From a virus: 43,272 nt of DNA. Positions within the stretch are counted from its first letter, which is position 1. Each line of letters starts with the position of its first letter. A model generated the notes under the pieces. That model made no database searches, had not been told where the DNA came from, and saw nothing but the letters and a program-made list of their open reading frames with translations. Positions 1 to 43,272 of the stretch are shown here, in pieces. The stretch is from positions 1 to 43,272 of IMG/VR virus record IMGVR_UViG_3300013006_000056; one strand, given 5' to 3'. The translations under genes and the position numbers were made by a program.

Positions 1-121
1 ATGCACGGATTGCGGTGCTGAATCATTTCACAGCGTTAGGCACACCCCATACTCAAATTATGTCTTAAATTTGCTGGGGTTGGGGTAAGTCTGCTCTTTG
101 GCTGATTTGTGCAACAAAGCC
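1..121 (+). mobile_element. IS5-family element, right end (partial)
   Basis: This is the right end of an insertion sequence. It holds the last codons of a transposase and a terminal inverted repeat at 106-121 (TTTGTGCAACAAAGCC). That repeat is the reverse complement of the sequence starting at 43134 at the other window end, with 15 of 16 bases matching. The end sequence is typical of IS903-group IS5 elements. The 9 bp after the element (ATTTCCTTG, 122-130) are not repeated before the right-hand copy, so the two visible flanks do not come from one insertion. The left part of the element lies outside the window. Confidence 0.85.
3..68 (+). CDS. IS5-family transposase, C-terminal fragment
   Basis: The reading frame is open from the first base and stops with TAA at 66-68. 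It gives 21 residues beginning ARIAVLNHFTALGTP, the usual tail of IS5-family (IS903-like) DDE transposases, and the IS terminal repeat follows 37 bp later. The rest of the gene is beyond the window edge. Whether the copy is intact cannot be judged from here. Confidence 0.75.
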   Translation, partial: ARIAVLNHFTALGTPHTQIMS

Positions 122-350
122 ATTTCCTTGTACTAATGCGAACCGACTGCTGATCAGCGGAACATATCAGGTGGCTTGATGGCTGATTGAGTTCAAGTCT
201 CTTTAAGGAAATGGAATAAACTGAGTGTATGGAGGTATGCCCAGTTTAGACATGGGTTTATCCGTCGACGCGATATTCATGCTGTCTTAAGACATTGGTT
301 TGCGGACAGTTCTGTTTGTGGTGTTCTAACTAGTGCTGCGTGATTGCAGA
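122..350. other. Gene-free stretch between IS end and tandem repeats
   Basis: I see no convincing gene in this stretch. A short open frame of about 46 codons ends at 342-344 (TGA). It lacks a good start and ribosome binding site and resembles nothing I know. The portal and terminase genes expected upstream of the head genes are absent, so the IS end or an earlier rearrangement has probably removed or displaced them. Confidence 0.5.
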
Positions 351-360
351 GTGAAACATG

Positions 361-387
361 AGCCTGGCGTGAGCGCGTTGGGCTTTT
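361..387 (+). terminator. Terminator-like hairpin, repeat copy 1
   Basis: The stem is 361-369 against 376-384 with a six-base loop and several G-T pairs. Only four T follow, so this is the weakest of the three repeat hairpins. Confidence 0.45.
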
Positions 388-535
388 GTGTGGCTGAACG
401 TCGATGTGGCTGATGGGTTAAAAGCCAGCATGCGGCTGCCATGATCGGTGATGGATTTTTTGCGCTGAGATGCAAAAAGTGCTTGAGGCCGGCCACAGGC
501 TGTGAAAATATGCCAGTATTGAAGAATGAAACATG

Positions 536-566
536 AAGCCCAGCGTGAAAACGTTGGGCTTTTTTT
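536..566 (+). terminator. Intrinsic terminator, repeat copy 2
   Basis: AAGCCCAGCG (536-545) pairs with CGTTGGGCTT (552-561) across a TGAAAA loop, and the hairpin runs into seven T. The ten-pair stem contains one G-T pair. Confidence 0.75.
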
Positions 567-713
567 GTGGCTGGGTGTCGCATGGAGATGATGGGTTGAA
601 AGCCAGCATACGGCGGAAATGGTCGTTGAAAGATTTTTTGCGATGAGATGCAAAAAGTGCTTGAGGCCGGCCACAGGCTGTGAAAATATGCCAGTATTGA
701 AGAATGAAACATG

Positions 714-744
714 AAGCCTAGCGTGAAAGCGTTGGGCTTTTTTT
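714..744 (+). terminator. Intrinsic terminator, repeat copy 3
   Basis: AAGCCTAGCG (714-723) pairs with CGTTGGGCTT (730-739) and a T run follows. Compared with copy 2, the base changes keep the stem paired through G-T wobble, which suggests the hairpin is maintained. Confidence 0.7.
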
Positions 745-828
745 GTGCCTCGGCGTCGGGTGCGGGTGATGGATTGAAACCCATCCACGGTGCAGTGACT
801 CAGCAGATGTATTCATGACAGAGAGATT

Positions 829-853
829 AGCCGCCCTTTGAGGCGGTTTTTTT
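829..853 (+). terminator. Intrinsic terminator upstream of the head genes
   Basis: CCGCC (831-835) pairs with GGCGG (842-846) across a six-base loop and seven T follow. It ends about 30 bp before the start of the DUF2213 gene, so it would stop anything read through from the repeat array. Confidence 0.8.
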
Positions 854-883
854 ATGACTAGAGGATTTGATGAGAGAGCAGCT

Positions 884-2131
884 ATGACCGATTTGATTGC
901 ACTCGATGATTCGATGCGGGCAAAGGATGCGGACGGCCATCTGCGGGTGGCGATGAGCCATATCTCGAAGGCCACGGTCAACCCTTATCTGGGCCGTGAG
1001 ATTCCGGGCTGGCAGGCGCTGGGCTTGAAAGCCGACAAGGTCTATCAGCTCTTACGAGATCCGAAGGAGCTGGCCCGCGCGGCACCGACTTTCGCTGGTA
1101 AACCGATCCTGATCAAACATACGCCTGTCTCCGCCAAAGATCCGCAGAAAGATCTGACGGTCGGTGCGATTGGCTCGGATGTGGTATTTAACGCGCCGTA
1201 TCTGGATGCTGATTTGATGATCTGGGATGCGCCTGCGATTGCGCTGATCGAGAGCGGTAAACAGGAGCAACTGTCCTGCGGCTATCGCTACCGCCCGGAT
1301 ATGACAGCGGGGGTGTATGAGGGTGTGCCCTATGACGGGGTGATGCGCGATATCCAAGGTAACCATGTGGCACTCGTCGAGGTTGGTCGGGCGGGTGCTG
1401 ATGTGATTGTTCACGACCATGATCCATTTCATCATGAGGATAAACCCATGAAACAACGCAAGTTAGGGCTGATCGCAGCCAAGGTTGAGTTGCGTCGGTC
1501 GCTTGCGAGCGTCGTCTCGGAGGCCAAGCGTAATGCCATTCTGGCACAGATGATGGCGCTCGATGCGGCAATCGACGACTCCGATGAGGATGACGATGAG
1601 CCGTTGACGCCAAGCGAAAAACAGGCTGCTGAAGAGGATGCGGAACTGCAGGCGGAGGAGGAAGAGGCTATCGAGGCGGAAGCCAAAGCGGCTCGGTCTA
1701 AAGCTGCAAGGTCCAAGCAGACACGCGCTGCCAAGAGCCGAAAGAGTAAGTCAGGTCTGAAAGCCAATGCCGTCGCAACCGACGATGATGAGGACGAGGA
1801 TAGCGATCCGGCGATGGATGCGGTGCTGATAGATGTACAGACGATTGCCAAAGATGAGGTGTCCAAGGCGATCATGGCCAATGATGCGCTGCATGCGGCA
1901 CGCCGTGCGGTGGAGCCGGTGGTCGGTGTGGTGGGTCTGGGCAGTGCCGAGGCGGTCTATCGCTTTGCGCTGGATCAGATGGGCATGGATACCCATGGGG
2001 TACATGCGTCGGCGCTGCCGACGATTTTTAATCTGGCGAATACGTCGTCCAGTCGTTTTGCTCACGATGCTGCTTGGACGGGCGCCGAACAGGCGTTCAG
2101 TGCGGATGTGGGCCTCGATCGTTTCAAATAA
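884..2131 (+). CDS. DUF2213-type prohead protease/scaffold protein
   Basis: The 415-residue protein joins two parts. Residues 1-180 match the DUF2213 family, found beside major capsid genes in myovirus-like phages. Candidate catalytic residues fit a serine protease of the prohead type: H79 in ILIKHTP and S131 in EQLSCGY. Residues 225-290 form a strongly acidic then basic, Ala-rich helical stretch, as expected of an internal scaffold core. The likely role is to guide capsid assembly and then cleave itself and other head proteins. I chose the ATG at 884 because GAGAG lies 7 bp upstream; an in-frame ATG at 854 has no ribosome site. The protease assignment is inferred from family and order. Confidence 0.75.
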   Translation: MTDLIALDDSMRAKDADGHLRVAMSHISKATVNPYLGREIPGWQALGLKADKVYQLLRDPKELARAAPTFAGKPILIKHTPVSAKDPQKDLTVGAIGSDVVFNAPYLDADLMIWDAPAIALIESGKQEQLSCGYRYRPDMTAGVYEGVPYDGVMRDIQGNHVALVEVGRAGADVIVHDHDPFHHEDKPMKQRKLGLIAAKVELRRSLASVVSEAKRNAILAQMMALDAAIDDSDEDDDEPLTPSEKQAAEEDAELQAEEEEAIEAEAKAARSKAARSKQTRAAKSRKSKSGLKANAVATDDDEDEDSDPAMDAVLIDVQTIAKDEVSKAIMANDALHAARRAVEPVVGVVGLGSAEAVYRFALDQMGMDTHGVHASALPTIFNLANTSSSRFAHDAAWTGAEQAFSADVGLDRFK

Positions 2132-2143
2132 GGGGATTTGATC

Positions 2144-2626
2144 ATGACGTTACAAACACAAGTAGGGAATTATCTGTCTCCTGCGGTCGAAGGCGATCTG
2201 GCGTCGGCCAATCCGCAGGCGACTGTGCTGGCGGATGAGGGGACTTTTGTCGCGGGTGCAGGCGGGGTGACGGTGGCGCGCTTTGCCTGGGCGGATGGCA
2301 GTGGTCTGGTGACCAATGCCGGTAGTGGCGTGCCGACGGGCTTTGTCCGCCGTGATGCGTCGGCGGTGATCACGGCGTGGCTGGGTGAGTCGAGTGCGGT
2401 GATCCCGCAGGGCTATCCGGTGACGTTGATGGCGGCGGGGGATTATTGGGTGCGTACCGGGACCAATGCCTCGGTGGGTCAGAAGGTCTTTGCGTCCACG
2501 ACCACCGGTCAGGTGCAGACGGCGGCGACGGGCAGCACCGTCGCGGGCTATATCGAAACCAATTTCGTCGTGGTAAGTACGGCTAATGCGGGTGAACTCA
2601 TCAAAATGTCGACATGGGGAGCATAA
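2144..2626 (+). CDS. Structural cement/decoration protein
   Basis: The 160-residue protein lies between the scaffold and major capsid genes, where Gp24-type (DUF2190-like) cement proteins occur. It is rich in Ala, Gly, Val and Thr with repeated short beta-prone stretches, and it contains IPQGYPVTLMAAGDYW and a QKVFASTTTGQVQTA segment typical of these small beta proteins. It probably binds the outside of the shell and stabilises it. The ATG at 2144 follows AAGGGGATTTGATC. It is 12 bp after the previous stop and 3 bp before the next gene, so the three are co-translated. Confidence 0.7.
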   Translation: MTLQTQVGNYLSPAVEGDLASANPQATVLADEGTFVAGAGGVTVARFAWADGSGLVTNAGSGVPTGFVRRDASAVITAWLGESSAVIPQGYPVTLMAAGDYWVRTGTNASVGQKVFASTTTGQVQTAATGSTVAGYIETNFVVVSTANAGELIKMSTWGA

Positions 2627-2629
2627 GCC

Positions 2630-3616
2630 ATGAGCGTTAAACATCAATTCGAGCTGATGAAGCAAAAAGCGGGTGTGCATTTCCCGGCAGGCTACCAGAT
2701 GACCATGGATGCGCAGCCGGCGCTGGTGACGACGGTGAACGGTGGTATTCCGGCCTATATGTCGCAGTATTTCGATCCGACCACGATTGAGGTGCTGTTT
2801 GCGCCGATGAAGGCGGCCGAGATCGTCGGGATCGAGAAAAAGATGGGCGACTGGACCACCAAGTCGATGATGTTCCCGTTTGTGGAGCATAGCGGTCAGG
2901 TGTCGAGCTATGGCGACTACAACACCAATGGTTCGACCAGTGCCAATGTGAACTTTCCGCAGCGGCAGAGCTACCACTACCAGACCATTACCCAGTGGGG
3001 TGATCTGGAGGCTGACCTGTATGGCGATGCGCGTCTGGCATGGACGGCGGAGCTGAATCAGGCGTCGATCCTGACGCTGAATAAGTTTCAGAACAAGTCG
3101 TATTTCTACGGCATCGCGGGTCTGGAGAACTATGGTCTGCTGAATGATCCGAGCCTGTCTGCACCGATTACCCCGGCTGCGCAGTGGTCGCTGCCGACCA
3201 CGGACAGTATCGGCATCTATAACGATGTGCTGGCGTTGTTCAAACAACTGCAGTCGCAGGCGGATGGTCTGGTCGAGATGACTGACAGCATGACGCTGGC
3301 GCTGTCGCCCAAGTCGATGGTGGAACTGGGCAAGACCAACCAGTACAACGTGCAGGTACGCGAGGTGCTGAAGCAGAATTTCCCGAATCTGCGGGTGGTG
3401 TCGGCACCGGAATACTCAACAGCAGCCGGTGAGCTGGTGCAGCTGATCATCGATAAGATCAATGGTCAGCCGACTGCGGTGTGTGGCTTTACCGAGAAGC
3501 TGCGTGCGCATCCGATCATTCGTGAGATCTCCAGCTTTAAGCAGAAGAAATCGCAAGGGACCTTCGGGACTATCATCTATCGTCCGTTTGCCATCGCGCA
3601 AATGCTGGGAGTGTAA
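2630..3616 (+). CDS. Major capsid protein (DUF2184 family)
   Basis: The 328-residue protein fits the DUF2184 family of major capsid proteins (HK97 fold) in length and content. Recognisable stretches include MDAQPALVTTVNGGIPAYMS near residue 25 and ITQWGDLEADLYGDARL near residue 120. It has no signal peptide or membrane segment. It assembles the icosahedral shell, and its position after the scaffold and cement genes is standard. The start has a GGGGAG ribosome site. The long reverse-strand open frame under this gene and the previous one is Arg/His-rich and is a shadow. Confidence 0.85.
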   Translation: MSVKHQFELMKQKAGVHFPAGYQMTMDAQPALVTTVNGGIPAYMSQYFDPTTIEVLFAPMKAAEIVGIEKKMGDWTTKSMMFPFVEHSGQVSSYGDYNTNGSTSANVNFPQRQSYHYQTITQWGDLEADLYGDARLAWTAELNQASILTLNKFQNKSYFYGIAGLENYGLLNDPSLSAPITPAAQWSLPTTDSIGIYNDVLALFKQLQSQADGLVEMTDSMTLALSPKSMVELGKTNQYNVQVREVLKQNFPNLRVVSAPEYSTAAGELVQLIIDKINGQPTAVCGFTEKLRAHPIIREISSFKQKKSQGTFGTIIYRPFAIAQMLGV

Positions 3617-3619
3617 GGT

Positions 3620-3961
3620 ATGGCTACAGTAACAGTCGGCTGCAAACTGCCGCATGGCTTGGTGGCGCGTGTGGATAACAAGAGCGTGGTCTTTAACGGT
3701 CTTAACACGGGCAGCGTGATTGGCAGCTATGGTTTGACGCCGGATGTGGATGAGGCGTTCTGGACGGAGTGGCTGAAGCGCAATGCGGGTGCGGCTTTTG
3801 TGAAGCAGGGTTTTGTCTTTGCTCAAGCCAAACCGGTCGATGCAGCAGCGCAGGCACAGGCCAATCCGTCGCCTGCGACCGGCCTTGAGCCGCTGAAGCA
3901 GACGGGGGATGCGCGGGTAGGGGCCAGTGGTCCGATGCCGGTCACTGAGGCCAAAGTCTGA
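3620..3961 (+). CDS. Small head-region protein of unknown function
   Basis: The 113-residue protein begins three bases after the capsid stop, with AAGG overlapping the junction. Residues 1-70 look like a compact fold that contains KLPHGLVARVDNK and a WTEWLKRNAGAAFVKQG helix. The last 40 residues are Ala/Pro/Gln-rich and probably disordered. Similar proteins of unknown function follow DUF2184 capsid genes in related phages, so a minor head or completion role is likely. A gap of about 50 bp separates it from the next gene. Confidence 0.65.
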   Translation: MATVTVGCKLPHGLVARVDNKSVVFNGLNTGSVIGSYGLTPDVDEAFWTEWLKRNAGAAFVKQGFVFAQAKPVDAAAQAQANPSPATGLEPLKQTGDARVGASGPMPVTEAKV

Positions 3962-4012
3962 TCTTTGGTCTCAGCGATGGCTTGATTCTTTCCTAAAGTC
4001 TAAAGGTGAAAC

Positions 4013-4402
4013 ATGAGTACGGTGACCTTTGATCAGGCCACATTCCTGACGCGGTATCCGGAGTTTGGGAACGTGGCGACGGCGCTGCTGTCGGCGTACT
4101 TCGTCGAGGCGACGCTGGTGCTGGACCCGACCGATGCGTCAATGGTCGTGGATCCAAATCAGCGAGCGCTACTCCTGAACCTGCTCACGGCGCATATCGC
4201 GTCGCTTGAGCAGGGCACCGGCAATGGTCCGTCAGGGTTGGTTGGTCGCGTAACCCATGCGACGCAGGGCAGTACCTCGGTCGCTGCCGACTACGGCAAG
4301 ATCACGCAGGCCGAGTCGTGGTATGTGCAGACGCCCTATGGCGCAAAATACTGGGCCTTAACCAGCCCGTATCGCACGCTGCGCTATGTGCTGGGGCGTT
4401 AA
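4013..4402 (+). CDS. DUF4054 head-tail connector protein
   Basis: The 129-residue protein has the DUF4054 pattern: an opening TFLTRYPEFGNVA, a central LLNLLTAHIASLEQG helix, and a C-terminal TPYGAKYWAL segment that leads to YR.LRYV. Members of this family are head-completion or connector proteins between portal and neck. A strong AAGGTG ribosome site precedes the ATG. The position between the head genes and the neck genes supports the role. Confidence 0.75.
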   Translation: MSTVTFDQATFLTRYPEFGNVATALLSAYFVEATLVLDPTDASMVVDPNQRALLLNLLTAHIASLEQGTGNGPSGLVGRVTHATQGSTSVAADYGKITQAESWYVQTPYGAKYWALTSPYRTLRYVLGR

Positions 4403-4448
4403 GCCTCAACGGTTTTGCTTGTGCAATATTTTCATTGGGATGATCAAT

Positions 4449-4829
4449 ATGAACCTGCACGGTATCGTACGCGGGGCAATCCGTCACGTCACGCCGGATC
4501 TGTGTGCCCAGCTTTATCCCTATGAGGGGGCAACTCAGGGCACTGATGGCAAACGCCATGCGGTGTATTCAGGGCCGATTTTGGTGATGGTTCAGGTGCA
4601 GTCGATGGGCAATGAGCTGCACCAGCAGCTCGGCCTGAACCTCGATCAGATCTCGCGTGCGGTCTATCTGCAGGGGAACTGGCATGGGGTGATCCGTGCG
4701 GATCAACAGGGTGGGGATCGGATGACATTCAGTGTGCCGGGAATACGGGGCAATCAGTGGCAGATCGTGCGTGTCCTTGAGTCATGGCCTGACTGGACGA
4801 AGGTGGCGGTATGTCTGCAACGCTCTTGA
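4449..4829 (+). CDS. Head-tail joining/neck protein (unnamed)
   Basis: The 126-residue protein lies between the DUF4054 connector and the neck terminator, where a stopper or collar protein is expected. It contains IRADQQGGDRMTFSVPG, a beta-hairpin-like stretch, and ends WPDWTKVAVCLQ. I use the ATG at 4449 because GGGA lies just upstream; an in-frame ATG at 4440 has none. Its 3' end overlaps the next gene by 19 bp, which indicates translational coupling. The role is inferred from gene order, and I do not recognise the family with confidence. Confidence 0.65.
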   Translation: MNLHGIVRGAIRHVTPDLCAQLYPYEGATQGTDGKRHAVYSGPILVMVQVQSMGNELHQQLGLNLDQISRAVYLQGNWHGVIRADQQGGDRMTFSVPGIRGNQWQIVRVLESWPDWTKVAVCLQRS

Positions 4830-5314
4830 ATACACAGGTCGATGTCTTTACGGCGCTGGTGGGATTTTTAAAAGGTGTCTATCCACAGGCAGCCGTCGTG
4901 CGGGCGCTGGACAACAATGTACCGATGCCACGGGAGAACGTCATCGTGCTGACGCCACTGTCCGCAAAGCGTCTTTCGACCAATGTCACGACTTACGATG
5001 CGGATACGGGGCTGGTGACGCTGCGCATGCCGAGTGAGTATACGATTCAAGTGGACTGCTATGGTGACACCGCCAATGACACGGCGACCATGCTTGCTGT
5101 GCTATGGCGTGATGGGGTGGCGGTGGCGCAGTTCCCGGACGGGATCACGCCGCTGTACGCTGCCGATGCCCGTCAGATGCCGTTTCAGAATGATGAGCGG
5201 CAGTATGAGGAGCGCTGGATGGTTGAGATCACGCTACAGTACAACGCGCAGGTGACGCTGCCGTATGAGTCGGCGATCAGTCTAGATGTACCGGTGTTTA
5301 AGGCGGTGAGGTGA
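4811..5314 (+). CDS. Neck/tail terminator protein (gp12-like, LIC_12616 type)
   Basis: The 167-residue protein resembles the phage neck terminator family annotated gp12-like/LIC_12616. It opens with a helix (DVFTALVGFLKGVYP), continues with an acidic NVIVLTPLS strand and a DCYGDTANDTATMLAVLWRD segment, and ends in a beta strand-rich half (ERWMVEITLQYNAQV). It would cap the tail tube and join it to the head. It overlaps the upstream gene and uses the GAAGGTGGCGGT stretch as ribosome site. Confidence 0.7.
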   Translation: MSATLLNTQVDVFTALVGFLKGVYPQAAVVRALDNNVPMPRENVIVLTPLSAKRLSTNVTTYDADTGLVTLRMPSEYTIQVDCYGDTANDTATMLAVLWRDGVAVAQFPDGITPLYAADARQMPFQNDERQYEERWMVEITLQYNAQVTLPYESAISLDVPVFKAVR

Positions 5315-5318
5315 TGAT

Positions 5319-5346
5319 TTGACACTCGATCCTTTAATCATAGATG
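5319..5346 (+). promoter_or_regulatory. Candidate promoter for the 5357 cassette
   Basis: A perfect -35 hexamer TTGACA at 5319-5324 is followed after 16 bp by TAGATG at 5341-5346, which matches the -10 consensus poorly (3 of 6). The spacing allows transcription into the gene at 5357, which ends in its own terminator. Confidence 0.35.
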
Positions 5347-5356
5347 TGGTGTAAAC

Positions 5357-5929
5357 ATGAGCAAAATATTCGCATCACAGTTGGTGCAGGTGAATCCAGA
5401 TTGTATACCGGTGTTGGGGCGGACTTATCCGACTTCCGCACCGACCCCGCCGCCGCTATGCACACCTGATATGTGGAATTGGACTTCTTTTGTCTCAGGT
5501 GAGACGACTGGCTGGCACTTTCAGTCTCATTTTTCGGTGAAGTTTGCGCTGAACGGTGGTTCGCCAATCATCGCTAATTATGATGGTTCAAGCGCATCAA
5601 GTTGCACTGAGGCGAGTCAAGGCATTTTGCAAGCAATCAATACGGCAGCGCATGAGCAGATTGTCGCGCTTTCGCCGTCCGGATGGACTGTTCCGGATCT
5701 GATCGGCTCAGGTGGTTGGATATTATTTGAGAATAACGACCAGACAGACACAGATCTGTATTGGGGATTGAGTGGCAATACTGGGACTGGGTTTCTTGCT
5801 GTATTTATACCCATAAATCTGACGCTAATTCCACAAGGTGGGCTGAGCGGCAGTGTGGATTTTGCGACGATGGTTGGCGTTACATCACCGACGACTTATC
5901 ACAGTTGTGGCTACTATGGCGTCGATTGA
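5357..5929 (+). CDS. Cassette protein with sheath-like N-terminal motif
   Basis: The 190-residue protein has no family I recognise. Its first 30 residues contain FASQLVQVNPDCIPVLGR, nearly the same as IPASQRVQINPDCIPVLHR in the gene at 22005 and similar to IPANQLVSVQP at the start of the tail sheath (6003). A Pro-rich linker follows, then a beta-rich body with many Gly, Ser, Trp and Thr. There is no signal peptide or membrane helix. It sits between neck and sheath genes with its own possible promoter and a strong terminator, the layout of an inserted cassette. A virion decoration or receptor-contact role is a guess from the shared N-terminus. Confidence 0.65.
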   Translation: MSKIFASQLVQVNPDCIPVLGRTYPTSAPTPPPLCTPDMWNWTSFVSGETTGWHFQSHFSVKFALNGGSPIIANYDGSSASSCTEASQGILQAINTAAHEQIVALSPSGWTVPDLIGSGGWILFENNDQTDTDLYWGLSGNTGTGFLAVFIPINLTLIPQGGLSGSVDFATMVGVTSPTTYHSCGYYGVD

Positions 5930-5945
5930 GAATTCAAAACTTAAC

Positions 5946-5967
5946 AACCACCTTCGGGTGGTTTTTT
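5946..5967 (+). terminator. Intrinsic terminator after the 5357 cassette
   Basis: AACCACC (5946-5952) pairs with GGTGGTT (5957-5963) across a stable TTCG loop and six T follow. It closes the cassette and lies only about 35 bp before the sheath gene. Confidence 0.85.
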
Positions 5968-6002
5968 CATGCCCGGACGGGCGCAACTCAAGAAGGTAAT
6001 TT

Positions 6003-7481
6003 ATGAACACAATCCCAGCCAACCAGCTTGTGAGTGTGCAGCCCGGTGTCGTGGGTACCGGTGGCGCGCCATTGGCCTTGAATGCGGTATTTCTAACCCA
6101 GAACACGGCGGTGCCGATCGGGCAACTGCTGCCGTTTGGCACGCAGGCGGCGGTCAATGCGTACTTCGGAGCCACTTCCATCGAGGCCACCACGGCTGCG
6201 GTCTACTTTGCGGGCTTTGATAACAGCAACATTAAGCCGACCAATCTGTACTTTTACCAGTACGCCACCAGTCCGGTGAGCGCGTATATCGTCGGCGGTA
6301 ATGTCAAAGGCGTGACGCTCTCGCAGATTACGGCGATCACTGCGGGTTCTCTGTCGGTGACCATCGATGGCGTGGTGCAGTCGTCGACCAGTATTAATCT
6401 GTCGACCGCGACAAGCTTGAGTCAGGTAGCCTCGATCATCGGGACGGCGATCTCGGCAGTGGTGAGCTATAACAGCCAGATCGGTGCATTCCAGATTACT
6501 TCCGGTACGACCGGTACGACGTCAACCATCACCGATGCGACGGGTAATGTGGCGGATCTGCTACTGCTCAATGTCGCTCACGGGGCATTGCTGTCACAGG
6601 GCGCGGTCGCAACGGATCCGGCGACGGCGATGGATCAGGTCAATGGCATTACCCAGAACTGGGCGACCTTCATGACGCTGTGGGAGCCGGATCTGGATAC
6701 CAAGCTGGCGTTTGCGCAGTGGACCAATAGTCAGAGCGAGCGCTTCGTGTATGTGGCGTGGGATAGTGATGCCAATGCGGCACTGGCTGCGCCTGAGCAG
6801 GCGCCATTTGCGGTGGTGTGTAATCAGAACGCGTACAACGGCACGATTCCGGTGTATCTCGATATCAATGTCGCGGCGTTCGTCTGTGGTACGGCGGCGA
6901 GTATTGATTTTACGCAGTTGAATGGTCGCATCACGTTTGCATTCAAGGGTCAGGCGGGTCTGTCGCCTACCGTGACCGATGCGCAGACGGCATCCAATCT
7001 GATTGCCAATGGCTATAACTTTTACGGCGCGTATGCGACGGCGACCCAGCAGTTCAATCTGTTTCAGCCGGGTCAGATCACGGGCAAGTGGTATTGGGCG
7101 GATAGCTTTATCAATCAGATTTTCTTCAATGCGCAGAATCAGCAGGCGCTGATGAATTTGCTGAGCAATATGAAGTCGATTCCGTATAACGCGGATGGTT
7201 ATGCGTTACTGCGTGCGGCACTGCAAGACCCGATCAATCAGATGCTGAACTTTGGGGCGATCCGTAGCGGCGTACCGTTATCAAATGTGCAGGCGGCCGA
7301 GATTAATACGGCGGCGGGCCTGCCGGTGGATCAGGTGCTGAATACGTTTGGCTATTATTTACAGATTCTGCCGGCTTCGGTGCAAACGCGCGGTCAGCGA
7401 TCAAGCCCGCCCATGACGCTGTGGTACATGGATGGTGAGAGCATCCAGAAACTGAATCTGGCTTCGATTGACGTGATGTAA
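6003..7481 (+). CDS. Tail sheath protein (DUF3383 family)
   Basis: The 492-residue protein fits DUF3383, the sheath family of small contractile-tailed phages. It starts IPANQLVSVQPGVVGTGG and continues LALNAVFLTQN, both characteristic. The middle (residues 110-220) is a Ser/Thr/Gly-rich beta domain, and the C-terminal third, with NQIFFNAQNQQALMNLL and GYALLRAALQDPINQML, is the conserved core that packs along the tube. It forms the contractile outer layer of the tail. AAGGTAATTT precedes the ATG, and the tube gene follows after 11 bp. Confidence 0.85.
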   Translation: MNTIPANQLVSVQPGVVGTGGAPLALNAVFLTQNTAVPIGQLLPFGTQAAVNAYFGATSIEATTAAVYFAGFDNSNIKPTNLYFYQYATSPVSAYIVGGNVKGVTLSQITAITAGSLSVTIDGVVQSSTSINLSTATSLSQVASIIGTAISAVVSYNSQIGAFQITSGTTGTTSTITDATGNVADLLLLNVAHGALLSQGAVATDPATAMDQVNGITQNWATFMTLWEPDLDTKLAFAQWTNSQSERFVYVAWDSDANAALAAPEQAPFAVVCNQNAYNGTIPVYLDINVAAFVCGTAASIDFTQLNGRITFAFKGQAGLSPTVTDAQTASNLIANGYNFYGAYATATQQFNLFQPGQITGKWYWADSFINQIFFNAQNQQALMNLLSNMKSIPYNADGYALLRAALQDPINQMLNFGAIRSGVPLSNVQAAEINTAAGLPVDQVLNTFGYYLQILPASVQTRGQRSSPPMTLWYMDGESIQKLNLASIDVM

Positions 7482-7492
7482 GGGGATCTTTG

Positions 7493-7924
7493 ATGTCTAC
7501 AATTACCAGTGCGAATAGCACGTTTTACCTGAGTGTGCGTGATCTGTTTCCGATTGCGCAGAAGATGCAGGGCTATGCGGCGGATGATGCCTTTACCCTT
7601 GCCAAGACCGATATGGCAGAGACGCAGATGGGGGTCGATGGTCGGATGTCGGCGGGCTGGGTGCCGGCGATCAAGCAGTTGACTTTCCGTCTGCAGGCCG
7701 ATAGTCCGTCGGTGGATGTGATGGATGCACTGATCGCGGCGCAGGATATTGCGCGTGAGGTGTATTTCCTGGATGCGGTGATCACGCTGCCGGCGACGGG
7801 TAAGATTTATACGCTGACTAAGGGTGTGCTGAAGAGTGCGCATGCGATGCCGGATGCCAAGAAGGTGCTGGGTCCGCAGGAGTATGAGCTGCACTTCGAG
7901 CAGATTACGGCTGTGCCGGTTTAA
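7493..7924 (+). CDS. Tail tube protein
   Basis: The 143-residue protein directly follows the sheath gene, as tube genes do. It contains STFYLSVRDLFPIAQKMQGY, then DAFTLAKTDMAETQMGVDG with the acidic loop seen in DUF3277-like tube proteins, and ends with YELHFEQITAVPV. It forms the hexameric rings of the inner tail channel. The ATG at 7493 follows AGGGGATCTTTG. In related phages this protein is sometimes mislabelled a tail fibre. Confidence 0.75.
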   Translation: MSTITSANSTFYLSVRDLFPIAQKMQGYAADDAFTLAKTDMAETQMGVDGRMSAGWVPAIKQLTFRLQADSPSVDVMDALIAAQDIAREVYFLDAVITLPATGKIYTLTKGVLKSAHAMPDAKKVLGPQEYELHFEQITAVPV

Positions 7925-7977
7925 TTTTGCTTTCACTCTGCACGTCATGAGGGGTAAGCAGTGATGAAAATTTATTC

Positions 7978-8003
7978 GCTACGCTCCTTAGATGGGGCGT
8001 AGC
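7978..8003 (-). terminator. Hairpin, possible reverse-strand terminator
   Basis: GCTACGC (7978-7984) pairs with GCGTAGC (7997-8003) across a 12-base loop. On the reverse strand the hairpin is followed by GAATAAATTTT, a moderate T run. The stop codon of a possible 62-codon reverse gene lies in the loop. On the + strand no T run follows. Confidence 0.35.
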
Positions 8004-8176
8004 TGAATCAAATAGGAATTTATTCCGTCTAACTTGATGAATTCTATTTTGCCATCCTTGTTGTCAATGAGGGGGCAGACAGATAGACCCCAGATGCAAC
8101 CTGCGTACTGGGGTTTTTGTTTTAACCCCATGCCACATGAGGAGTTAAGACGCATGAAAGAGTTTATCAAGGTCAT
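7988..8176 (-). CDS. Possible small reverse-strand gene (uncertain)
   Basis: This open frame of 62 codons fills the only real gap between tube and chaperone genes. Its C-terminal half (DNKDGKIEFIKLDGINS, then YLIQLRPI) has ordinary amino acid use, unlike the Arg/His-rich shadows elsewhere, and it ends in a hairpin. Against it, the first 30 codons lie under the ribosome site and start of the forward gene at 8154 and under a forward terminator, and I see no good ribosome site. It may be a decayed gene. Confidence 0.25.
   Translation of the reverse strand: MTLINSFMRLNSSCGMGLKQKPQYAGCIWGLSVCPLIDNKDGKIEFIKLDGINSYLIQLRPI
8087..8118 (+). terminator. Intrinsic terminator before the small membrane gene
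   Basis: ACCCCAG (8087-8093) pairs with CTGGGGT (8108-8114) across a 14-base loop and then TTTT, G and more T follow. It would separate the tube gene transcript from the genes at 8154 and beyond. Confidence 0.6.
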
Positions 8177-8300
8177 TCTTGAGGTGCTTAAGATGTTATC
8201 GACGATTCAAAGTTGGCGATTTCTTGTATTGCTGATTTGCATGATTATCGGCGTGTTTGCTTGGCATGTACCTGAGCTTATTCAAGCCATTAAACATTAA
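8154..8300 (+). CDS. Small membrane protein, 48 residues
   Basis: The ATG at 8154 follows GAGGAGTTAAGACGC, one of the best ribosome sites in the window. The product has a short basic N-terminus (MKEFIKVILEVLK), one clear membrane helix at about residues 20-38 (WRFLVLLICMIIGVFAW), and a short tail. The frame is also open upstream, but that part crosses the terminator at 8087 and is not needed. Its job is unknown. A small inner-membrane protein in a tail operon could act in superinfection exclusion or be a spare holin, but nothing here decides. Confidence 0.65.
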   Translation: MKEFIKVILEVLKMLSTIQSWRFLVLLICMIIGVFAWHVPELIQAIKH

Positions 8301-8317
8301 GACATAAGGAACTGACT

Positions 8318-8764
8318 GTGGCACGTAAAACGTTAACTTATACCGTCTCCGACGAGGGTCGCGATCAGGGCAAGCAGTTTCTGATTACAGAAATGGCGGC
8401 GTCTAAAGGCGAGTCTTGGGCGGTGGATGCTCTGTCGGCGATTTTTCAGGGTGATCCGACGATTCCGCCGGATTTTATCGGTTCGGGGATGGCGGGGATT
8501 GCGCGACTGGGTGCGGATATGATTTTTAAGGCACCCGCTGTGCTGATCAAGCCGCTGCTTGCGGAGCTGATGGGCTGTGTGAAATGCATGCCCGATCCGA
8601 GCAATCCGCAAGTGACACGTCCGCTCGTTGAGAGTGATATTGAGGAGATCAAGACGCGTTTTCTCTTGATGAAGGAGGTGTTTGCGCTGCATATCGGTTT
8701 TTTTGCCGGTGGCGTGACATCGACTTCGGCTACATCAAGTCCAGCAGCCAAAGTCACGCCTTGA
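8318..8764 (+). CDS. Tail assembly chaperone, short form (gpG-like)
   Basis: The 148-residue protein starts at GTG (8318) after AAGGA. It sits between tube and tape measure, the fixed place of tail assembly chaperones. It contains FLITEMAASKGESWAVDALS and IKTRFLLMKEVFALHIGFF. Chaperones of this type coat the tape measure during tail assembly and are made in short and frameshifted long forms. The unshifted reading ends in a low-complexity Ser/Thr/Ala tail. The neighbouring -1 frame is open through the end of this gene and carries the conserved second half. Confidence 0.8.
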   Translation: MARKTLTYTVSDEGRDQGKQFLITEMAASKGESWAVDALSAIFQGDPTIPPDFIGSGMAGIARLGADMIFKAPAVLIKPLLAELMGCVKCMPDPSNPQVTRPLVESDIEEIKTRFLLMKEVFALHIGFFAGGVTSTSATSSPAAKVTP

Positions 8765-8931
8765 TCCCGTACCACAATGTGCCTGCCTCTATTGCGACAT
8801 TGATTTCCGCCGGTCTTGCAACTTTGCATGAACTCGATACGGTCTATGGAACCGAGGATCTGTGGATGATGCTCGAGGTCAATGCGGTGGATGCGCATAA
8901 CAAGTATCTGATGAGTAAACACAATGGCTAA
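8318..8931 (+). CDS. Tail assembly chaperone, -1 frameshift fusion (gpGT-like)
   Basis: This is the predicted long product of 204 residues. It reads 129 codons in the starting frame through 8704, slips back one base, and continues for 75 codons to TAA at 8929-8931. The slip site is seven T at 8698-8704 in GGT-TTT-TTT, exactly in the X-XXY-YYZ phase. The -1 part contains LHELDTVYGTEDLWMMLEV, which matches the T half of such chaperones (a pattern like YGLEDLYDLLEV). That half has no start codon with a ribosome site of its own and overlaps the tape measure start, so it is probably only made by frameshifting. Confidence 0.75.
8698..8704 (+). promoter_or_regulatory. Programmed -1 frameshift slippery site T-TTT-TTT
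   Basis: Seven consecutive T lie in the correct phase: the last base of GGT, then two TTT codons. Both tRNAs can re-pair perfectly after slipping one base, and the -1 frame is then open for 75 codons. I did not find an obvious strong downstream stem, so the stimulator, if any, is not identified. Confidence 0.75.
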
Positions 8932-10843
8932 TATCCTGGATGCATTTTTGAGTGCTGATGCTGGGGGTACTCCTACCCAGGGGGCACGGACTAAAGGTAA
9001 GGGGACTCGGCCTAAGAGCAAGGGGGCACGGCCTCAGAGCAGTCCGGCTAAGGCCGCACGCGCCCGTCGGTCGCAAAATCAGCGGCTGGTCCACGGGCTG
9101 ACATCGCTGATTGATGAGCATCAAGATCTCATCAGCGATGGCCTGCAGGGAATGGCGGATGCAATGGGTTTAAATCCGGATGCGGATGATACGAGCACAG
9201 GGGGTGCCGGTGATCAGGGCTTTCTACAGGGTGTGGCATCGGTTGTGGGGGCGGTGAAGAGCGTTAAGGACTTCACGCAGTCTGTGATCCTGTCGCACTC
9301 AGGTCTAGGCGGTCAGGCGACTTTGCTCAGCATGGGTCGTCATGGTCTGGCGGCGTGGGACCATGTTTTGTCGTCGGTGCCGGGAGGCTCGCATGCGGAC
9401 TTTCTCGCAGGTGTCATGCACATCGAGCAGTCGATTGCCCAGTCGAAGCTCGGCATTGGTGGTCAGGGGGTGATGAAGGCGTTGGCTCGGGCGGGTATCC
9501 GTGACCCGAAGTATACGGCGACAACCCTGCCGGGACAGATGACGCTGTCCCGGCAGTTATCTCGTTTGTCTAAAACACGCGGCGCGAAGGCTGCGGCATC
9601 GCTCGGCAATCAGTTGGGCTTGTCTGATCAGCTGATGGGCATGTATCTCAAAGGTCCTGACTTTATTCAGGCGCAGTATGCCAAGGCTTTGGATGCGGGA
9701 ATGACTCCGCGTGGCGAGTCGGCTGCTGGAGATGATGCGGCTGATACCTCGATGTCTGCCTTTCTGTCGCTGATGGATAAGGCGACCGGTGATATGAATA
9801 ATCTGATCGAGCTGAATGAGGCGGTGCATCAAGTGGTGTCGCTGTTTGGTGTACTCGGGACGAATGTCGCTGAGACCGTTGGCTCGCTCTCGGTACTGGG
9901 CAATGCGCTACGCGATGCCGGTGGTGTGGCTGGCAAGGCTATCGAGATGCTGGCTGGCGGCAAAGCCGCTGAAGGCGCTGCAGCCGGTGTGGCAGGCCGG
10001 GTCGCTCAAGGTGCCGCAACAGAAGGTGTCGTAGCAGAAGGCATGCTTGGTGCCGCCATGGGGCGCTTGGGCTTACTGGGTGCGCTGGGTGCTGCTAATC
10101 TTTATCTGTGGCAGCATCCGGAAGTCGGCGCAAAGGTCGGGGAGTATTTGTTTAATGCGACTCATCCTGAGTTAAATCCGACGCCTGTCGTGCCGCCCGA
10201 GACGCAGCTTAATCATGTGGCGGTTGGCAAGGATAAAAACGCCAAGATCAGGCAGGCTTATGCGACCTTTATGCAGGCGGGCTTTAGCAAAGACCAATCG
10301 ACAGGCATCATCGCTAATCTGCTGGCGGAGAGTCAGCTCGATGAGCATGCGGTGGGTGATAAAGGCGTAGCGCATGGCATCGCACAATGGCATCCAGATC
10401 GTGAGGTGGCGTTTAAACGTCTGTTTGGTCATGGTCTCAAGACGGCGACTTATGATGAGCAATTGAAGTTTGTCGTCTATGAGCTGACACAGGGGCAGTT
10501 TAAGCAGGTTGGCGCGCGGCTGAAACAAACCCAAGGCGGTATCCCTTCCAGTGATCTGGTCACGGGGGGCTTTGAAATCCCCAGCCGCGACAACCGCGCA
10601 CATGACCTCTTGATCCGCCGAGGCGTCGCCCATGATCTGCAGATGGGCCACTATGTCGGTGCTGATAAGGGTAAAGCCGCGCAGACTGCGCCAGCGCCGA
10701 CCAACACCAGCAGTAGCGAAAGTCATATCCATAATGTGACGATTCAGGCCCCAAGCCGGGAGGGTCATGAAATTGCCCGTAGCTTCACGCGCGAGATGCA
10801 GAATCAGGGCGTGATGATCGCGGGTGAGCATTATGTCAGTTGA
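8924..10843 (+). CDS. Tape measure protein with C-terminal tail lysozyme domain
   Basis: The 639-residue protein starts inside the end of the chaperone fusion. Residues 20-55 are a Lys/Arg/Gly-rich low-complexity stretch. The centre is Ala/Gly-rich and helical, with hydrophobic segments near residues 330-400 that fit the membrane-inserting part of tape measures. From about residue 440 there is a phage tail lysozyme (Phage_lysozyme2-like) domain, with GFSKDQSTGIIANLLAES and GVAHGIAQWHPDR. It sets tail length and probably degrades peptidoglycan locally during injection. At 639 residues it predicts a fairly short tail. Confidence 0.8.
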   Translation: MANILDAFLSADAGGTPTQGARTKGKGTRPKSKGARPQSSPAKAARARRSQNQRLVHGLTSLIDEHQDLISDGLQGMADAMGLNPDADDTSTGGAGDQGFLQGVASVVGAVKSVKDFTQSVILSHSGLGGQATLLSMGRHGLAAWDHVLSSVPGGSHADFLAGVMHIEQSIAQSKLGIGGQGVMKALARAGIRDPKYTATTLPGQMTLSRQLSRLSKTRGAKAAASLGNQLGLSDQLMGMYLKGPDFIQAQYAKALDAGMTPRGESAAGDDAADTSMSAFLSLMDKATGDMNNLIELNEAVHQVVSLFGVLGTNVAETVGSLSVLGNALRDAGGVAGKAIEMLAGGKAAEGAAAGVAGRVAQGAATEGVVAEGMLGAAMGRLGLLGALGAANLYLWQHPEVGAKVGEYLFNATHPELNPTPVVPPETQLNHVAVGKDKNAKIRQAYATFMQAGFSKDQSTGIIANLLAESQLDEHAVGDKGVAHGIAQWHPDREVAFKRLFGHGLKTATYDEQLKFVVYELTQGQFKQVGARLKQTQGGIPSSDLVTGGFEIPSRDNRAHDLLIRRGVAHDLQMGHYVGADKGKAAQTAPAPTNTSSSESHIHNVTIQAPSREGHEIARSFTREMQNQGVMIAGEHYVS

Positions 10844-10960
10844 TGCGGCTCATCGGATGAATCGGCGTCTCGCGATTATTCATGAGCGTCGCTGACTGTG
10901 AGACAAACGCTGACTGATCGTTAATCGCTGAGTGCGACCCGTTGATAGAGATGATTTGAG
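10844..10960. repeat. Gap with three phased 9-bp direct repeats
   Basis: No gene is visible. CGCTGACTG occurs at 10890 and 10908 and CGCTGAGTG at 10926, exactly 18 bp apart each time. The region lies between the tape measure and Dit-like genes. Such phasing could be a protein-binding site or chance repetition. Confidence 0.55.
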
Positions 10961-11614
10961 ATGGCTAATATCAATTTTCCCAATGTGCCTGACCTGCCCG
11001 GTGTGCCGCCATTGGCACGTGATCCAGCATTACCGGTGGATAAGGGGGGATCCGATATCACCGATCAATTGCTGAGTGATCAGCCGACCGATGTGTTGGC
11101 ACCCAATGTGGACTTTGGTCCGCAGTGGGGCATTCTCAATGATCAGGGGATCTTTGCACTGGTGCCGGACTCGATCGTGGCGGTCGAGGTGAAGTCGGAT
11201 CGTGACATCGCCACCTATCCGATCGAGCAGGGAGCTTTTACCAGCTACAACAAAGTCGCCAAGCCCATGGAAATCCGTGTGACCATGACCTGCGGTGGCA
11301 AGCTGAATATGGATCGCGGGATTTTTCTCGATGTGCTGGAGCTGCTGCGCGACTCACTTGAGCTGTATTCGGTGGTGACGGTTGATAAGACTTATCCCAG
11401 TATGAATATGACGCACTTCAACTATCGGCGTGAGTCCAGTAAGGGCGTTTCGCTGCTGACGGTGGAGGCGGCGTTTAAAGAAGTGCGGGTCACGGCGTCC
11501 GCCAGCTATACCAAGACGGCACAGCCGCAAGGTCAGGCACAGGTGAATCAGGGCCAGACCAATGCGGTCGCCGCTACACCATCACAAGTCCAGCAAGCGG
11601 GAGGGAGCACCTGA
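10961..11614 (+). CDS. Baseplate Dit-like distal tail protein
   Basis: The 217-residue protein begins the baseplate genes. It has a Pro-rich start (NFPNVPDLPGVPPLARDP), then a domain with QWGILNDQGIFALVPDSIVA and YPIEQGAFTSYNKVAKPMEI that matches Dit-like baseplate proteins, which form the ring joining the tube to the hub. The last 35 residues are Gln/Ala-rich and probably flexible. Its stop overlaps the start of the next gene by one base (TGATG), so the two are coupled. Confidence 0.7.
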   Translation: MANINFPNVPDLPGVPPLARDPALPVDKGGSDITDQLLSDQPTDVLAPNVDFGPQWGILNDQGIFALVPDSIVAVEVKSDRDIATYPIEQGAFTSYNKVAKPMEIRVTMTCGGKLNMDRGIFLDVLELLRDSLELYSVVTVDKTYPSMNMTHFNYRRESSKGVSLLTVEAAFKEVRVTASASYTKTAQPQGQAQVNQGQTNAVAATPSQVQQAGGST

Positions 11615-11898
11615 TGCAAGTGATACCGCTATCGCCTGATGCCAATCAGACTTTCAAGGTGCAGCTCGATGGGCAAAACTGCCAGATCAATCTGTACCAG
11701 CTGGCTACTGGGCTGTATGCCGATGTGCTCTTAAATAGTAATCCTTGCGTGACGGGGCGCATCTGCCGCGACCGTGTGGCGTTGCTCTATCCTTATATGG
11801 GCGTGACGGGCAATCTGATGTTTGTCGATCAGCAGGGTAGTTGCGACCCGACCTATGATGGTCTGGGATCGCGCTATCTGCTGATGTATCTGGATTGA
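11614..11898 (+). CDS. Baseplate plug protein (Pam3 gp18-like)
   Basis: The 94-residue protein fits the small baseplate plug family seen in minimal contractile phages. The pattern includes NQTFKVQLDGQNCQINLYQL, then a cysteine-containing hairpin CVTGRICRDRVALLYPY and GNLMFVDQQG. It would close the central channel beneath the tube. The gene is coupled to the Dit-like gene. The rest of the baseplate genes resume only at 13506, after two reverse-strand genes. Confidence 0.7.
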   Translation: MQVIPLSPDANQTFKVQLDGQNCQINLYQLATGLYADVLLNSNPCVTGRICRDRVALLYPYMGVTGNLMFVDQQGSCDPTYDGLGSRYLLMYLD

Positions 11899-11930
11899 TC
11901 CAGTCATTGAGTATTTACAGCGGGCTAGGT

Positions 11931-12743
11931 TTAAGACGCCATTGAAGGCGGTATATAAGTCTGCGTCTTGTCTTTGGCGCAAGGGACCCAGATTTTTTCC
12001 GCCTCACTGGCATCAGGCTTGGTCGGATGACCCCAACACCAGTGTTTCTGATCAATCTGCGCCTCGAGTGCATCGGTCGCGGCACAGTAGGCTTTGCCCT
12101 TGGGGGAATCTGGGGCGCTGTCGAGGCAGTGTGAGCGGACGACTTCCACGCGACTGATCAGTGCGGCGACGTCGGCAGGCGGTGGTTCGCTGCTGTCAAA
12201 GTTGCTGTTGTGAACGATGGATGTGCCTTCTGCATCGGTGCTGCCCTGCGCGGTCGTGCTGTCTGGCTGAGCCGGTGTGGCTGATGAGGTATCGTTGCTG
12301 AGGCTGAATGCCTTCTGTGAGATCTGCAGCATGACTTTGGCGACGTCATCCCCGCTGATGCTGTAGACCACACCGTTTTTGGAGAGGAATGCCGAGAAGT
12401 CAGCCATCGTGTCCAGCGTAAGATGCATGGTGCTTTGGGTAGCGATAGACACTTGCAGGCTGGTGCCGCACTGGACCGACTGATGGTCTGGTGGCAGGGT
12501 CACGACATGCATGTTGGAGAGTGACACTTGCGGGTTGAGCAGCTTGATGTCGTCGTCGCTCAGGCTGAAGGGGGGGCTTTTCATGCCTTCTTTGATGCGG
12601 TCCTGCCAGAGCGAGGTGAGGGTGGTTTTGGTCCCATCGGACCAGCAGGTATTGCTGTCTAGACTGGGCTTAAAGGGATTACTGCAACTGGATAGCGCAA
12701 TCGGCGCGAGCAATGTGAGTGTCGCGAGGACGAGTTTGTGCAT
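11931..12743 (-). CDS. Putative lipoprotein, reverse-strand phage cargo
   Basis: The 270-residue product starts at 12743 with a lipoprotein signal: MHKLVLATLTLLAPIALSSC, with the lipobox cysteine near residue 20. AGGGA lies 7 bp upstream. The mature part has paired cysteines (NTCW near the start, SVQCGTSL, then CLDS, YCAATD, WCWGHP and PCAKD), so it is probably disulfide-bonded in the periplasm, and it has an Asp/Ser/Thr-rich linker around residues 165-190. I do not know the family. It opposes the tail operon and lies next to a second exported protein. Lysogenic conversion or superinfection exclusion is a reasonable guess from similar phage lipoproteins. Confidence 0.7.
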   Translation of the reverse strand: MHKLVLATLTLLAPIALSSCSNPFKPSLDSNTCWSDGTKTTLTSLWQDRIKEGMKSPPFSLSDDDIKLLNPQVSLSNMHVVTLPPDHQSVQCGTSLQVSIATQSTMHLTLDTMADFSAFLSKNGVVYSISGDDVAKVMLQISQKAFSLSNDTSSATPAQPDSTTAQGSTDAEGTSIVHNSNFDSSEPPPADVAALISRVEVVRSHCLDSAPDSPKGKAYCAATDALEAQIDQKHWCWGHPTKPDASEAEKIWVPCAKDKTQTYIPPSMAS

Positions 12744-12781
12744 GACGCATTCCCTGCTAGTTGGCGGACTGGCAGAGCTTG

Positions 12782-12820
12782 CCACAGCCATGATTAAAAA
12801 ACAAACCTTTAAGGCTGTGG
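12782..12820. repeat. 8-bp inverted repeat in the lipoprotein leader
   Basis: CCACAGCC (12782-12789) and GGCTGTGG (12813-12820) form a perfect stem with a 23-base loop. It lies upstream of the lipoprotein gene and downstream of the other reverse gene. The reverse-strand elements GGTTTGTTTT, TGTGG and GGCAAGCT recur upstream of 13403, so both genes may share a control element. Confidence 0.45.
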
Positions 12821-12869
12821 AACATAACAAAATCAGCCGTTTGATGACATGCTGGTTTGGCTTTGGCAC

Positions 12870-13403
12870 TCACTGAGCGGGGTGTGGCGGCGCGCTTTGG
12901 TTTTTGAGTTGACGGGTGCATCGACTGAGATCGTTCAGGGCTGCGCGGGATTGGCTGGTGTGGACCGTGAGCTGAAAATTATCCGCTTCAGGAACGAACA
13001 TGCTGAATGTGCTGTGGTCAGACAGCGCTTGCCAGATAGGAAAACCCACGACGGGTCCACGAGCCTTGAGTCTGCCAAAGTCGCCTGATGGGAAGTGGTC
13101 CATGGCATAGAGGGCGTTCATGGTCTTGATGTGTCCATGCCCAAAGTCAAAAACGATTGGCGTCTCGGCGACTTTAAGCTTGGGCAACTGGTCGGAACTG
13201 ATGACGATGGCCATCTTGCCTTCGGCGTCGGTGTTGAGGACCAGATGATTGTAGTCGCTTGGTAGGCCTGTATGGCTGATGTAGAGCGAGCAACCGGCGA
13301 CGACGGGTCTCTGTAGCAGGTGCCATTGACCGCTCAAGGTTTGGTCGGCCCATGCTGGGCTTGATAGGGTGAGCAGTGCAGCCAGTAAGACATTATTTTT
13401 CAT
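12870..13403 (-). CDS. Putative exported periplasmic protein, reverse-strand cargo
   Basis: The 177-residue product begins MKNNVLLAALLTLSSPAWA, a clear Sec signal peptide with cleavage expected after AWA. The frame is open upstream to a TTG at 13463, but the signal peptide argues for 13403 although its ribosome site is weak. The mature protein has two cysteines (VAGCSLY and LSRCTRQ), probably bonded, and ends in a Pro-rich tail. I recognise no family. With the lipoprotein gene it forms a two-gene reverse-strand island inside the baseplate genes, likely expressed from the prophage separately from the late genes. Confidence 0.65.
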   Translation of the reverse strand: MKNNVLLAALLTLSSPAWADQTLSGQWHLLQRPVVAGCSLYISHTGLPSDYNHLVLNTDAEGKMAIVISSDQLPKLKVAETPIVFDFGHGHIKTMNALYAMDHFPSGDFGRLKARGPVVGFPIWQALSDHSTFSMFVPEADNFQLTVHTSQSRAALNDLSRCTRQLKNQSAPPHPAQ

Positions 13404-13461
13404 GAAGTGATGATTGATTCGTGGCTGGCTTTGCAGCTTGCCATACCACAGACCAGAAAAC

Positions 13462-13486
13462 AAACCCTCTCGCGTGAGGGTTTTTT
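13462..13486 (+). terminator. Intrinsic terminator, possibly bidirectional
   Basis: AACCCTC (13463-13469) pairs with GAGGGTT (13476-13482) across a six-base loop and T runs to 13486. On the reverse strand GTTTGTTTT follows the same stem. It ends 19 bp before the hub gene start. Confidence 0.75.
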
Positions 13487-13505
13487 CATGACTTAAGGAT
13501 TCCTC

Positions 13506-14366
13506 ATGAGCTTTAAAGAACGTCAGATCAATTTGATCTTAAAGAAAACCGACGGCTCGGAGAGTATCACCCTACAGGGCTATCGCTCTGAGGCCAATGT
13601 CTTTTATCCCAGTGGCATCGGTGCTGCGGCGCTCAATCTTAAGATCTATGGCATGTCACTTAAGGAAATGATGGCTTTTACCTACTTTGGCACCAAGCAA
13701 GGCCAGAGCAGTGGTACGACCATCGAACTCTATGCGGGCAATGCTGGCGAGCGACTGGTGCTGCTCTTTGATGGGCCCATCACGCGTGCCTATCCCTGCT
13801 TTGAGGCACCCGAAGCCTACCTGATTATCAAGGCCAGCAATCACTATGTCGTCGGTAGCCAAGGCATCGATGCGACGCCGTCGTCCGTACCGAACGGCAT
13901 GGATGTCGCAGCGCGCATGAAGAACCTTGCGGATCGCATCGGCTATGACTTTGAAAATGTCGCAAACAGCGTGCAGATTCAGCTGCATGATCAATACCTG
14001 CATGGCTCGGTGATCGAGCAGATCAAGCAACTGGCCACCGCTGCCGCGATTCCATACACCATCGCCAACAACAAAGTCACGATCTGGGCGAATACCGGTA
14101 CGAATGATGGCACGGTCATCGAGATCGGACCGGACCGTGGCATGGTGGGCTATCCGACCTTTGGCGATAGTGGCTTGAACATCAAATGCGAGTTTAATCC
14201 GAATCTCATCCACGGTCGGCAGATCCAGCTCACGAGCCAACTGACGATTGCGAGCGGTACTTTTACCATCAGTACCGTGCGTCATGAGCTCTCGACTTAT
14301 ACGTCCGACGGATCGTGGTTTACCACGGTACAGACCTCGGCATTTCCGCTTTTGACAGCAAACTAA
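13506..14366 (+). CDS. Baseplate hub protein (gp27/gpD-like)
   Basis: The 286-residue protein follows the AAGGATTCCTC ribosome site. Its length, beta-rich content and place before the spike gene fit the baseplate hub of small contractile phages. Recognisable parts are QGYRSEANVFYPSG near the start and a mid-section MDVAARMKNLADRIGY with SVIEQIKQLATAAAIPYTIA, the helical element common to gp27/gpD hubs, which is followed by NNKVTIWA. The hub connects tube and spike. The C-terminal STVRHELSTYTSDGSWFTTV is also typical of this family. Confidence 0.75.
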   Translation: MSFKERQINLILKKTDGSESITLQGYRSEANVFYPSGIGAAALNLKIYGMSLKEMMAFTYFGTKQGQSSGTTIELYAGNAGERLVLLFDGPITRAYPCFEAPEAYLIIKASNHYVVGSQGIDATPSSVPNGMDVAARMKNLADRIGYDFENVANSVQIQLHDQYLHGSVIEQIKQLATAAAIPYTIANNKVTIWANTGTNDGTVIEIGPDRGMVGYPTFGDSGLNIKCEFNPNLIHGRQIQLTSQLTIASGTFTISTVRHELSTYTSDGSWFTTVQTSAFPLLTAN

Positions 14367-14382
14367 TCGGCAGGGCTTATCG

Positions 14383-15003
14383 ATGCTGAATCAGCAAAAT
14401 CTCACCAATCAGACGCCCATCTCCGATGTCTCAGATGCAAGCCGCATGCACTATCTGATCAGCGCCATGCTGACGCGGGTGCGCACGGCACAGCCGGTCA
14501 AGGTGCTCAGTGTGAGCAATGATGGCGGTGTCGCTACGGTCGGCACGGTGTCGATCCAGCCGCTGGTGAGCCAGATGGACGCCGAGGGCAATACCACGCC
14601 GCATGGCACGATCTACAATGTGCCGTACCTGCGCCTGCAGGGCGGCAGCAATGCGGTGATTCTGGACCCCAAGGTCGGTGATACTGGGATCGCAGTGTTC
14701 TGCGATCGGGATATCTCGCGGGTGAAGGTCGCCGCCAATAATGCACTCCCCGGTACTGCCATGGCAGCCGGTCCCGGCTCTGCGCGTAAGCATGATATGA
14801 GCGATGCGATCTACCTCGGGACGATCATCGGTTCGGCACCGACGACCTATGTGCAGGTCAATGACAGCGGCATTACACACGCTGCGCCTCTGGTCAACGT
14901 GACGAAGAATCTGGTGGTGGGCAATGGTGCGACGGGGTCTTTTACGGCGGCATCGGGTCAGATCATCACGGTCAAAGACGGCATTATTATTAATATTTCC
15001 TGA
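14383..15003 (+). CDS. Membrane-puncturing spike (Gp138 N-terminal type)
   Basis: The 206-residue protein has a short helical start, an OB-fold-like region with VKVLSVSNDGGVATVGTVSI and a VPYLRLQGGSNAVI stretch, then LDPKVGDTGIAVFCDRDISR, the signature of Gp138/gp45-type spikes. The last 70 residues are beta-rich and repetitive and probably form the trimeric spike tip. It pierces the outer membrane on contraction. It lies 16 bp after the hub gene. Confidence 0.8.
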   Translation: MLNQQNLTNQTPISDVSDASRMHYLISAMLTRVRTAQPVKVLSVSNDGGVATVGTVSIQPLVSQMDAEGNTTPHGTIYNVPYLRLQGGSNAVILDPKVGDTGIAVFCDRDISRVKVAANNALPGTAMAAGPGSARKHDMSDAIYLGTIIGSAPTTYVQVNDSGITHAAPLVNVTKNLVVGNGATGSFTAASGQIITVKDGIIINIS

Positions 15004-15011
15004 GAACTACC

Positions 15012-15401
15012 ATGAATCCACAAGGCGCTGGTCTGATCAATACGGCCTATTATGAGGGGCTGATCGCGCAGGTACAGGCGATAGAGAACTGTGATGCGCT
15101 GAATCAGGCGGTGACGACAATCTTTGCGTCGATACAGGCGGAGAAGACAGCCATCGAGCAGCAGATCGCACGCTATCAGCCGCTCTTGGCGTTGCTGACG
15201 CCGCCGACCACGCCCAATGCGGTGGTGGGCTGGGTGAGTAATTTTATCTCGCTGTATTTAACGCCGCAGATTCAGCCGTTCTATACCTATACCACGCAGT
15301 TGGCGACATTGGTGACAACGATTGAGCATCTGGTGTCGGAGATTGAGGCGGCGGCGGGGCGGATTCCGACGTGTCAGGTGGTGGTGCCGAGTTTGAGTTG
15401 A
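15012..15401 (+). CDS. Small baseplate-region protein, unknown
   Basis: The 129-residue protein follows the spike gene by 8 bp. It is mostly helical: AYYEGLIAQVQAIENCD, an AEKTAIEQQIARYQPLLALL amphipathic stretch that could be a coiled coil, and TTQLATLVTTIEHLVSEIEA. No family is recognised. A minor baseplate or assembly role is inferred from position. An alternative frame stays open past the stop to 15456 after a GGC-rich run, so a frameshift in this 3' end is possible but unproven. Confidence 0.6.
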   Translation: MNPQGAGLINTAYYEGLIAQVQAIENCDALNQAVTTIFASIQAEKTAIEQQIARYQPLLALLTPPTTPNAVVGWVSNFISLYLTPQIQPFYTYTTQLATLVTTIEHLVSEIEAAAGRIPTCQVVVPSLS

Positions 15402-15688
15402 GGAGTGGCGATAAGTTCAATAGTTCGATCATGGTGACGGGCGATAACACTGGTTAAGGCATGAATTGCATACATATACTCATGTGGCGTGCAGCAGAAG
15501 AGTCTAAAGCACTCTAATATTGGTTATGAGTCGATATCTAGACAATGAATGGATCACTAAGGATCTGATAAGAAATACTCTTGACTTTGTTACAAATTTA
15601 CACTTCTTTTTGTTAGGATATCTGAGATAGTCATTGAACAATGCTATTCTAAATTTAAGCTTTTAACTCGTTGCTTTGGTTGGATTTT
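15402..15688. other. AT-rich leader region of the three-gene cargo operon
   Basis: No gene is visible in these 287 bp. The composition shifts from GC-rich phage DNA to AT-rich DNA near 15,460, which marks the left edge of the inserted cargo. Two extended -10-like sites are present: TGTTAGGAT (15611-15619) and TGCTATTCT (15642-15650). Confidence 0.6.
15642..15650 (+). promoter_or_regulatory. Candidate extended -10 promoter of the cargo operon
   Basis: TGCTATTCT has the TGn motif directly before TATTCT (4 of 6 to consensus). It lies about 38 bp before the start codon at 15689. I see no good -35, which extended -10 promoters do not strictly need. Confidence 0.35.
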
Positions 15689-16477
15689 ATGAGTATTACA
15701 TTTGGAAACCCACCACTGATTGAAATTATCGTTGAGTTCCATTGGGTAGTAAAAAAAGACGATAGCATCCCCATCCCTCAATTTATTACTTCGGCTGAAT
15801 TTAATAAATACGTTACTAAATTTAGAGAGCTTTTAGGCACTGAAGCTCGTGAAGTAGACCATTTGGTTCCACCAATGTTGCCGATTCTCCAAGTAGGTAA
15901 CCCTGTTGTGAGATTCAAGAATTTTGGTGATGATGCTAAATTAGATGGTGCGGAAGGCATTATATATCATTTGGGCCCAGGTGTTTTTTCTGTGAATGGG
16001 GTTAGTAATTATAAATCTTGGGCTAGCTTCTCTGAACATGTGCAGAAGGGGCTTGATTATTTGCATCAAAGCTTTGGTGAAGATATTAAATATTTATCAA
16101 GTTCAAGAATTAGGTATATTAATCTTTTTGGTTCTAGATTTTTGGATGGTAAAGGCTCAGATGATTTTCTGAGGGAACAATTGGGTGTGGATGTTAGATA
16201 CCCCAATGCGATATTGTCGAGTTTGGCTTCTGAAAAAACTTTGTCATCTTTTGTTAAGATTGATATCCCTTTGGCAGATAAGCGCCAGATGATTGTTTTT
16301 TTGGGACCAAGGGATAATGATCCTGAAAAAAATGTGGTTTTGGATTCTACTATTGTAGATCCAAATGATATTGACTTTAGAACTGATCTGGTTATGAGTT
16401 CTTTAGCATATCTTAAGGATATTATTCATAATATGTTTGTCGAACTTACAAAATCCTTACATGATCGAATGAAATAA
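15689..16477 (+). CDS. TIGR04255-like protein, cargo operon gene 1
   Basis: The 262-residue protein resembles the sporadically distributed TIGR04255 family: NPPLIEIIVEFHW near the start and LSSSRIRYINLFGSRF in the middle match its typical opening (PPLvEvvfElrw) and its RYIN motif. The family has no established function. There is no signal peptide, membrane helix or obvious catalytic motif. The start is the ATG at 15689; a TTG at 15671 is possible. It is AT-rich, unlike the phage genes around it, is followed 12 bp later by gene 2, and the whole operon ends in a strong terminator. A defence or regulatory role is inference. Confidence 0.7.
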   Translation: MSITFGNPPLIEIIVEFHWVVKKDDSIPIPQFITSAEFNKYVTKFRELLGTEAREVDHLVPPMLPILQVGNPVVRFKNFGDDAKLDGAEGIIYHLGPGVFSVNGVSNYKSWASFSEHVQKGLDYLHQSFGEDIKYLSSSRIRYINLFGSRFLDGKGSDDFLREQLGVDVRYPNAILSSLASEKTLSSFVKIDIPLADKRQMIVFLGPRDNDPEKNVVLDSTIVDPNDIDFRTDLVMSSLAYLKDIIHNMFVELTKSLHDRMK

Positions 16478-16489
16478 GGGTGGATAGCT

Positions 16490-17191
16490 ATGCAACCATA
16501 TTTAGTTAATGTCGCGGGAAGAATTTGTGTTGATAATTTATCTTTTTCTACTCAGTATGGTGGTGGAGTGAGTGTATCCAAAATATTTGATGGGTGGTTA
16601 GGTAGAAAAGTAAACAATTACTATTGTGATAATAATATGGAAGCATCCCAGACCATTGCTACGCTATTTAATGGTTTTTCTTGTGAGCAGATTTATTTTT
16701 TGAATGGAAGTGCTTTTGAGTATGATTATTCAAAGGTACAGAGGAAAAATACTTTTTATTCTGTTGTTGATAAAAAGATGGGTATGGAACTTATTGACTC
16801 ATTTTCTATGCTAGAGGAAGATTGGGATAGTGAGGGGGCAAGGAAGATTAACGAGATAGTTATTTCTAATGCATTAAAAATATGGAGTCTTATTGCGAAG
16901 TATGGTTGCCTTCCTGAAATAAGTCCTATGCCGAATGGGGTTATATCTTTTGACTGGGATACATCGTTAGGTAGCGCTACTATAGAAGTTGGGAAGACTA
17001 AGTTTGTTTTTTATGCATATAATTCAAGAGAAACTATTTATACGGATAAAGGCGGAGTGCAAGATCTTTTAGAGAGAGCTGATGCTTTTATTAAAATCAT
17101 AAAAACTAATTTATACCCTTATAGTTTTTTTGATAAGTATGATGCGGCGAATGATGTAAGCTATTTGGGTGAATTTTCTTTAATGATGTAA
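16490..17191 (+). CDS. Unknown protein with WDSEGA motif, cargo operon gene 2
   Basis: The 233-residue protein starts after AAGGGTGG. Its central part has LEEDWDSEGARKINEIVISN, then PEISPMPNGVISFDWD. From memory this fits a widespread unnamed pattern (W-D-x-x-G-A ... P-x-I-x-P-x-x-x-G-x-I-x-x-x-W) found in proteins beside TIGR04255 genes; I cannot check it here. The C-terminus holds a predicted beta segment (GSATIEVGKTKFVFYAYNS) and a helix. No nuclease, NTPase or membrane motif is visible. The spacing to genes 1 and 3 (12 and 54 bp) indicates one operon. Confidence 0.65.
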   Translation: MQPYLVNVAGRICVDNLSFSTQYGGGVSVSKIFDGWLGRKVNNYYCDNNMEASQTIATLFNGFSCEQIYFLNGSAFEYDYSKVQRKNTFYSVVDKKMGMELIDSFSMLEEDWDSEGARKINEIVISNALKIWSLIAKYGCLPEISPMPNGVISFDWDTSLGSATIEVGKTKFVFYAYNSRETIYTDKGGVQDLLERADAFIKIIKTNLYPYSFFDKYDAANDVSYLGEFSLMM

Positions 17192-17245
17192 GCCGTTTGG
17201 GTGAAGTTTATTTTGGGATAATGTTTGGCTAAAAGATGAAGCGAT

Positions 17246-17728
17246 ATGTCTAATTGTTTTATTAAGAATGATATACCTGATGTGGAGTTGTTGGTCAGGC
17301 TGGCATGCTTTGATAATCAAGTTAATAACAAAAATAATCCAAAAATTGGTATGTTTAAGAGGCCTGATAATAAGGGTATATCATTGATTAGATTGTCGTA
17401 TGTTGGTGAAGGATTTATTTTTGAGAAAGGCGTAGAGTTGGCTGAAAAGTTAACACAAAGCTCAGGAAAATCCAAGGAGTTTAGAGGATATTTTGTTGTC
17501 AGTGCTGAAGCGATTAGGGCTAGTGATGAGTTTGGTGCAGTTGATGTTAAAGACTCTAGAGAGCCGCCACCAGATCATTACTGTGGGCATGCCGACATGA
17601 TATATTTATTCGATATTCCAGATATGGAAGAGGATGAACCATGTGGTGATAATGATTTTAATATAAGGATAAAGAAAATATCTCAAAACATTTTGAGTAA
17701 GATTTTGTTTTTTGAATATGTTAATTAG
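17246..17728 (+). CDS. Unknown protein with HADM motif, cargo operon gene 3
   Basis: The 160-residue protein contains FKRPDNKGISLIRLSYVGE, GYFVVSAEAIRASDEFGAV and PPPDHYCGHADMIYLFDIP. The conserved-looking H-A-D-[MI] after a Pro-rich turn reminds me of an unnamed family that accompanies TIGR04255 and WDxxGA proteins; this is recall, not a search. The C-terminus is acidic then basic and amphipathic. There is no signal or membrane segment. It is the last gene before the terminator at 17865 and is as AT-rich as its two partners. Confidence 0.6.
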   Translation: MSNCFIKNDIPDVELLVRLACFDNQVNNKNNPKIGMFKRPDNKGISLIRLSYVGEGFIFEKGVELAEKLTQSSGKSKEFRGYFVVSAEAIRASDEFGAVDVKDSREPPPDHYCGHADMIYLFDIPDMEEDEPCGDNDFNIRIKKISQNILSKILFFEYVN

Positions 17729-17864
17729 TCGCAGTAGAGAGCTCTTTTCTTTGTGCCTATATTGTAGGGTGAAAATCTATAACCATAATGTTTATCAAGT
17801 ATTTGTCAATGCAGGATTGTGGAGTAGCCTTGATTTTACATTATTAAGTTTCTTGAATTTGAGA

Positions 17865-17886
17865 AACCCGCTTCGGCGGGTTTTTT
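17865..17886 (+). terminator. Strong terminator ending the cargo operon
   Basis: AACCCGC (17865-17871) pairs with GCGGGTT (17876-17882) across a TTCG loop and six T follow. It ends about 20 bp before the gp25-like gene and marks the right edge of the AT-rich insertion. Confidence 0.9.
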
Positions 17887-17905
17887 ATTGCCCAAAGGAA
17901 ATCCC

Positions 17906-18268
17906 ATGACCATCAACCAAACCACGCTTTTACTCGATCAGACCGCTTGGGATCTGGTGCTGGATGCCCAAGGCAATATCGCGCTGGCAGGCGCGCCCTA
18001 TAGCATCGCACAGGATGTCGCAAGCGCCGTGCGCACCTTCCTCGGTGAGTGCTGGTACGACACATCGCAGGGCCTGCCGTACTTTCAGCAGGTCTTCGGC
18101 AAATATCCGCCGCTCAGCTATGTCAAGCAGCTCATTACCCAAGCCGCGCTGTCGGTCCCCAATGTCACGCAGGTCAAAGTGGTCTTTACCAGCCTGAAAA
18201 AACGCACCTTATCCGGGCAGATCCAACTGATCGACAGCGACGGACAGCAACTCGGAGTGAAATTCTGA
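17906..18268 (+). CDS. Baseplate wedge protein, gp25-like
   Basis: The 120-residue protein starts after AAAGGAAATCCC. It contains DVASAVRTFLGECWYDTSQG and LPYFQQVFGKYPPLS, the signature of small gp25-like/DUF2634 wedge proteins, which bind the sheath start and trigger contraction. The gene returns to the GC-rich composition of the phage. Its stop overlaps the next start (TGATG), the usual coupling of gp25-like and J-like genes. Confidence 0.75.
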   Translation: MTINQTTLLLDQTAWDLVLDAQGNIALAGAPYSIAQDVASAVRTFLGECWYDTSQGLPYFQQVFGKYPPLSYVKQLITQAALSVPNVTQVKVVFTSLKKRTLSGQIQLIDSDGQQLGVKF

Positions 18269-19497
18269 TGAGTAACGTACCCAGTATCCTCTGGACCCCG
18301 ACCGGCCCGCAACTGCCGCAGGAAACCGACATTTTCAACGGTGTGCAGGCGGATCAGAATACGGCATTTGGCGGTAACCTGAACTTGGGTAAATCCACGC
18401 CCCAAGGTCAGCTTGCGCAGAGCCTGACCGCGATCATCGGTGACAAGAACAGCCAGATCGCCAATATCGTCAACCAGATCAATCCCGACTATGCCGATGG
18501 CGCATTTCAGGATGCCATCGGGCGGATTTATTTCCTGACCCGGCATCCGGCGACCGCGACAACCGTCACGTGTACGTGTACCGGTTTGTCCGGGACTACC
18601 ATTCCCGATGGTAGTGGACCGCAGGGCGCTGCACGTGTACAAGACGCATCAGGCAATATTTACCTCTGCCAGACCGGTGGCGTGATCCCCGATTCAGGCA
18701 AGATAGAACTGCCTTTTGTTAGCCAGAACACTGGTCCGATTCAATGTCTGGCAGGCACAGTGACGACGATCTATCAGGCGATCCCGGGCTGGGATACGGT
18801 CACGAATCAAGACGATGGCAAGCAGGGCAATCTCGTCGAGAGCCGAGGGGACTTTGAGTATCGCCGTCAGCAATCGGTGGCATTCAACGCGCATGGCTCG
18901 TTGGCGTCTATCTATGCGGCGGTGTTTGCCTTGCCCGATGTGACCGATGTCTATGCGACCGAGAATGTGCTGGATGTGCCGATCTATGTCGGGACCACGG
19001 GCTATCGGCTTGCGCCGCATTCGCTCTATGTGGCGGTGGTTGGCGGTGAGCAGGATCAGATCGCCAATGCGATCTGGCAGAAGAAAGACGTCGGCTGCAA
19101 TACCAATGGCAGTACCTCGATGACTGTGCTGGATACGACGTACAGTTATCCGGCGCCATCCTACACGATCAGCTATGAGGCCCCGCCGGATACGCCAGTC
19201 AAGTTTGCGGTGCAGTTGGCGAACAATGGCACGCTGCCAAGTCGGGAGCTGCTGGAGCCGATGATCCAGAATGCCATCATCACGGCATTTTTGGGTCAGG
19301 ATGGCGGCTCGCGGGCGCGCATTGGCTCGACGATCTTTGCGTCGCGTTTCTATGCCGGGATTGCTGCGTTAAGTCCGACCTTTGAGATCCTGTCGGTGCT
19401 GGTTGGTCTCACTACGGCGACGCAGAACGCGGTGACGATGGGCATCGATCAGCACCCAACCATCAGTGCGTCCGACATCACTGTGATGCTGGTATAA
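18268..19497 (+). CDS. Baseplate J-like wedge protein (gp6/gp47-like)
   Basis: The 409-residue protein fits the Baseplate_J family: an N-terminal helical part, QINPDYADGAFQDAIGRIYF, a central beta region with AGTVTTIYQAIPGWDTVTN (the conserved I-P-G-W element), and GNLVESRGDFEYRRQQSVA, the family's R-x-R core. The ATG at 18268 overlaps the previous stop; a longer frame reaching back to 18049 lies inside the gp25-like gene and is not used. It forms the wedge that links the hub to the fibres. Confidence 0.8.
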   Translation: MSNVPSILWTPTGPQLPQETDIFNGVQADQNTAFGGNLNLGKSTPQGQLAQSLTAIIGDKNSQIANIVNQINPDYADGAFQDAIGRIYFLTRHPATATTVTCTCTGLSGTTIPDGSGPQGAARVQDASGNIYLCQTGGVIPDSGKIELPFVSQNTGPIQCLAGTVTTIYQAIPGWDTVTNQDDGKQGNLVESRGDFEYRRQQSVAFNAHGSLASIYAAVFALPDVTDVYATENVLDVPIYVGTTGYRLAPHSLYVAVVGGEQDQIANAIWQKKDVGCNTNGSTSMTVLDTTYSYPAPSYTISYEAPPDTPVKFAVQLANNGTLPSRELLEPMIQNAIITAFLGQDGGSRARIGSTIFASRFYAGIAALSPTFEILSVLVGLTTATQNAVTMGIDQHPTISASDITVMLV

Positions 19498-19501
19498 GCC
19501 T

Positions 19502-20080
19502 ATGCAGAATTATCAGGCGACGATCCTGTCGCAATACGCCAATTCGCCCCGCATTCTTGCCTTGATTGATGCGATGAATGCCTATCTGGACCCGAGTGCC
19601 GATATTGAGGCTTTGCGTACGTGGGTATGGGATCTCGATCAAGCTCAGGGTTTTGGGCTGGATCTCTGGGGCAGGATCCTCGGCCTTAAGCGCACGATCA
19701 CGGCGCTCAGCACGACCTATACGCTGGATGATGCCAGCTATCGCACCATGCTGTATGTCAAGGCTGCCGCTAATATCTGTGCGACCACTGCGCCCGCCCT
19801 CAATCAACTGTTCACGCAGTTGTTTAAGCCTCAGGACGTCAATCCGGCACCAGATCGGGGACGTGCCTATGTGGTCGATCTGGGCAATATGCACATGCTG
19901 TATGTGTTTGAGTTTGTGTTGTCCGCGTTCGACTTTGCAATTATGAAATACGCGAATCTGATCCCGCATCCGGCTGGGGTGCGATTCGACATTGTGCAAT
20001 ACAACGGCGAGCCGATCTTTGGCTTTGACCTCGATACTTATCTTATCAGCGGTTTTGAGACCGGTCACTGGAGCGCTTAA
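19502..20080 (+). CDS. DUF2612 baseplate/tail protein (gpI-like)
   Basis: The 192-residue protein follows the J-like gene, as expected of gpI/DUF2612 proteins. It begins ILSQYANSPRILALIDAMN and contains WVWDLDQAQGFGLDLWGRIL, the clear DUF2612 motif, then TYTLDDASYRTMLYVKAAAN. It would cap the wedge and attach fibres. Its stop overlaps the tail fibre start (TAATG), so both are translated together. Confidence 0.8.
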   Translation: MQNYQATILSQYANSPRILALIDAMNAYLDPSADIEALRTWVWDLDQAQGFGLDLWGRILGLKRTITALSTTYTLDDASYRTMLYVKAAANICATTAPALNQLFTQLFKPQDVNPAPDRGRAYVVDLGNMHMLYVFEFVLSAFDFAIMKYANLIPHPAGVRFDIVQYNGEPIFGFDLDTYLISGFETGHWSA

Positions 20081-21345
20081 TGCCTACCAATCAGATTCTC
20101 CCCTTTGCGATTGGCTCAGGGGCTAATGTACTTTTGCCTGCGGATTATGCGGCATTGCCTGCGCAGACCAGTGGCTTTAGCACCGGCATTGCGTCGTCGC
20201 AGCAGTTGAATACGGTCTGGCGGCAGTCGTCGTTTGTGTCGTCGATGCTGGCACAGTTCATCTGTGATCAGTCAGGGCTGGATGTGCTGGATAACGGTGA
20301 TGTGGCGGGGCTTAAGAGCCAGTTCACCGAGGTCATCATGTCCTTGATCGGCAATATCAATACCGACTCGATGAATGTGACGAGCAATATCACGCTGTTG
20401 CCCAAGCAGGGTGGTAACTTTTTAGCCATCCAAAATGCCGGTGTCACACTCACGTTGCCTGCGCCTCTAGATGCGTTTGGCAAGGTCTTTTATATCAATA
20501 ACTATTCGGCGGGAGACATTTATCTCTATACGCCGTCAGGTAACTTTAATCCGGCTGTGAATATTTCGAGCACATTCACGCTCCCAGCAGGATGTGCGGG
20601 ATTTGTGCTGTCTGACAGCGCCAATTGGGTGACCTTCGGATTTGGTTACTTGACTGAGCAGGCACGCGCCCAGCAGGAGGAGGCTTACTTGCAATCTGAA
20701 ATTGATAGTATTCAATCCCAGATTAACACCATGCTGGCCGCCCAATATAGCGGGACTGTCTATGCGGTCGGGACGAATGGTCAGGTGATTTCCTACACGG
20801 CACAGCCCAATAAAAAAATCCGCATTGTGATGGTCGGTGGCGGTGGTGGCGGCGGGTGTACCGAAGTGGCTGGTGGTGCCCCGTCCACTAACGCCACATC
20901 TGGTGGTGATTCTGTCATGTATGTCGGTAGCACGTCTCATGCAGTCGCAGGTGGTGGGGTTGCGGGTACAGTCTCTTACTTTAGCGATAACTTCCATACT
21001 GAGCCAGCAGGGGCAGGCGGTACAGTGACGATTTTAGACAGTAGCAATATGACCATTATGCTCAACCAATCAGGCGCAAACGCTGCCCAAACTGGCGTTA
21101 TCGGTTCTGATTATCCTGCCGCAAATGGTTACGGCTACGGTGCAACGGCTGCGAGCGGTCCAAGTGAAGGTACTTCCGGGAGTGGGGGCGGTGGGGCGGC
21201 GTTCGATGCATACTGGGAAAACAATACAGGTGGCCCTGTCACTATTCAACTGAACTCTGGGACTTTAGGGGTCTCTGCTGTCTCTACTGATGGCACGAAT
21301 GGTAATACCAATCAGACCGGCGGCTATGTCGCCATTTTGATATGA
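20080..21345 (+). CDS. Tail fibre with glycine-rich C-terminal adhesin
   Basis: The 421-residue protein has an N-terminal part (residues 1-90, with a GLDVLDNGDVAGLKSQFTEV stretch common in tail fibre starts), a beta-rich middle, a coiled coil at about 195-225 (QARAQQEEAYLQSEIDSIQS), and a C-terminal third of glycine runs (VGGGGGGGC and SGSGGGGAAF). Glycine-rich tips occur in receptor-binding adhesins of T4-like phages and in many short fibres. It probably sets host range. The C-terminal repeats may vary between relatives. Confidence 0.75.
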   Translation: MPTNQILPFAIGSGANVLLPADYAALPAQTSGFSTGIASSQQLNTVWRQSSFVSSMLAQFICDQSGLDVLDNGDVAGLKSQFTEVIMSLIGNINTDSMNVTSNITLLPKQGGNFLAIQNAGVTLTLPAPLDAFGKVFYINNYSAGDIYLYTPSGNFNPAVNISSTFTLPAGCAGFVLSDSANWVTFGFGYLTEQARAQQEEAYLQSEIDSIQSQINTMLAAQYSGTVYAVGTNGQVISYTAQPNKKIRIVMVGGGGGGGCTEVAGGAPSTNATSGGDSVMYVGSTSHAVAGGGVAGTVSYFSDNFHTEPAGAGGTVTILDSSNMTIMLNQSGANAAQTGVIGSDYPAANGYGYGATAASGPSEGTSGSGGGGAAFDAYWENNTGGPVTIQLNSGTLGVSAVSTDGTNGNTNQTGGYVAILI

Positions 21346-21393
21346 CGCAGGTCGTGGACCTTCACAGATAAAGCATGACATTGATAGGAAAGC

Positions 21394-21897
21394 ATGACAA
21401 TGACGGCAACAACGACTTTTTATCGGATTAATGGCGTATTCTGGTATGTGGGATCGGTCACATCCGAGGATATCCAGCGCTGGATCGACTTCATGTCGCG
21501 CGCACATCCCAAGGCAGCAGGCGCTTATACCGAGGCTGACTGGTGCATGGCCCATGGTGAAACCCTGACCGAGACCGCACCGCCCGATGCCGGGAAAATC
21601 GGCGGCTATCGCTGGATCAATCAGGCATGGAGTACCGTGACGACCATCGATCATGGCTATGCCGACTACTGTCAGACCTTGCAGCAAGTGCAGAAAAAGC
21701 GTGCAGATGCCTATCGCAGTGTCTGTGATCCGCTGCGTCTTGAGATCGAGGAAAATGCCGTCCGTGCTGGGCGTATCGCGACAGTCGATGATCTCAAGCC
21801 GTGGCTTGCTGCCAAAGATCATGTGCGCAGCCTGTATCCCAAACCCATCGACCCTACGATACCTGCACCTGCACCAGCTTCGACACCAGCAACGTGA
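21394..21897 (+). CDS. Small fibre-associated protein, unknown
   Basis: The 167-residue protein follows the fibre gene at 49 bp. It begins FYRINGVFWYVGSVTSEDIQ, has a helical centre with QQVQKKRADAYRSVCDPLRL, and ends in a Pro/Ala-rich tail (PAPAPASTPAT). The position fits a fibre assembly chaperone, but I do not recognise that family, so the role is open. GATAGGAAAGC precedes the start. Confidence 0.6.
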   Translation: MTMTATTTFYRINGVFWYVGSVTSEDIQRWIDFMSRAHPKAAGAYTEADWCMAHGETLTETAPPDAGKIGGYRWINQAWSTVTTIDHGYADYCQTLQQVQKKRADAYRSVCDPLRLEIEENAVRAGRIATVDDLKPWLAAKDHVRSLYPKPIDPTIPAPAPASTPAT

Positions 21898-21930
21898 TCT
21901 GTCGTGATGCTGGGTATAGTGATCTGAATT

Positions 21931-21955
21931 CGTCGTCTGAGATGGCGGTTTTTTT
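21931..21955 (+). terminator. Weak terminator-like hairpin
   Basis: CGTCGT (21931-21936) pairs with ATGGCG (21942-21947) with two G-T pairs, and a T run lies at 21949-21955. It would end the fibre gene transcript. Confidence 0.4.
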
Positions 21956-22004
21956 GTGTGATGGATAAGCGCTTGCTTATCGTCTTTGATTTCCAAGCGG
22001 TGAC

Positions 22005-22865
22005 ATGATGAGTGATATTCCGGCTTCTCAACGCGTGCAGATTAATCCTGACTGCATACCAGTGCTGCATCGGGCACTCCCGACGATTGCCCCGGCACTT
22101 CCGTCCATACCTGCGATCGAATACACCGTGATCACGCATGCGCCTTCACATACGAGCGCACAATGGGATGCCACTGTCGGTGGAATTAGTTTGACGCTGA
22201 CGATTCCACCAGAGGCAGAGCCCACAGATTGGATCTATCTGTCGGTAGAAGGCATCCTGTTTGATCAACCGTATAGCAATGGTGGAAGCTTTGGGCCTAT
22301 CGGTAATACGACAGTATTACCTTTGGGAGAGATTTCCTATTGGCCGACAGAGATTAATTTAACCTATACATTTTATTTGATCAGAAACGGGGTCAATGGT
22401 CCGGTTGTTACCTATAACCTCATCACGCCACCAACGCCACCGCAAGGCGTGCTCAGCACGACGGGTGCTACGAACACAGTCTCAATCAGCAGTGCTCAGG
22501 AAGTCTGGACTTGGCTAAATGCGCAGACCGCCAGCAACCTGCCGGATCTATGGGTCAGCATCAATGGTGCCATATCGACACTGACCCCAGCTCAGTATAT
22601 GGGCAGTGCGGGTATCGCGTGGTTTGCATCCCACGGCATCTCGCTGGCGGCAGGGGCAGGCATTGCGACTTATACGAATACAGGAAGTACAGCCACTGAA
22701 ATCCAGATCTGGATTAAACAGGCAGACCTGAATCATGCATCTCCTGCATTTACGGTACCGACCACAGATCCAAGCCAGTCCGGCACATCCAATGCCACGT
22801 TTCAGGTTATCCATAATCTGGGGCAGAGCTTTTTTGGCTGGGCAGCTTATCTAACAGCAGCGTGA
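22005..22865 (+). CDS. Beta-rich tail protein with sheath-like N-terminal motif
   Basis: The 286-residue protein shares its start with the cassette protein at 5357 (IPASQRVQINPDCIPVLHR) and more loosely with the sheath. A Pro/Ala linker follows, then two or three beta domains (for example DATVGGISLTLTIPPEAEP and FQVIHNLGQSFFGWAAYL at the end). No family is recognised. The shared start could be a docking tag for the virion. It lies between the fibre genes and the small decoration genes, and the ATG at 22005 or 22008 may be used. Confidence 0.6.
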   Translation: MMSDIPASQRVQINPDCIPVLHRALPTIAPALPSIPAIEYTVITHAPSHTSAQWDATVGGISLTLTIPPEAEPTDWIYLSVEGILFDQPYSNGGSFGPIGNTTVLPLGEISYWPTEINLTYTFYLIRNGVNGPVVTYNLITPPTPPQGVLSTTGATNTVSISSAQEVWTWLNAQTASNLPDLWVSINGAISTLTPAQYMGSAGIAWFASHGISLAAGAGIATYTNTGSTATEIQIWIKQADLNHASPAFTVPTTDPSQSGTSNATFQVIHNLGQSFFGWAAYLTAA

Positions 22866-22875
22866 GAATACACTT

Positions 22876-23202
22876 ATGGATAATTTACCCACCTTACAGC
22901 TTTATCAGGGCGACACCTTCAGTCGCCAGGTGACGACGCCGTATGTCCCGCTGAGTAACTATCAGATCAGTGCCATGGGGCGAACGCAGGCGGGCTTAAA
23001 GCTCTGTGACTTTACGATAACCCCGATCGACCAAACCGCCACTCCCGGCGGTTTTTTATTGGGCATTGCGGATACGTCTGTCTTACCGCTCGGCGAGATG
23101 ATCGTGGATTTTGCGGTGATCGACATTAGCCAGACGCCGCCGACCCAGCGTCACACCCAGAAATTCAAGCTCATCATCCAAGGGACCATGACCCATGCCT
23201 GA
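22876..23202 (+). CDS. Small tail/baseplate beta-sandwich protein (BppU-like)
   Basis: The 108-residue protein has the arrangement of small beta-sandwich tail proteins: LQLYQGDTFSRQVTTPYVP near the start and a TSVLPLGEMIVDFAVIDIS strand towards the end. Similar 100-110 residue modules occur at the N-terminus of BppU-like proteins. A strong terminator-like hairpin lies within the gene at 23033-23057, where it encodes PGGFLLG. It overlaps the next gene by 8 bp. Confidence 0.6.
   Translation: MDNLPTLQLYQGDTFSRQVTTPYVPLSNYQISAMGRTQAGLKLCDFTITPIDQTATPGGFLLGIADTSVLPLGEMIVDFAVIDISQTPPTQRHTQKFKLIIQGTMTHA
23033..23057 (+). terminator. Terminator-like hairpin inside a gene
   Basis: AAACCGCC (23033-23040) pairs with GGCGGTTT (23047-23054) across a six-base loop and T continues to 23057. 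It lies in the coding region of the 108-residue protein. Translating ribosomes would normally block its folding, so it could make transcription of the downstream genes depend on translation. Confidence 0.55.
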
Positions 23203-23728
23203 TGCCATTCAGATCAACACTCAGCCACCAGATCAGGTGGTCATCACTGCTGACGATCCGCCGCAGATCGTGATTCAAGAGCAGGCCGCCGATGTGGTCT
23301 TGCTTTCGACCGAGACGGTCGTGCTCGGCCCCAAGGGGGATAAAGGCGATCCGGGCGTCAGTGACTTTGTCGGTACCTTTGTCGCGGGTCAGCCCATCTT
23401 ACAAGGTCAGCCGGTGTATATCTCACGGCAAAACCGCTTGCTGATGGTCGCGGACTCAAGCACGTATCTGTCGGCCTTTGTGATCGGCTTTGCGGTAGTA
23501 GACATCCCTACAGGCTATGCAGGCGATGTGAAAAAAGGTGTTCTGAATTTTCCTGACTGGACGGCGCTGACCGGCGGGGCATATCTGCAACCAGGTTTCC
23601 CATACTTCCTGAACGGTTGCGGGACACTGTCTTATGTTCCGCCGACCTCTGGCGGATATATCGCGATTGGTGAGGCACTGACCGAGTACCAATTACTTTT
23701 TAAACCTTCATTTCCCATTCAACTCTAA
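23195..23728 (+). CDS. Collagen-like fibre/decoration protein
   Basis: The 177-residue protein has a short acidic N-terminal part, then one collagen-like run LGPKGDKGDPG (about residues 44-54) typical of phage fibre trimer stems, then a beta domain ending AIGEALTEYQLLFKPSFPIQ. The start follows AAGGGACCATGACCC within the previous gene's end. A trimeric fibre or decoration role is inferred. Its C-terminal pattern resembles that of the next protein (VGTALSPTELEIQIAQPIL). Confidence 0.65.
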   Translation: MPDAIQINTQPPDQVVITADDPPQIVIQEQAADVVLLSTETVVLGPKGDKGDPGVSDFVGTFVAGQPILQGQPVYISRQNRLLMVADSSTYLSAFVIGFAVVDIPTGYAGDVKKGVLNFPDWTALTGGAYLQPGFPYFLNGCGTLSYVPPTSGGYIAIGEALTEYQLLFKPSFPIQL

Positions 23729-23743
23729 ATCAAGGAATCTATC

Positions 23744-24232
23744 ATGGCGATTCGTCAACCTCTGGTCTTAGGCAGCGACGGTACCGTGCAACAACTGCAA
23801 TCCGGCGATACTATCCAAGCACCAACCAACACCCCATCTATTCGCTCAGTGACAAATTCTGAGTCTTCGGCCTCGCTGTCATTTGGCATGCCTGTTTATT
23901 CGAGCGGCGCGGATGCGGTCAAGCGTGCACAGGCCAATGCCAAGAGCACCGCCAAGCTGGCAGGGCTGGTCTATGACCCGACCATTGCAGCGGGTGCATC
24001 AGGCAATATTGCCCAGTCGGGCGTGCTGGTCGGCACTACGGCGCAGTGGGATGCGGTGGCAGGCACCACGGGTGGTCTGACCTTTGGCACGCTGTATTTT
24101 CTGGATCCCGCGAATATCGGCAAGATCACCTCGGTAGTGCCCTCGACCATCGGTCAGTGCAATGTGCTGGTCGGGACTGCTTTAAGTCCCACCGAGCTGG
24201 AAATCCAGATCGCCCAGCCCATCCTGCTGTAA
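23744..24232 (+). CDS. Small fibre/decoration protein, shared N-terminus A
   Basis: The 162-residue protein starts MAIRQPLVLGSDGTVQQLQS, nearly the same as TARTPLVVGGDGLPQQLQSG in the next gene. The rest has an Ala/Thr/Gly-rich beta fold with FGTLYFLDPANIGKITSVVP, like DUF2190-type surface proteins, and ends in VLVGTALSPTELEIQIAQ. The shared 25 residues may attach different heads to one virion site. AAGGAA precedes the start, and no catalytic residues are evident. Confidence 0.6.
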   Translation: MAIRQPLVLGSDGTVQQLQSGDTIQAPTNTPSIRSVTNSESSASLSFGMPVYSSGADAVKRAQANAKSTAKLAGLVYDPTIAAGASGNIAQSGVLVGTTAQWDAVAGTTGGLTFGTLYFLDPANIGKITSVVPSTIGQCNVLVGTALSPTELEIQIAQPILL

Positions 24233-24244
24233 AGGAGATCAGGC

Positions 24245-25000
24245 ATGACCGCAAGAACCCCTCTGGTGGTAGGCGGCGATGGCCTGCCGCAGCAATTACA
24301 GTCTGGCGACACGCTGGCAGCGTTTGAGACTTTTGCGCAGAGTCGCTGGGTGCATAATGATATGGATATCATTTCATCCAATGGCTTCTCTGGATTTCAG
24401 ATCAATAGCGGCGTGTTTGGCTATGTGATGGATATGACCGCCAATGTCTACGGTATCGTGAATATCAGCTCCAGCACGACCGCAAGCTCAGGCTGCTATG
24501 TCCTTGCGAATAGCAATGCCACGCCAAACCTGAAAGTGGGCAATATCTATCGATGCATTTTTCAGATTCCTGCCAATAACGCCACCGCGACCATCAATCT
24601 GGGATGGATGAGCCCCGCCACCACGCCCAGCGCCACATCTGGCGCTTTTGTGGTTATTTCTGGTGTCACGGCGCAGGCCAAGGTCATCAGCAGTAGCGGC
24701 GGCACGACCACGGCATCGTCATCCACCCTCTCAACGGGTGTCTGGATGGTGCTGGATATCGAGTGGACCTCAGCGACCACGTGCCGTTTTTGTATCTTTG
24801 ATCTGGCATCCAATACCAAGTACTACGATCAAACGATCACCGTATCCAATAGCATCCTCACCACAGGTGGCGCGTATAACCCGCAAGGCTATAGCGGCGT
24901 CGTGGCGCTCAGCTCCGGGACGACCGTGCTTGAGTTGATCCGTATTGATTACATCGGGCGAGGGCTCGCCAGACCGGCAGCCATCGTCACGCCGAGCTAG
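24245..25000 (+). CDS. Fibre/decoration protein, shared N-terminus A
   Basis: The 251-residue protein has the PLVVGGDGLPQQLQSGDTL start shared with the upstream gene and then a different body: a Ser/Thr-rich beta domain with YVMDMTANVYGIVNISSSTT, and a second one ending ALSSGTTVLELIRIDYIGRG, which look like jelly-roll strands of carbohydrate-binding or fibre domains. It has two cysteines. An AAAGGAG ribosome site precedes it. A host-surface binding role is inferred from location and fold-like features only. Confidence 0.6.
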   Translation: MTARTPLVVGGDGLPQQLQSGDTLAAFETFAQSRWVHNDMDIISSNGFSGFQINSGVFGYVMDMTANVYGIVNISSSTTASSGCYVLANSNATPNLKVGNIYRCIFQIPANNATATINLGWMSPATTPSATSGAFVVISGVTAQAKVISSSGGTTTASSSTLSTGVWMVLDIEWTSATTCRFCIFDLASNTKYYDQTITVSNSILTTGGAYNPQGYSGVVALSSGTTVLELIRIDYIGRGLARPAAIVTPS

Positions 25001-25049
25001 GTTTTTGCAAGCATCGGTTTGATGCACCGCCTGCGTTTACCCATTCTAC

Positions 25050-25075
25050 AGCCTCCCAGTGCGGAGGCTTTTTTT
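25050..25075 (+). terminator. Terminator before the lysis cassette
   Basis: AGCCTCC (25050-25056) pairs with GGAGGCT (25063-25069) across a six-base loop and seven T follow. The lysis genes start 15 bp later, so they may need read-through or antitermination. Confidence 0.8.
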
Positions 25076-25089
25076 ATACAGGAAGCCTC

Positions 25090-25332
25090 ATGCAAATTCC
25101 CATCACCTCACACGATCTCTACCTGATCGGTGCTGCGTGCTGGCTGTTTAGCCAGATCATCGCCAAGGCGGGTACCCCGTCATGGCTGCCTGCATGGGCA
25201 GTCGTGATCGTCAATCTCATCGCCGCCAACTGGGGCAAATCCGCCAACGTTGAGCCCGCTCAAGTATCCGTCCCAGACCTTGCCGATGTGGACATCTCAA
25301 ACCCAAACCGCGCGTGCAAGGACCAGCCATGA
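25090..25332 (+). CDS. Two-helix lysis-cassette membrane protein
   Basis: The 80-residue protein has two membrane segments (about residues 10-27, LYLIGAACWLFSQIIAKAG, and 31-48, WLPAWAVVIVNLIAANWG) and a soluble, acidic C-terminus. It starts after AGGAAG and overlaps the next gene by 4 bp. With that gene and the endolysin it forms a compact lysis cassette. It is probably a holin partner or antiholin. Neither its family nor its exact role is fixed by the sequence. Confidence 0.6.
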   Translation: MQIPITSHDLYLIGAACWLFSQIIAKAGTPSWLPAWAVVIVNLIAANWGKSANVEPAQVSVPDLADVDISNPNRACKDQP

Positions 25333-25514
25333 ACGTCTCAGAGCAAATCTCAACCGCCGTCGCCAAAGTCACCCCGCCGGTCGGTGTGGTCATCATGGGG
25401 CATTTTGTCACCATGAATGATGCGGTGCAGGTGGTCACGCTCGTCTATGTCCTCGTGCAACTGGCGTACTTGGTCGCCAAGTGGCAACGCGAAGTCAAGG
25501 AGCGCCAAAAATGA
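25329..25514 (+). CDS. Phage holin (HP1-like)
   Basis: The 61-residue protein has a KVTPPVGVVIMGHFVTMND start and a strong helix VVTLVYVLVQLAYLVAKW ahead of a charged tail KWQREVKERQK, the usual form of small phage holins of the HP1/Phage_holin_2_3 type. Holins open the inner membrane at a set time so that lysis begins. It overlaps the endolysin start by 4 bp (ATGA), so the two are coupled. Confidence 0.7.
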   Translation: MNVSEQISTAVAKVTPPVGVVIMGHFVTMNDAVQVVTLVYVLVQLAYLVAKWQREVKERQK

Positions 25515-25996
25515 CTCCACTGAATAACAAAAAAGCCGTTGCCGGTGCGCTGGTACTGGCTGGCGCTGCGCTCGTATCCTATGTGAGCCAGCATGAGGGC
25601 ACGCGTCATGTGCCCTATAAAGATCAGGGCGGTGTCTGGACGGTCTGTCAGGGTCATACCGGTCGTGACGTGGTGCCGGGCAAGCGCTATACCCAGGCCG
25701 AGTGTGATGCGTTTCTGGCGACTGATCTGGCGGTGGCGGGCAGGGGAGTGCTGTCCTGTGTGCATGTGCCGCTCAATCAGCACCAGTATGATGCTTATAC
25801 TGACTTTGCCTTCAATATCGGCGTAGGTGCGTTCTGCCGCTCCTCGATCGCGCTCCAGCTCAATCAGCGTCACTATAGCGACGCCTGCAATCGCCTGATG
25901 CTGTATGACCATATCGGTAATACCGTCAATGTCGGTCTGCGCAATCGCCGTGAAGATGAGCGCAAGCTGTGTCTGATGCCGCAGGCTGCGAGTTGA
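25511..25996 (+). CDS. GH24 endolysin with SAR-like N-terminus
   Basis: The 161-residue protein has the T4-lysozyme-type triad E29, D38, T44 with exact E-8-D-5-T spacing (HEGTRHVPYKDQGGVWT). It cuts the glycan strands of peptidoglycan. Residues 8-24 (AVAGALVLAGAALVSY and neighbours) form a weakly hydrophobic, Ala/Gly-rich segment, as in SAR endolysins exported by Sec and released from the membrane when the holin acts. It contains several cysteines (VCQGH, AECD, LSCVH, AFCRS). No Rz/Rz1 pair is visible after it, which is unusual. Confidence 0.85.
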   Translation: MTPLNNKKAVAGALVLAGAALVSYVSQHEGTRHVPYKDQGGVWTVCQGHTGRDVVPGKRYTQAECDAFLATDLAVAGRGVLSCVHVPLNQHQYDAYTDFAFNIGVGAFCRSSIALQLNQRHYSDACNRLMLYDHIGNTVNVGLRNRREDERKLCLMPQAAS

Positions 25997-26028
25997 TCGA
26001 GCCGTGCTATAAAATGCAGTAATGCACT

Positions 26029-26056
26029 TTGATTTTGGATGGGTTTGGTGTAAGAT
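26029..26056 (+). promoter_or_regulatory. Promoter of the tRNA-Lys gene
   Basis: TTGATT (26029-26034) and TAAGAT (26051-26056) are separated by 16 bp. A GC-rich stretch follows the -10, as at stringently controlled tRNA promoters. The tRNA begins about 38 bp after it. Confidence 0.6.
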
Positions 26057-26094
26057 TCGCGTCCTCAATGGATATGCCGTCCTTGATGCGTATC

Positions 26095-26170
26095 GGGTTG
26101 TTAGCTCAGTTGGTAGAGCAGCGGACTCTTAATCCGTAGGTCGATGGTTCGAGCCCATCACAACCCACCA
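26095..26170 (+). tRNA. tRNA-Lys (anticodon CUU)
   Basis: The 76-base gene folds as a full cloverleaf: acceptor GGGTTGT with ACAACCC, D arm GCTC-AGTTGGTA-GAGC, anticodon arm GCGGA-CTCTTAA-TCCGT, T arm GATGG-TTCGAGC-CCATC, discriminator A and encoded CCA. The anticodon loop gives CTT, hence Lys. It lies 98 bp after the endolysin and 14 bp before the integrase stop. It is the likely integration site of the element to its right. I found no second copy of its 3' end in the window. Confidence 0.95.
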
Positions 26171-26180
26171 TATAAAATAA

Positions 26181-26208
26181 AGGCTTACACGATGTGTGAG
26201 CCTTTTTC
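26181..26208. terminator. Terminator between tRNA-Lys and integrase
   Basis: AGGCTTACAC (26181-26190) pairs with GTGTGAGCCT (26194-26203) across a three-base loop and a T run follows. The stem overlaps the stop codon of the reverse-strand integrase. Read backwards it is followed by TTTATTTTATA, so it can end both genes. Confidence 0.8.
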
Positions 26209-27222
26209 TTTTTTGGGCGGTGCCGAAAACGTGTCACCTAGCAATGTGCCGACCACTTCTGCATGCTGCGACAGTTGAGCTGGTGCCAGATGCGCATAGC
26301 GTCTGACCATCTCTACAGATTTCCAACCGCCCATTTCCTGCAAGTTATAAAGCGGCGTACCATTCTGCACCAACCAGCTTGCCCAAGTGTGTCTAAGGTC
26401 ATGCCAACGGAAATTGGTAATCCCTGCACGCTTTAAGGCATTCCGCCACGCTTTCGTATTGATTTGCCTGATCGGTTTCCCAGCATAGGTAAATACATAC
26501 TCGGCGTGCTTGCTCACTTGGCGCTTCAGTAAATCCACAGCTAACTGGCTTAAAGAGACGTGGATATCTTCTGCCCCTTTGGCCTGATCACCATGTATCC
26601 ATGCCGTTTTACGTGCTAGATCGACTTGTTGCCAAGTCAGTTTCAGCACATTGGCTTGGCGTAAGCCTGTGGCAAGGGCAAAAAGGGTGATGTCTTTTTG
26701 ATGGTTTGGCAGTTGATCAAGCAGAGTTCTAGCTTGATCAGGAGTGATCCATCGGACGCGCCGTTTTTGCTCTTTGTACATTCTCACTTTCGGTGCTTTA
26801 TCGATCCATTCCCATTCATCACAGGCTTTGCGTAGGATAGATCGAATCAGGGCCAGATACCGATTTGCCGTCGAACCGCTGGATTCCCGCTTTTTGAACT
26901 CACCAATTGCAGTGATTTCATCTCGCGTGATTTCAGTCAGAATCCTTCCGCGTAAGAACTGCTGTAACCAAGACAGTTTGCGGATATCCTCTTGGTGTGT
27001 GCGCTTATGCTCCGTCTCCTGCAGCCAGCGATAGCCTGCCTGATCCCATGTATAGCGAGGTTTCTCACCTAGCTTATGCACCCGCCAACATTCTGCTTTC
27101 AGCTTGTCGTGGAACTCTTGCGCTTCGATTTTGTTGTTTGTTCCAGTAGTGCGTCTAATTCGCTCACCATTTGGCGAGGTAAAATCGACCCACCACGTAT
27201 TTCCGCGTTTTGTAAGTGACAT
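26185..27222 (-). CDS. int: Tyrosine recombinase/integrase
   Basis: The 345-residue protein carries all visible catalytic parts: R188 (ATGLRQANVLKL), H274-x-x-R277 (FRWHDLRHTWAS), W300 and Y309 (VRRYAHLAP). It has an Arg/Lys-rich N-terminus (MSLTKRGNTWWVDFTSPNGE), as in phage and island integrases that bind arm sites, and a SAM-like region near 60-140. It ends beside tRNA-Lys, which implies integration at the tRNA 3' end. It overlaps the excisionase-like gene by 124 bp. Confidence 0.9.
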   Translation of the reverse strand: MSLTKRGNTWWVDFTSPNGERIRRTTGTNNKIEAQEFHDKLKAECWRVHKLGEKPRYTWDQAGYRWLQETEHKRTHQEDIRKLSWLQQFLRGRILTEITRDEITAIGEFKKRESSGSTANRYLALIRSILRKACDEWEWIDKAPKVRMYKEQKRRVRWITPDQARTLLDQLPNHQKDITLFALATGLRQANVLKLTWQQVDLARKTAWIHGDQAKGAEDIHVSLSQLAVDLLKRQVSKHAEYVFTYAGKPIRQINTKAWRNALKRAGITNFRWHDLRHTWASWLVQNGTPLYNLQEMGGWKSVEMVRRYAHLAPAQLSQHAEVVGTLLGDTFSAPPKKEKGSHIV

Positions 27223-27431
27223 TGTTTTAACTCCTTTGGGTGTGTCACTTGCAACGCTTGCCGAGGACTAGCATAGTGCGACCGTACATATTCGGCAAGA
27301 TCCACTTCGAGGAAGACCCAAGACTTTCCAGGCTTGGCACCAGGGATGAGTCCTAACTTTGCGCGACGGCGTAATTCTTCAGGGTGCATTCTGAGAAAGG
27401 CTGCGGCTTGTGTCAGGTTTAAGCTCTGCAT
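27099..27431 (-). CDS. Excisionase-like HTH protein
   Basis: The 110-residue protein begins with LNLTQAAAFLRMHPEELRRR and KLGLIPGAKPGKSWVFLEVD, the AlpA/excisionase-type winged HTH (MerR-like) that reads an element's own DNA. It has a Ser/Arg/Lys-rich tail that overlaps the integrase start. It likely controls excision. AAGAGGTGGG precedes its ATG. It could instead be a simple regulator of int. Confidence 0.7.
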   Translation of the reverse strand: MQSLNLTQAAAFLRMHPEELRRRAKLGLIPGAKPGKSWVFLEVDLAEYVRSHYASPRQALQVTHPKELKQCHLQNAEIRGGSILPRQMVSELDALLEQTTKSKRKSSTTS

Positions 27432-27491
27432 TGCATCCCACCTCTTGGGTAGCAGTGAAACGTAAACCTGATTCTGGAGAAACGATACATA

Positions 27492-27505
27492 TTTGACCGG
27501 ACAAA
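27492..27505. promoter_or_regulatory. Imperfect palindrome near the excisionase start
   Basis: TTTGACCGGACAAA is symmetric except for one pair. It lies about 60 bp upstream of the reverse-strand excisionase gene and about 165 bp before the forward gene at 27671. It could be an operator; nothing proves it. Confidence 0.3.
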
Positions 27506-27670
27506 TAGCAGAGGATTTGGCGAGAGCAATTAGTATTATCCAGATGGATAAATGTGAAAAGTCCGTCTATTCTTTGGTCTTGGAAGTGTGCCTGCTTGGT
27601 AATATTGGACTGTTATCTGAGTGCAGATCATCAATCTACCAATTCACATACGTCAGTCTGGAGAGGCAGT

Positions 27671-28399
27671 ATGCCAGAATCATTGATACTCAATGACTTC
27701 AAGTGGGCATTTCGCATTGTATTTGACGACTGGCGGAAACACAGGCCAAAGCGGGTTCGAGATACACTGCCATCAGGCTTTACCTCGCCTAGGCTCCGCT
27801 ATATACGTAAAGTGGCGTGTATGCGTGCGGCGCTTCAGGAAAGTAGGATAATCGAGTGCACTCAGTGGACGCAGTCCGATCTTTCTGGCAACAAGATCGA
27901 GGAGGGGCAGGTTCCTTTTCCTGCAACTGCAGAATATGCCTGTAACACATGCAAGCACCCCTGTGTCACACACGCAGATCTAACTCGTGAGCTTGGTTTA
28001 ACAGTTGAAAAAGAGAGCTTTTGTGAACGGACTTGGCGTCGGTATCTGAATGCAAAGCAACCCATGCCCGTTGATCTGTTCCGGCGAGTAATCGCCAATG
28101 CCTTTGCACTTGACTGGCTCAGTGCTCATCAGGCATTGGCAATCTGGAAAGAAATTGATGAGTTGATGGTCGTTAGAAAAAGCATGGTTGCATTCAGTCA
28201 ACGCGCTGGTGAAAGAAAAGATTTCGGGCTTTCCAAAAATATCGACGCATCAAAACGCGATATTGATAACGAATTATTTAAGCAAATCAGGTTACTTGAC
28301 CATGAGTGTATTCATGTACTTCATCAGCGTTCTATGGATCAGAGGCTGACGGTCGAAAATCGGTCGCGATTCAAGAATATGATTTTTAGAATGCGTTGA
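27671..28399 (+). CDS. Unknown protein with CNTC motif
   Basis: The 242-residue protein starts after GGAGAGGCAGT. It contains CNTCKHPCVTHADL (possible metal-binding cysteines), a basic helical part FCERTWRRYLNAKQPMPVDL that looks like an HTH-type DNA-contact region, and a charged C-terminus rich in Lys/Arg. The open frame extends upstream to 27554 but lacks a ribosome site there. No family is recognised. A regulatory role in the island is possible. Confidence 0.55.
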   Translation: MPESLILNDFKWAFRIVFDDWRKHRPKRVRDTLPSGFTSPRLRYIRKVACMRAALQESRIIECTQWTQSDLSGNKIEEGQVPFPATAEYACNTCKHPCVTHADLTRELGLTVEKESFCERTWRRYLNAKQPMPVDLFRRVIANAFALDWLSAHQALAIWKEIDELMVVRKSMVAFSQRAGERKDFGLSKNIDASKRDIDNELFKQIRLLDHECIHVLHQRSMDQRLTVENRSRFKNMIFRMR

Positions 28400-28439
28400 A
28401 TAGAGGGACTCTCGAGACCAGACGACTGTATAAGAATGA

Positions 28440-28670
28440 TTAACCCTCATCCTCTAGGATCGTGATTTTGATCCTGGCATTTAGTGCAGAAAGCCAATCT
28501 TGTAGCTCAATCACATCCAGACGTCTCTCCAGATTCTCGACCCGCCAGACATAGTTCTGCGGCTTATCCAATTTTTCGGCAAGCCCGGTCTGAGTCACAT
28601 CCTGTAACTTCCTGAGTTGTATCAAGTCTGAGATGAGAACCCGATATCGAGGGTCATGGATTGTGCTCAT
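28440..28670 (-). CDS. XRE-family HTH regulator
   Basis: The 76-residue protein has a classic Cro/CI-type HTH: VLISDLIQLRKLQDVTQTGL, AEKLDKPQNYVWRVENLERR and DVIELQDWLSAL. It probably binds the repeat operator in the divergent gap to its left on the reverse strand, which is shared with the forward gene at 28812. The start at 28670 is the best choice; an upstream reading is possible. Such small regulators commonly control island or toxin-antitoxin genes. Confidence 0.75.
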   Translation of the reverse strand: MSTIHDPRYRVLISDLIQLRKLQDVTQTGLAEKLDKPQNYVWRVENLERRLDVIELQDWLSALNARIKITILEDEG

Positions 28671-28707
28671 AGCCCAATATGAGGCACTTCCCATCAATAC
28701 ATCAAAA

Positions 28708-28736
28708 TGATATAAATACACCAATTTGATATAATT
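28708..28736. promoter_or_regulatory. Divergent operator/promoter with two direct repeats
   Basis: TGATATAAAT (28708-28717) and TGATATAATT (28727-28736) are spaced 19 bp apart. The second overlaps a perfect -10 (TATAAT, 28730-28735) for the rightward gene. The XRE protein is the natural candidate to bind here. Confidence 0.5.
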
Positions 28737-28811
28737 TAAATGTTGGCTTCTCGGGCTACTGGATCTACAAGCTCAGTCCTCGAAGTAACGTGGGAAAATG
28801 GAGAGGCGTCG

Positions 28812-29327
28812 ATGCAAACCGCTTTTGAAAAACTGACGACTAAAGTCATTTTGATGATTTGGCTTTTTGGGTCTATTGGCTTGAGCGTATTCGTACCGCA
28901 ACACCCATTCTTTTTAATCTTTATTCTTAGCTATCCGTTGCATCTGATCTATCGCTGGAAAGTGCTGACACCAAGATACGCAGATATGCTCAGGACAAGA
29001 GCTGGGGCTATCGCCGTGGCTCATGGGTCGTACCACCCAGATTTCGTCATGATTGATGGCTCGAAAGGTCGCTACTACCTAGGATTTGATATGACCCAGA
29101 ATGTTCTGGTGATCATTCATGATTTGCTCAAGATCGAGAAGGTATACAGGGTATCCGATGTGACGAACTGGAGTATGACCAATCAGCTATTGACCATCTA
29201 CTTGAGCCGTCTGGAGTGCCCTGTCGTCTGTATTTATTATGATACCAATAGGTTCCACTATCTTTCCGGCAGAATGCATCAGGTGACGAACTGGGTAAAG
29301 TCGCATGATTATGCGCCAATAATCTAA
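28812..29327 (+). CDS. Membrane protein of unknown function
   Basis: The 171-residue protein has two membrane helices at about residues 12-30 (TTKVILMIWLFGSIGLSVFV) and 34-48 (HPFFLIFILSYPLHLIY), then a soluble domain. The latter contains HGSYHPDFVMIDGSKGRYYL and IYYDTNRFHYLSGRMHQVTN. A GGAGAGGCGTCG ribosome site fits 28812 best, although the frame runs upstream to 28740. The function is unknown. It is transcribed away from the XRE gene and could be an effector it controls. Confidence 0.65.
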   Translation: MQTAFEKLTTKVILMIWLFGSIGLSVFVPQHPFFLIFILSYPLHLIYRWKVLTPRYADMLRTRAGAIAVAHGSYHPDFVMIDGSKGRYYLGFDMTQNVLVIIHDLLKIEKVYRVSDVTNWSMTNQLLTIYLSRLECPVVCIYYDTNRFHYLSGRMHQVTNWVKSHDYAPII

Positions 29328-29357
29328 TGTGCATCATCAACGCCTCGGAGTCAAATC

Positions 29358-29561
29358 ATGAAAAAACCATTGTCTCGCGCGTATCACGATACTGTTGCGA
29401 TGTTTGCTGTGGATAATATTCGTTTTTCTGAGCAAGGTTTGGAGCTACTGGCAGCGGTGGATCGCGGTGAGATAAGCCGTGAGAGAGCGATTGAAATGAT
29501 CGAAGCCCGAGCAAGGGCTTATGCACAAGCATCTGCAAATATGCGATCAGAAAAAGAATAA
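29358..29561 (+). CDS. Small VbhA-antitoxin-like protein
   Basis: The 67-residue helical protein contains VDNIRFSEQGLELLAAVDRG and EISRERAIEMIEARARAYAQ, which resembles small VbhA-type antitoxin proteins of Fic toxins as I recall them. No Fic gene is next to it in the window, so it is at most an orphan. It follows the membrane protein gene by 30 bp and may share its operon. Confidence 0.5.
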   Translation: MKKPLSRAYHDTVAMFAVDNIRFSEQGLELLAAVDRGEISRERAIEMIEARARAYAQASANMRSEKE

Positions 29562-30632
29562 TTCGACCATCCTGGCATTCGGGATGAACATGAACCACGG
29601 TGATCCTGCTTTTTTTAGGAGAGCGTATTGCGTTCCTTGTTGGTGATCGCTTTTACAAAAAAACAGAACAGATCATCAACTCGTTGTCTTTTCTCGGCAA
29701 ACAGAATTATATAGAGAAGCTACATTTTTTATCGTTTCTTCTGATATGAGAGCAACCAATCATTGTTCAGCAGATTCTCGAGCTTTTCTGCAATTCGTGT
29801 ACAAAACTCAATAGGATTTTCCGCTTTGATGTCATTACCTTACAAACAACTTCACCTGTTTTGTCGTCGCTCGTACACCGCCATGATCAAATCGACACGC
29901 TAAGTGCTGAACTGTAACTTCAACTTTATATTCAGTAATCACACTAAAAGCGACCACTCAGCAAAATCTTAATGTGAATTTCTTTTTCAGAGAATGAATG
30001 TGTAATGCATCTGATTGTTGTGTTCAGATCTGCAGAATCGACAGGACAAGGTAGTGTTTGGATTCCCGCCGTGAACAGGCTGGCATCCAAACGGGATTGC
30101 GCGTAACTCAGTTTCTTGCTTTTATCCAGCATCGCTGTCTTAGGATCAGCATTTCACATTCATATCGACGATGTGTGTGCAGATGCGCAGAATTGGCAGG
30201 ACAAGGTAGTGTTTGCATCGCCGCCAGGAATGGGTTGGCATTCAAACGAGATGTATCCAGTCGTTTCTCTCCCTACACATCCTTTCAACCTTGTTCAGGG
30301 CAAGCCCCGAAACCCCATAAGTTATAAGCAGAAAAAACATGAACCATTGTCAGAGCTGACGTGGGTATTGTGACGACATGCTTATGAGTACCAATTGCAT
30401 TCATGGAAAACATTTGCTGTGTGAAGCGAAGCTATTCAGAGTCAAGAAGGGTTGAAGTACTCAATTATTTACGGTGCTAGCATTAGCAATGCTATTTGAT
30501 GAATCTCTACAATACATTATTGATCTATCAGCTTAAGTATGCGGTAAGCAAGTATGGTATCTTTCATCACACCTGCCTTTCTGCAGGTTAGTTGAATGCA
30601 ATTACGTAGCTGAATTTATTAGGGAAGCTGTC
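29562..30632. other. About 1 kb without intact genes; decayed coding remnants
   Basis: No gene in this stretch is convincing. It contains a 72-bp direct duplication (30026-30097 and 30181-30252). The second copy reads WQDKVVFASPPGMGWHSNE and the first reads RQDKVVFGFPP then a stop, so both look like relics of tandem paralogous genes. An open frame at 30116-30373 (85 codons) surrounds the second copy but has no ribosome site. This is probably the decayed junction between the integrase-linked genes and the defence island. Confidence 0.6.
30026..30252 (+). repeat. 72-bp direct repeats, 155 bp apart
   Basis: Copies lie at 30026-30097 and 30181-30252 with no gaps, and share GGACAAGGTAGTGTTTG. The first is frame-broken. 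They are fragments of a repeated coding sequence rather than an attachment site. Confidence 0.7.
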
Positions 30633-32336
30633 ATGAACCCCATAGAACAACAATTTTTCAATGACCTCGAAAAGAAACTCTGGAGTGCCGCAGATAAGCT
30701 GCGCGCCAATCTTGACGCTGCCGTATACAAACACGTGGTACTGGGTCTGATCTTCCTCAAGTATGTTTCTGATGCTTTTGAGGAGCGTCAAAAAGAACTG
30801 CGAGAGCAGTTTCAAAACCCTGCCGATGACTACTATATGGCACTAGAAGACTACGCTGATGATTATCAAGGCCATCTTGCTGCCGAATTAGAAGTACGCG
30901 ACTACTTTATCGAAAAGAATGTGTTCTGGGTGCCGCTGGAGGCGCGTTGGCAAACTTTGCGCGACTGCGCGCAGCTTCCGCCGAAATCTCCGCTGCCTTG
31001 GAATAAACCCGGCAAAGACGAACCGGAAGAAATGCGCAGCGTTGGCTGGCTGATCGATAACGCTATGGAGGCTATTGAGCGAGAGAATACCAAGCTCAAA
31101 AATGTACTAAATAAGGACTTTGCGCGCACTCAGATCGAAAGTTACAAGCTTGCTGACCTGATCGCGCATTTCTCTGACGCCAATTTCAGCCAGCCTAGCT
31201 ATAACGGGCATCCCTTAAGCCTGAAGAGTAAGGATATTCTAGGTCATGTCTACGAGTATTTCCTTGGTCAGTTTGCTTTGGCTGAGGGCAAGAAGGGCGG
31301 TCAGTATTACACCCCCAAAAGTATTGTGACGCTGATCGTGGAGATGCTGCAGCCTTTCAAAGGTCGTGTTTATGATCCTGCGATGGGCTCGGGAGGCTTT
31401 TTTGTGCAGAGCGAGGAGTTTATCGAGCAGCATGGCGGTGCAGTGGCCGCTGGTAAAAAAGGCCAGATCAGCATATACGGGCAAGAAAGCAACCCTACCA
31501 CATGGCGCTTGGCTGCAATGAATATGGCGATTCGGGGTATCGACTTCAATTTTGGTGGTCAGCCAGCCGACACGATGCTTAACGATTTACATCCAGATTT
31601 GCGTGCCGATTACGTGATGGCTAATCCCCCCTTTAATATGAAAGAGTGGTGGAGTGCTAAGCTCGAGAATGATTGGCGTTGGCTGGTTGGTACCCCTCCG
31701 CAAAGTAATGCCAACTTTGCATGGTTACAACACATGTTTTCCCATCTGGCTCCAACTGGCAGTATGGCGTTGTTGTTAGCCAATGGGTCTATGAGCAGCA
31801 ATACTAATAATGAAGGCGAAATTCGCAAGCAGCTCATCGAGCGAGACTTTGTAGAATGCATGGTGGCGCTGCCGGGGCAGTTGTTCACAAATACGCAAAT
31901 CCCGGCCTGTATCTGGTTCCTGACCAAAGACAAAGCCAACGGCTTTAACTTTGACAAGAAGAAACGCGACAGACGCGGTCAGTTTCTGTTTATCGATGCG
32001 CGCCAACTGGGCTATATGAAAGACCGTGTGCTGCGTGACTTCAGACTGGAGGATATCCAGAAGGTCGCTGATACTTTTCATGCATGGCAGCATGGTGTGG
32101 GTTATGAGGATTTGCCGGGCTTTTGTTATTCAGCATCACTGGATGATATCCGCAAGCATGAGCATGTGCTTACACCGGGGCGTTATGTGGGTGCGAAAGA
32201 GCAGGCGGAGGATGGAGAGCCCTTTGCAGATAAGATTGCACGACTAACAGCACAACTGGCAGAGCAATTCACGGAGAGCGCAAGATTGGAGAGCGAAATC
32301 AAGATGAATCTTGCAGGGTTGGGTTATGCAATTTAG
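30633..32336 (+). CDS. hsdM: Type I methyltransferase subunit HsdM
   Basis: The 567-residue protein begins with the HsdM N-terminal domain (LWSAADKLRANLDAAVYKHV, residues about 15-35) and contains the AdoMet motif DPAMGSGGFFV near 249-259 and the catalytic NPPF near 331 (YVMANPPFNMKEWW), as in N6-adenine methylases. A GGGAAGCTGTC ribosome site precedes it. With HsdS it methylates the host DNA; with HsdR it forms the restriction complex. It overlaps hsdS by 11 bp. Confidence 0.95.
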   Translation: MNPIEQQFFNDLEKKLWSAADKLRANLDAAVYKHVVLGLIFLKYVSDAFEERQKELREQFQNPADDYYMALEDYADDYQGHLAAELEVRDYFIEKNVFWVPLEARWQTLRDCAQLPPKSPLPWNKPGKDEPEEMRSVGWLIDNAMEAIERENTKLKNVLNKDFARTQIESYKLADLIAHFSDANFSQPSYNGHPLSLKSKDILGHVYEYFLGQFALAEGKKGGQYYTPKSIVTLIVEMLQPFKGRVYDPAMGSGGFFVQSEEFIEQHGGAVAAGKKGQISIYGQESNPTTWRLAAMNMAIRGIDFNFGGQPADTMLNDLHPDLRADYVMANPPFNMKEWWSAKLENDWRWLVGTPPQSNANFAWLQHMFSHLAPTGSMALLLANGSMSSNTNNEGEIRKQLIERDFVECMVALPGQLFTNTQIPACIWFLTKDKANGFNFDKKKRDRRGQFLFIDARQLGYMKDRVLRDFRLEDIQKVADTFHAWQHGVGYEDLPGFCYSASLDDIRKHEHVLTPGRYVGAKEQAEDGEPFADKIARLTAQLAEQFTESARLESEIKMNLAGLGYAI

Positions 32337-33723
32337 GCCATTTAAGGAGCTTTTTGAAATTCCTCTTCGGAATGGTTTGACGAAGCCTAAAGCGGTACGT
32401 GGTGTAGGCACTAAAATGGTCAATATGGGAGAACTATTTGCAAATCCGCGTATCATCAACATTTCGATGGATCGTGTTCCCCTTAGCGTAGCTGAACGCA
32501 ACTCATCCTTGCTGGTAACAGGAGACCTTTTGTTTGCGAGACAGTCATTGGTTTTGGCTGGAGCAGGAAAATGTTCCATTTTCGTTGATGATGAGGAGGA
32601 CGTCTGCTTTGAGTCACATATAATTCGTTGCCGACTCAACAACGATCTAGCCAATCCCCATTATTACTTCTATTTTTTCGGCAGTTCTGTTGGTCGTAAG
32701 TTGCTTGAATCCATTGTTGAACAAGGTGCCGGAGCGTCAGGCATTCGAGGGTCAGACCTAGCTGAGCTTCAGGTGCCATGGATTGACCCGCAGGTTCAAA
32801 GGGCAGTCGTAAAAATCCTTCAAAGTCTAGACGACAAAATCGACCTCAATCGCCGCATCAACCAAACTCTCGAAGCCATGGTACAAACCATCTTCAAATC
32901 TTGGTTTGTCAATTTCGATCCGGTCAAGGCTAAGATTGCAGCCATTCAGGGCGGTCGCGACCCGCTAAGCGCAGCCATGAGCGCCATCAGTGGTAAGTCC
33001 GATGCTGAACTAAATGACCAGTTGGGTAAGCAATACGACGAACTCGCGGCTATAGCTGAGTTGTTTCCATCAGCAATGGATGGCGAAATCCCTCAAGGCT
33101 GGAACTATAAGACACTAGCAGAACTCACTTACAAAATTGGCAGTGGAGCAACACCGCGCGGTGGTAAAGAAGTTTACTGTGAAGCGGGTGTCGCACTTAT
33201 TCGTAGCCAGAACGTCTACGACAGCTTATTTGTCTGGGAGGGCTTAGCTCGTATCTCTGACGAAGCGGCAGCACAATTAAAAGGTGTCACGGTTCAGGAA
33301 GAGGACGTTTTATTGAACATTACTGGAGCATCGATTCTGCGTACTTGCGTTGTAGAGCCAGATGTCTTGCCTGCCCGCGTGAATCAACATGTCTCCATAA
33401 TTCGTACTAAATTGGACATCCCACCGCGCTTTGTTCACATGTATTTGCTTCAACCAGAGGTTAAGAGCTATTTGATAGGTTTGAATGCCGGTGCATCACG
33501 TGAGGCGATTACCAAAGGGCATATTGAGTCGCTTACACTGTTAACACCTAATACTGAGTTACTTGTGGCCTTTCGCGCAATGACCGACTCTCTTTTTCAG
33601 CAAATACAGGTCCAAACCCGACAAATGAGGGTACTTGGTGAATTACGCGATACTCTTATTCCGAAACTTCTATCTGGTGAATTAAACATTAACATGACCA
33701 CAGAATCAGAAGAAGGTGTGTAA
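32326..33723 (+). CDS. hsdS: Type I specificity subunit HsdS
   Basis: The 465-residue protein has the two-target-recognition-domain layout: TRD1 (residues 1-150), a conserved helical spacer (RAVVKILQSLDDKIDLNRRI, NQTLEAMVQTIFKSWFVNFD), TRD2 from about 250 to 420 (starting at IPQGWNYKTLAELTYKIGSG) and a second helical spacer (RQMRVLGELRDTLIPKLLSG). It sets the DNA target, which is bipartite; the exact sequence cannot be read from here. The ATG at 32326 overlaps the hsdM stop. Its stop overlaps the SIR2-like gene's start by one base. Confidence 0.9.
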   Translation: MQFRPFKELFEIPLRNGLTKPKAVRGVGTKMVNMGELFANPRIINISMDRVPLSVAERNSSLLVTGDLLFARQSLVLAGAGKCSIFVDDEEDVCFESHIIRCRLNNDLANPHYYFYFFGSSVGRKLLESIVEQGAGASGIRGSDLAELQVPWIDPQVQRAVVKILQSLDDKIDLNRRINQTLEAMVQTIFKSWFVNFDPVKAKIAAIQGGRDPLSAAMSAISGKSDAELNDQLGKQYDELAAIAELFPSAMDGEIPQGWNYKTLAELTYKIGSGATPRGGKEVYCEAGVALIRSQNVYDSLFVWEGLARISDEAAAQLKGVTVQEEDVLLNITGASILRTCVVEPDVLPARVNQHVSIIRTKLDIPPRFVHMYLLQPEVKSYLIGLNAGASREAITKGHIESLTLLTPNTELLVAFRAMTDSLFQQIQVQTRQMRVLGELRDTLIPKLLSGELNINMTTESEEGV

Positions 33724-34883
33724 TGGATATCAAGAAGCTTCGCGAAAACAAGCTGATCGTGGACAAGGTCGAGGAGGCCTTGCAGGCGGCATACTCCTCC
33801 AACGAAGAGTTCAATGCTGTTCTAGATGACGTTGTGCCGCTGTCCTTTAAAGGCCTCAGAGACCAAGAGCATGAATATCTTATCAAGGTGAGTGAAGCCC
33901 TTTACTGGGTAGAGCGAGACGCCTATCTTGATGAGTTGGACTATTGGGAAGGACGGCAGCAAATTGATCAGCACGAAGCCGCAACCGCTTTCATAAAGCA
34001 ATCCGACCAGCAAGCGGTGTTTCTGGATTTGGTGGATGCGATTCGTCTTGGACGCATTGCCCCGTTTGTCGGAGCAGGTCTTTCTAAGTCATGTGGCTAC
34101 CCAATGTGGGGTGAGGCTTTGCGCAAAATCGCGCAGAAACTCAATGGATTGGGTGTGCAGGACATTGAGCCCCTGATGGCGCAATATGAATATCTGCAAG
34201 TAGCACAAGTGCTACACGATGCGGCATCGGATCAGGTAAGGAATTTTATCAAGACTGAATTCCGCCAACGGGCTGGCGCAATCACTGGTCCTGTCCTGTT
34301 ATTGCCTGAACTGGCACAAGGATGCATTGTTACTACAAATTTTGACTCGGTGATTGAAGATCTTTTTCAGCAACGTGAACATGCTTTAGATGGGTATATG
34401 TATGGAACGCAGCCCGGCAACGCATTTGTGCAACGGCTATTACGCGGGGAGCGATGCATACTGAAGCTGCATGGTGATGCTCGGCAAGAAAACACTTATG
34501 TCTTTACTCAGGCGCAATATCAAGCAGCCTACGGTGAGTCACTTTCTTTTCAAAACCAGTTGCCACGCGCTCTACGGCAAATTTTCATCAGCCATTCACT
34601 GCTATTTCTAGGATGCAGCCTTGAGCAGGACAAGACGCTCGATTTGTTCAAATTGGTAGTTGGCGAGGCTGCGTTTGAAATCCCGGATCACTTTGCACTG
34701 TTAAATGAGCCAGCTACTGCTCAAGAACGTGCAAGGAAAGAAGCCCGGTTGCTACAACTGAAAATTCGACCACTCTGGTATGCAACACCCACGGATGAAA
34801 ATGGCAGGCCGGATCATGGCATGCTAGAACAAATCCTCAAACTCGCTATTGCGGTTGCGCGCAGACAGGTAGCGTTTGAATGA
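33723..34883 (+). CDS. SIR2-like domain protein inside the hsd operon
   Basis: The 386-residue protein has a helical N-terminal 100 residues, then a SIR2-type fold: FVGAGLSKSCGYPMWGEALR from about residue 115 (NAD-binding GAG-x-S), TTNFDSVIEDLF near 204, ILKLHGDARQENTYVFT near 247 (the conserved H of LHGD) and FLGCSLEQDKTLDL near 297. These features match SIR2 proteins of anti-phage systems that deplete NAD. The C-terminal 70 residues are unlike the domain. The gene overlaps hsdS and the Abi gene, so it is expressed with them. NADase activity is predicted, not shown. Confidence 0.85.
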   Translation: MDIKKLRENKLIVDKVEEALQAAYSSNEEFNAVLDDVVPLSFKGLRDQEHEYLIKVSEALYWVERDAYLDELDYWEGRQQIDQHEAATAFIKQSDQQAVFLDLVDAIRLGRIAPFVGAGLSKSCGYPMWGEALRKIAQKLNGLGVQDIEPLMAQYEYLQVAQVLHDAASDQVRNFIKTEFRQRAGAITGPVLLLPELAQGCIVTTNFDSVIEDLFQQREHALDGYMYGTQPGNAFVQRLLRGERCILKLHGDARQENTYVFTQAQYQAAYGESLSFQNQLPRALRQIFISHSLLFLGCSLEQDKTLDLFKLVVGEAAFEIPDHFALLNEPATAQERARKEARLLQLKIRPLWYATPTDENGRPDHGMLEQILKLAIAVARRQVAFE

Positions 34884-35839
34884 AGCCCCTCAAACCTTGG
34901 CGTTCGTTCGCAGACCAACTGCAACAATTGCAAACTAGAGGTTTGCAAGTCGAAAATCCAGTCGCAGCCCTCGATTACCTAGAGCGCTTGGGCTACTATC
35001 GTCTGAGTGGCTACTGGTATCCGTTTAGAGCTATCGACCTAGCCGCATCAGCTGCTCAGGGCAAAGCAGTACGCCTAGACGCCTTTACGCAAGACAGCCG
35101 GTTTGAGGATGTGGTGCGTCTCTATGTGTTCGATAAAAGGCTACGCCTGCTGGCGCTCGATGCATTAGAGCGTATTGAAATGGCGGTGCGTGTGGATGTA
35201 GCCCACCTGTTGGGGCAGCGCGACCCTAGTGCTCATGAGAATCCGGCATGTTTTCACGGCAATTTTGCGAAGAAGCTGATCACCACAGGGCCGGATAAGG
35301 GAAAAACTGCGCATCAGGTCTGGCTGAATAAATACCAAAACCTGCTGAACCGGGCCCGCAAAGAGCCATTTGTGGTACACCATCTGCAACAGTATGGCGC
35401 ATTGCCAGTCTGGGCTGCGATTGAGGTCTGGGATTTCGGCCTGTTGTCTAAACTTTTTGCGGGCATGCAATATGCAGATCAGCAAGCAATTGCCGCCAAA
35501 TATGGTGCGCCGAACGGCCAAGCTTTCGGCCAATGGCTGAGAAGTTTGAACTTCATCCGCAATGTATCCGCACATCATAGCCGTCTGTGGAATATTAACA
35601 TTCTAGAGTTGTCGCCATTGCCGCAGGCTTGGCCAGCAGCGCTTAACAACGCTCGGCCATTTTTTTACTTTTGTTTGATGCAGCAGTTGGTGAAGGTTAT
35701 TTGTCCGAGTTCGCGTTGGGGAACACGTTTCAAAGCCTTGCTGGCAGATGATTTTCCCGACATAACCAATCAACAGATTTCGTTAGCGGATCTAGGGGCC
35801 TTCGCTGGCTGGGAACGATGGCTGTTATGGTCATCATGA
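34880..35839 (+). CDS. Abi_2 family abortive infection protein (AbiD/AbiF-like)
   Basis: The 319-residue protein fits the Abi_2 family. It starts PLKPWRSFADQLQQLQTRG, with ALDYLERLGYYRLSGYWYPF near 30-50 and RLYVFDKRLRLLALDALERI near 80-100, and contains RNVSAHHSRLWN near 227-238, the R-x4-H HEPN ribonuclease motif. Such proteins kill or halt the infected cell by cutting RNA. Its start overlaps the SIR2 gene (ATGA). It lies 128 bp before hsdR, so the operon may have one promoter or two. Confidence 0.85.
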   Translation: MKPLKPWRSFADQLQQLQTRGLQVENPVAALDYLERLGYYRLSGYWYPFRAIDLAASAAQGKAVRLDAFTQDSRFEDVVRLYVFDKRLRLLALDALERIEMAVRVDVAHLLGQRDPSAHENPACFHGNFAKKLITTGPDKGKTAHQVWLNKYQNLLNRARKEPFVVHHLQQYGALPVWAAIEVWDFGLLSKLFAGMQYADQQAIAAKYGAPNGQAFGQWLRSLNFIRNVSAHHSRLWNINILELSPLPQAWPAALNNARPFFYFCLMQQLVKVICPSSRWGTRFKALLADDFPDITNQQISLADLGAFAGWERWLLWSS

Positions 35840-35967
35840 TAGAGCAGAAATGAAAACCGACGCGTACACAGAGTGCAGAGGCGTCGGTCATATTACGCAA
35901 TATTATAGCTTCAATACCCAATCGAGTCAAGTTAAGGGGGCTATCATGAGGCACAAGGAATTTTGTC

Positions 35968-38900
35968 ATGTTGAATGAGCAACAACTCGAAGAAATATGT
36001 TTGGGCTGGTTCCAAGAGACCGGCTGGCGGTATGTTCATGGACCGGACATCGCACCTGATAGTGATAATCCTGAGCGTACTGATTACCGCCAAGTGCTCT
36101 TGCGTGATCGGTTGCTCGCTGCGTTGGCGCGCATCAACCCGCAAATCCCCCACGCCGCGCTGGAGCAAGCTATACATGCGCTGCAAACGGTCAGTGAGCC
36201 GCAGATGGTCGTGCGCAATCGCAGTTGCCACCGTCTACTGCTCAATGGTGTGCAAGTAGAGTTCTCTGTAGGCGACGAGAAGAAGATCGATCTGGTCCAC
36301 TTTATCGACTTTTCAGAGCCGAACAATAACGACTTCCTCGTGGTCAATCAGTTCACCATTACTGGCACCAAGCAGCCGCGTCGGCCAGATCTGATCACTT
36401 TTGTTAATGGACTGCCCTTGGCTGTGATCGAACTGAAAAACCCTGCCAACGCGCAGACCGATGTGTGGGATGCGTTTAATCAACTGCAAACCTACAAAGA
36501 AGAAATCAGCGATCTCTTTAATTACAATGCGGCACTGATAGTGAGTGACGGTTTTACTGCCCGTGTCGGGGCGCTGACTGCAAATGCCGAGCGGATGCTC
36601 CCATGGCGCACGATCAACAACGAGGATGACCGGCCCCGTCTGCAAATGGAGTTGGAAACGGTGGTGCGCGGCTTCTTCAGACCTGATCTGTTTCTGGACT
36701 ACGTGCGCCATTTTATTCTGTTTGAGCAGGATGGCGATGCCATCATCAAGAAAATTGCGGGCTATCACCAGTTCCATGCGGTACGTGAGGCCGTGCGAGC
36801 CACCATCATTGCGGCCAGCAGTCCTGATAAAGGTCTGCTCGAAGTACAGTCAGAGCGAGCCACCTATGGTAAGGAGGTACAGTCAGGATCCCGTAAGGCC
36901 GGTGTCGTGTGGCATACGCAAGGCTCAGGCAAGAGCATCACCATGGCCTGTTATGCTGGCAAGCTGCTGCAGCAACCAGAAATGAAGAACCCCACGCTCG
37001 TGGTCGTGACAGATCGTAATGATCTGGACGGCCAGTTATTTGTCACATTCTGCGCGGCCAGTGACCTGCTTAAAACCACATCAGTACAAGCGGGTAGTCG
37101 TGAAGAGCTACGCGAAATTTTGGCCTCGCGTGAGGCGGGTGGCATTATCTTCACCACCGTGCAGAAGTTCGCCTTGCTGGATGATGAAGAAACACACCCT
37201 TTACTCTCTGATCGCACCAACATTGTGGTGATCTCCGACGAAGCGCATCGTAGTCAGTACGGAACCAAGGGACGACTGGATACCAAGACGGGTAAGTATG
37301 TGTTTGGCTATGCCAAACACCTGCGTGATTCGCTTAAGAATGCGACATTTATTGGTTTTACTGGTACGCCGATTGCGTTGGAGGACAAAGACACTCGCGC
37401 CGTGTTCGGTGACTATGTAAGTATCTATGATATTCAGGATGCGGTGGATGATGGCGCTACGGTACCTATCTACTACGAGAGTCGTCTGGCGAAGTTGGAT
37501 GTGAATCAGGCTGAAATCGATGCGCTCAACGAGCAAGTTGATGAGGTCGTCGAGGATGAAGAAGACATCGCTATACGCGAAAAAACCAAGAGCGAATGGG
37601 CTGCGCTAGAGAAGCTGGTCGGCGCAGAACCACGCTTGCAGCAAGTAGCGCATGATTTGACTCAGCATTTTGAGGCCCGTATCGCCGTCGTAGATGGCAA
37701 GGCCATGATCGTATGTATGAGTCGGGATATCTGTGCGCATTTGTACAATGCTATCGTGGCATTAAGACCAGAATGGCATAGCGATGATCCTGAACAGGGT
37801 GCGATCAAGATCGTGATGACAGGCTCTGCTGCCGACAAGCCATTGCTACAGCCACACTTGTACAGCAAGCAGGTGAAGAAGCGCTTGGAGAGTCGTTTCA
37901 AAGACGTTAAAGATCCCTTAAAGCTGGTGATCGTACGCGATATGTGGCTGACCGGTTTTGATGCGCCCTGCTGTCACACCATGTATATCGATAAGCCAAT
38001 GAAAGGCCACAATCTGATGCAGGCGATTGCGCGCGTCAACCGTGTGTTCAAGAATAAGCCGGGTGGCTTGGTAGTCGATTACATTGGCATTGCTAATGAA
38101 CTGAAAGTTGCGCTCAAAACATACACCGACGCAAAGGGTAAAGGTGATCCTGCGCACAACGCAGCTGAGGCATTGGCTGTGCTGTTTGAGAAGATGGACA
38201 TCGTTCGCGGGATGATGAGTGGTTTTGACTACAGCGCATTTGAGACACAGGCCATCCAATTGCTTGTGCCAGCGGCTAACCACGTACTGGGTCTAAAAGA
38301 CGGCAAGACACGCTTCCTCGATACGATGGTTGCTGTCACCAAAGCCTTTTCGCTTTGCGGTACCTTGGATGACGCGACTGCACTGCGTAAGGAAATCGCG
38401 TTCTTCTCTGCCATCAAGGCGGCCATCACGAAATTTACAACAGTCGATAAGAAGCGCAGTGATGCTGAGAAGAACAGCGCACTCAAGCAGATTCTTGACA
38501 ATGCGATTATTGCAGATGGTATTGCTGATGTATTTGCTCTGGCTGGCTTAGATAAGCCTAACATTGGCTTGTTGTCGGACGAGTTTCTGGAAGATGTGCG
38601 ACAAATGGATAGCCGTAATCTGGCTGTTGAGCTGCTGGAAAAATTACTGCGTGATGAGATCAAGGCACGTGCCCGTCACAATGTTGTGCAAGAGAAGAAG
38701 TATGGTGATCGCCTAATGGAGGCATTACGCCAGTATCACAATCGTGCAATCGAAACTGCTCAAGTGATCGAAGAGCTCATTCAGATGGCCAAGGAGTTTC
38801 AGGATACGTTAGCGCGAGAGGCGGAACTGGGCTTAAATGACGATGAGATCGCTTTTTATGATGCCTTGGCTAACAATGAAAGTGCTGTGCGAGAGTTGGG

Positions 38901-39117
38901 TGATGAGGTGTTGAAAAAAATAGCTATCGAAATTACCGAAAAACTGCGCGCCAGCACCACAGTGGATTGGCAGGTGCGAGAGAGTGTACGTGCTAAATTA
39001 CGCATTTTGGTGCGTCGATGCTTACAGAGGTGGAAGTATCCACCTGACCAACAAGCTGATGCTGTGGAGCTGGTGCTGAAGCAAGCCGAGTCACTCTCGA
39101 ACGAATGGTCGCAATAA
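35968..39117 (+). CDS. hsdR: Type I restriction endonuclease HsdR
   Basis: The 1049-residue protein has the normal HsdR length and order. The nuclease motif D...ELK is at about 139-155 ([18 protein letters not shown]), Walker A at about 316-324 ([11 protein letters not shown]), DEAH at about 422 ([11 protein letters not shown]), and GFTGTPI follows. Helicase motif VI is at about 680-690 ([17 protein letters not shown]). It pulls DNA and cuts it far from the HsdS target if unmethylated. It lies in the same direction as hsdM and hsdS but is separated from them by the SIR2 and Abi genes. Confidence 0.95.
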
Positions 39118-39491
39118 ATGGGTTGACCAATTAAAGAAGCTAAAAACAGGTGATTTTAAGCCAGAGCATACAGGACAGCTGAATTTCTATTTAAGCGCAG
39201 TCGATACTCAGATCAAAGCAGAGTTGGATCAGCCGACGATAGGACGGCTCTTGTGCAAGACGCGAAATAAGATCGTGGGGGAGTATGCGTTACGCGATAA
39301 CAGTAAACCGATCGGTGTGGCGGAGTATCAGTTGGCTCAGGCATTACCTGCGGACTTGGAGGGACAGTTGCCGTATTGAGCGGATTGAGCAGGAGCTGTT
39401 GGTGGATTTGGTTGGTGATGAATGGCGTGAGCAGAATTCTGATTTGATCTGTGGAGCCAACTCCGCGGAAGCACTGTTGGCGCGGATTTAA
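39118..39491 (+). pseudogene. DUF1016 (YhcG-type) PD-DExK nuclease remnant
   Basis: The frame at about 39130-39378 encodes a C-terminal piece with FKPEHTGQLNFYLSAVDTQI and KIVGEYALRDNSKPIGVAEY, which clearly matches the DUF1016/YhcG nuclease family. A one-base shift then breaks it at 39376-39380, and the other frame continues IERIEQELLVDLVGDEW to a stop at 39489. The first two thirds of the gene are missing. Such genes often sit in type I operons. Confidence 0.85.
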
Positions 39492-39526
39492 GTTGAGCGT
39501 AAGACAAACTCCAAGAGCAAAGTTAA

Positions 39527-41437
39527 ATGACCTTTTTTGAAAAATTGAATGAAGTGTTGGCTCAACAAAGTAAATCAACGTTCAGTACATCTGAAATAAA
39601 AAAGTTAATGTTCGATGCCTATCAAACCAAGGATGAGTCAGTGATTCCCTCGGATTATTGCTATAACCGAACAAACCATGGCAGAAAATTTTCTTCCGAA
39701 ACTAGACTTCTGAAGTACCTTGATCGTAATGAGTATGAGTATCTGGGTAAAAACTATAAATACAGTGGGCCTGTTTATCATAAGGAAAAAAATTCAGCTG
39801 AAGAACAAAAAGTTGGTGAATGGTTTGACGGCGTATACAAACCTTACATACAAATAGAAGGACCAGAGGTTGAAAATATGGAAGAGTTAAAAGAAATGGG
39901 AAGCGAGCCTAAAAAGGAAGTACGGCCTTCTTTAAACCAAATTCTCTATGGTCCGCCTGGAACTGGAAAAACTTTTCACAGTATCACTGAAGCGATGAGA
40001 ATATTGGAGCCACAGTTATTCTGGGATGCTCTAACACCGACCCGTGAAGCCTTGAAGCAAAAATTCGATGAATATGTAAAGACAAATAGAGTTCGTCTTG
40101 TCACGTTTCATCAAAGCTTTAGTTATGAAGATTTTGTCGAGGGCATTCGCGTTTCTACCGCAAAAGAAGGCGACAAACTCGCTTATGACATAGAACCCGG
40201 TATTTTTAAGAAAGTTTGTGAGGAAGCAGGGCGACGCAAAGAAACTGAGGCCCATCTCGGTCTCAATGAAAGACCGCGTCTGTGGAAAATTTCAATTAGT
40301 GATGAAAGTTCTCGCCAGTATTGTTTTACACATGGCGAAGCACGAATTGGTTGGGGTGAAATAGGAAACCTCCTCACTACAGATCTAACCTTACCTGAGC
40401 TTAAACTGGGATCGAATGATCGGAGTACGCTTGAAATTTTTGCATCCGAGATACGAATTGGCGATGTCTTTCTTTGCCTCAAGTCAACATCCACAATCTG
40501 TGGCGTGGGCATCGTGACAGGCGACTATCGCTATCAAGATCAAGTTCCAAATGGCGTAAGAAGTGATTATCAGAATGTTCGCTCAGTCAAATGGGTCTTT
40601 AGTCAGCTCAATTTCGACATTCTGAGTCTCAATAAGCAGGTAGGACTTACACTCAAAACCGTATATGAGTTAGGGCGCTTTACATGGACTGAACTTGTAG
40701 AAGCCCTGACGCGCCAAGGTGAGGTTCTGAAGGAGTATGCTCATGCCAAAGACGAAAGGAAGCCTCACGTATTAATTATCGACGAGATAAATCGCGGTAA
40801 TATCTCGCGTATCTTTGGCGAACTCATTACTTTAATTGAGGAAAGTAAACGCGAAGGACAGCCTGAAGCATTAAGCGTCACTTTGCCCTATTCTGGCGAT
40901 GAATTTTTAGTCCCTGATAATGTCTTTATCATCGGTACGATGAACACCTCAGATCGCTCATTGACAGGGCTGGATATTGCATTACGTCGACGTTTTACGT
41001 TTATTGAAATGCAACCAAAGCCGGAAGAGCTGGCGGGCATTGAAGTGTCAAGTGGTGAAGTTAAGGTAAGTATTCAAACCTTACTTGAAGTCATGAATCA
41101 GCGCATAGAGATTCTACTGGATCGTGACCATTGTCTTGGGCATGCATACTTTATGCCGCTAAAAGAAGAACAGAAACGCACACTTCCAGAGTTAGCTCAT
41201 ATTTTTGGGCAAAAGATCCTTCCACTGCTTCAAGAGTATTTTTATGATGATTGGGAGCGGATAGATTGGGTTCTGAACTCGAATGGCATGGTACAGCAGC
41301 AGTATCAAGAATCTGATATTGATAAGCTATTTCCAGCATCCGCCAAAGGAAAAATACAAAGCCAATCTTGGCAAATAAACCCAGATGCGTTTGATGATAT
41401 TAGAAATTATCAGGCAATTATTGGAGTCGCTCAATGA
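39527..41437 (+). CDS. mcrB: McrB-like AAA+ restriction GTPase with inserted domain
   Basis: The 636-residue protein has an N-terminal domain (1-120) that differs from the E. coli one, Walker A LYGPPGTGKT at about 140-149, FHQSFSYEDFVEGIR near 190, Walker B LIIDEINRGN at about 415-424 and GTMNTSDRSLTGLD near 469. Between 235 and 405 lies an extra domain with RPRLWKISISDESSRQYCF and ARIGWGEIGNLL, an EVE/ASCH-like modified-base reader pattern. It senses methylated or otherwise modified DNA and drives translocation with McrC. It overlaps mcrC by 4 bp. Confidence 0.85.
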   Translation: MTFFEKLNEVLAQQSKSTFSTSEIKKLMFDAYQTKDESVIPSDYCYNRTNHGRKFSSETRLLKYLDRNEYEYLGKNYKYSGPVYHKEKNSAEEQKVGEWFDGVYKPYIQIEGPEVENMEELKEMGSEPKKEVRPSLNQILYGPPGTGKTFHSITEAMRILEPQLFWDALTPTREALKQKFDEYVKTNRVRLVTFHQSFSYEDFVEGIRVSTAKEGDKLAYDIEPGIFKKVCEEAGRRKETEAHLGLNERPRLWKISISDESSRQYCFTHGEARIGWGEIGNLLTTDLTLPELKLGSNDRSTLEIFASEIRIGDVFLCLKSTSTICGVGIVTGDYRYQDQVPNGVRSDYQNVRSVKWVFSQLNFDILSLNKQVGLTLKTVYELGRFTWTELVEALTRQGEVLKEYAHAKDERKPHVLIIDEINRGNISRIFGELITLIEESKREGQPEALSVTLPYSGDEFLVPDNVFIIGTMNTSDRSLTGLDIALRRRFTFIEMQPKPEELAGIEVSSGEVKVSIQTLLEVMNQRIEILLDRDHCLGHAYFMPLKEEQKRTLPELAHIFGQKILPLLQEYFYDDWERIDWVLNSNGMVQQQYQESDIDKLFPASAKGKIQSQSWQINPDAFDDIRNYQAIIGVAQ

Positions 41438-42795
41438 GACATGTCACAGTGCGAGAGTATGCACTGTTGACGGCTTGTGACGTCCCAAAAATGCAGCTAG
41501 CCACAGAGCTCGATACCGCAGAGATATCTCAGTCTGCATACGAGTATCTATGCGACTTAGCTGATAGCTTTTCAAAAAATGGCTATAACCTTCTTCAAGT
41601 TGCAGGACGTAAGCGTCTCAAGTTAGACAATTATGTTGGAGTGATTGAGACGCCCTGTGGCACACGCTTGGAAATACTCCCTAAGCATATAGATAATGTC
41701 ACTGATGTCGAAGTCCCTCGCGCCGTGTTATATAAGATGCTGGCCACTGCGCTCAATTTGCCGCACAGAGAAGCTGGAGCCGCAGATTTAAAACGCTATA
41801 GACAACCTTTACATGAGTGGATCATCACCCAGTTTTTACAGGCATTTGAAGATCTACTCCGTAAAGATCTTCGATTTGATTACCAGCGTATCGAAGACGA
41901 GCAAAAGTATTTACGCGGTCAGTTGGATCTGGCGCGACGTATGCGCCAACCGGTAGGCCGTGAGCACATCTTTCCGATTCGGCATGATATTTTTACCCCA
42001 GATCGCCCAGAAAATCGCTTGCTCCGCGCGGCTTTAGAGCGCATATGCCGGGTGACTCAAGACCCTCAAAATTGGAGACTAGCGCAAGAGTTACGCTTAT
42101 TGACTGTGGAAATTCCATCAAGCACACACGTTCCGCAAGATTTCAAGAAGTGGCAGAGCGGAAGACTACTTGAGCATTATCAGCCGATCAAACCATGGTG
42201 CGAACTGATTCTTGGACAGTACATGCCCGTCACCGTCAGTGGGGAGTGGCGAGGAATTAGCCTACTTTTTCCGATGGAAAAGCTCTTTGAGAGCTATGTC
42301 GCATCTCAATTCAAAAAACAGCTAATTGCTGGCACATCACTGAGCACACAGGTTCAAAGTGAACATCTATGTCGGCATAAGTCGGTCGAAATTTTTAGAT
42401 TAAAGCCCGATTTGAAAATAACGTATCAAAATCAAAGTCTGATTTTGGATACTAAATGGAAACGGATCAACAAAGCAGCTTCACGCTATGATCTTAAAGA
42501 TGATGATCTACGACAAATGTTTGCCTATAGTCACTCTTATCTTCAGCATAAGGGGGACGTTGTGCTTATTTACCCCGCTTGGGAGGGGTTTAACGAAGCG
42601 TTGTCAGTCTTCCATTTTCAGGGAAAGAATGTTGACTCATGCTTGTGGGTGATCCCATTTGATTTGGAGAACGATACATTTATTTTGTCGAAAGAGTGTT
42701 CGGAAAAAGACCAAATTGAGAACCTGAATCACAAGTTTCATTTGAGTGATGTAATAAGGAATAAGCCTGAAGTTCAGAGTCTGCCAGTACGCTAA
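41434..42795 (+). CDS. mcrC: McrC nuclease subunit
   Basis: The 453-residue protein follows McrB in the usual way (ATGA overlap). It has the family's N-terminal part (YVGVIETPCGTRLEILPKHI), a mid region with YLRGQLDLARRMRQP, and a PD-(D/E)xK site near 323-340 (LKPDLKITYQNQ, LILDTKWK). It cuts DNA in the McrBC complex. With McrB it would attack DNA with modified bases, the reverse of what type I restriction attacks. A downstream gap of 83 bp has no visible terminator. Confidence 0.9.
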   Translation: MRHVTVREYALLTACDVPKMQLATELDTAEISQSAYEYLCDLADSFSKNGYNLLQVAGRKRLKLDNYVGVIETPCGTRLEILPKHIDNVTDVEVPRAVLYKMLATALNLPHREAGAADLKRYRQPLHEWIITQFLQAFEDLLRKDLRFDYQRIEDEQKYLRGQLDLARRMRQPVGREHIFPIRHDIFTPDRPENRLLRAALERICRVTQDPQNWRLAQELRLLTVEIPSSTHVPQDFKKWQSGRLLEHYQPIKPWCELILGQYMPVTVSGEWRGISLLFPMEKLFESYVASQFKKQLIAGTSLSTQVQSEHLCRHKSVEIFRLKPDLKITYQNQSLILDTKWKRINKAASRYDLKDDDLRQMFAYSHSYLQHKGDVVLIYPAWEGFNEALSVFHFQGKNVDSCLWVIPFDLENDTFILSKECSEKDQIENLNHKFHLSDVIRNKPEVQSLPVR

Positions 42796-42878
42796 TGTAG
42801 ATATAGGAATCAAAAGCATCTATTGTCATCAGCAATGACTAGAAGCGCATTGTGCCAACAGGAGCTAATGACCCTATT

Positions 42879-43133
42879 TTAAGGAAGGTTTGGCTCAGAT
42901 AGACCGATCACAAACCCACGTTTTTTCCCCCTCTTTCTGTTAGAGATGATGTGTGTCACAGCCATATCACTTGTAGCCTCGGCAAGCTCGTATAGATCCC
43001 GTTTAGCCGAGGGTACAGGCTGGCGATTAGATATTTTAGCGCGGTCAACGTATGCGTAAAAACCATCATGAGAGCATAGACGTTTAAACTGTAAATCCAT
43101 TTTCGCGTCTAGGAAAGTTTTAACGGTGTCTGG
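42879..43133 (-). CDS. Unknown gene cut by the right-hand IS element (partial)
   Basis: The reverse frame is open from the IS boundary (43133) to a stop at 42879. If whole, its first ATG would be at 43100 and give 73 residues (MDLQFKRLCSHDGFYAYVDR ...). The frame is also open across the boundary as PDTVKTFLDAK, so the gene may have been cut by the insertion. The basic stretch SNRKRGKKRGF is near the end. No family is recognised. Confidence 0.4.
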   Translation of the reverse strand, partial: PDTVKTFLDAKMDLQFKRLCSHDGFYAYVDRAKISNRQPVPSAKRDLYELAEATSDMAVTHIISNRKRGKKRGFVIGLSEPNLP

Positions 43134-43272
43134 GGCTTTGTTGCACAATTCCCGTTGTTAGGTTGCAGCAGTGGCGGATAATTGAAGGATGACAAAGCCA
43201 TCAACTCAGAAATATCGTACCAGCAACTGGTCATCCTACAACACCGCTCTCAAATCACGTGGATCTCTGACA
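43134..43272 (+). mobile_element. IS5-family element, left end (partial)
   Basis: GGCTTTGTTGCACAAT at 43134-43149 is the left terminal repeat, the mirror of that at 106-121. It is followed by a short leader and the start of a transposase. The 9 bp before it (GGTGTCTGG) have no partner at the other window end. Both IS copies read the same way, which leaves open a composite transposon structure. Confidence 0.85.
43189..43272 (+). CDS. IS5-family transposase, N-terminal fragment
   Basis: The ATG at 43189 opens a frame MTKPSTQKYRTSNWSSYNTA through LKSRGSLT, the hallmark start of IS903-like IS5 transposases, and AAGG precedes it. The window ends after 28 codons, so the rest of the gene is not visible. 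It probably belongs to the same IS type as the fragment at 1-121. Confidence 0.85.
   Translation, partial: MTKPSTQKYRTSNWSSYNTALKSRGSLT

Follow-up and report, generated by a model that had tools for sequence, protein, structure and literature searches.

Three adjacent genes in the tail module of a virus record differ sharply in base composition from the baseplate genes on either side, and the question that they raise is what such genes do in a prophage. A first-pass annotation had proposed that they are inserted cargo and a candidate undescribed defence system. This proposal was followed up in the window, that is, the whole 43,272-base virus record IMGVR_UViG_3300013006_000056, where the cassette and its surroundings are laid out as follows.

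14383..15003, +, V-like phage baseplate protein, left anchor of the insertion site (Pfam xxxxx_N, E 8e-6; homologues in relatives adjoin W and J)
15012..15401, +, 129-aa ORF of phage-like GC (0.563), last phage-type gene upstream of the cassette
15402..15688, +, AT-rich leader (GC 0.362) holding TGTTAGGAT, a weak promoter candidate
15689..16477, +, gene 1 (g1), TIGR04255 family protein of 262 aa (family profile and AF2 model)
16490..17191, +, gene 2 (g2), 233 aa, with a C-terminal domain (WDxxGA) akin to that at the C-terminus of PDC-M32A
17150..17213, +, 32-bp tandem duplication at the 3' end of gene 2
17246..17728, +, gene 3 (g3), 160 aa, relative of PDC-M32B, with conserved E14, R18, S46 and H115
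17864..17887, +, intrinsic terminator common to cargo-free phage relatives
17906..18268, +, W (gp25-like) phage baseplate protein, right anchor of the insertion site
18268..19497, +, baseplate J-like protein, the query with which 43 phage relatives were fetched

The GC contents of genes 1, 2 and 3 are 0.356, 0.335 and 0.342, with GC3 values of 0.27-0.30, whereas the flanking baseplate genes have GC contents of 0.56-0.58 and GC3 values of 0.68-0.73, so that the description of three forward, AT-rich genes amid GC-rich baseplate genes holds.

Family membership and conservation of the three genes

Gene 1 scores 50.7 bits (E 2e-13) against TIGR04255 over positions 4-252 of the 252-position model. 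Because membership was decided by a full-model score above the curated cut-off of 30 bits, the protein is a true member of the family that it had been said to resemble. The family is annotated in NCBIfam as 'sporadic, function unknown', and our literature search returned no paper naming it. Genes 2 and 3 match no family in Pfam, NCBIfam or PHROGs. Nevertheless, profiles of TIGR04255-adjacent genes, built without the window sequences as a guard against circularity, detect both of them (59.0 bits, E 7.5e-18, for gene 2; 25.0 bits, E 2.3e-7, for gene 3), in agreement with the first-pass suggestion that the motifs WDSEGA of gene 2 and HADM of gene 3 occur in neighbours of TIGR04255 genes. Their counterparts in locus L046 also align with them (E 7e-19 and E 6e-5, respectively).

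When the proteins of the window served singly as queries, searches of viral contigs, genome contigs, phages and plasmids gave almost nothing, and entry to the family was provided by their sole lead, a Pantoea plasmid prophage, in which a TIGR04255 gene and then two hypothetical genes stand at the lysis/terminase boundary. Genes 2 and 3 give no BLASTP match to these Pantoea partners, and the homology is therefore visible only through intermediates and profiles.

In a sample of 398 Pseudomonadota genomes, 32 TIGR04255 loci (in 30 genomes), 29 loci of the g2 family and 25 loci of the g3 family were counted. All three genes are adjacent at 14 loci, in the order g1-g2-g3 at every one, and a g2 relative adjoins g3 at 23 of the 25 g3 loci. 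The homologues are thus frequently, not rarely, found together, and the idea that the three genes belong to one set is well founded. The same holds in viral contigs with gene 1 relatives, where g2 is present in 10 of 10 and g3 in 9 of 10 (L158 was not resolved), although three of the ten contigs (L161-L163) represent one near-identical element, which leaves about eight independent viral elements. The trio also occurs in one Pseudomonas MAG and one Acidobacteriaceae MAG, and the divergent first gene of L134 is still TIGR04255-like by profile comparison (probability 94%). Further positions of the trio adjoin integrases, lie behind the gpD tail gene or stand beside an Abi_2 gene. The cassette therefore recurs at unrelated sites of unrelated prophages, and the three genes form a single mobile cassette, an accessory cargo of temperate phages that is also kept in bacterial defence islands.

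The first gene is not always needed, because some g2-g3 pairs (L125 and L127) have no detectable g1. These pairs, together with the restriction-embedded M32 form described below, suggest that g2 and g3 are the core and that control is supplied by differing first genes or domains. In L133 (1474-3155), a g2-type domain is fused behind TPR-like repeats and is followed by M32B and then by a gene reading as MNT/HEPN-type; by reading, this fusion is another control domain on the g2-g3 core.

Association with defence genes and relation to PDC-M32

The surroundings of TIGR04255 genes were compared with PADLOC models, using 119 neighbour proteins (the cassettes excluded) and 119 control proteins encoded on the same contigs at a distance of about 100 kb, or of 55 and 71 kb where two contigs were shorter. 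The neighbours, drawn from 20 TIGR04255 loci, match 227 models at E 1e-10, as against 25 for the controls, a difference that is qualitative but large, since the counts include redundant models, mix all TIGR04255 subtypes and rest on crude ORF calls. Matches among the neighbours include retron, Septu (PtuA), viperin, AbiE, type I restriction, PARIS AriA and PD-T4-6 components, whereas a single DpdF gene and helicase- or polymerase-like proteins account for most of those among the controls. The proposal of a candidate defence system is supported to the extent of this strong statistical association with anti-phage defence genes.

Several g3 loci without TIGR04255 have a g2-type gene upstream, and those tested proved to be PDC-M32A (E 3e-151) and PDC-M32B (E 2e-49). 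The PDC entries of PADLOC-DB v2 are phage defence candidates that were picked by 'guilt-by-embedding' and not tested (PMC10855318). By reading, three M32-type pairs directly precede hsdS genes, at least one of them directly behind the end of hsdM. In PADLOC, gene 2 matches PDC-M32A weakly (E 1e-3) and through residues 104-181 only, which correspond to the C-terminal domain, and so falls short of the 375-384 positions by which a full M32A protein is recognised. Gene 3 has no PADLOC match, M32B included, and its homology to M32B emerges only when the profile of the g3 family is used, by which M32B genes are retrieved (E 2e-8 to 3e-6).

The cassette and PDC-M32 are therefore alike in the C-terminal domain shared by M32A and g2, in the homology of M32B to the g3 family, in gene order and in their common link to restriction operons. 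They differ in that PDC-M32 has no TIGR04255 gene and that the N-terminal domain of M32A is unlike that of g2; moreover, g3 of the window and the tested g3 proteins of its operon type (type A, below) score nothing in PADLOC, and g2 scores weakly. Judged from the sequences, what is new with respect to PDC-M32 is the added TIGR04255 gene, the other N-terminus of g2 and a divergence beyond PADLOC detection. The word 'undescribed' has to be qualified by the distant relationship of genes 2 and 3 to a catalogued candidate system.

Partner genes and a possible mechanism

By reading, the arrangement found in the window (type A) is the commonest downstream of TIGR04255 in the sampled genomes. Pfam searches of 60 proteins encoded downstream of TIGR04255 identified PemK (3), PIN (2), HNH (2), Xre-like antitoxin HTH (3), HTH_3 (4) and DUF7689 (1), and TIGR04255 genes stand closely upstream of PemK, PIN and HNH genes in L092 (the PemK case), L085, L093 and L104. 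Successive genes in these operons are often coupled by overlaps or short gaps. A second operon type (L059, L066, L081, L101, L106 and L108) consists of TIGR04255, an HTH protein and a 'SHDCDL'-like protein of ~270 aa, and a third (L057, L060, L072 and L107) ends with a 'SNTCDMS'-like protein of ~190-210 aa; neither of these proteins has a Pfam family. In some operons, HEPN, HicA and NlpC/P60 effectors were suspected by eye (L074, L110, L090, L091, L054 and L105), but Pfam did not confirm them and they were not counted.

The reading that we prefer, while giving it slightly less than an even chance, is that the cassette is a three-part defence module resembling a toxin-antitoxin system, in which a built-in switch would set a toxin-like protein to work. 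What each protein does, what triggers the switch and what follows are inferred as set out here. By analogy, g3 would be the toxin-like effector, because sister operons have PemK, PIN or HNH genes in the same position, and g2 would be a neutraliser or adaptor that binds g3 and holds it inactive through its WDxxGA domain, because antitoxin-like genes occupy the corresponding position. The TIGR04255 protein would serve as a sensor or stabiliser that keeps the g2-g3 complex off. A product of an invading phage would engage or displace g1, so that g3, once g2 has gone, is free to stop the infected cell or the phage, and the prophage would thereby shield its host and itself from competitors. The resemblance to PemIK/MazEF and VapBC lies in the toxin-type genes that stand behind TIGR04255 in other operons, whereas g3 of the window falls into none of the known toxin families, PemK and PIN included.

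The PemK and PIN genes, and carriage on prophages next to integrases, would also suit a module of addiction or stabilisation, toxin-antitoxin-like and retained because a cell that loses it suffers, but without any function against phages. We consider this unlikely in view of the strong enrichment of the family among chromosomal defence genes and the presence of PDC-M32 relatives within restriction operons.

Predicted structures and conserved residues

The AF2 model of g1 (pLDDT 81, pTM 0.80, from 11 sequences) finds its best PDB fold matches in TATA-binding proteins (E 7e-4, probability 0.97-0.99, TM 0.24-0.41, rmsd 8-11 A). Helix-grip proteins rank lower, SecB is absent among the matches listed, and g1 has no sequence relative in the PDB, where searches with profiles of all three proteins returned nothing relevant. 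The model thus offers a weak hint of a TBP-like or helix-grip topology. It also raises a second alternative, in which g1 would sense nucleic acids by holding phage DNA or a DNA/RNA hybrid in its TBP-like saddle and would activate g2-g3 directly instead of stabilising an antitoxin. The rank of the TATA-binding proteins speaks for this scheme, but the TM scores are low and the deviations large, no nucleic-acid partner of g1 is known and helix-grip proteins also bind non-nucleic ligands, and on balance we regard it as improbable.

For the module with a switch that we prefer, the N-terminus of g2 is of interest. In a comparison across subtypes, the N-terminal 50 residues of g2 carry less charge than the rest of the protein (18.8% versus 24.5%; paired p 9e-6) and include more small residues (39% versus 31%; paired p 4e-7), a bias that was not seen at the N-termini of g1 and g3, and this composition hints at a flexible binding tail. 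As the tail is no more hydrophobic than the rest of the protein (31.5% versus 34.5%), the composition falls short of proof of an aggregation-prone addiction sequence, or of chaperone addiction in the strict sense.

These features allow a comparison with toxin-antitoxin-chaperone (TAC) systems. In CmdTAC, a phage capsid protein diverts the chaperone, degradation removes the antitoxin and the toxin is set free (PMC11618068), and in the M. tuberculosis TAC system an extension of the antitoxin makes it chaperone-dependent (PMC6377645). The cassette may work in a similar way, by analogy, with an effector, a neutraliser and a third protein that possibly holds the complex off and could be diverted by a phage product. 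It is not a TAC member, however, because g1 does not resemble SecB in the fold search; g1 also comes first in the operon, and the tail of g2 is N-terminal and not demonstrably aggregation-prone.

The model of g3 (pLDDT 74, pTM 0.72) has no fold match in the PDB or BFVD, and g3 has neither a sequence nor a fold match to any toxin. The first-pass annotation had seen no catalytic motif in the three proteins; this is correct for known motifs, but R18, S46 and H115 of g3, on predicted strands 1, 2 and 5, form an Arg-Ser-His set that is conserved throughout the family, and Arg, Ser-Val and His-Ala can also be read in M32B proteins. An ADP-ribosyltransferase or RES-like enzyme was considered because of the conserved Arg on strand 1 and Ser on strand 2 and was rejected, there being no invariant Glu and no fold match.

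A broader proposal is possible but rather doubtful, namely that TIGR04255 represents a new class of shared controller, built on a duplicated TBP-like or helix-grip fold and gating swappable effectors (PemK, PIN, HNH, HTH-linked and unknown ones such as g3) through a flexible tail of the middle protein, in a modular tripartite defence family present in ~1/13 of Pseudomonadota genomes and with a g3 of new chemistry. TIGR04255 is in any case the apparent common first gene of operons with swapped downstream effectors, in defence islands and at prophage cargo sites. If one member protects against phage, TIGR04255, PDC-M32 and many prophage cargo loci would be joined in one scheme, to which an effector of new chemistry might be added.

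Insertion site, transcription signals and the remainder of the window

Among the 43 phage relatives retrieved with the J protein, V and W could both be placed in 30. The gap between V and W is empty (96-292 bp) in 16 of these and is filled with other cargo of 1.3-2.2 kb in 14, and the junction is therefore a recurrent cargo site of this phage group, which supports the proposal that the three genes are inserted prophage cargo. By eye, the cargo of the L008-L039 relatives includes an Arc-type repressor together with an antirepressor-like gene, proteins of macro-domain and GNAT-like type, and predicted exported proteins. The TIGR04255 trio occupies the V-W site in none of the 30 relatives, and no homologue of the 129-aa ORF was found at that site in the phage relatives.

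Since some of this cargo, such as the predicted exported proteins, does not look like defence, the cassette might instead serve lysogenic conversion or superinfection exclusion with no toxin control, for example through a change of the cell surface. This is quite improbable, because g1, g2 and g3 show, to the eye, neither a signal peptide nor a membrane segment and because their relatives sit in restriction operons and defence islands. That the three are ordinary phage structural or morphogenesis genes is suggested by their location inside the baseplate cluster, but can practically be dismissed, given their foreign GC, the lack of a PHROGs family, their absence from the V-W site in 30 of 30 relatives, their occurrence in chromosomes and at other positions of unrelated prophages, and structure searches with g1 and g3 that returned no phage structural protein.

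The transcription signals ascribed to the cassette fared less well. The terminator is a real hairpin (-17.2 kcal/mol, z -4.1), but the same hairpin (AACCCGC-NNCG-GCGGGTT-TTTTATTG) precedes W in three cargo-free relatives (L003, L004 and L005), so that it is a pre-existing element of the phage junction that predates the insertion and does not belong to the cassette. The extended -10 sequence TGTTAGGAT (15611-15619), put forward as a promoter in the 287-bp leader, has no supported -35 and is no better than chance: a consensus scan gave 11 promoter-like sites where 10.3 were expected, and the leader has none on its + strand.

The copies of the duplication at the 3' end of gene 2 match at 28 of 32 positions and span the stop codon. 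As the period of 32 bp is not divisible by 3, the duplication alters the final residues of the protein; it also widens the g2-g3 gap to 54 bp and might affect the function of the C-terminus of g2 in the window.

The record also joins the prophage tail genes to a restriction island at 26095-43148, in which a tRNA gene and an integrase gene are followed by defence genes.

26095..26170, tRNA-Lys(CTT)
26185..27222, -, integrase
30633, HsdM
32311, HsdS
33723..35839, SIR2-like and Abi_2-like genes, as read by eye
35968, HsdR
39527, McrB-like AAA protein with DUF7225
41434, McrC

A direct repeat of the tRNA-Lys end was sought elsewhere in the window and not found. The SIR2-like gene (RIAPFVGAGLS) and the Abi_2-like gene (PLKPWRSFADQLQQLQTRGL), which lie between hsdS and hsdR, are putative defence genes embedded in the same contig.
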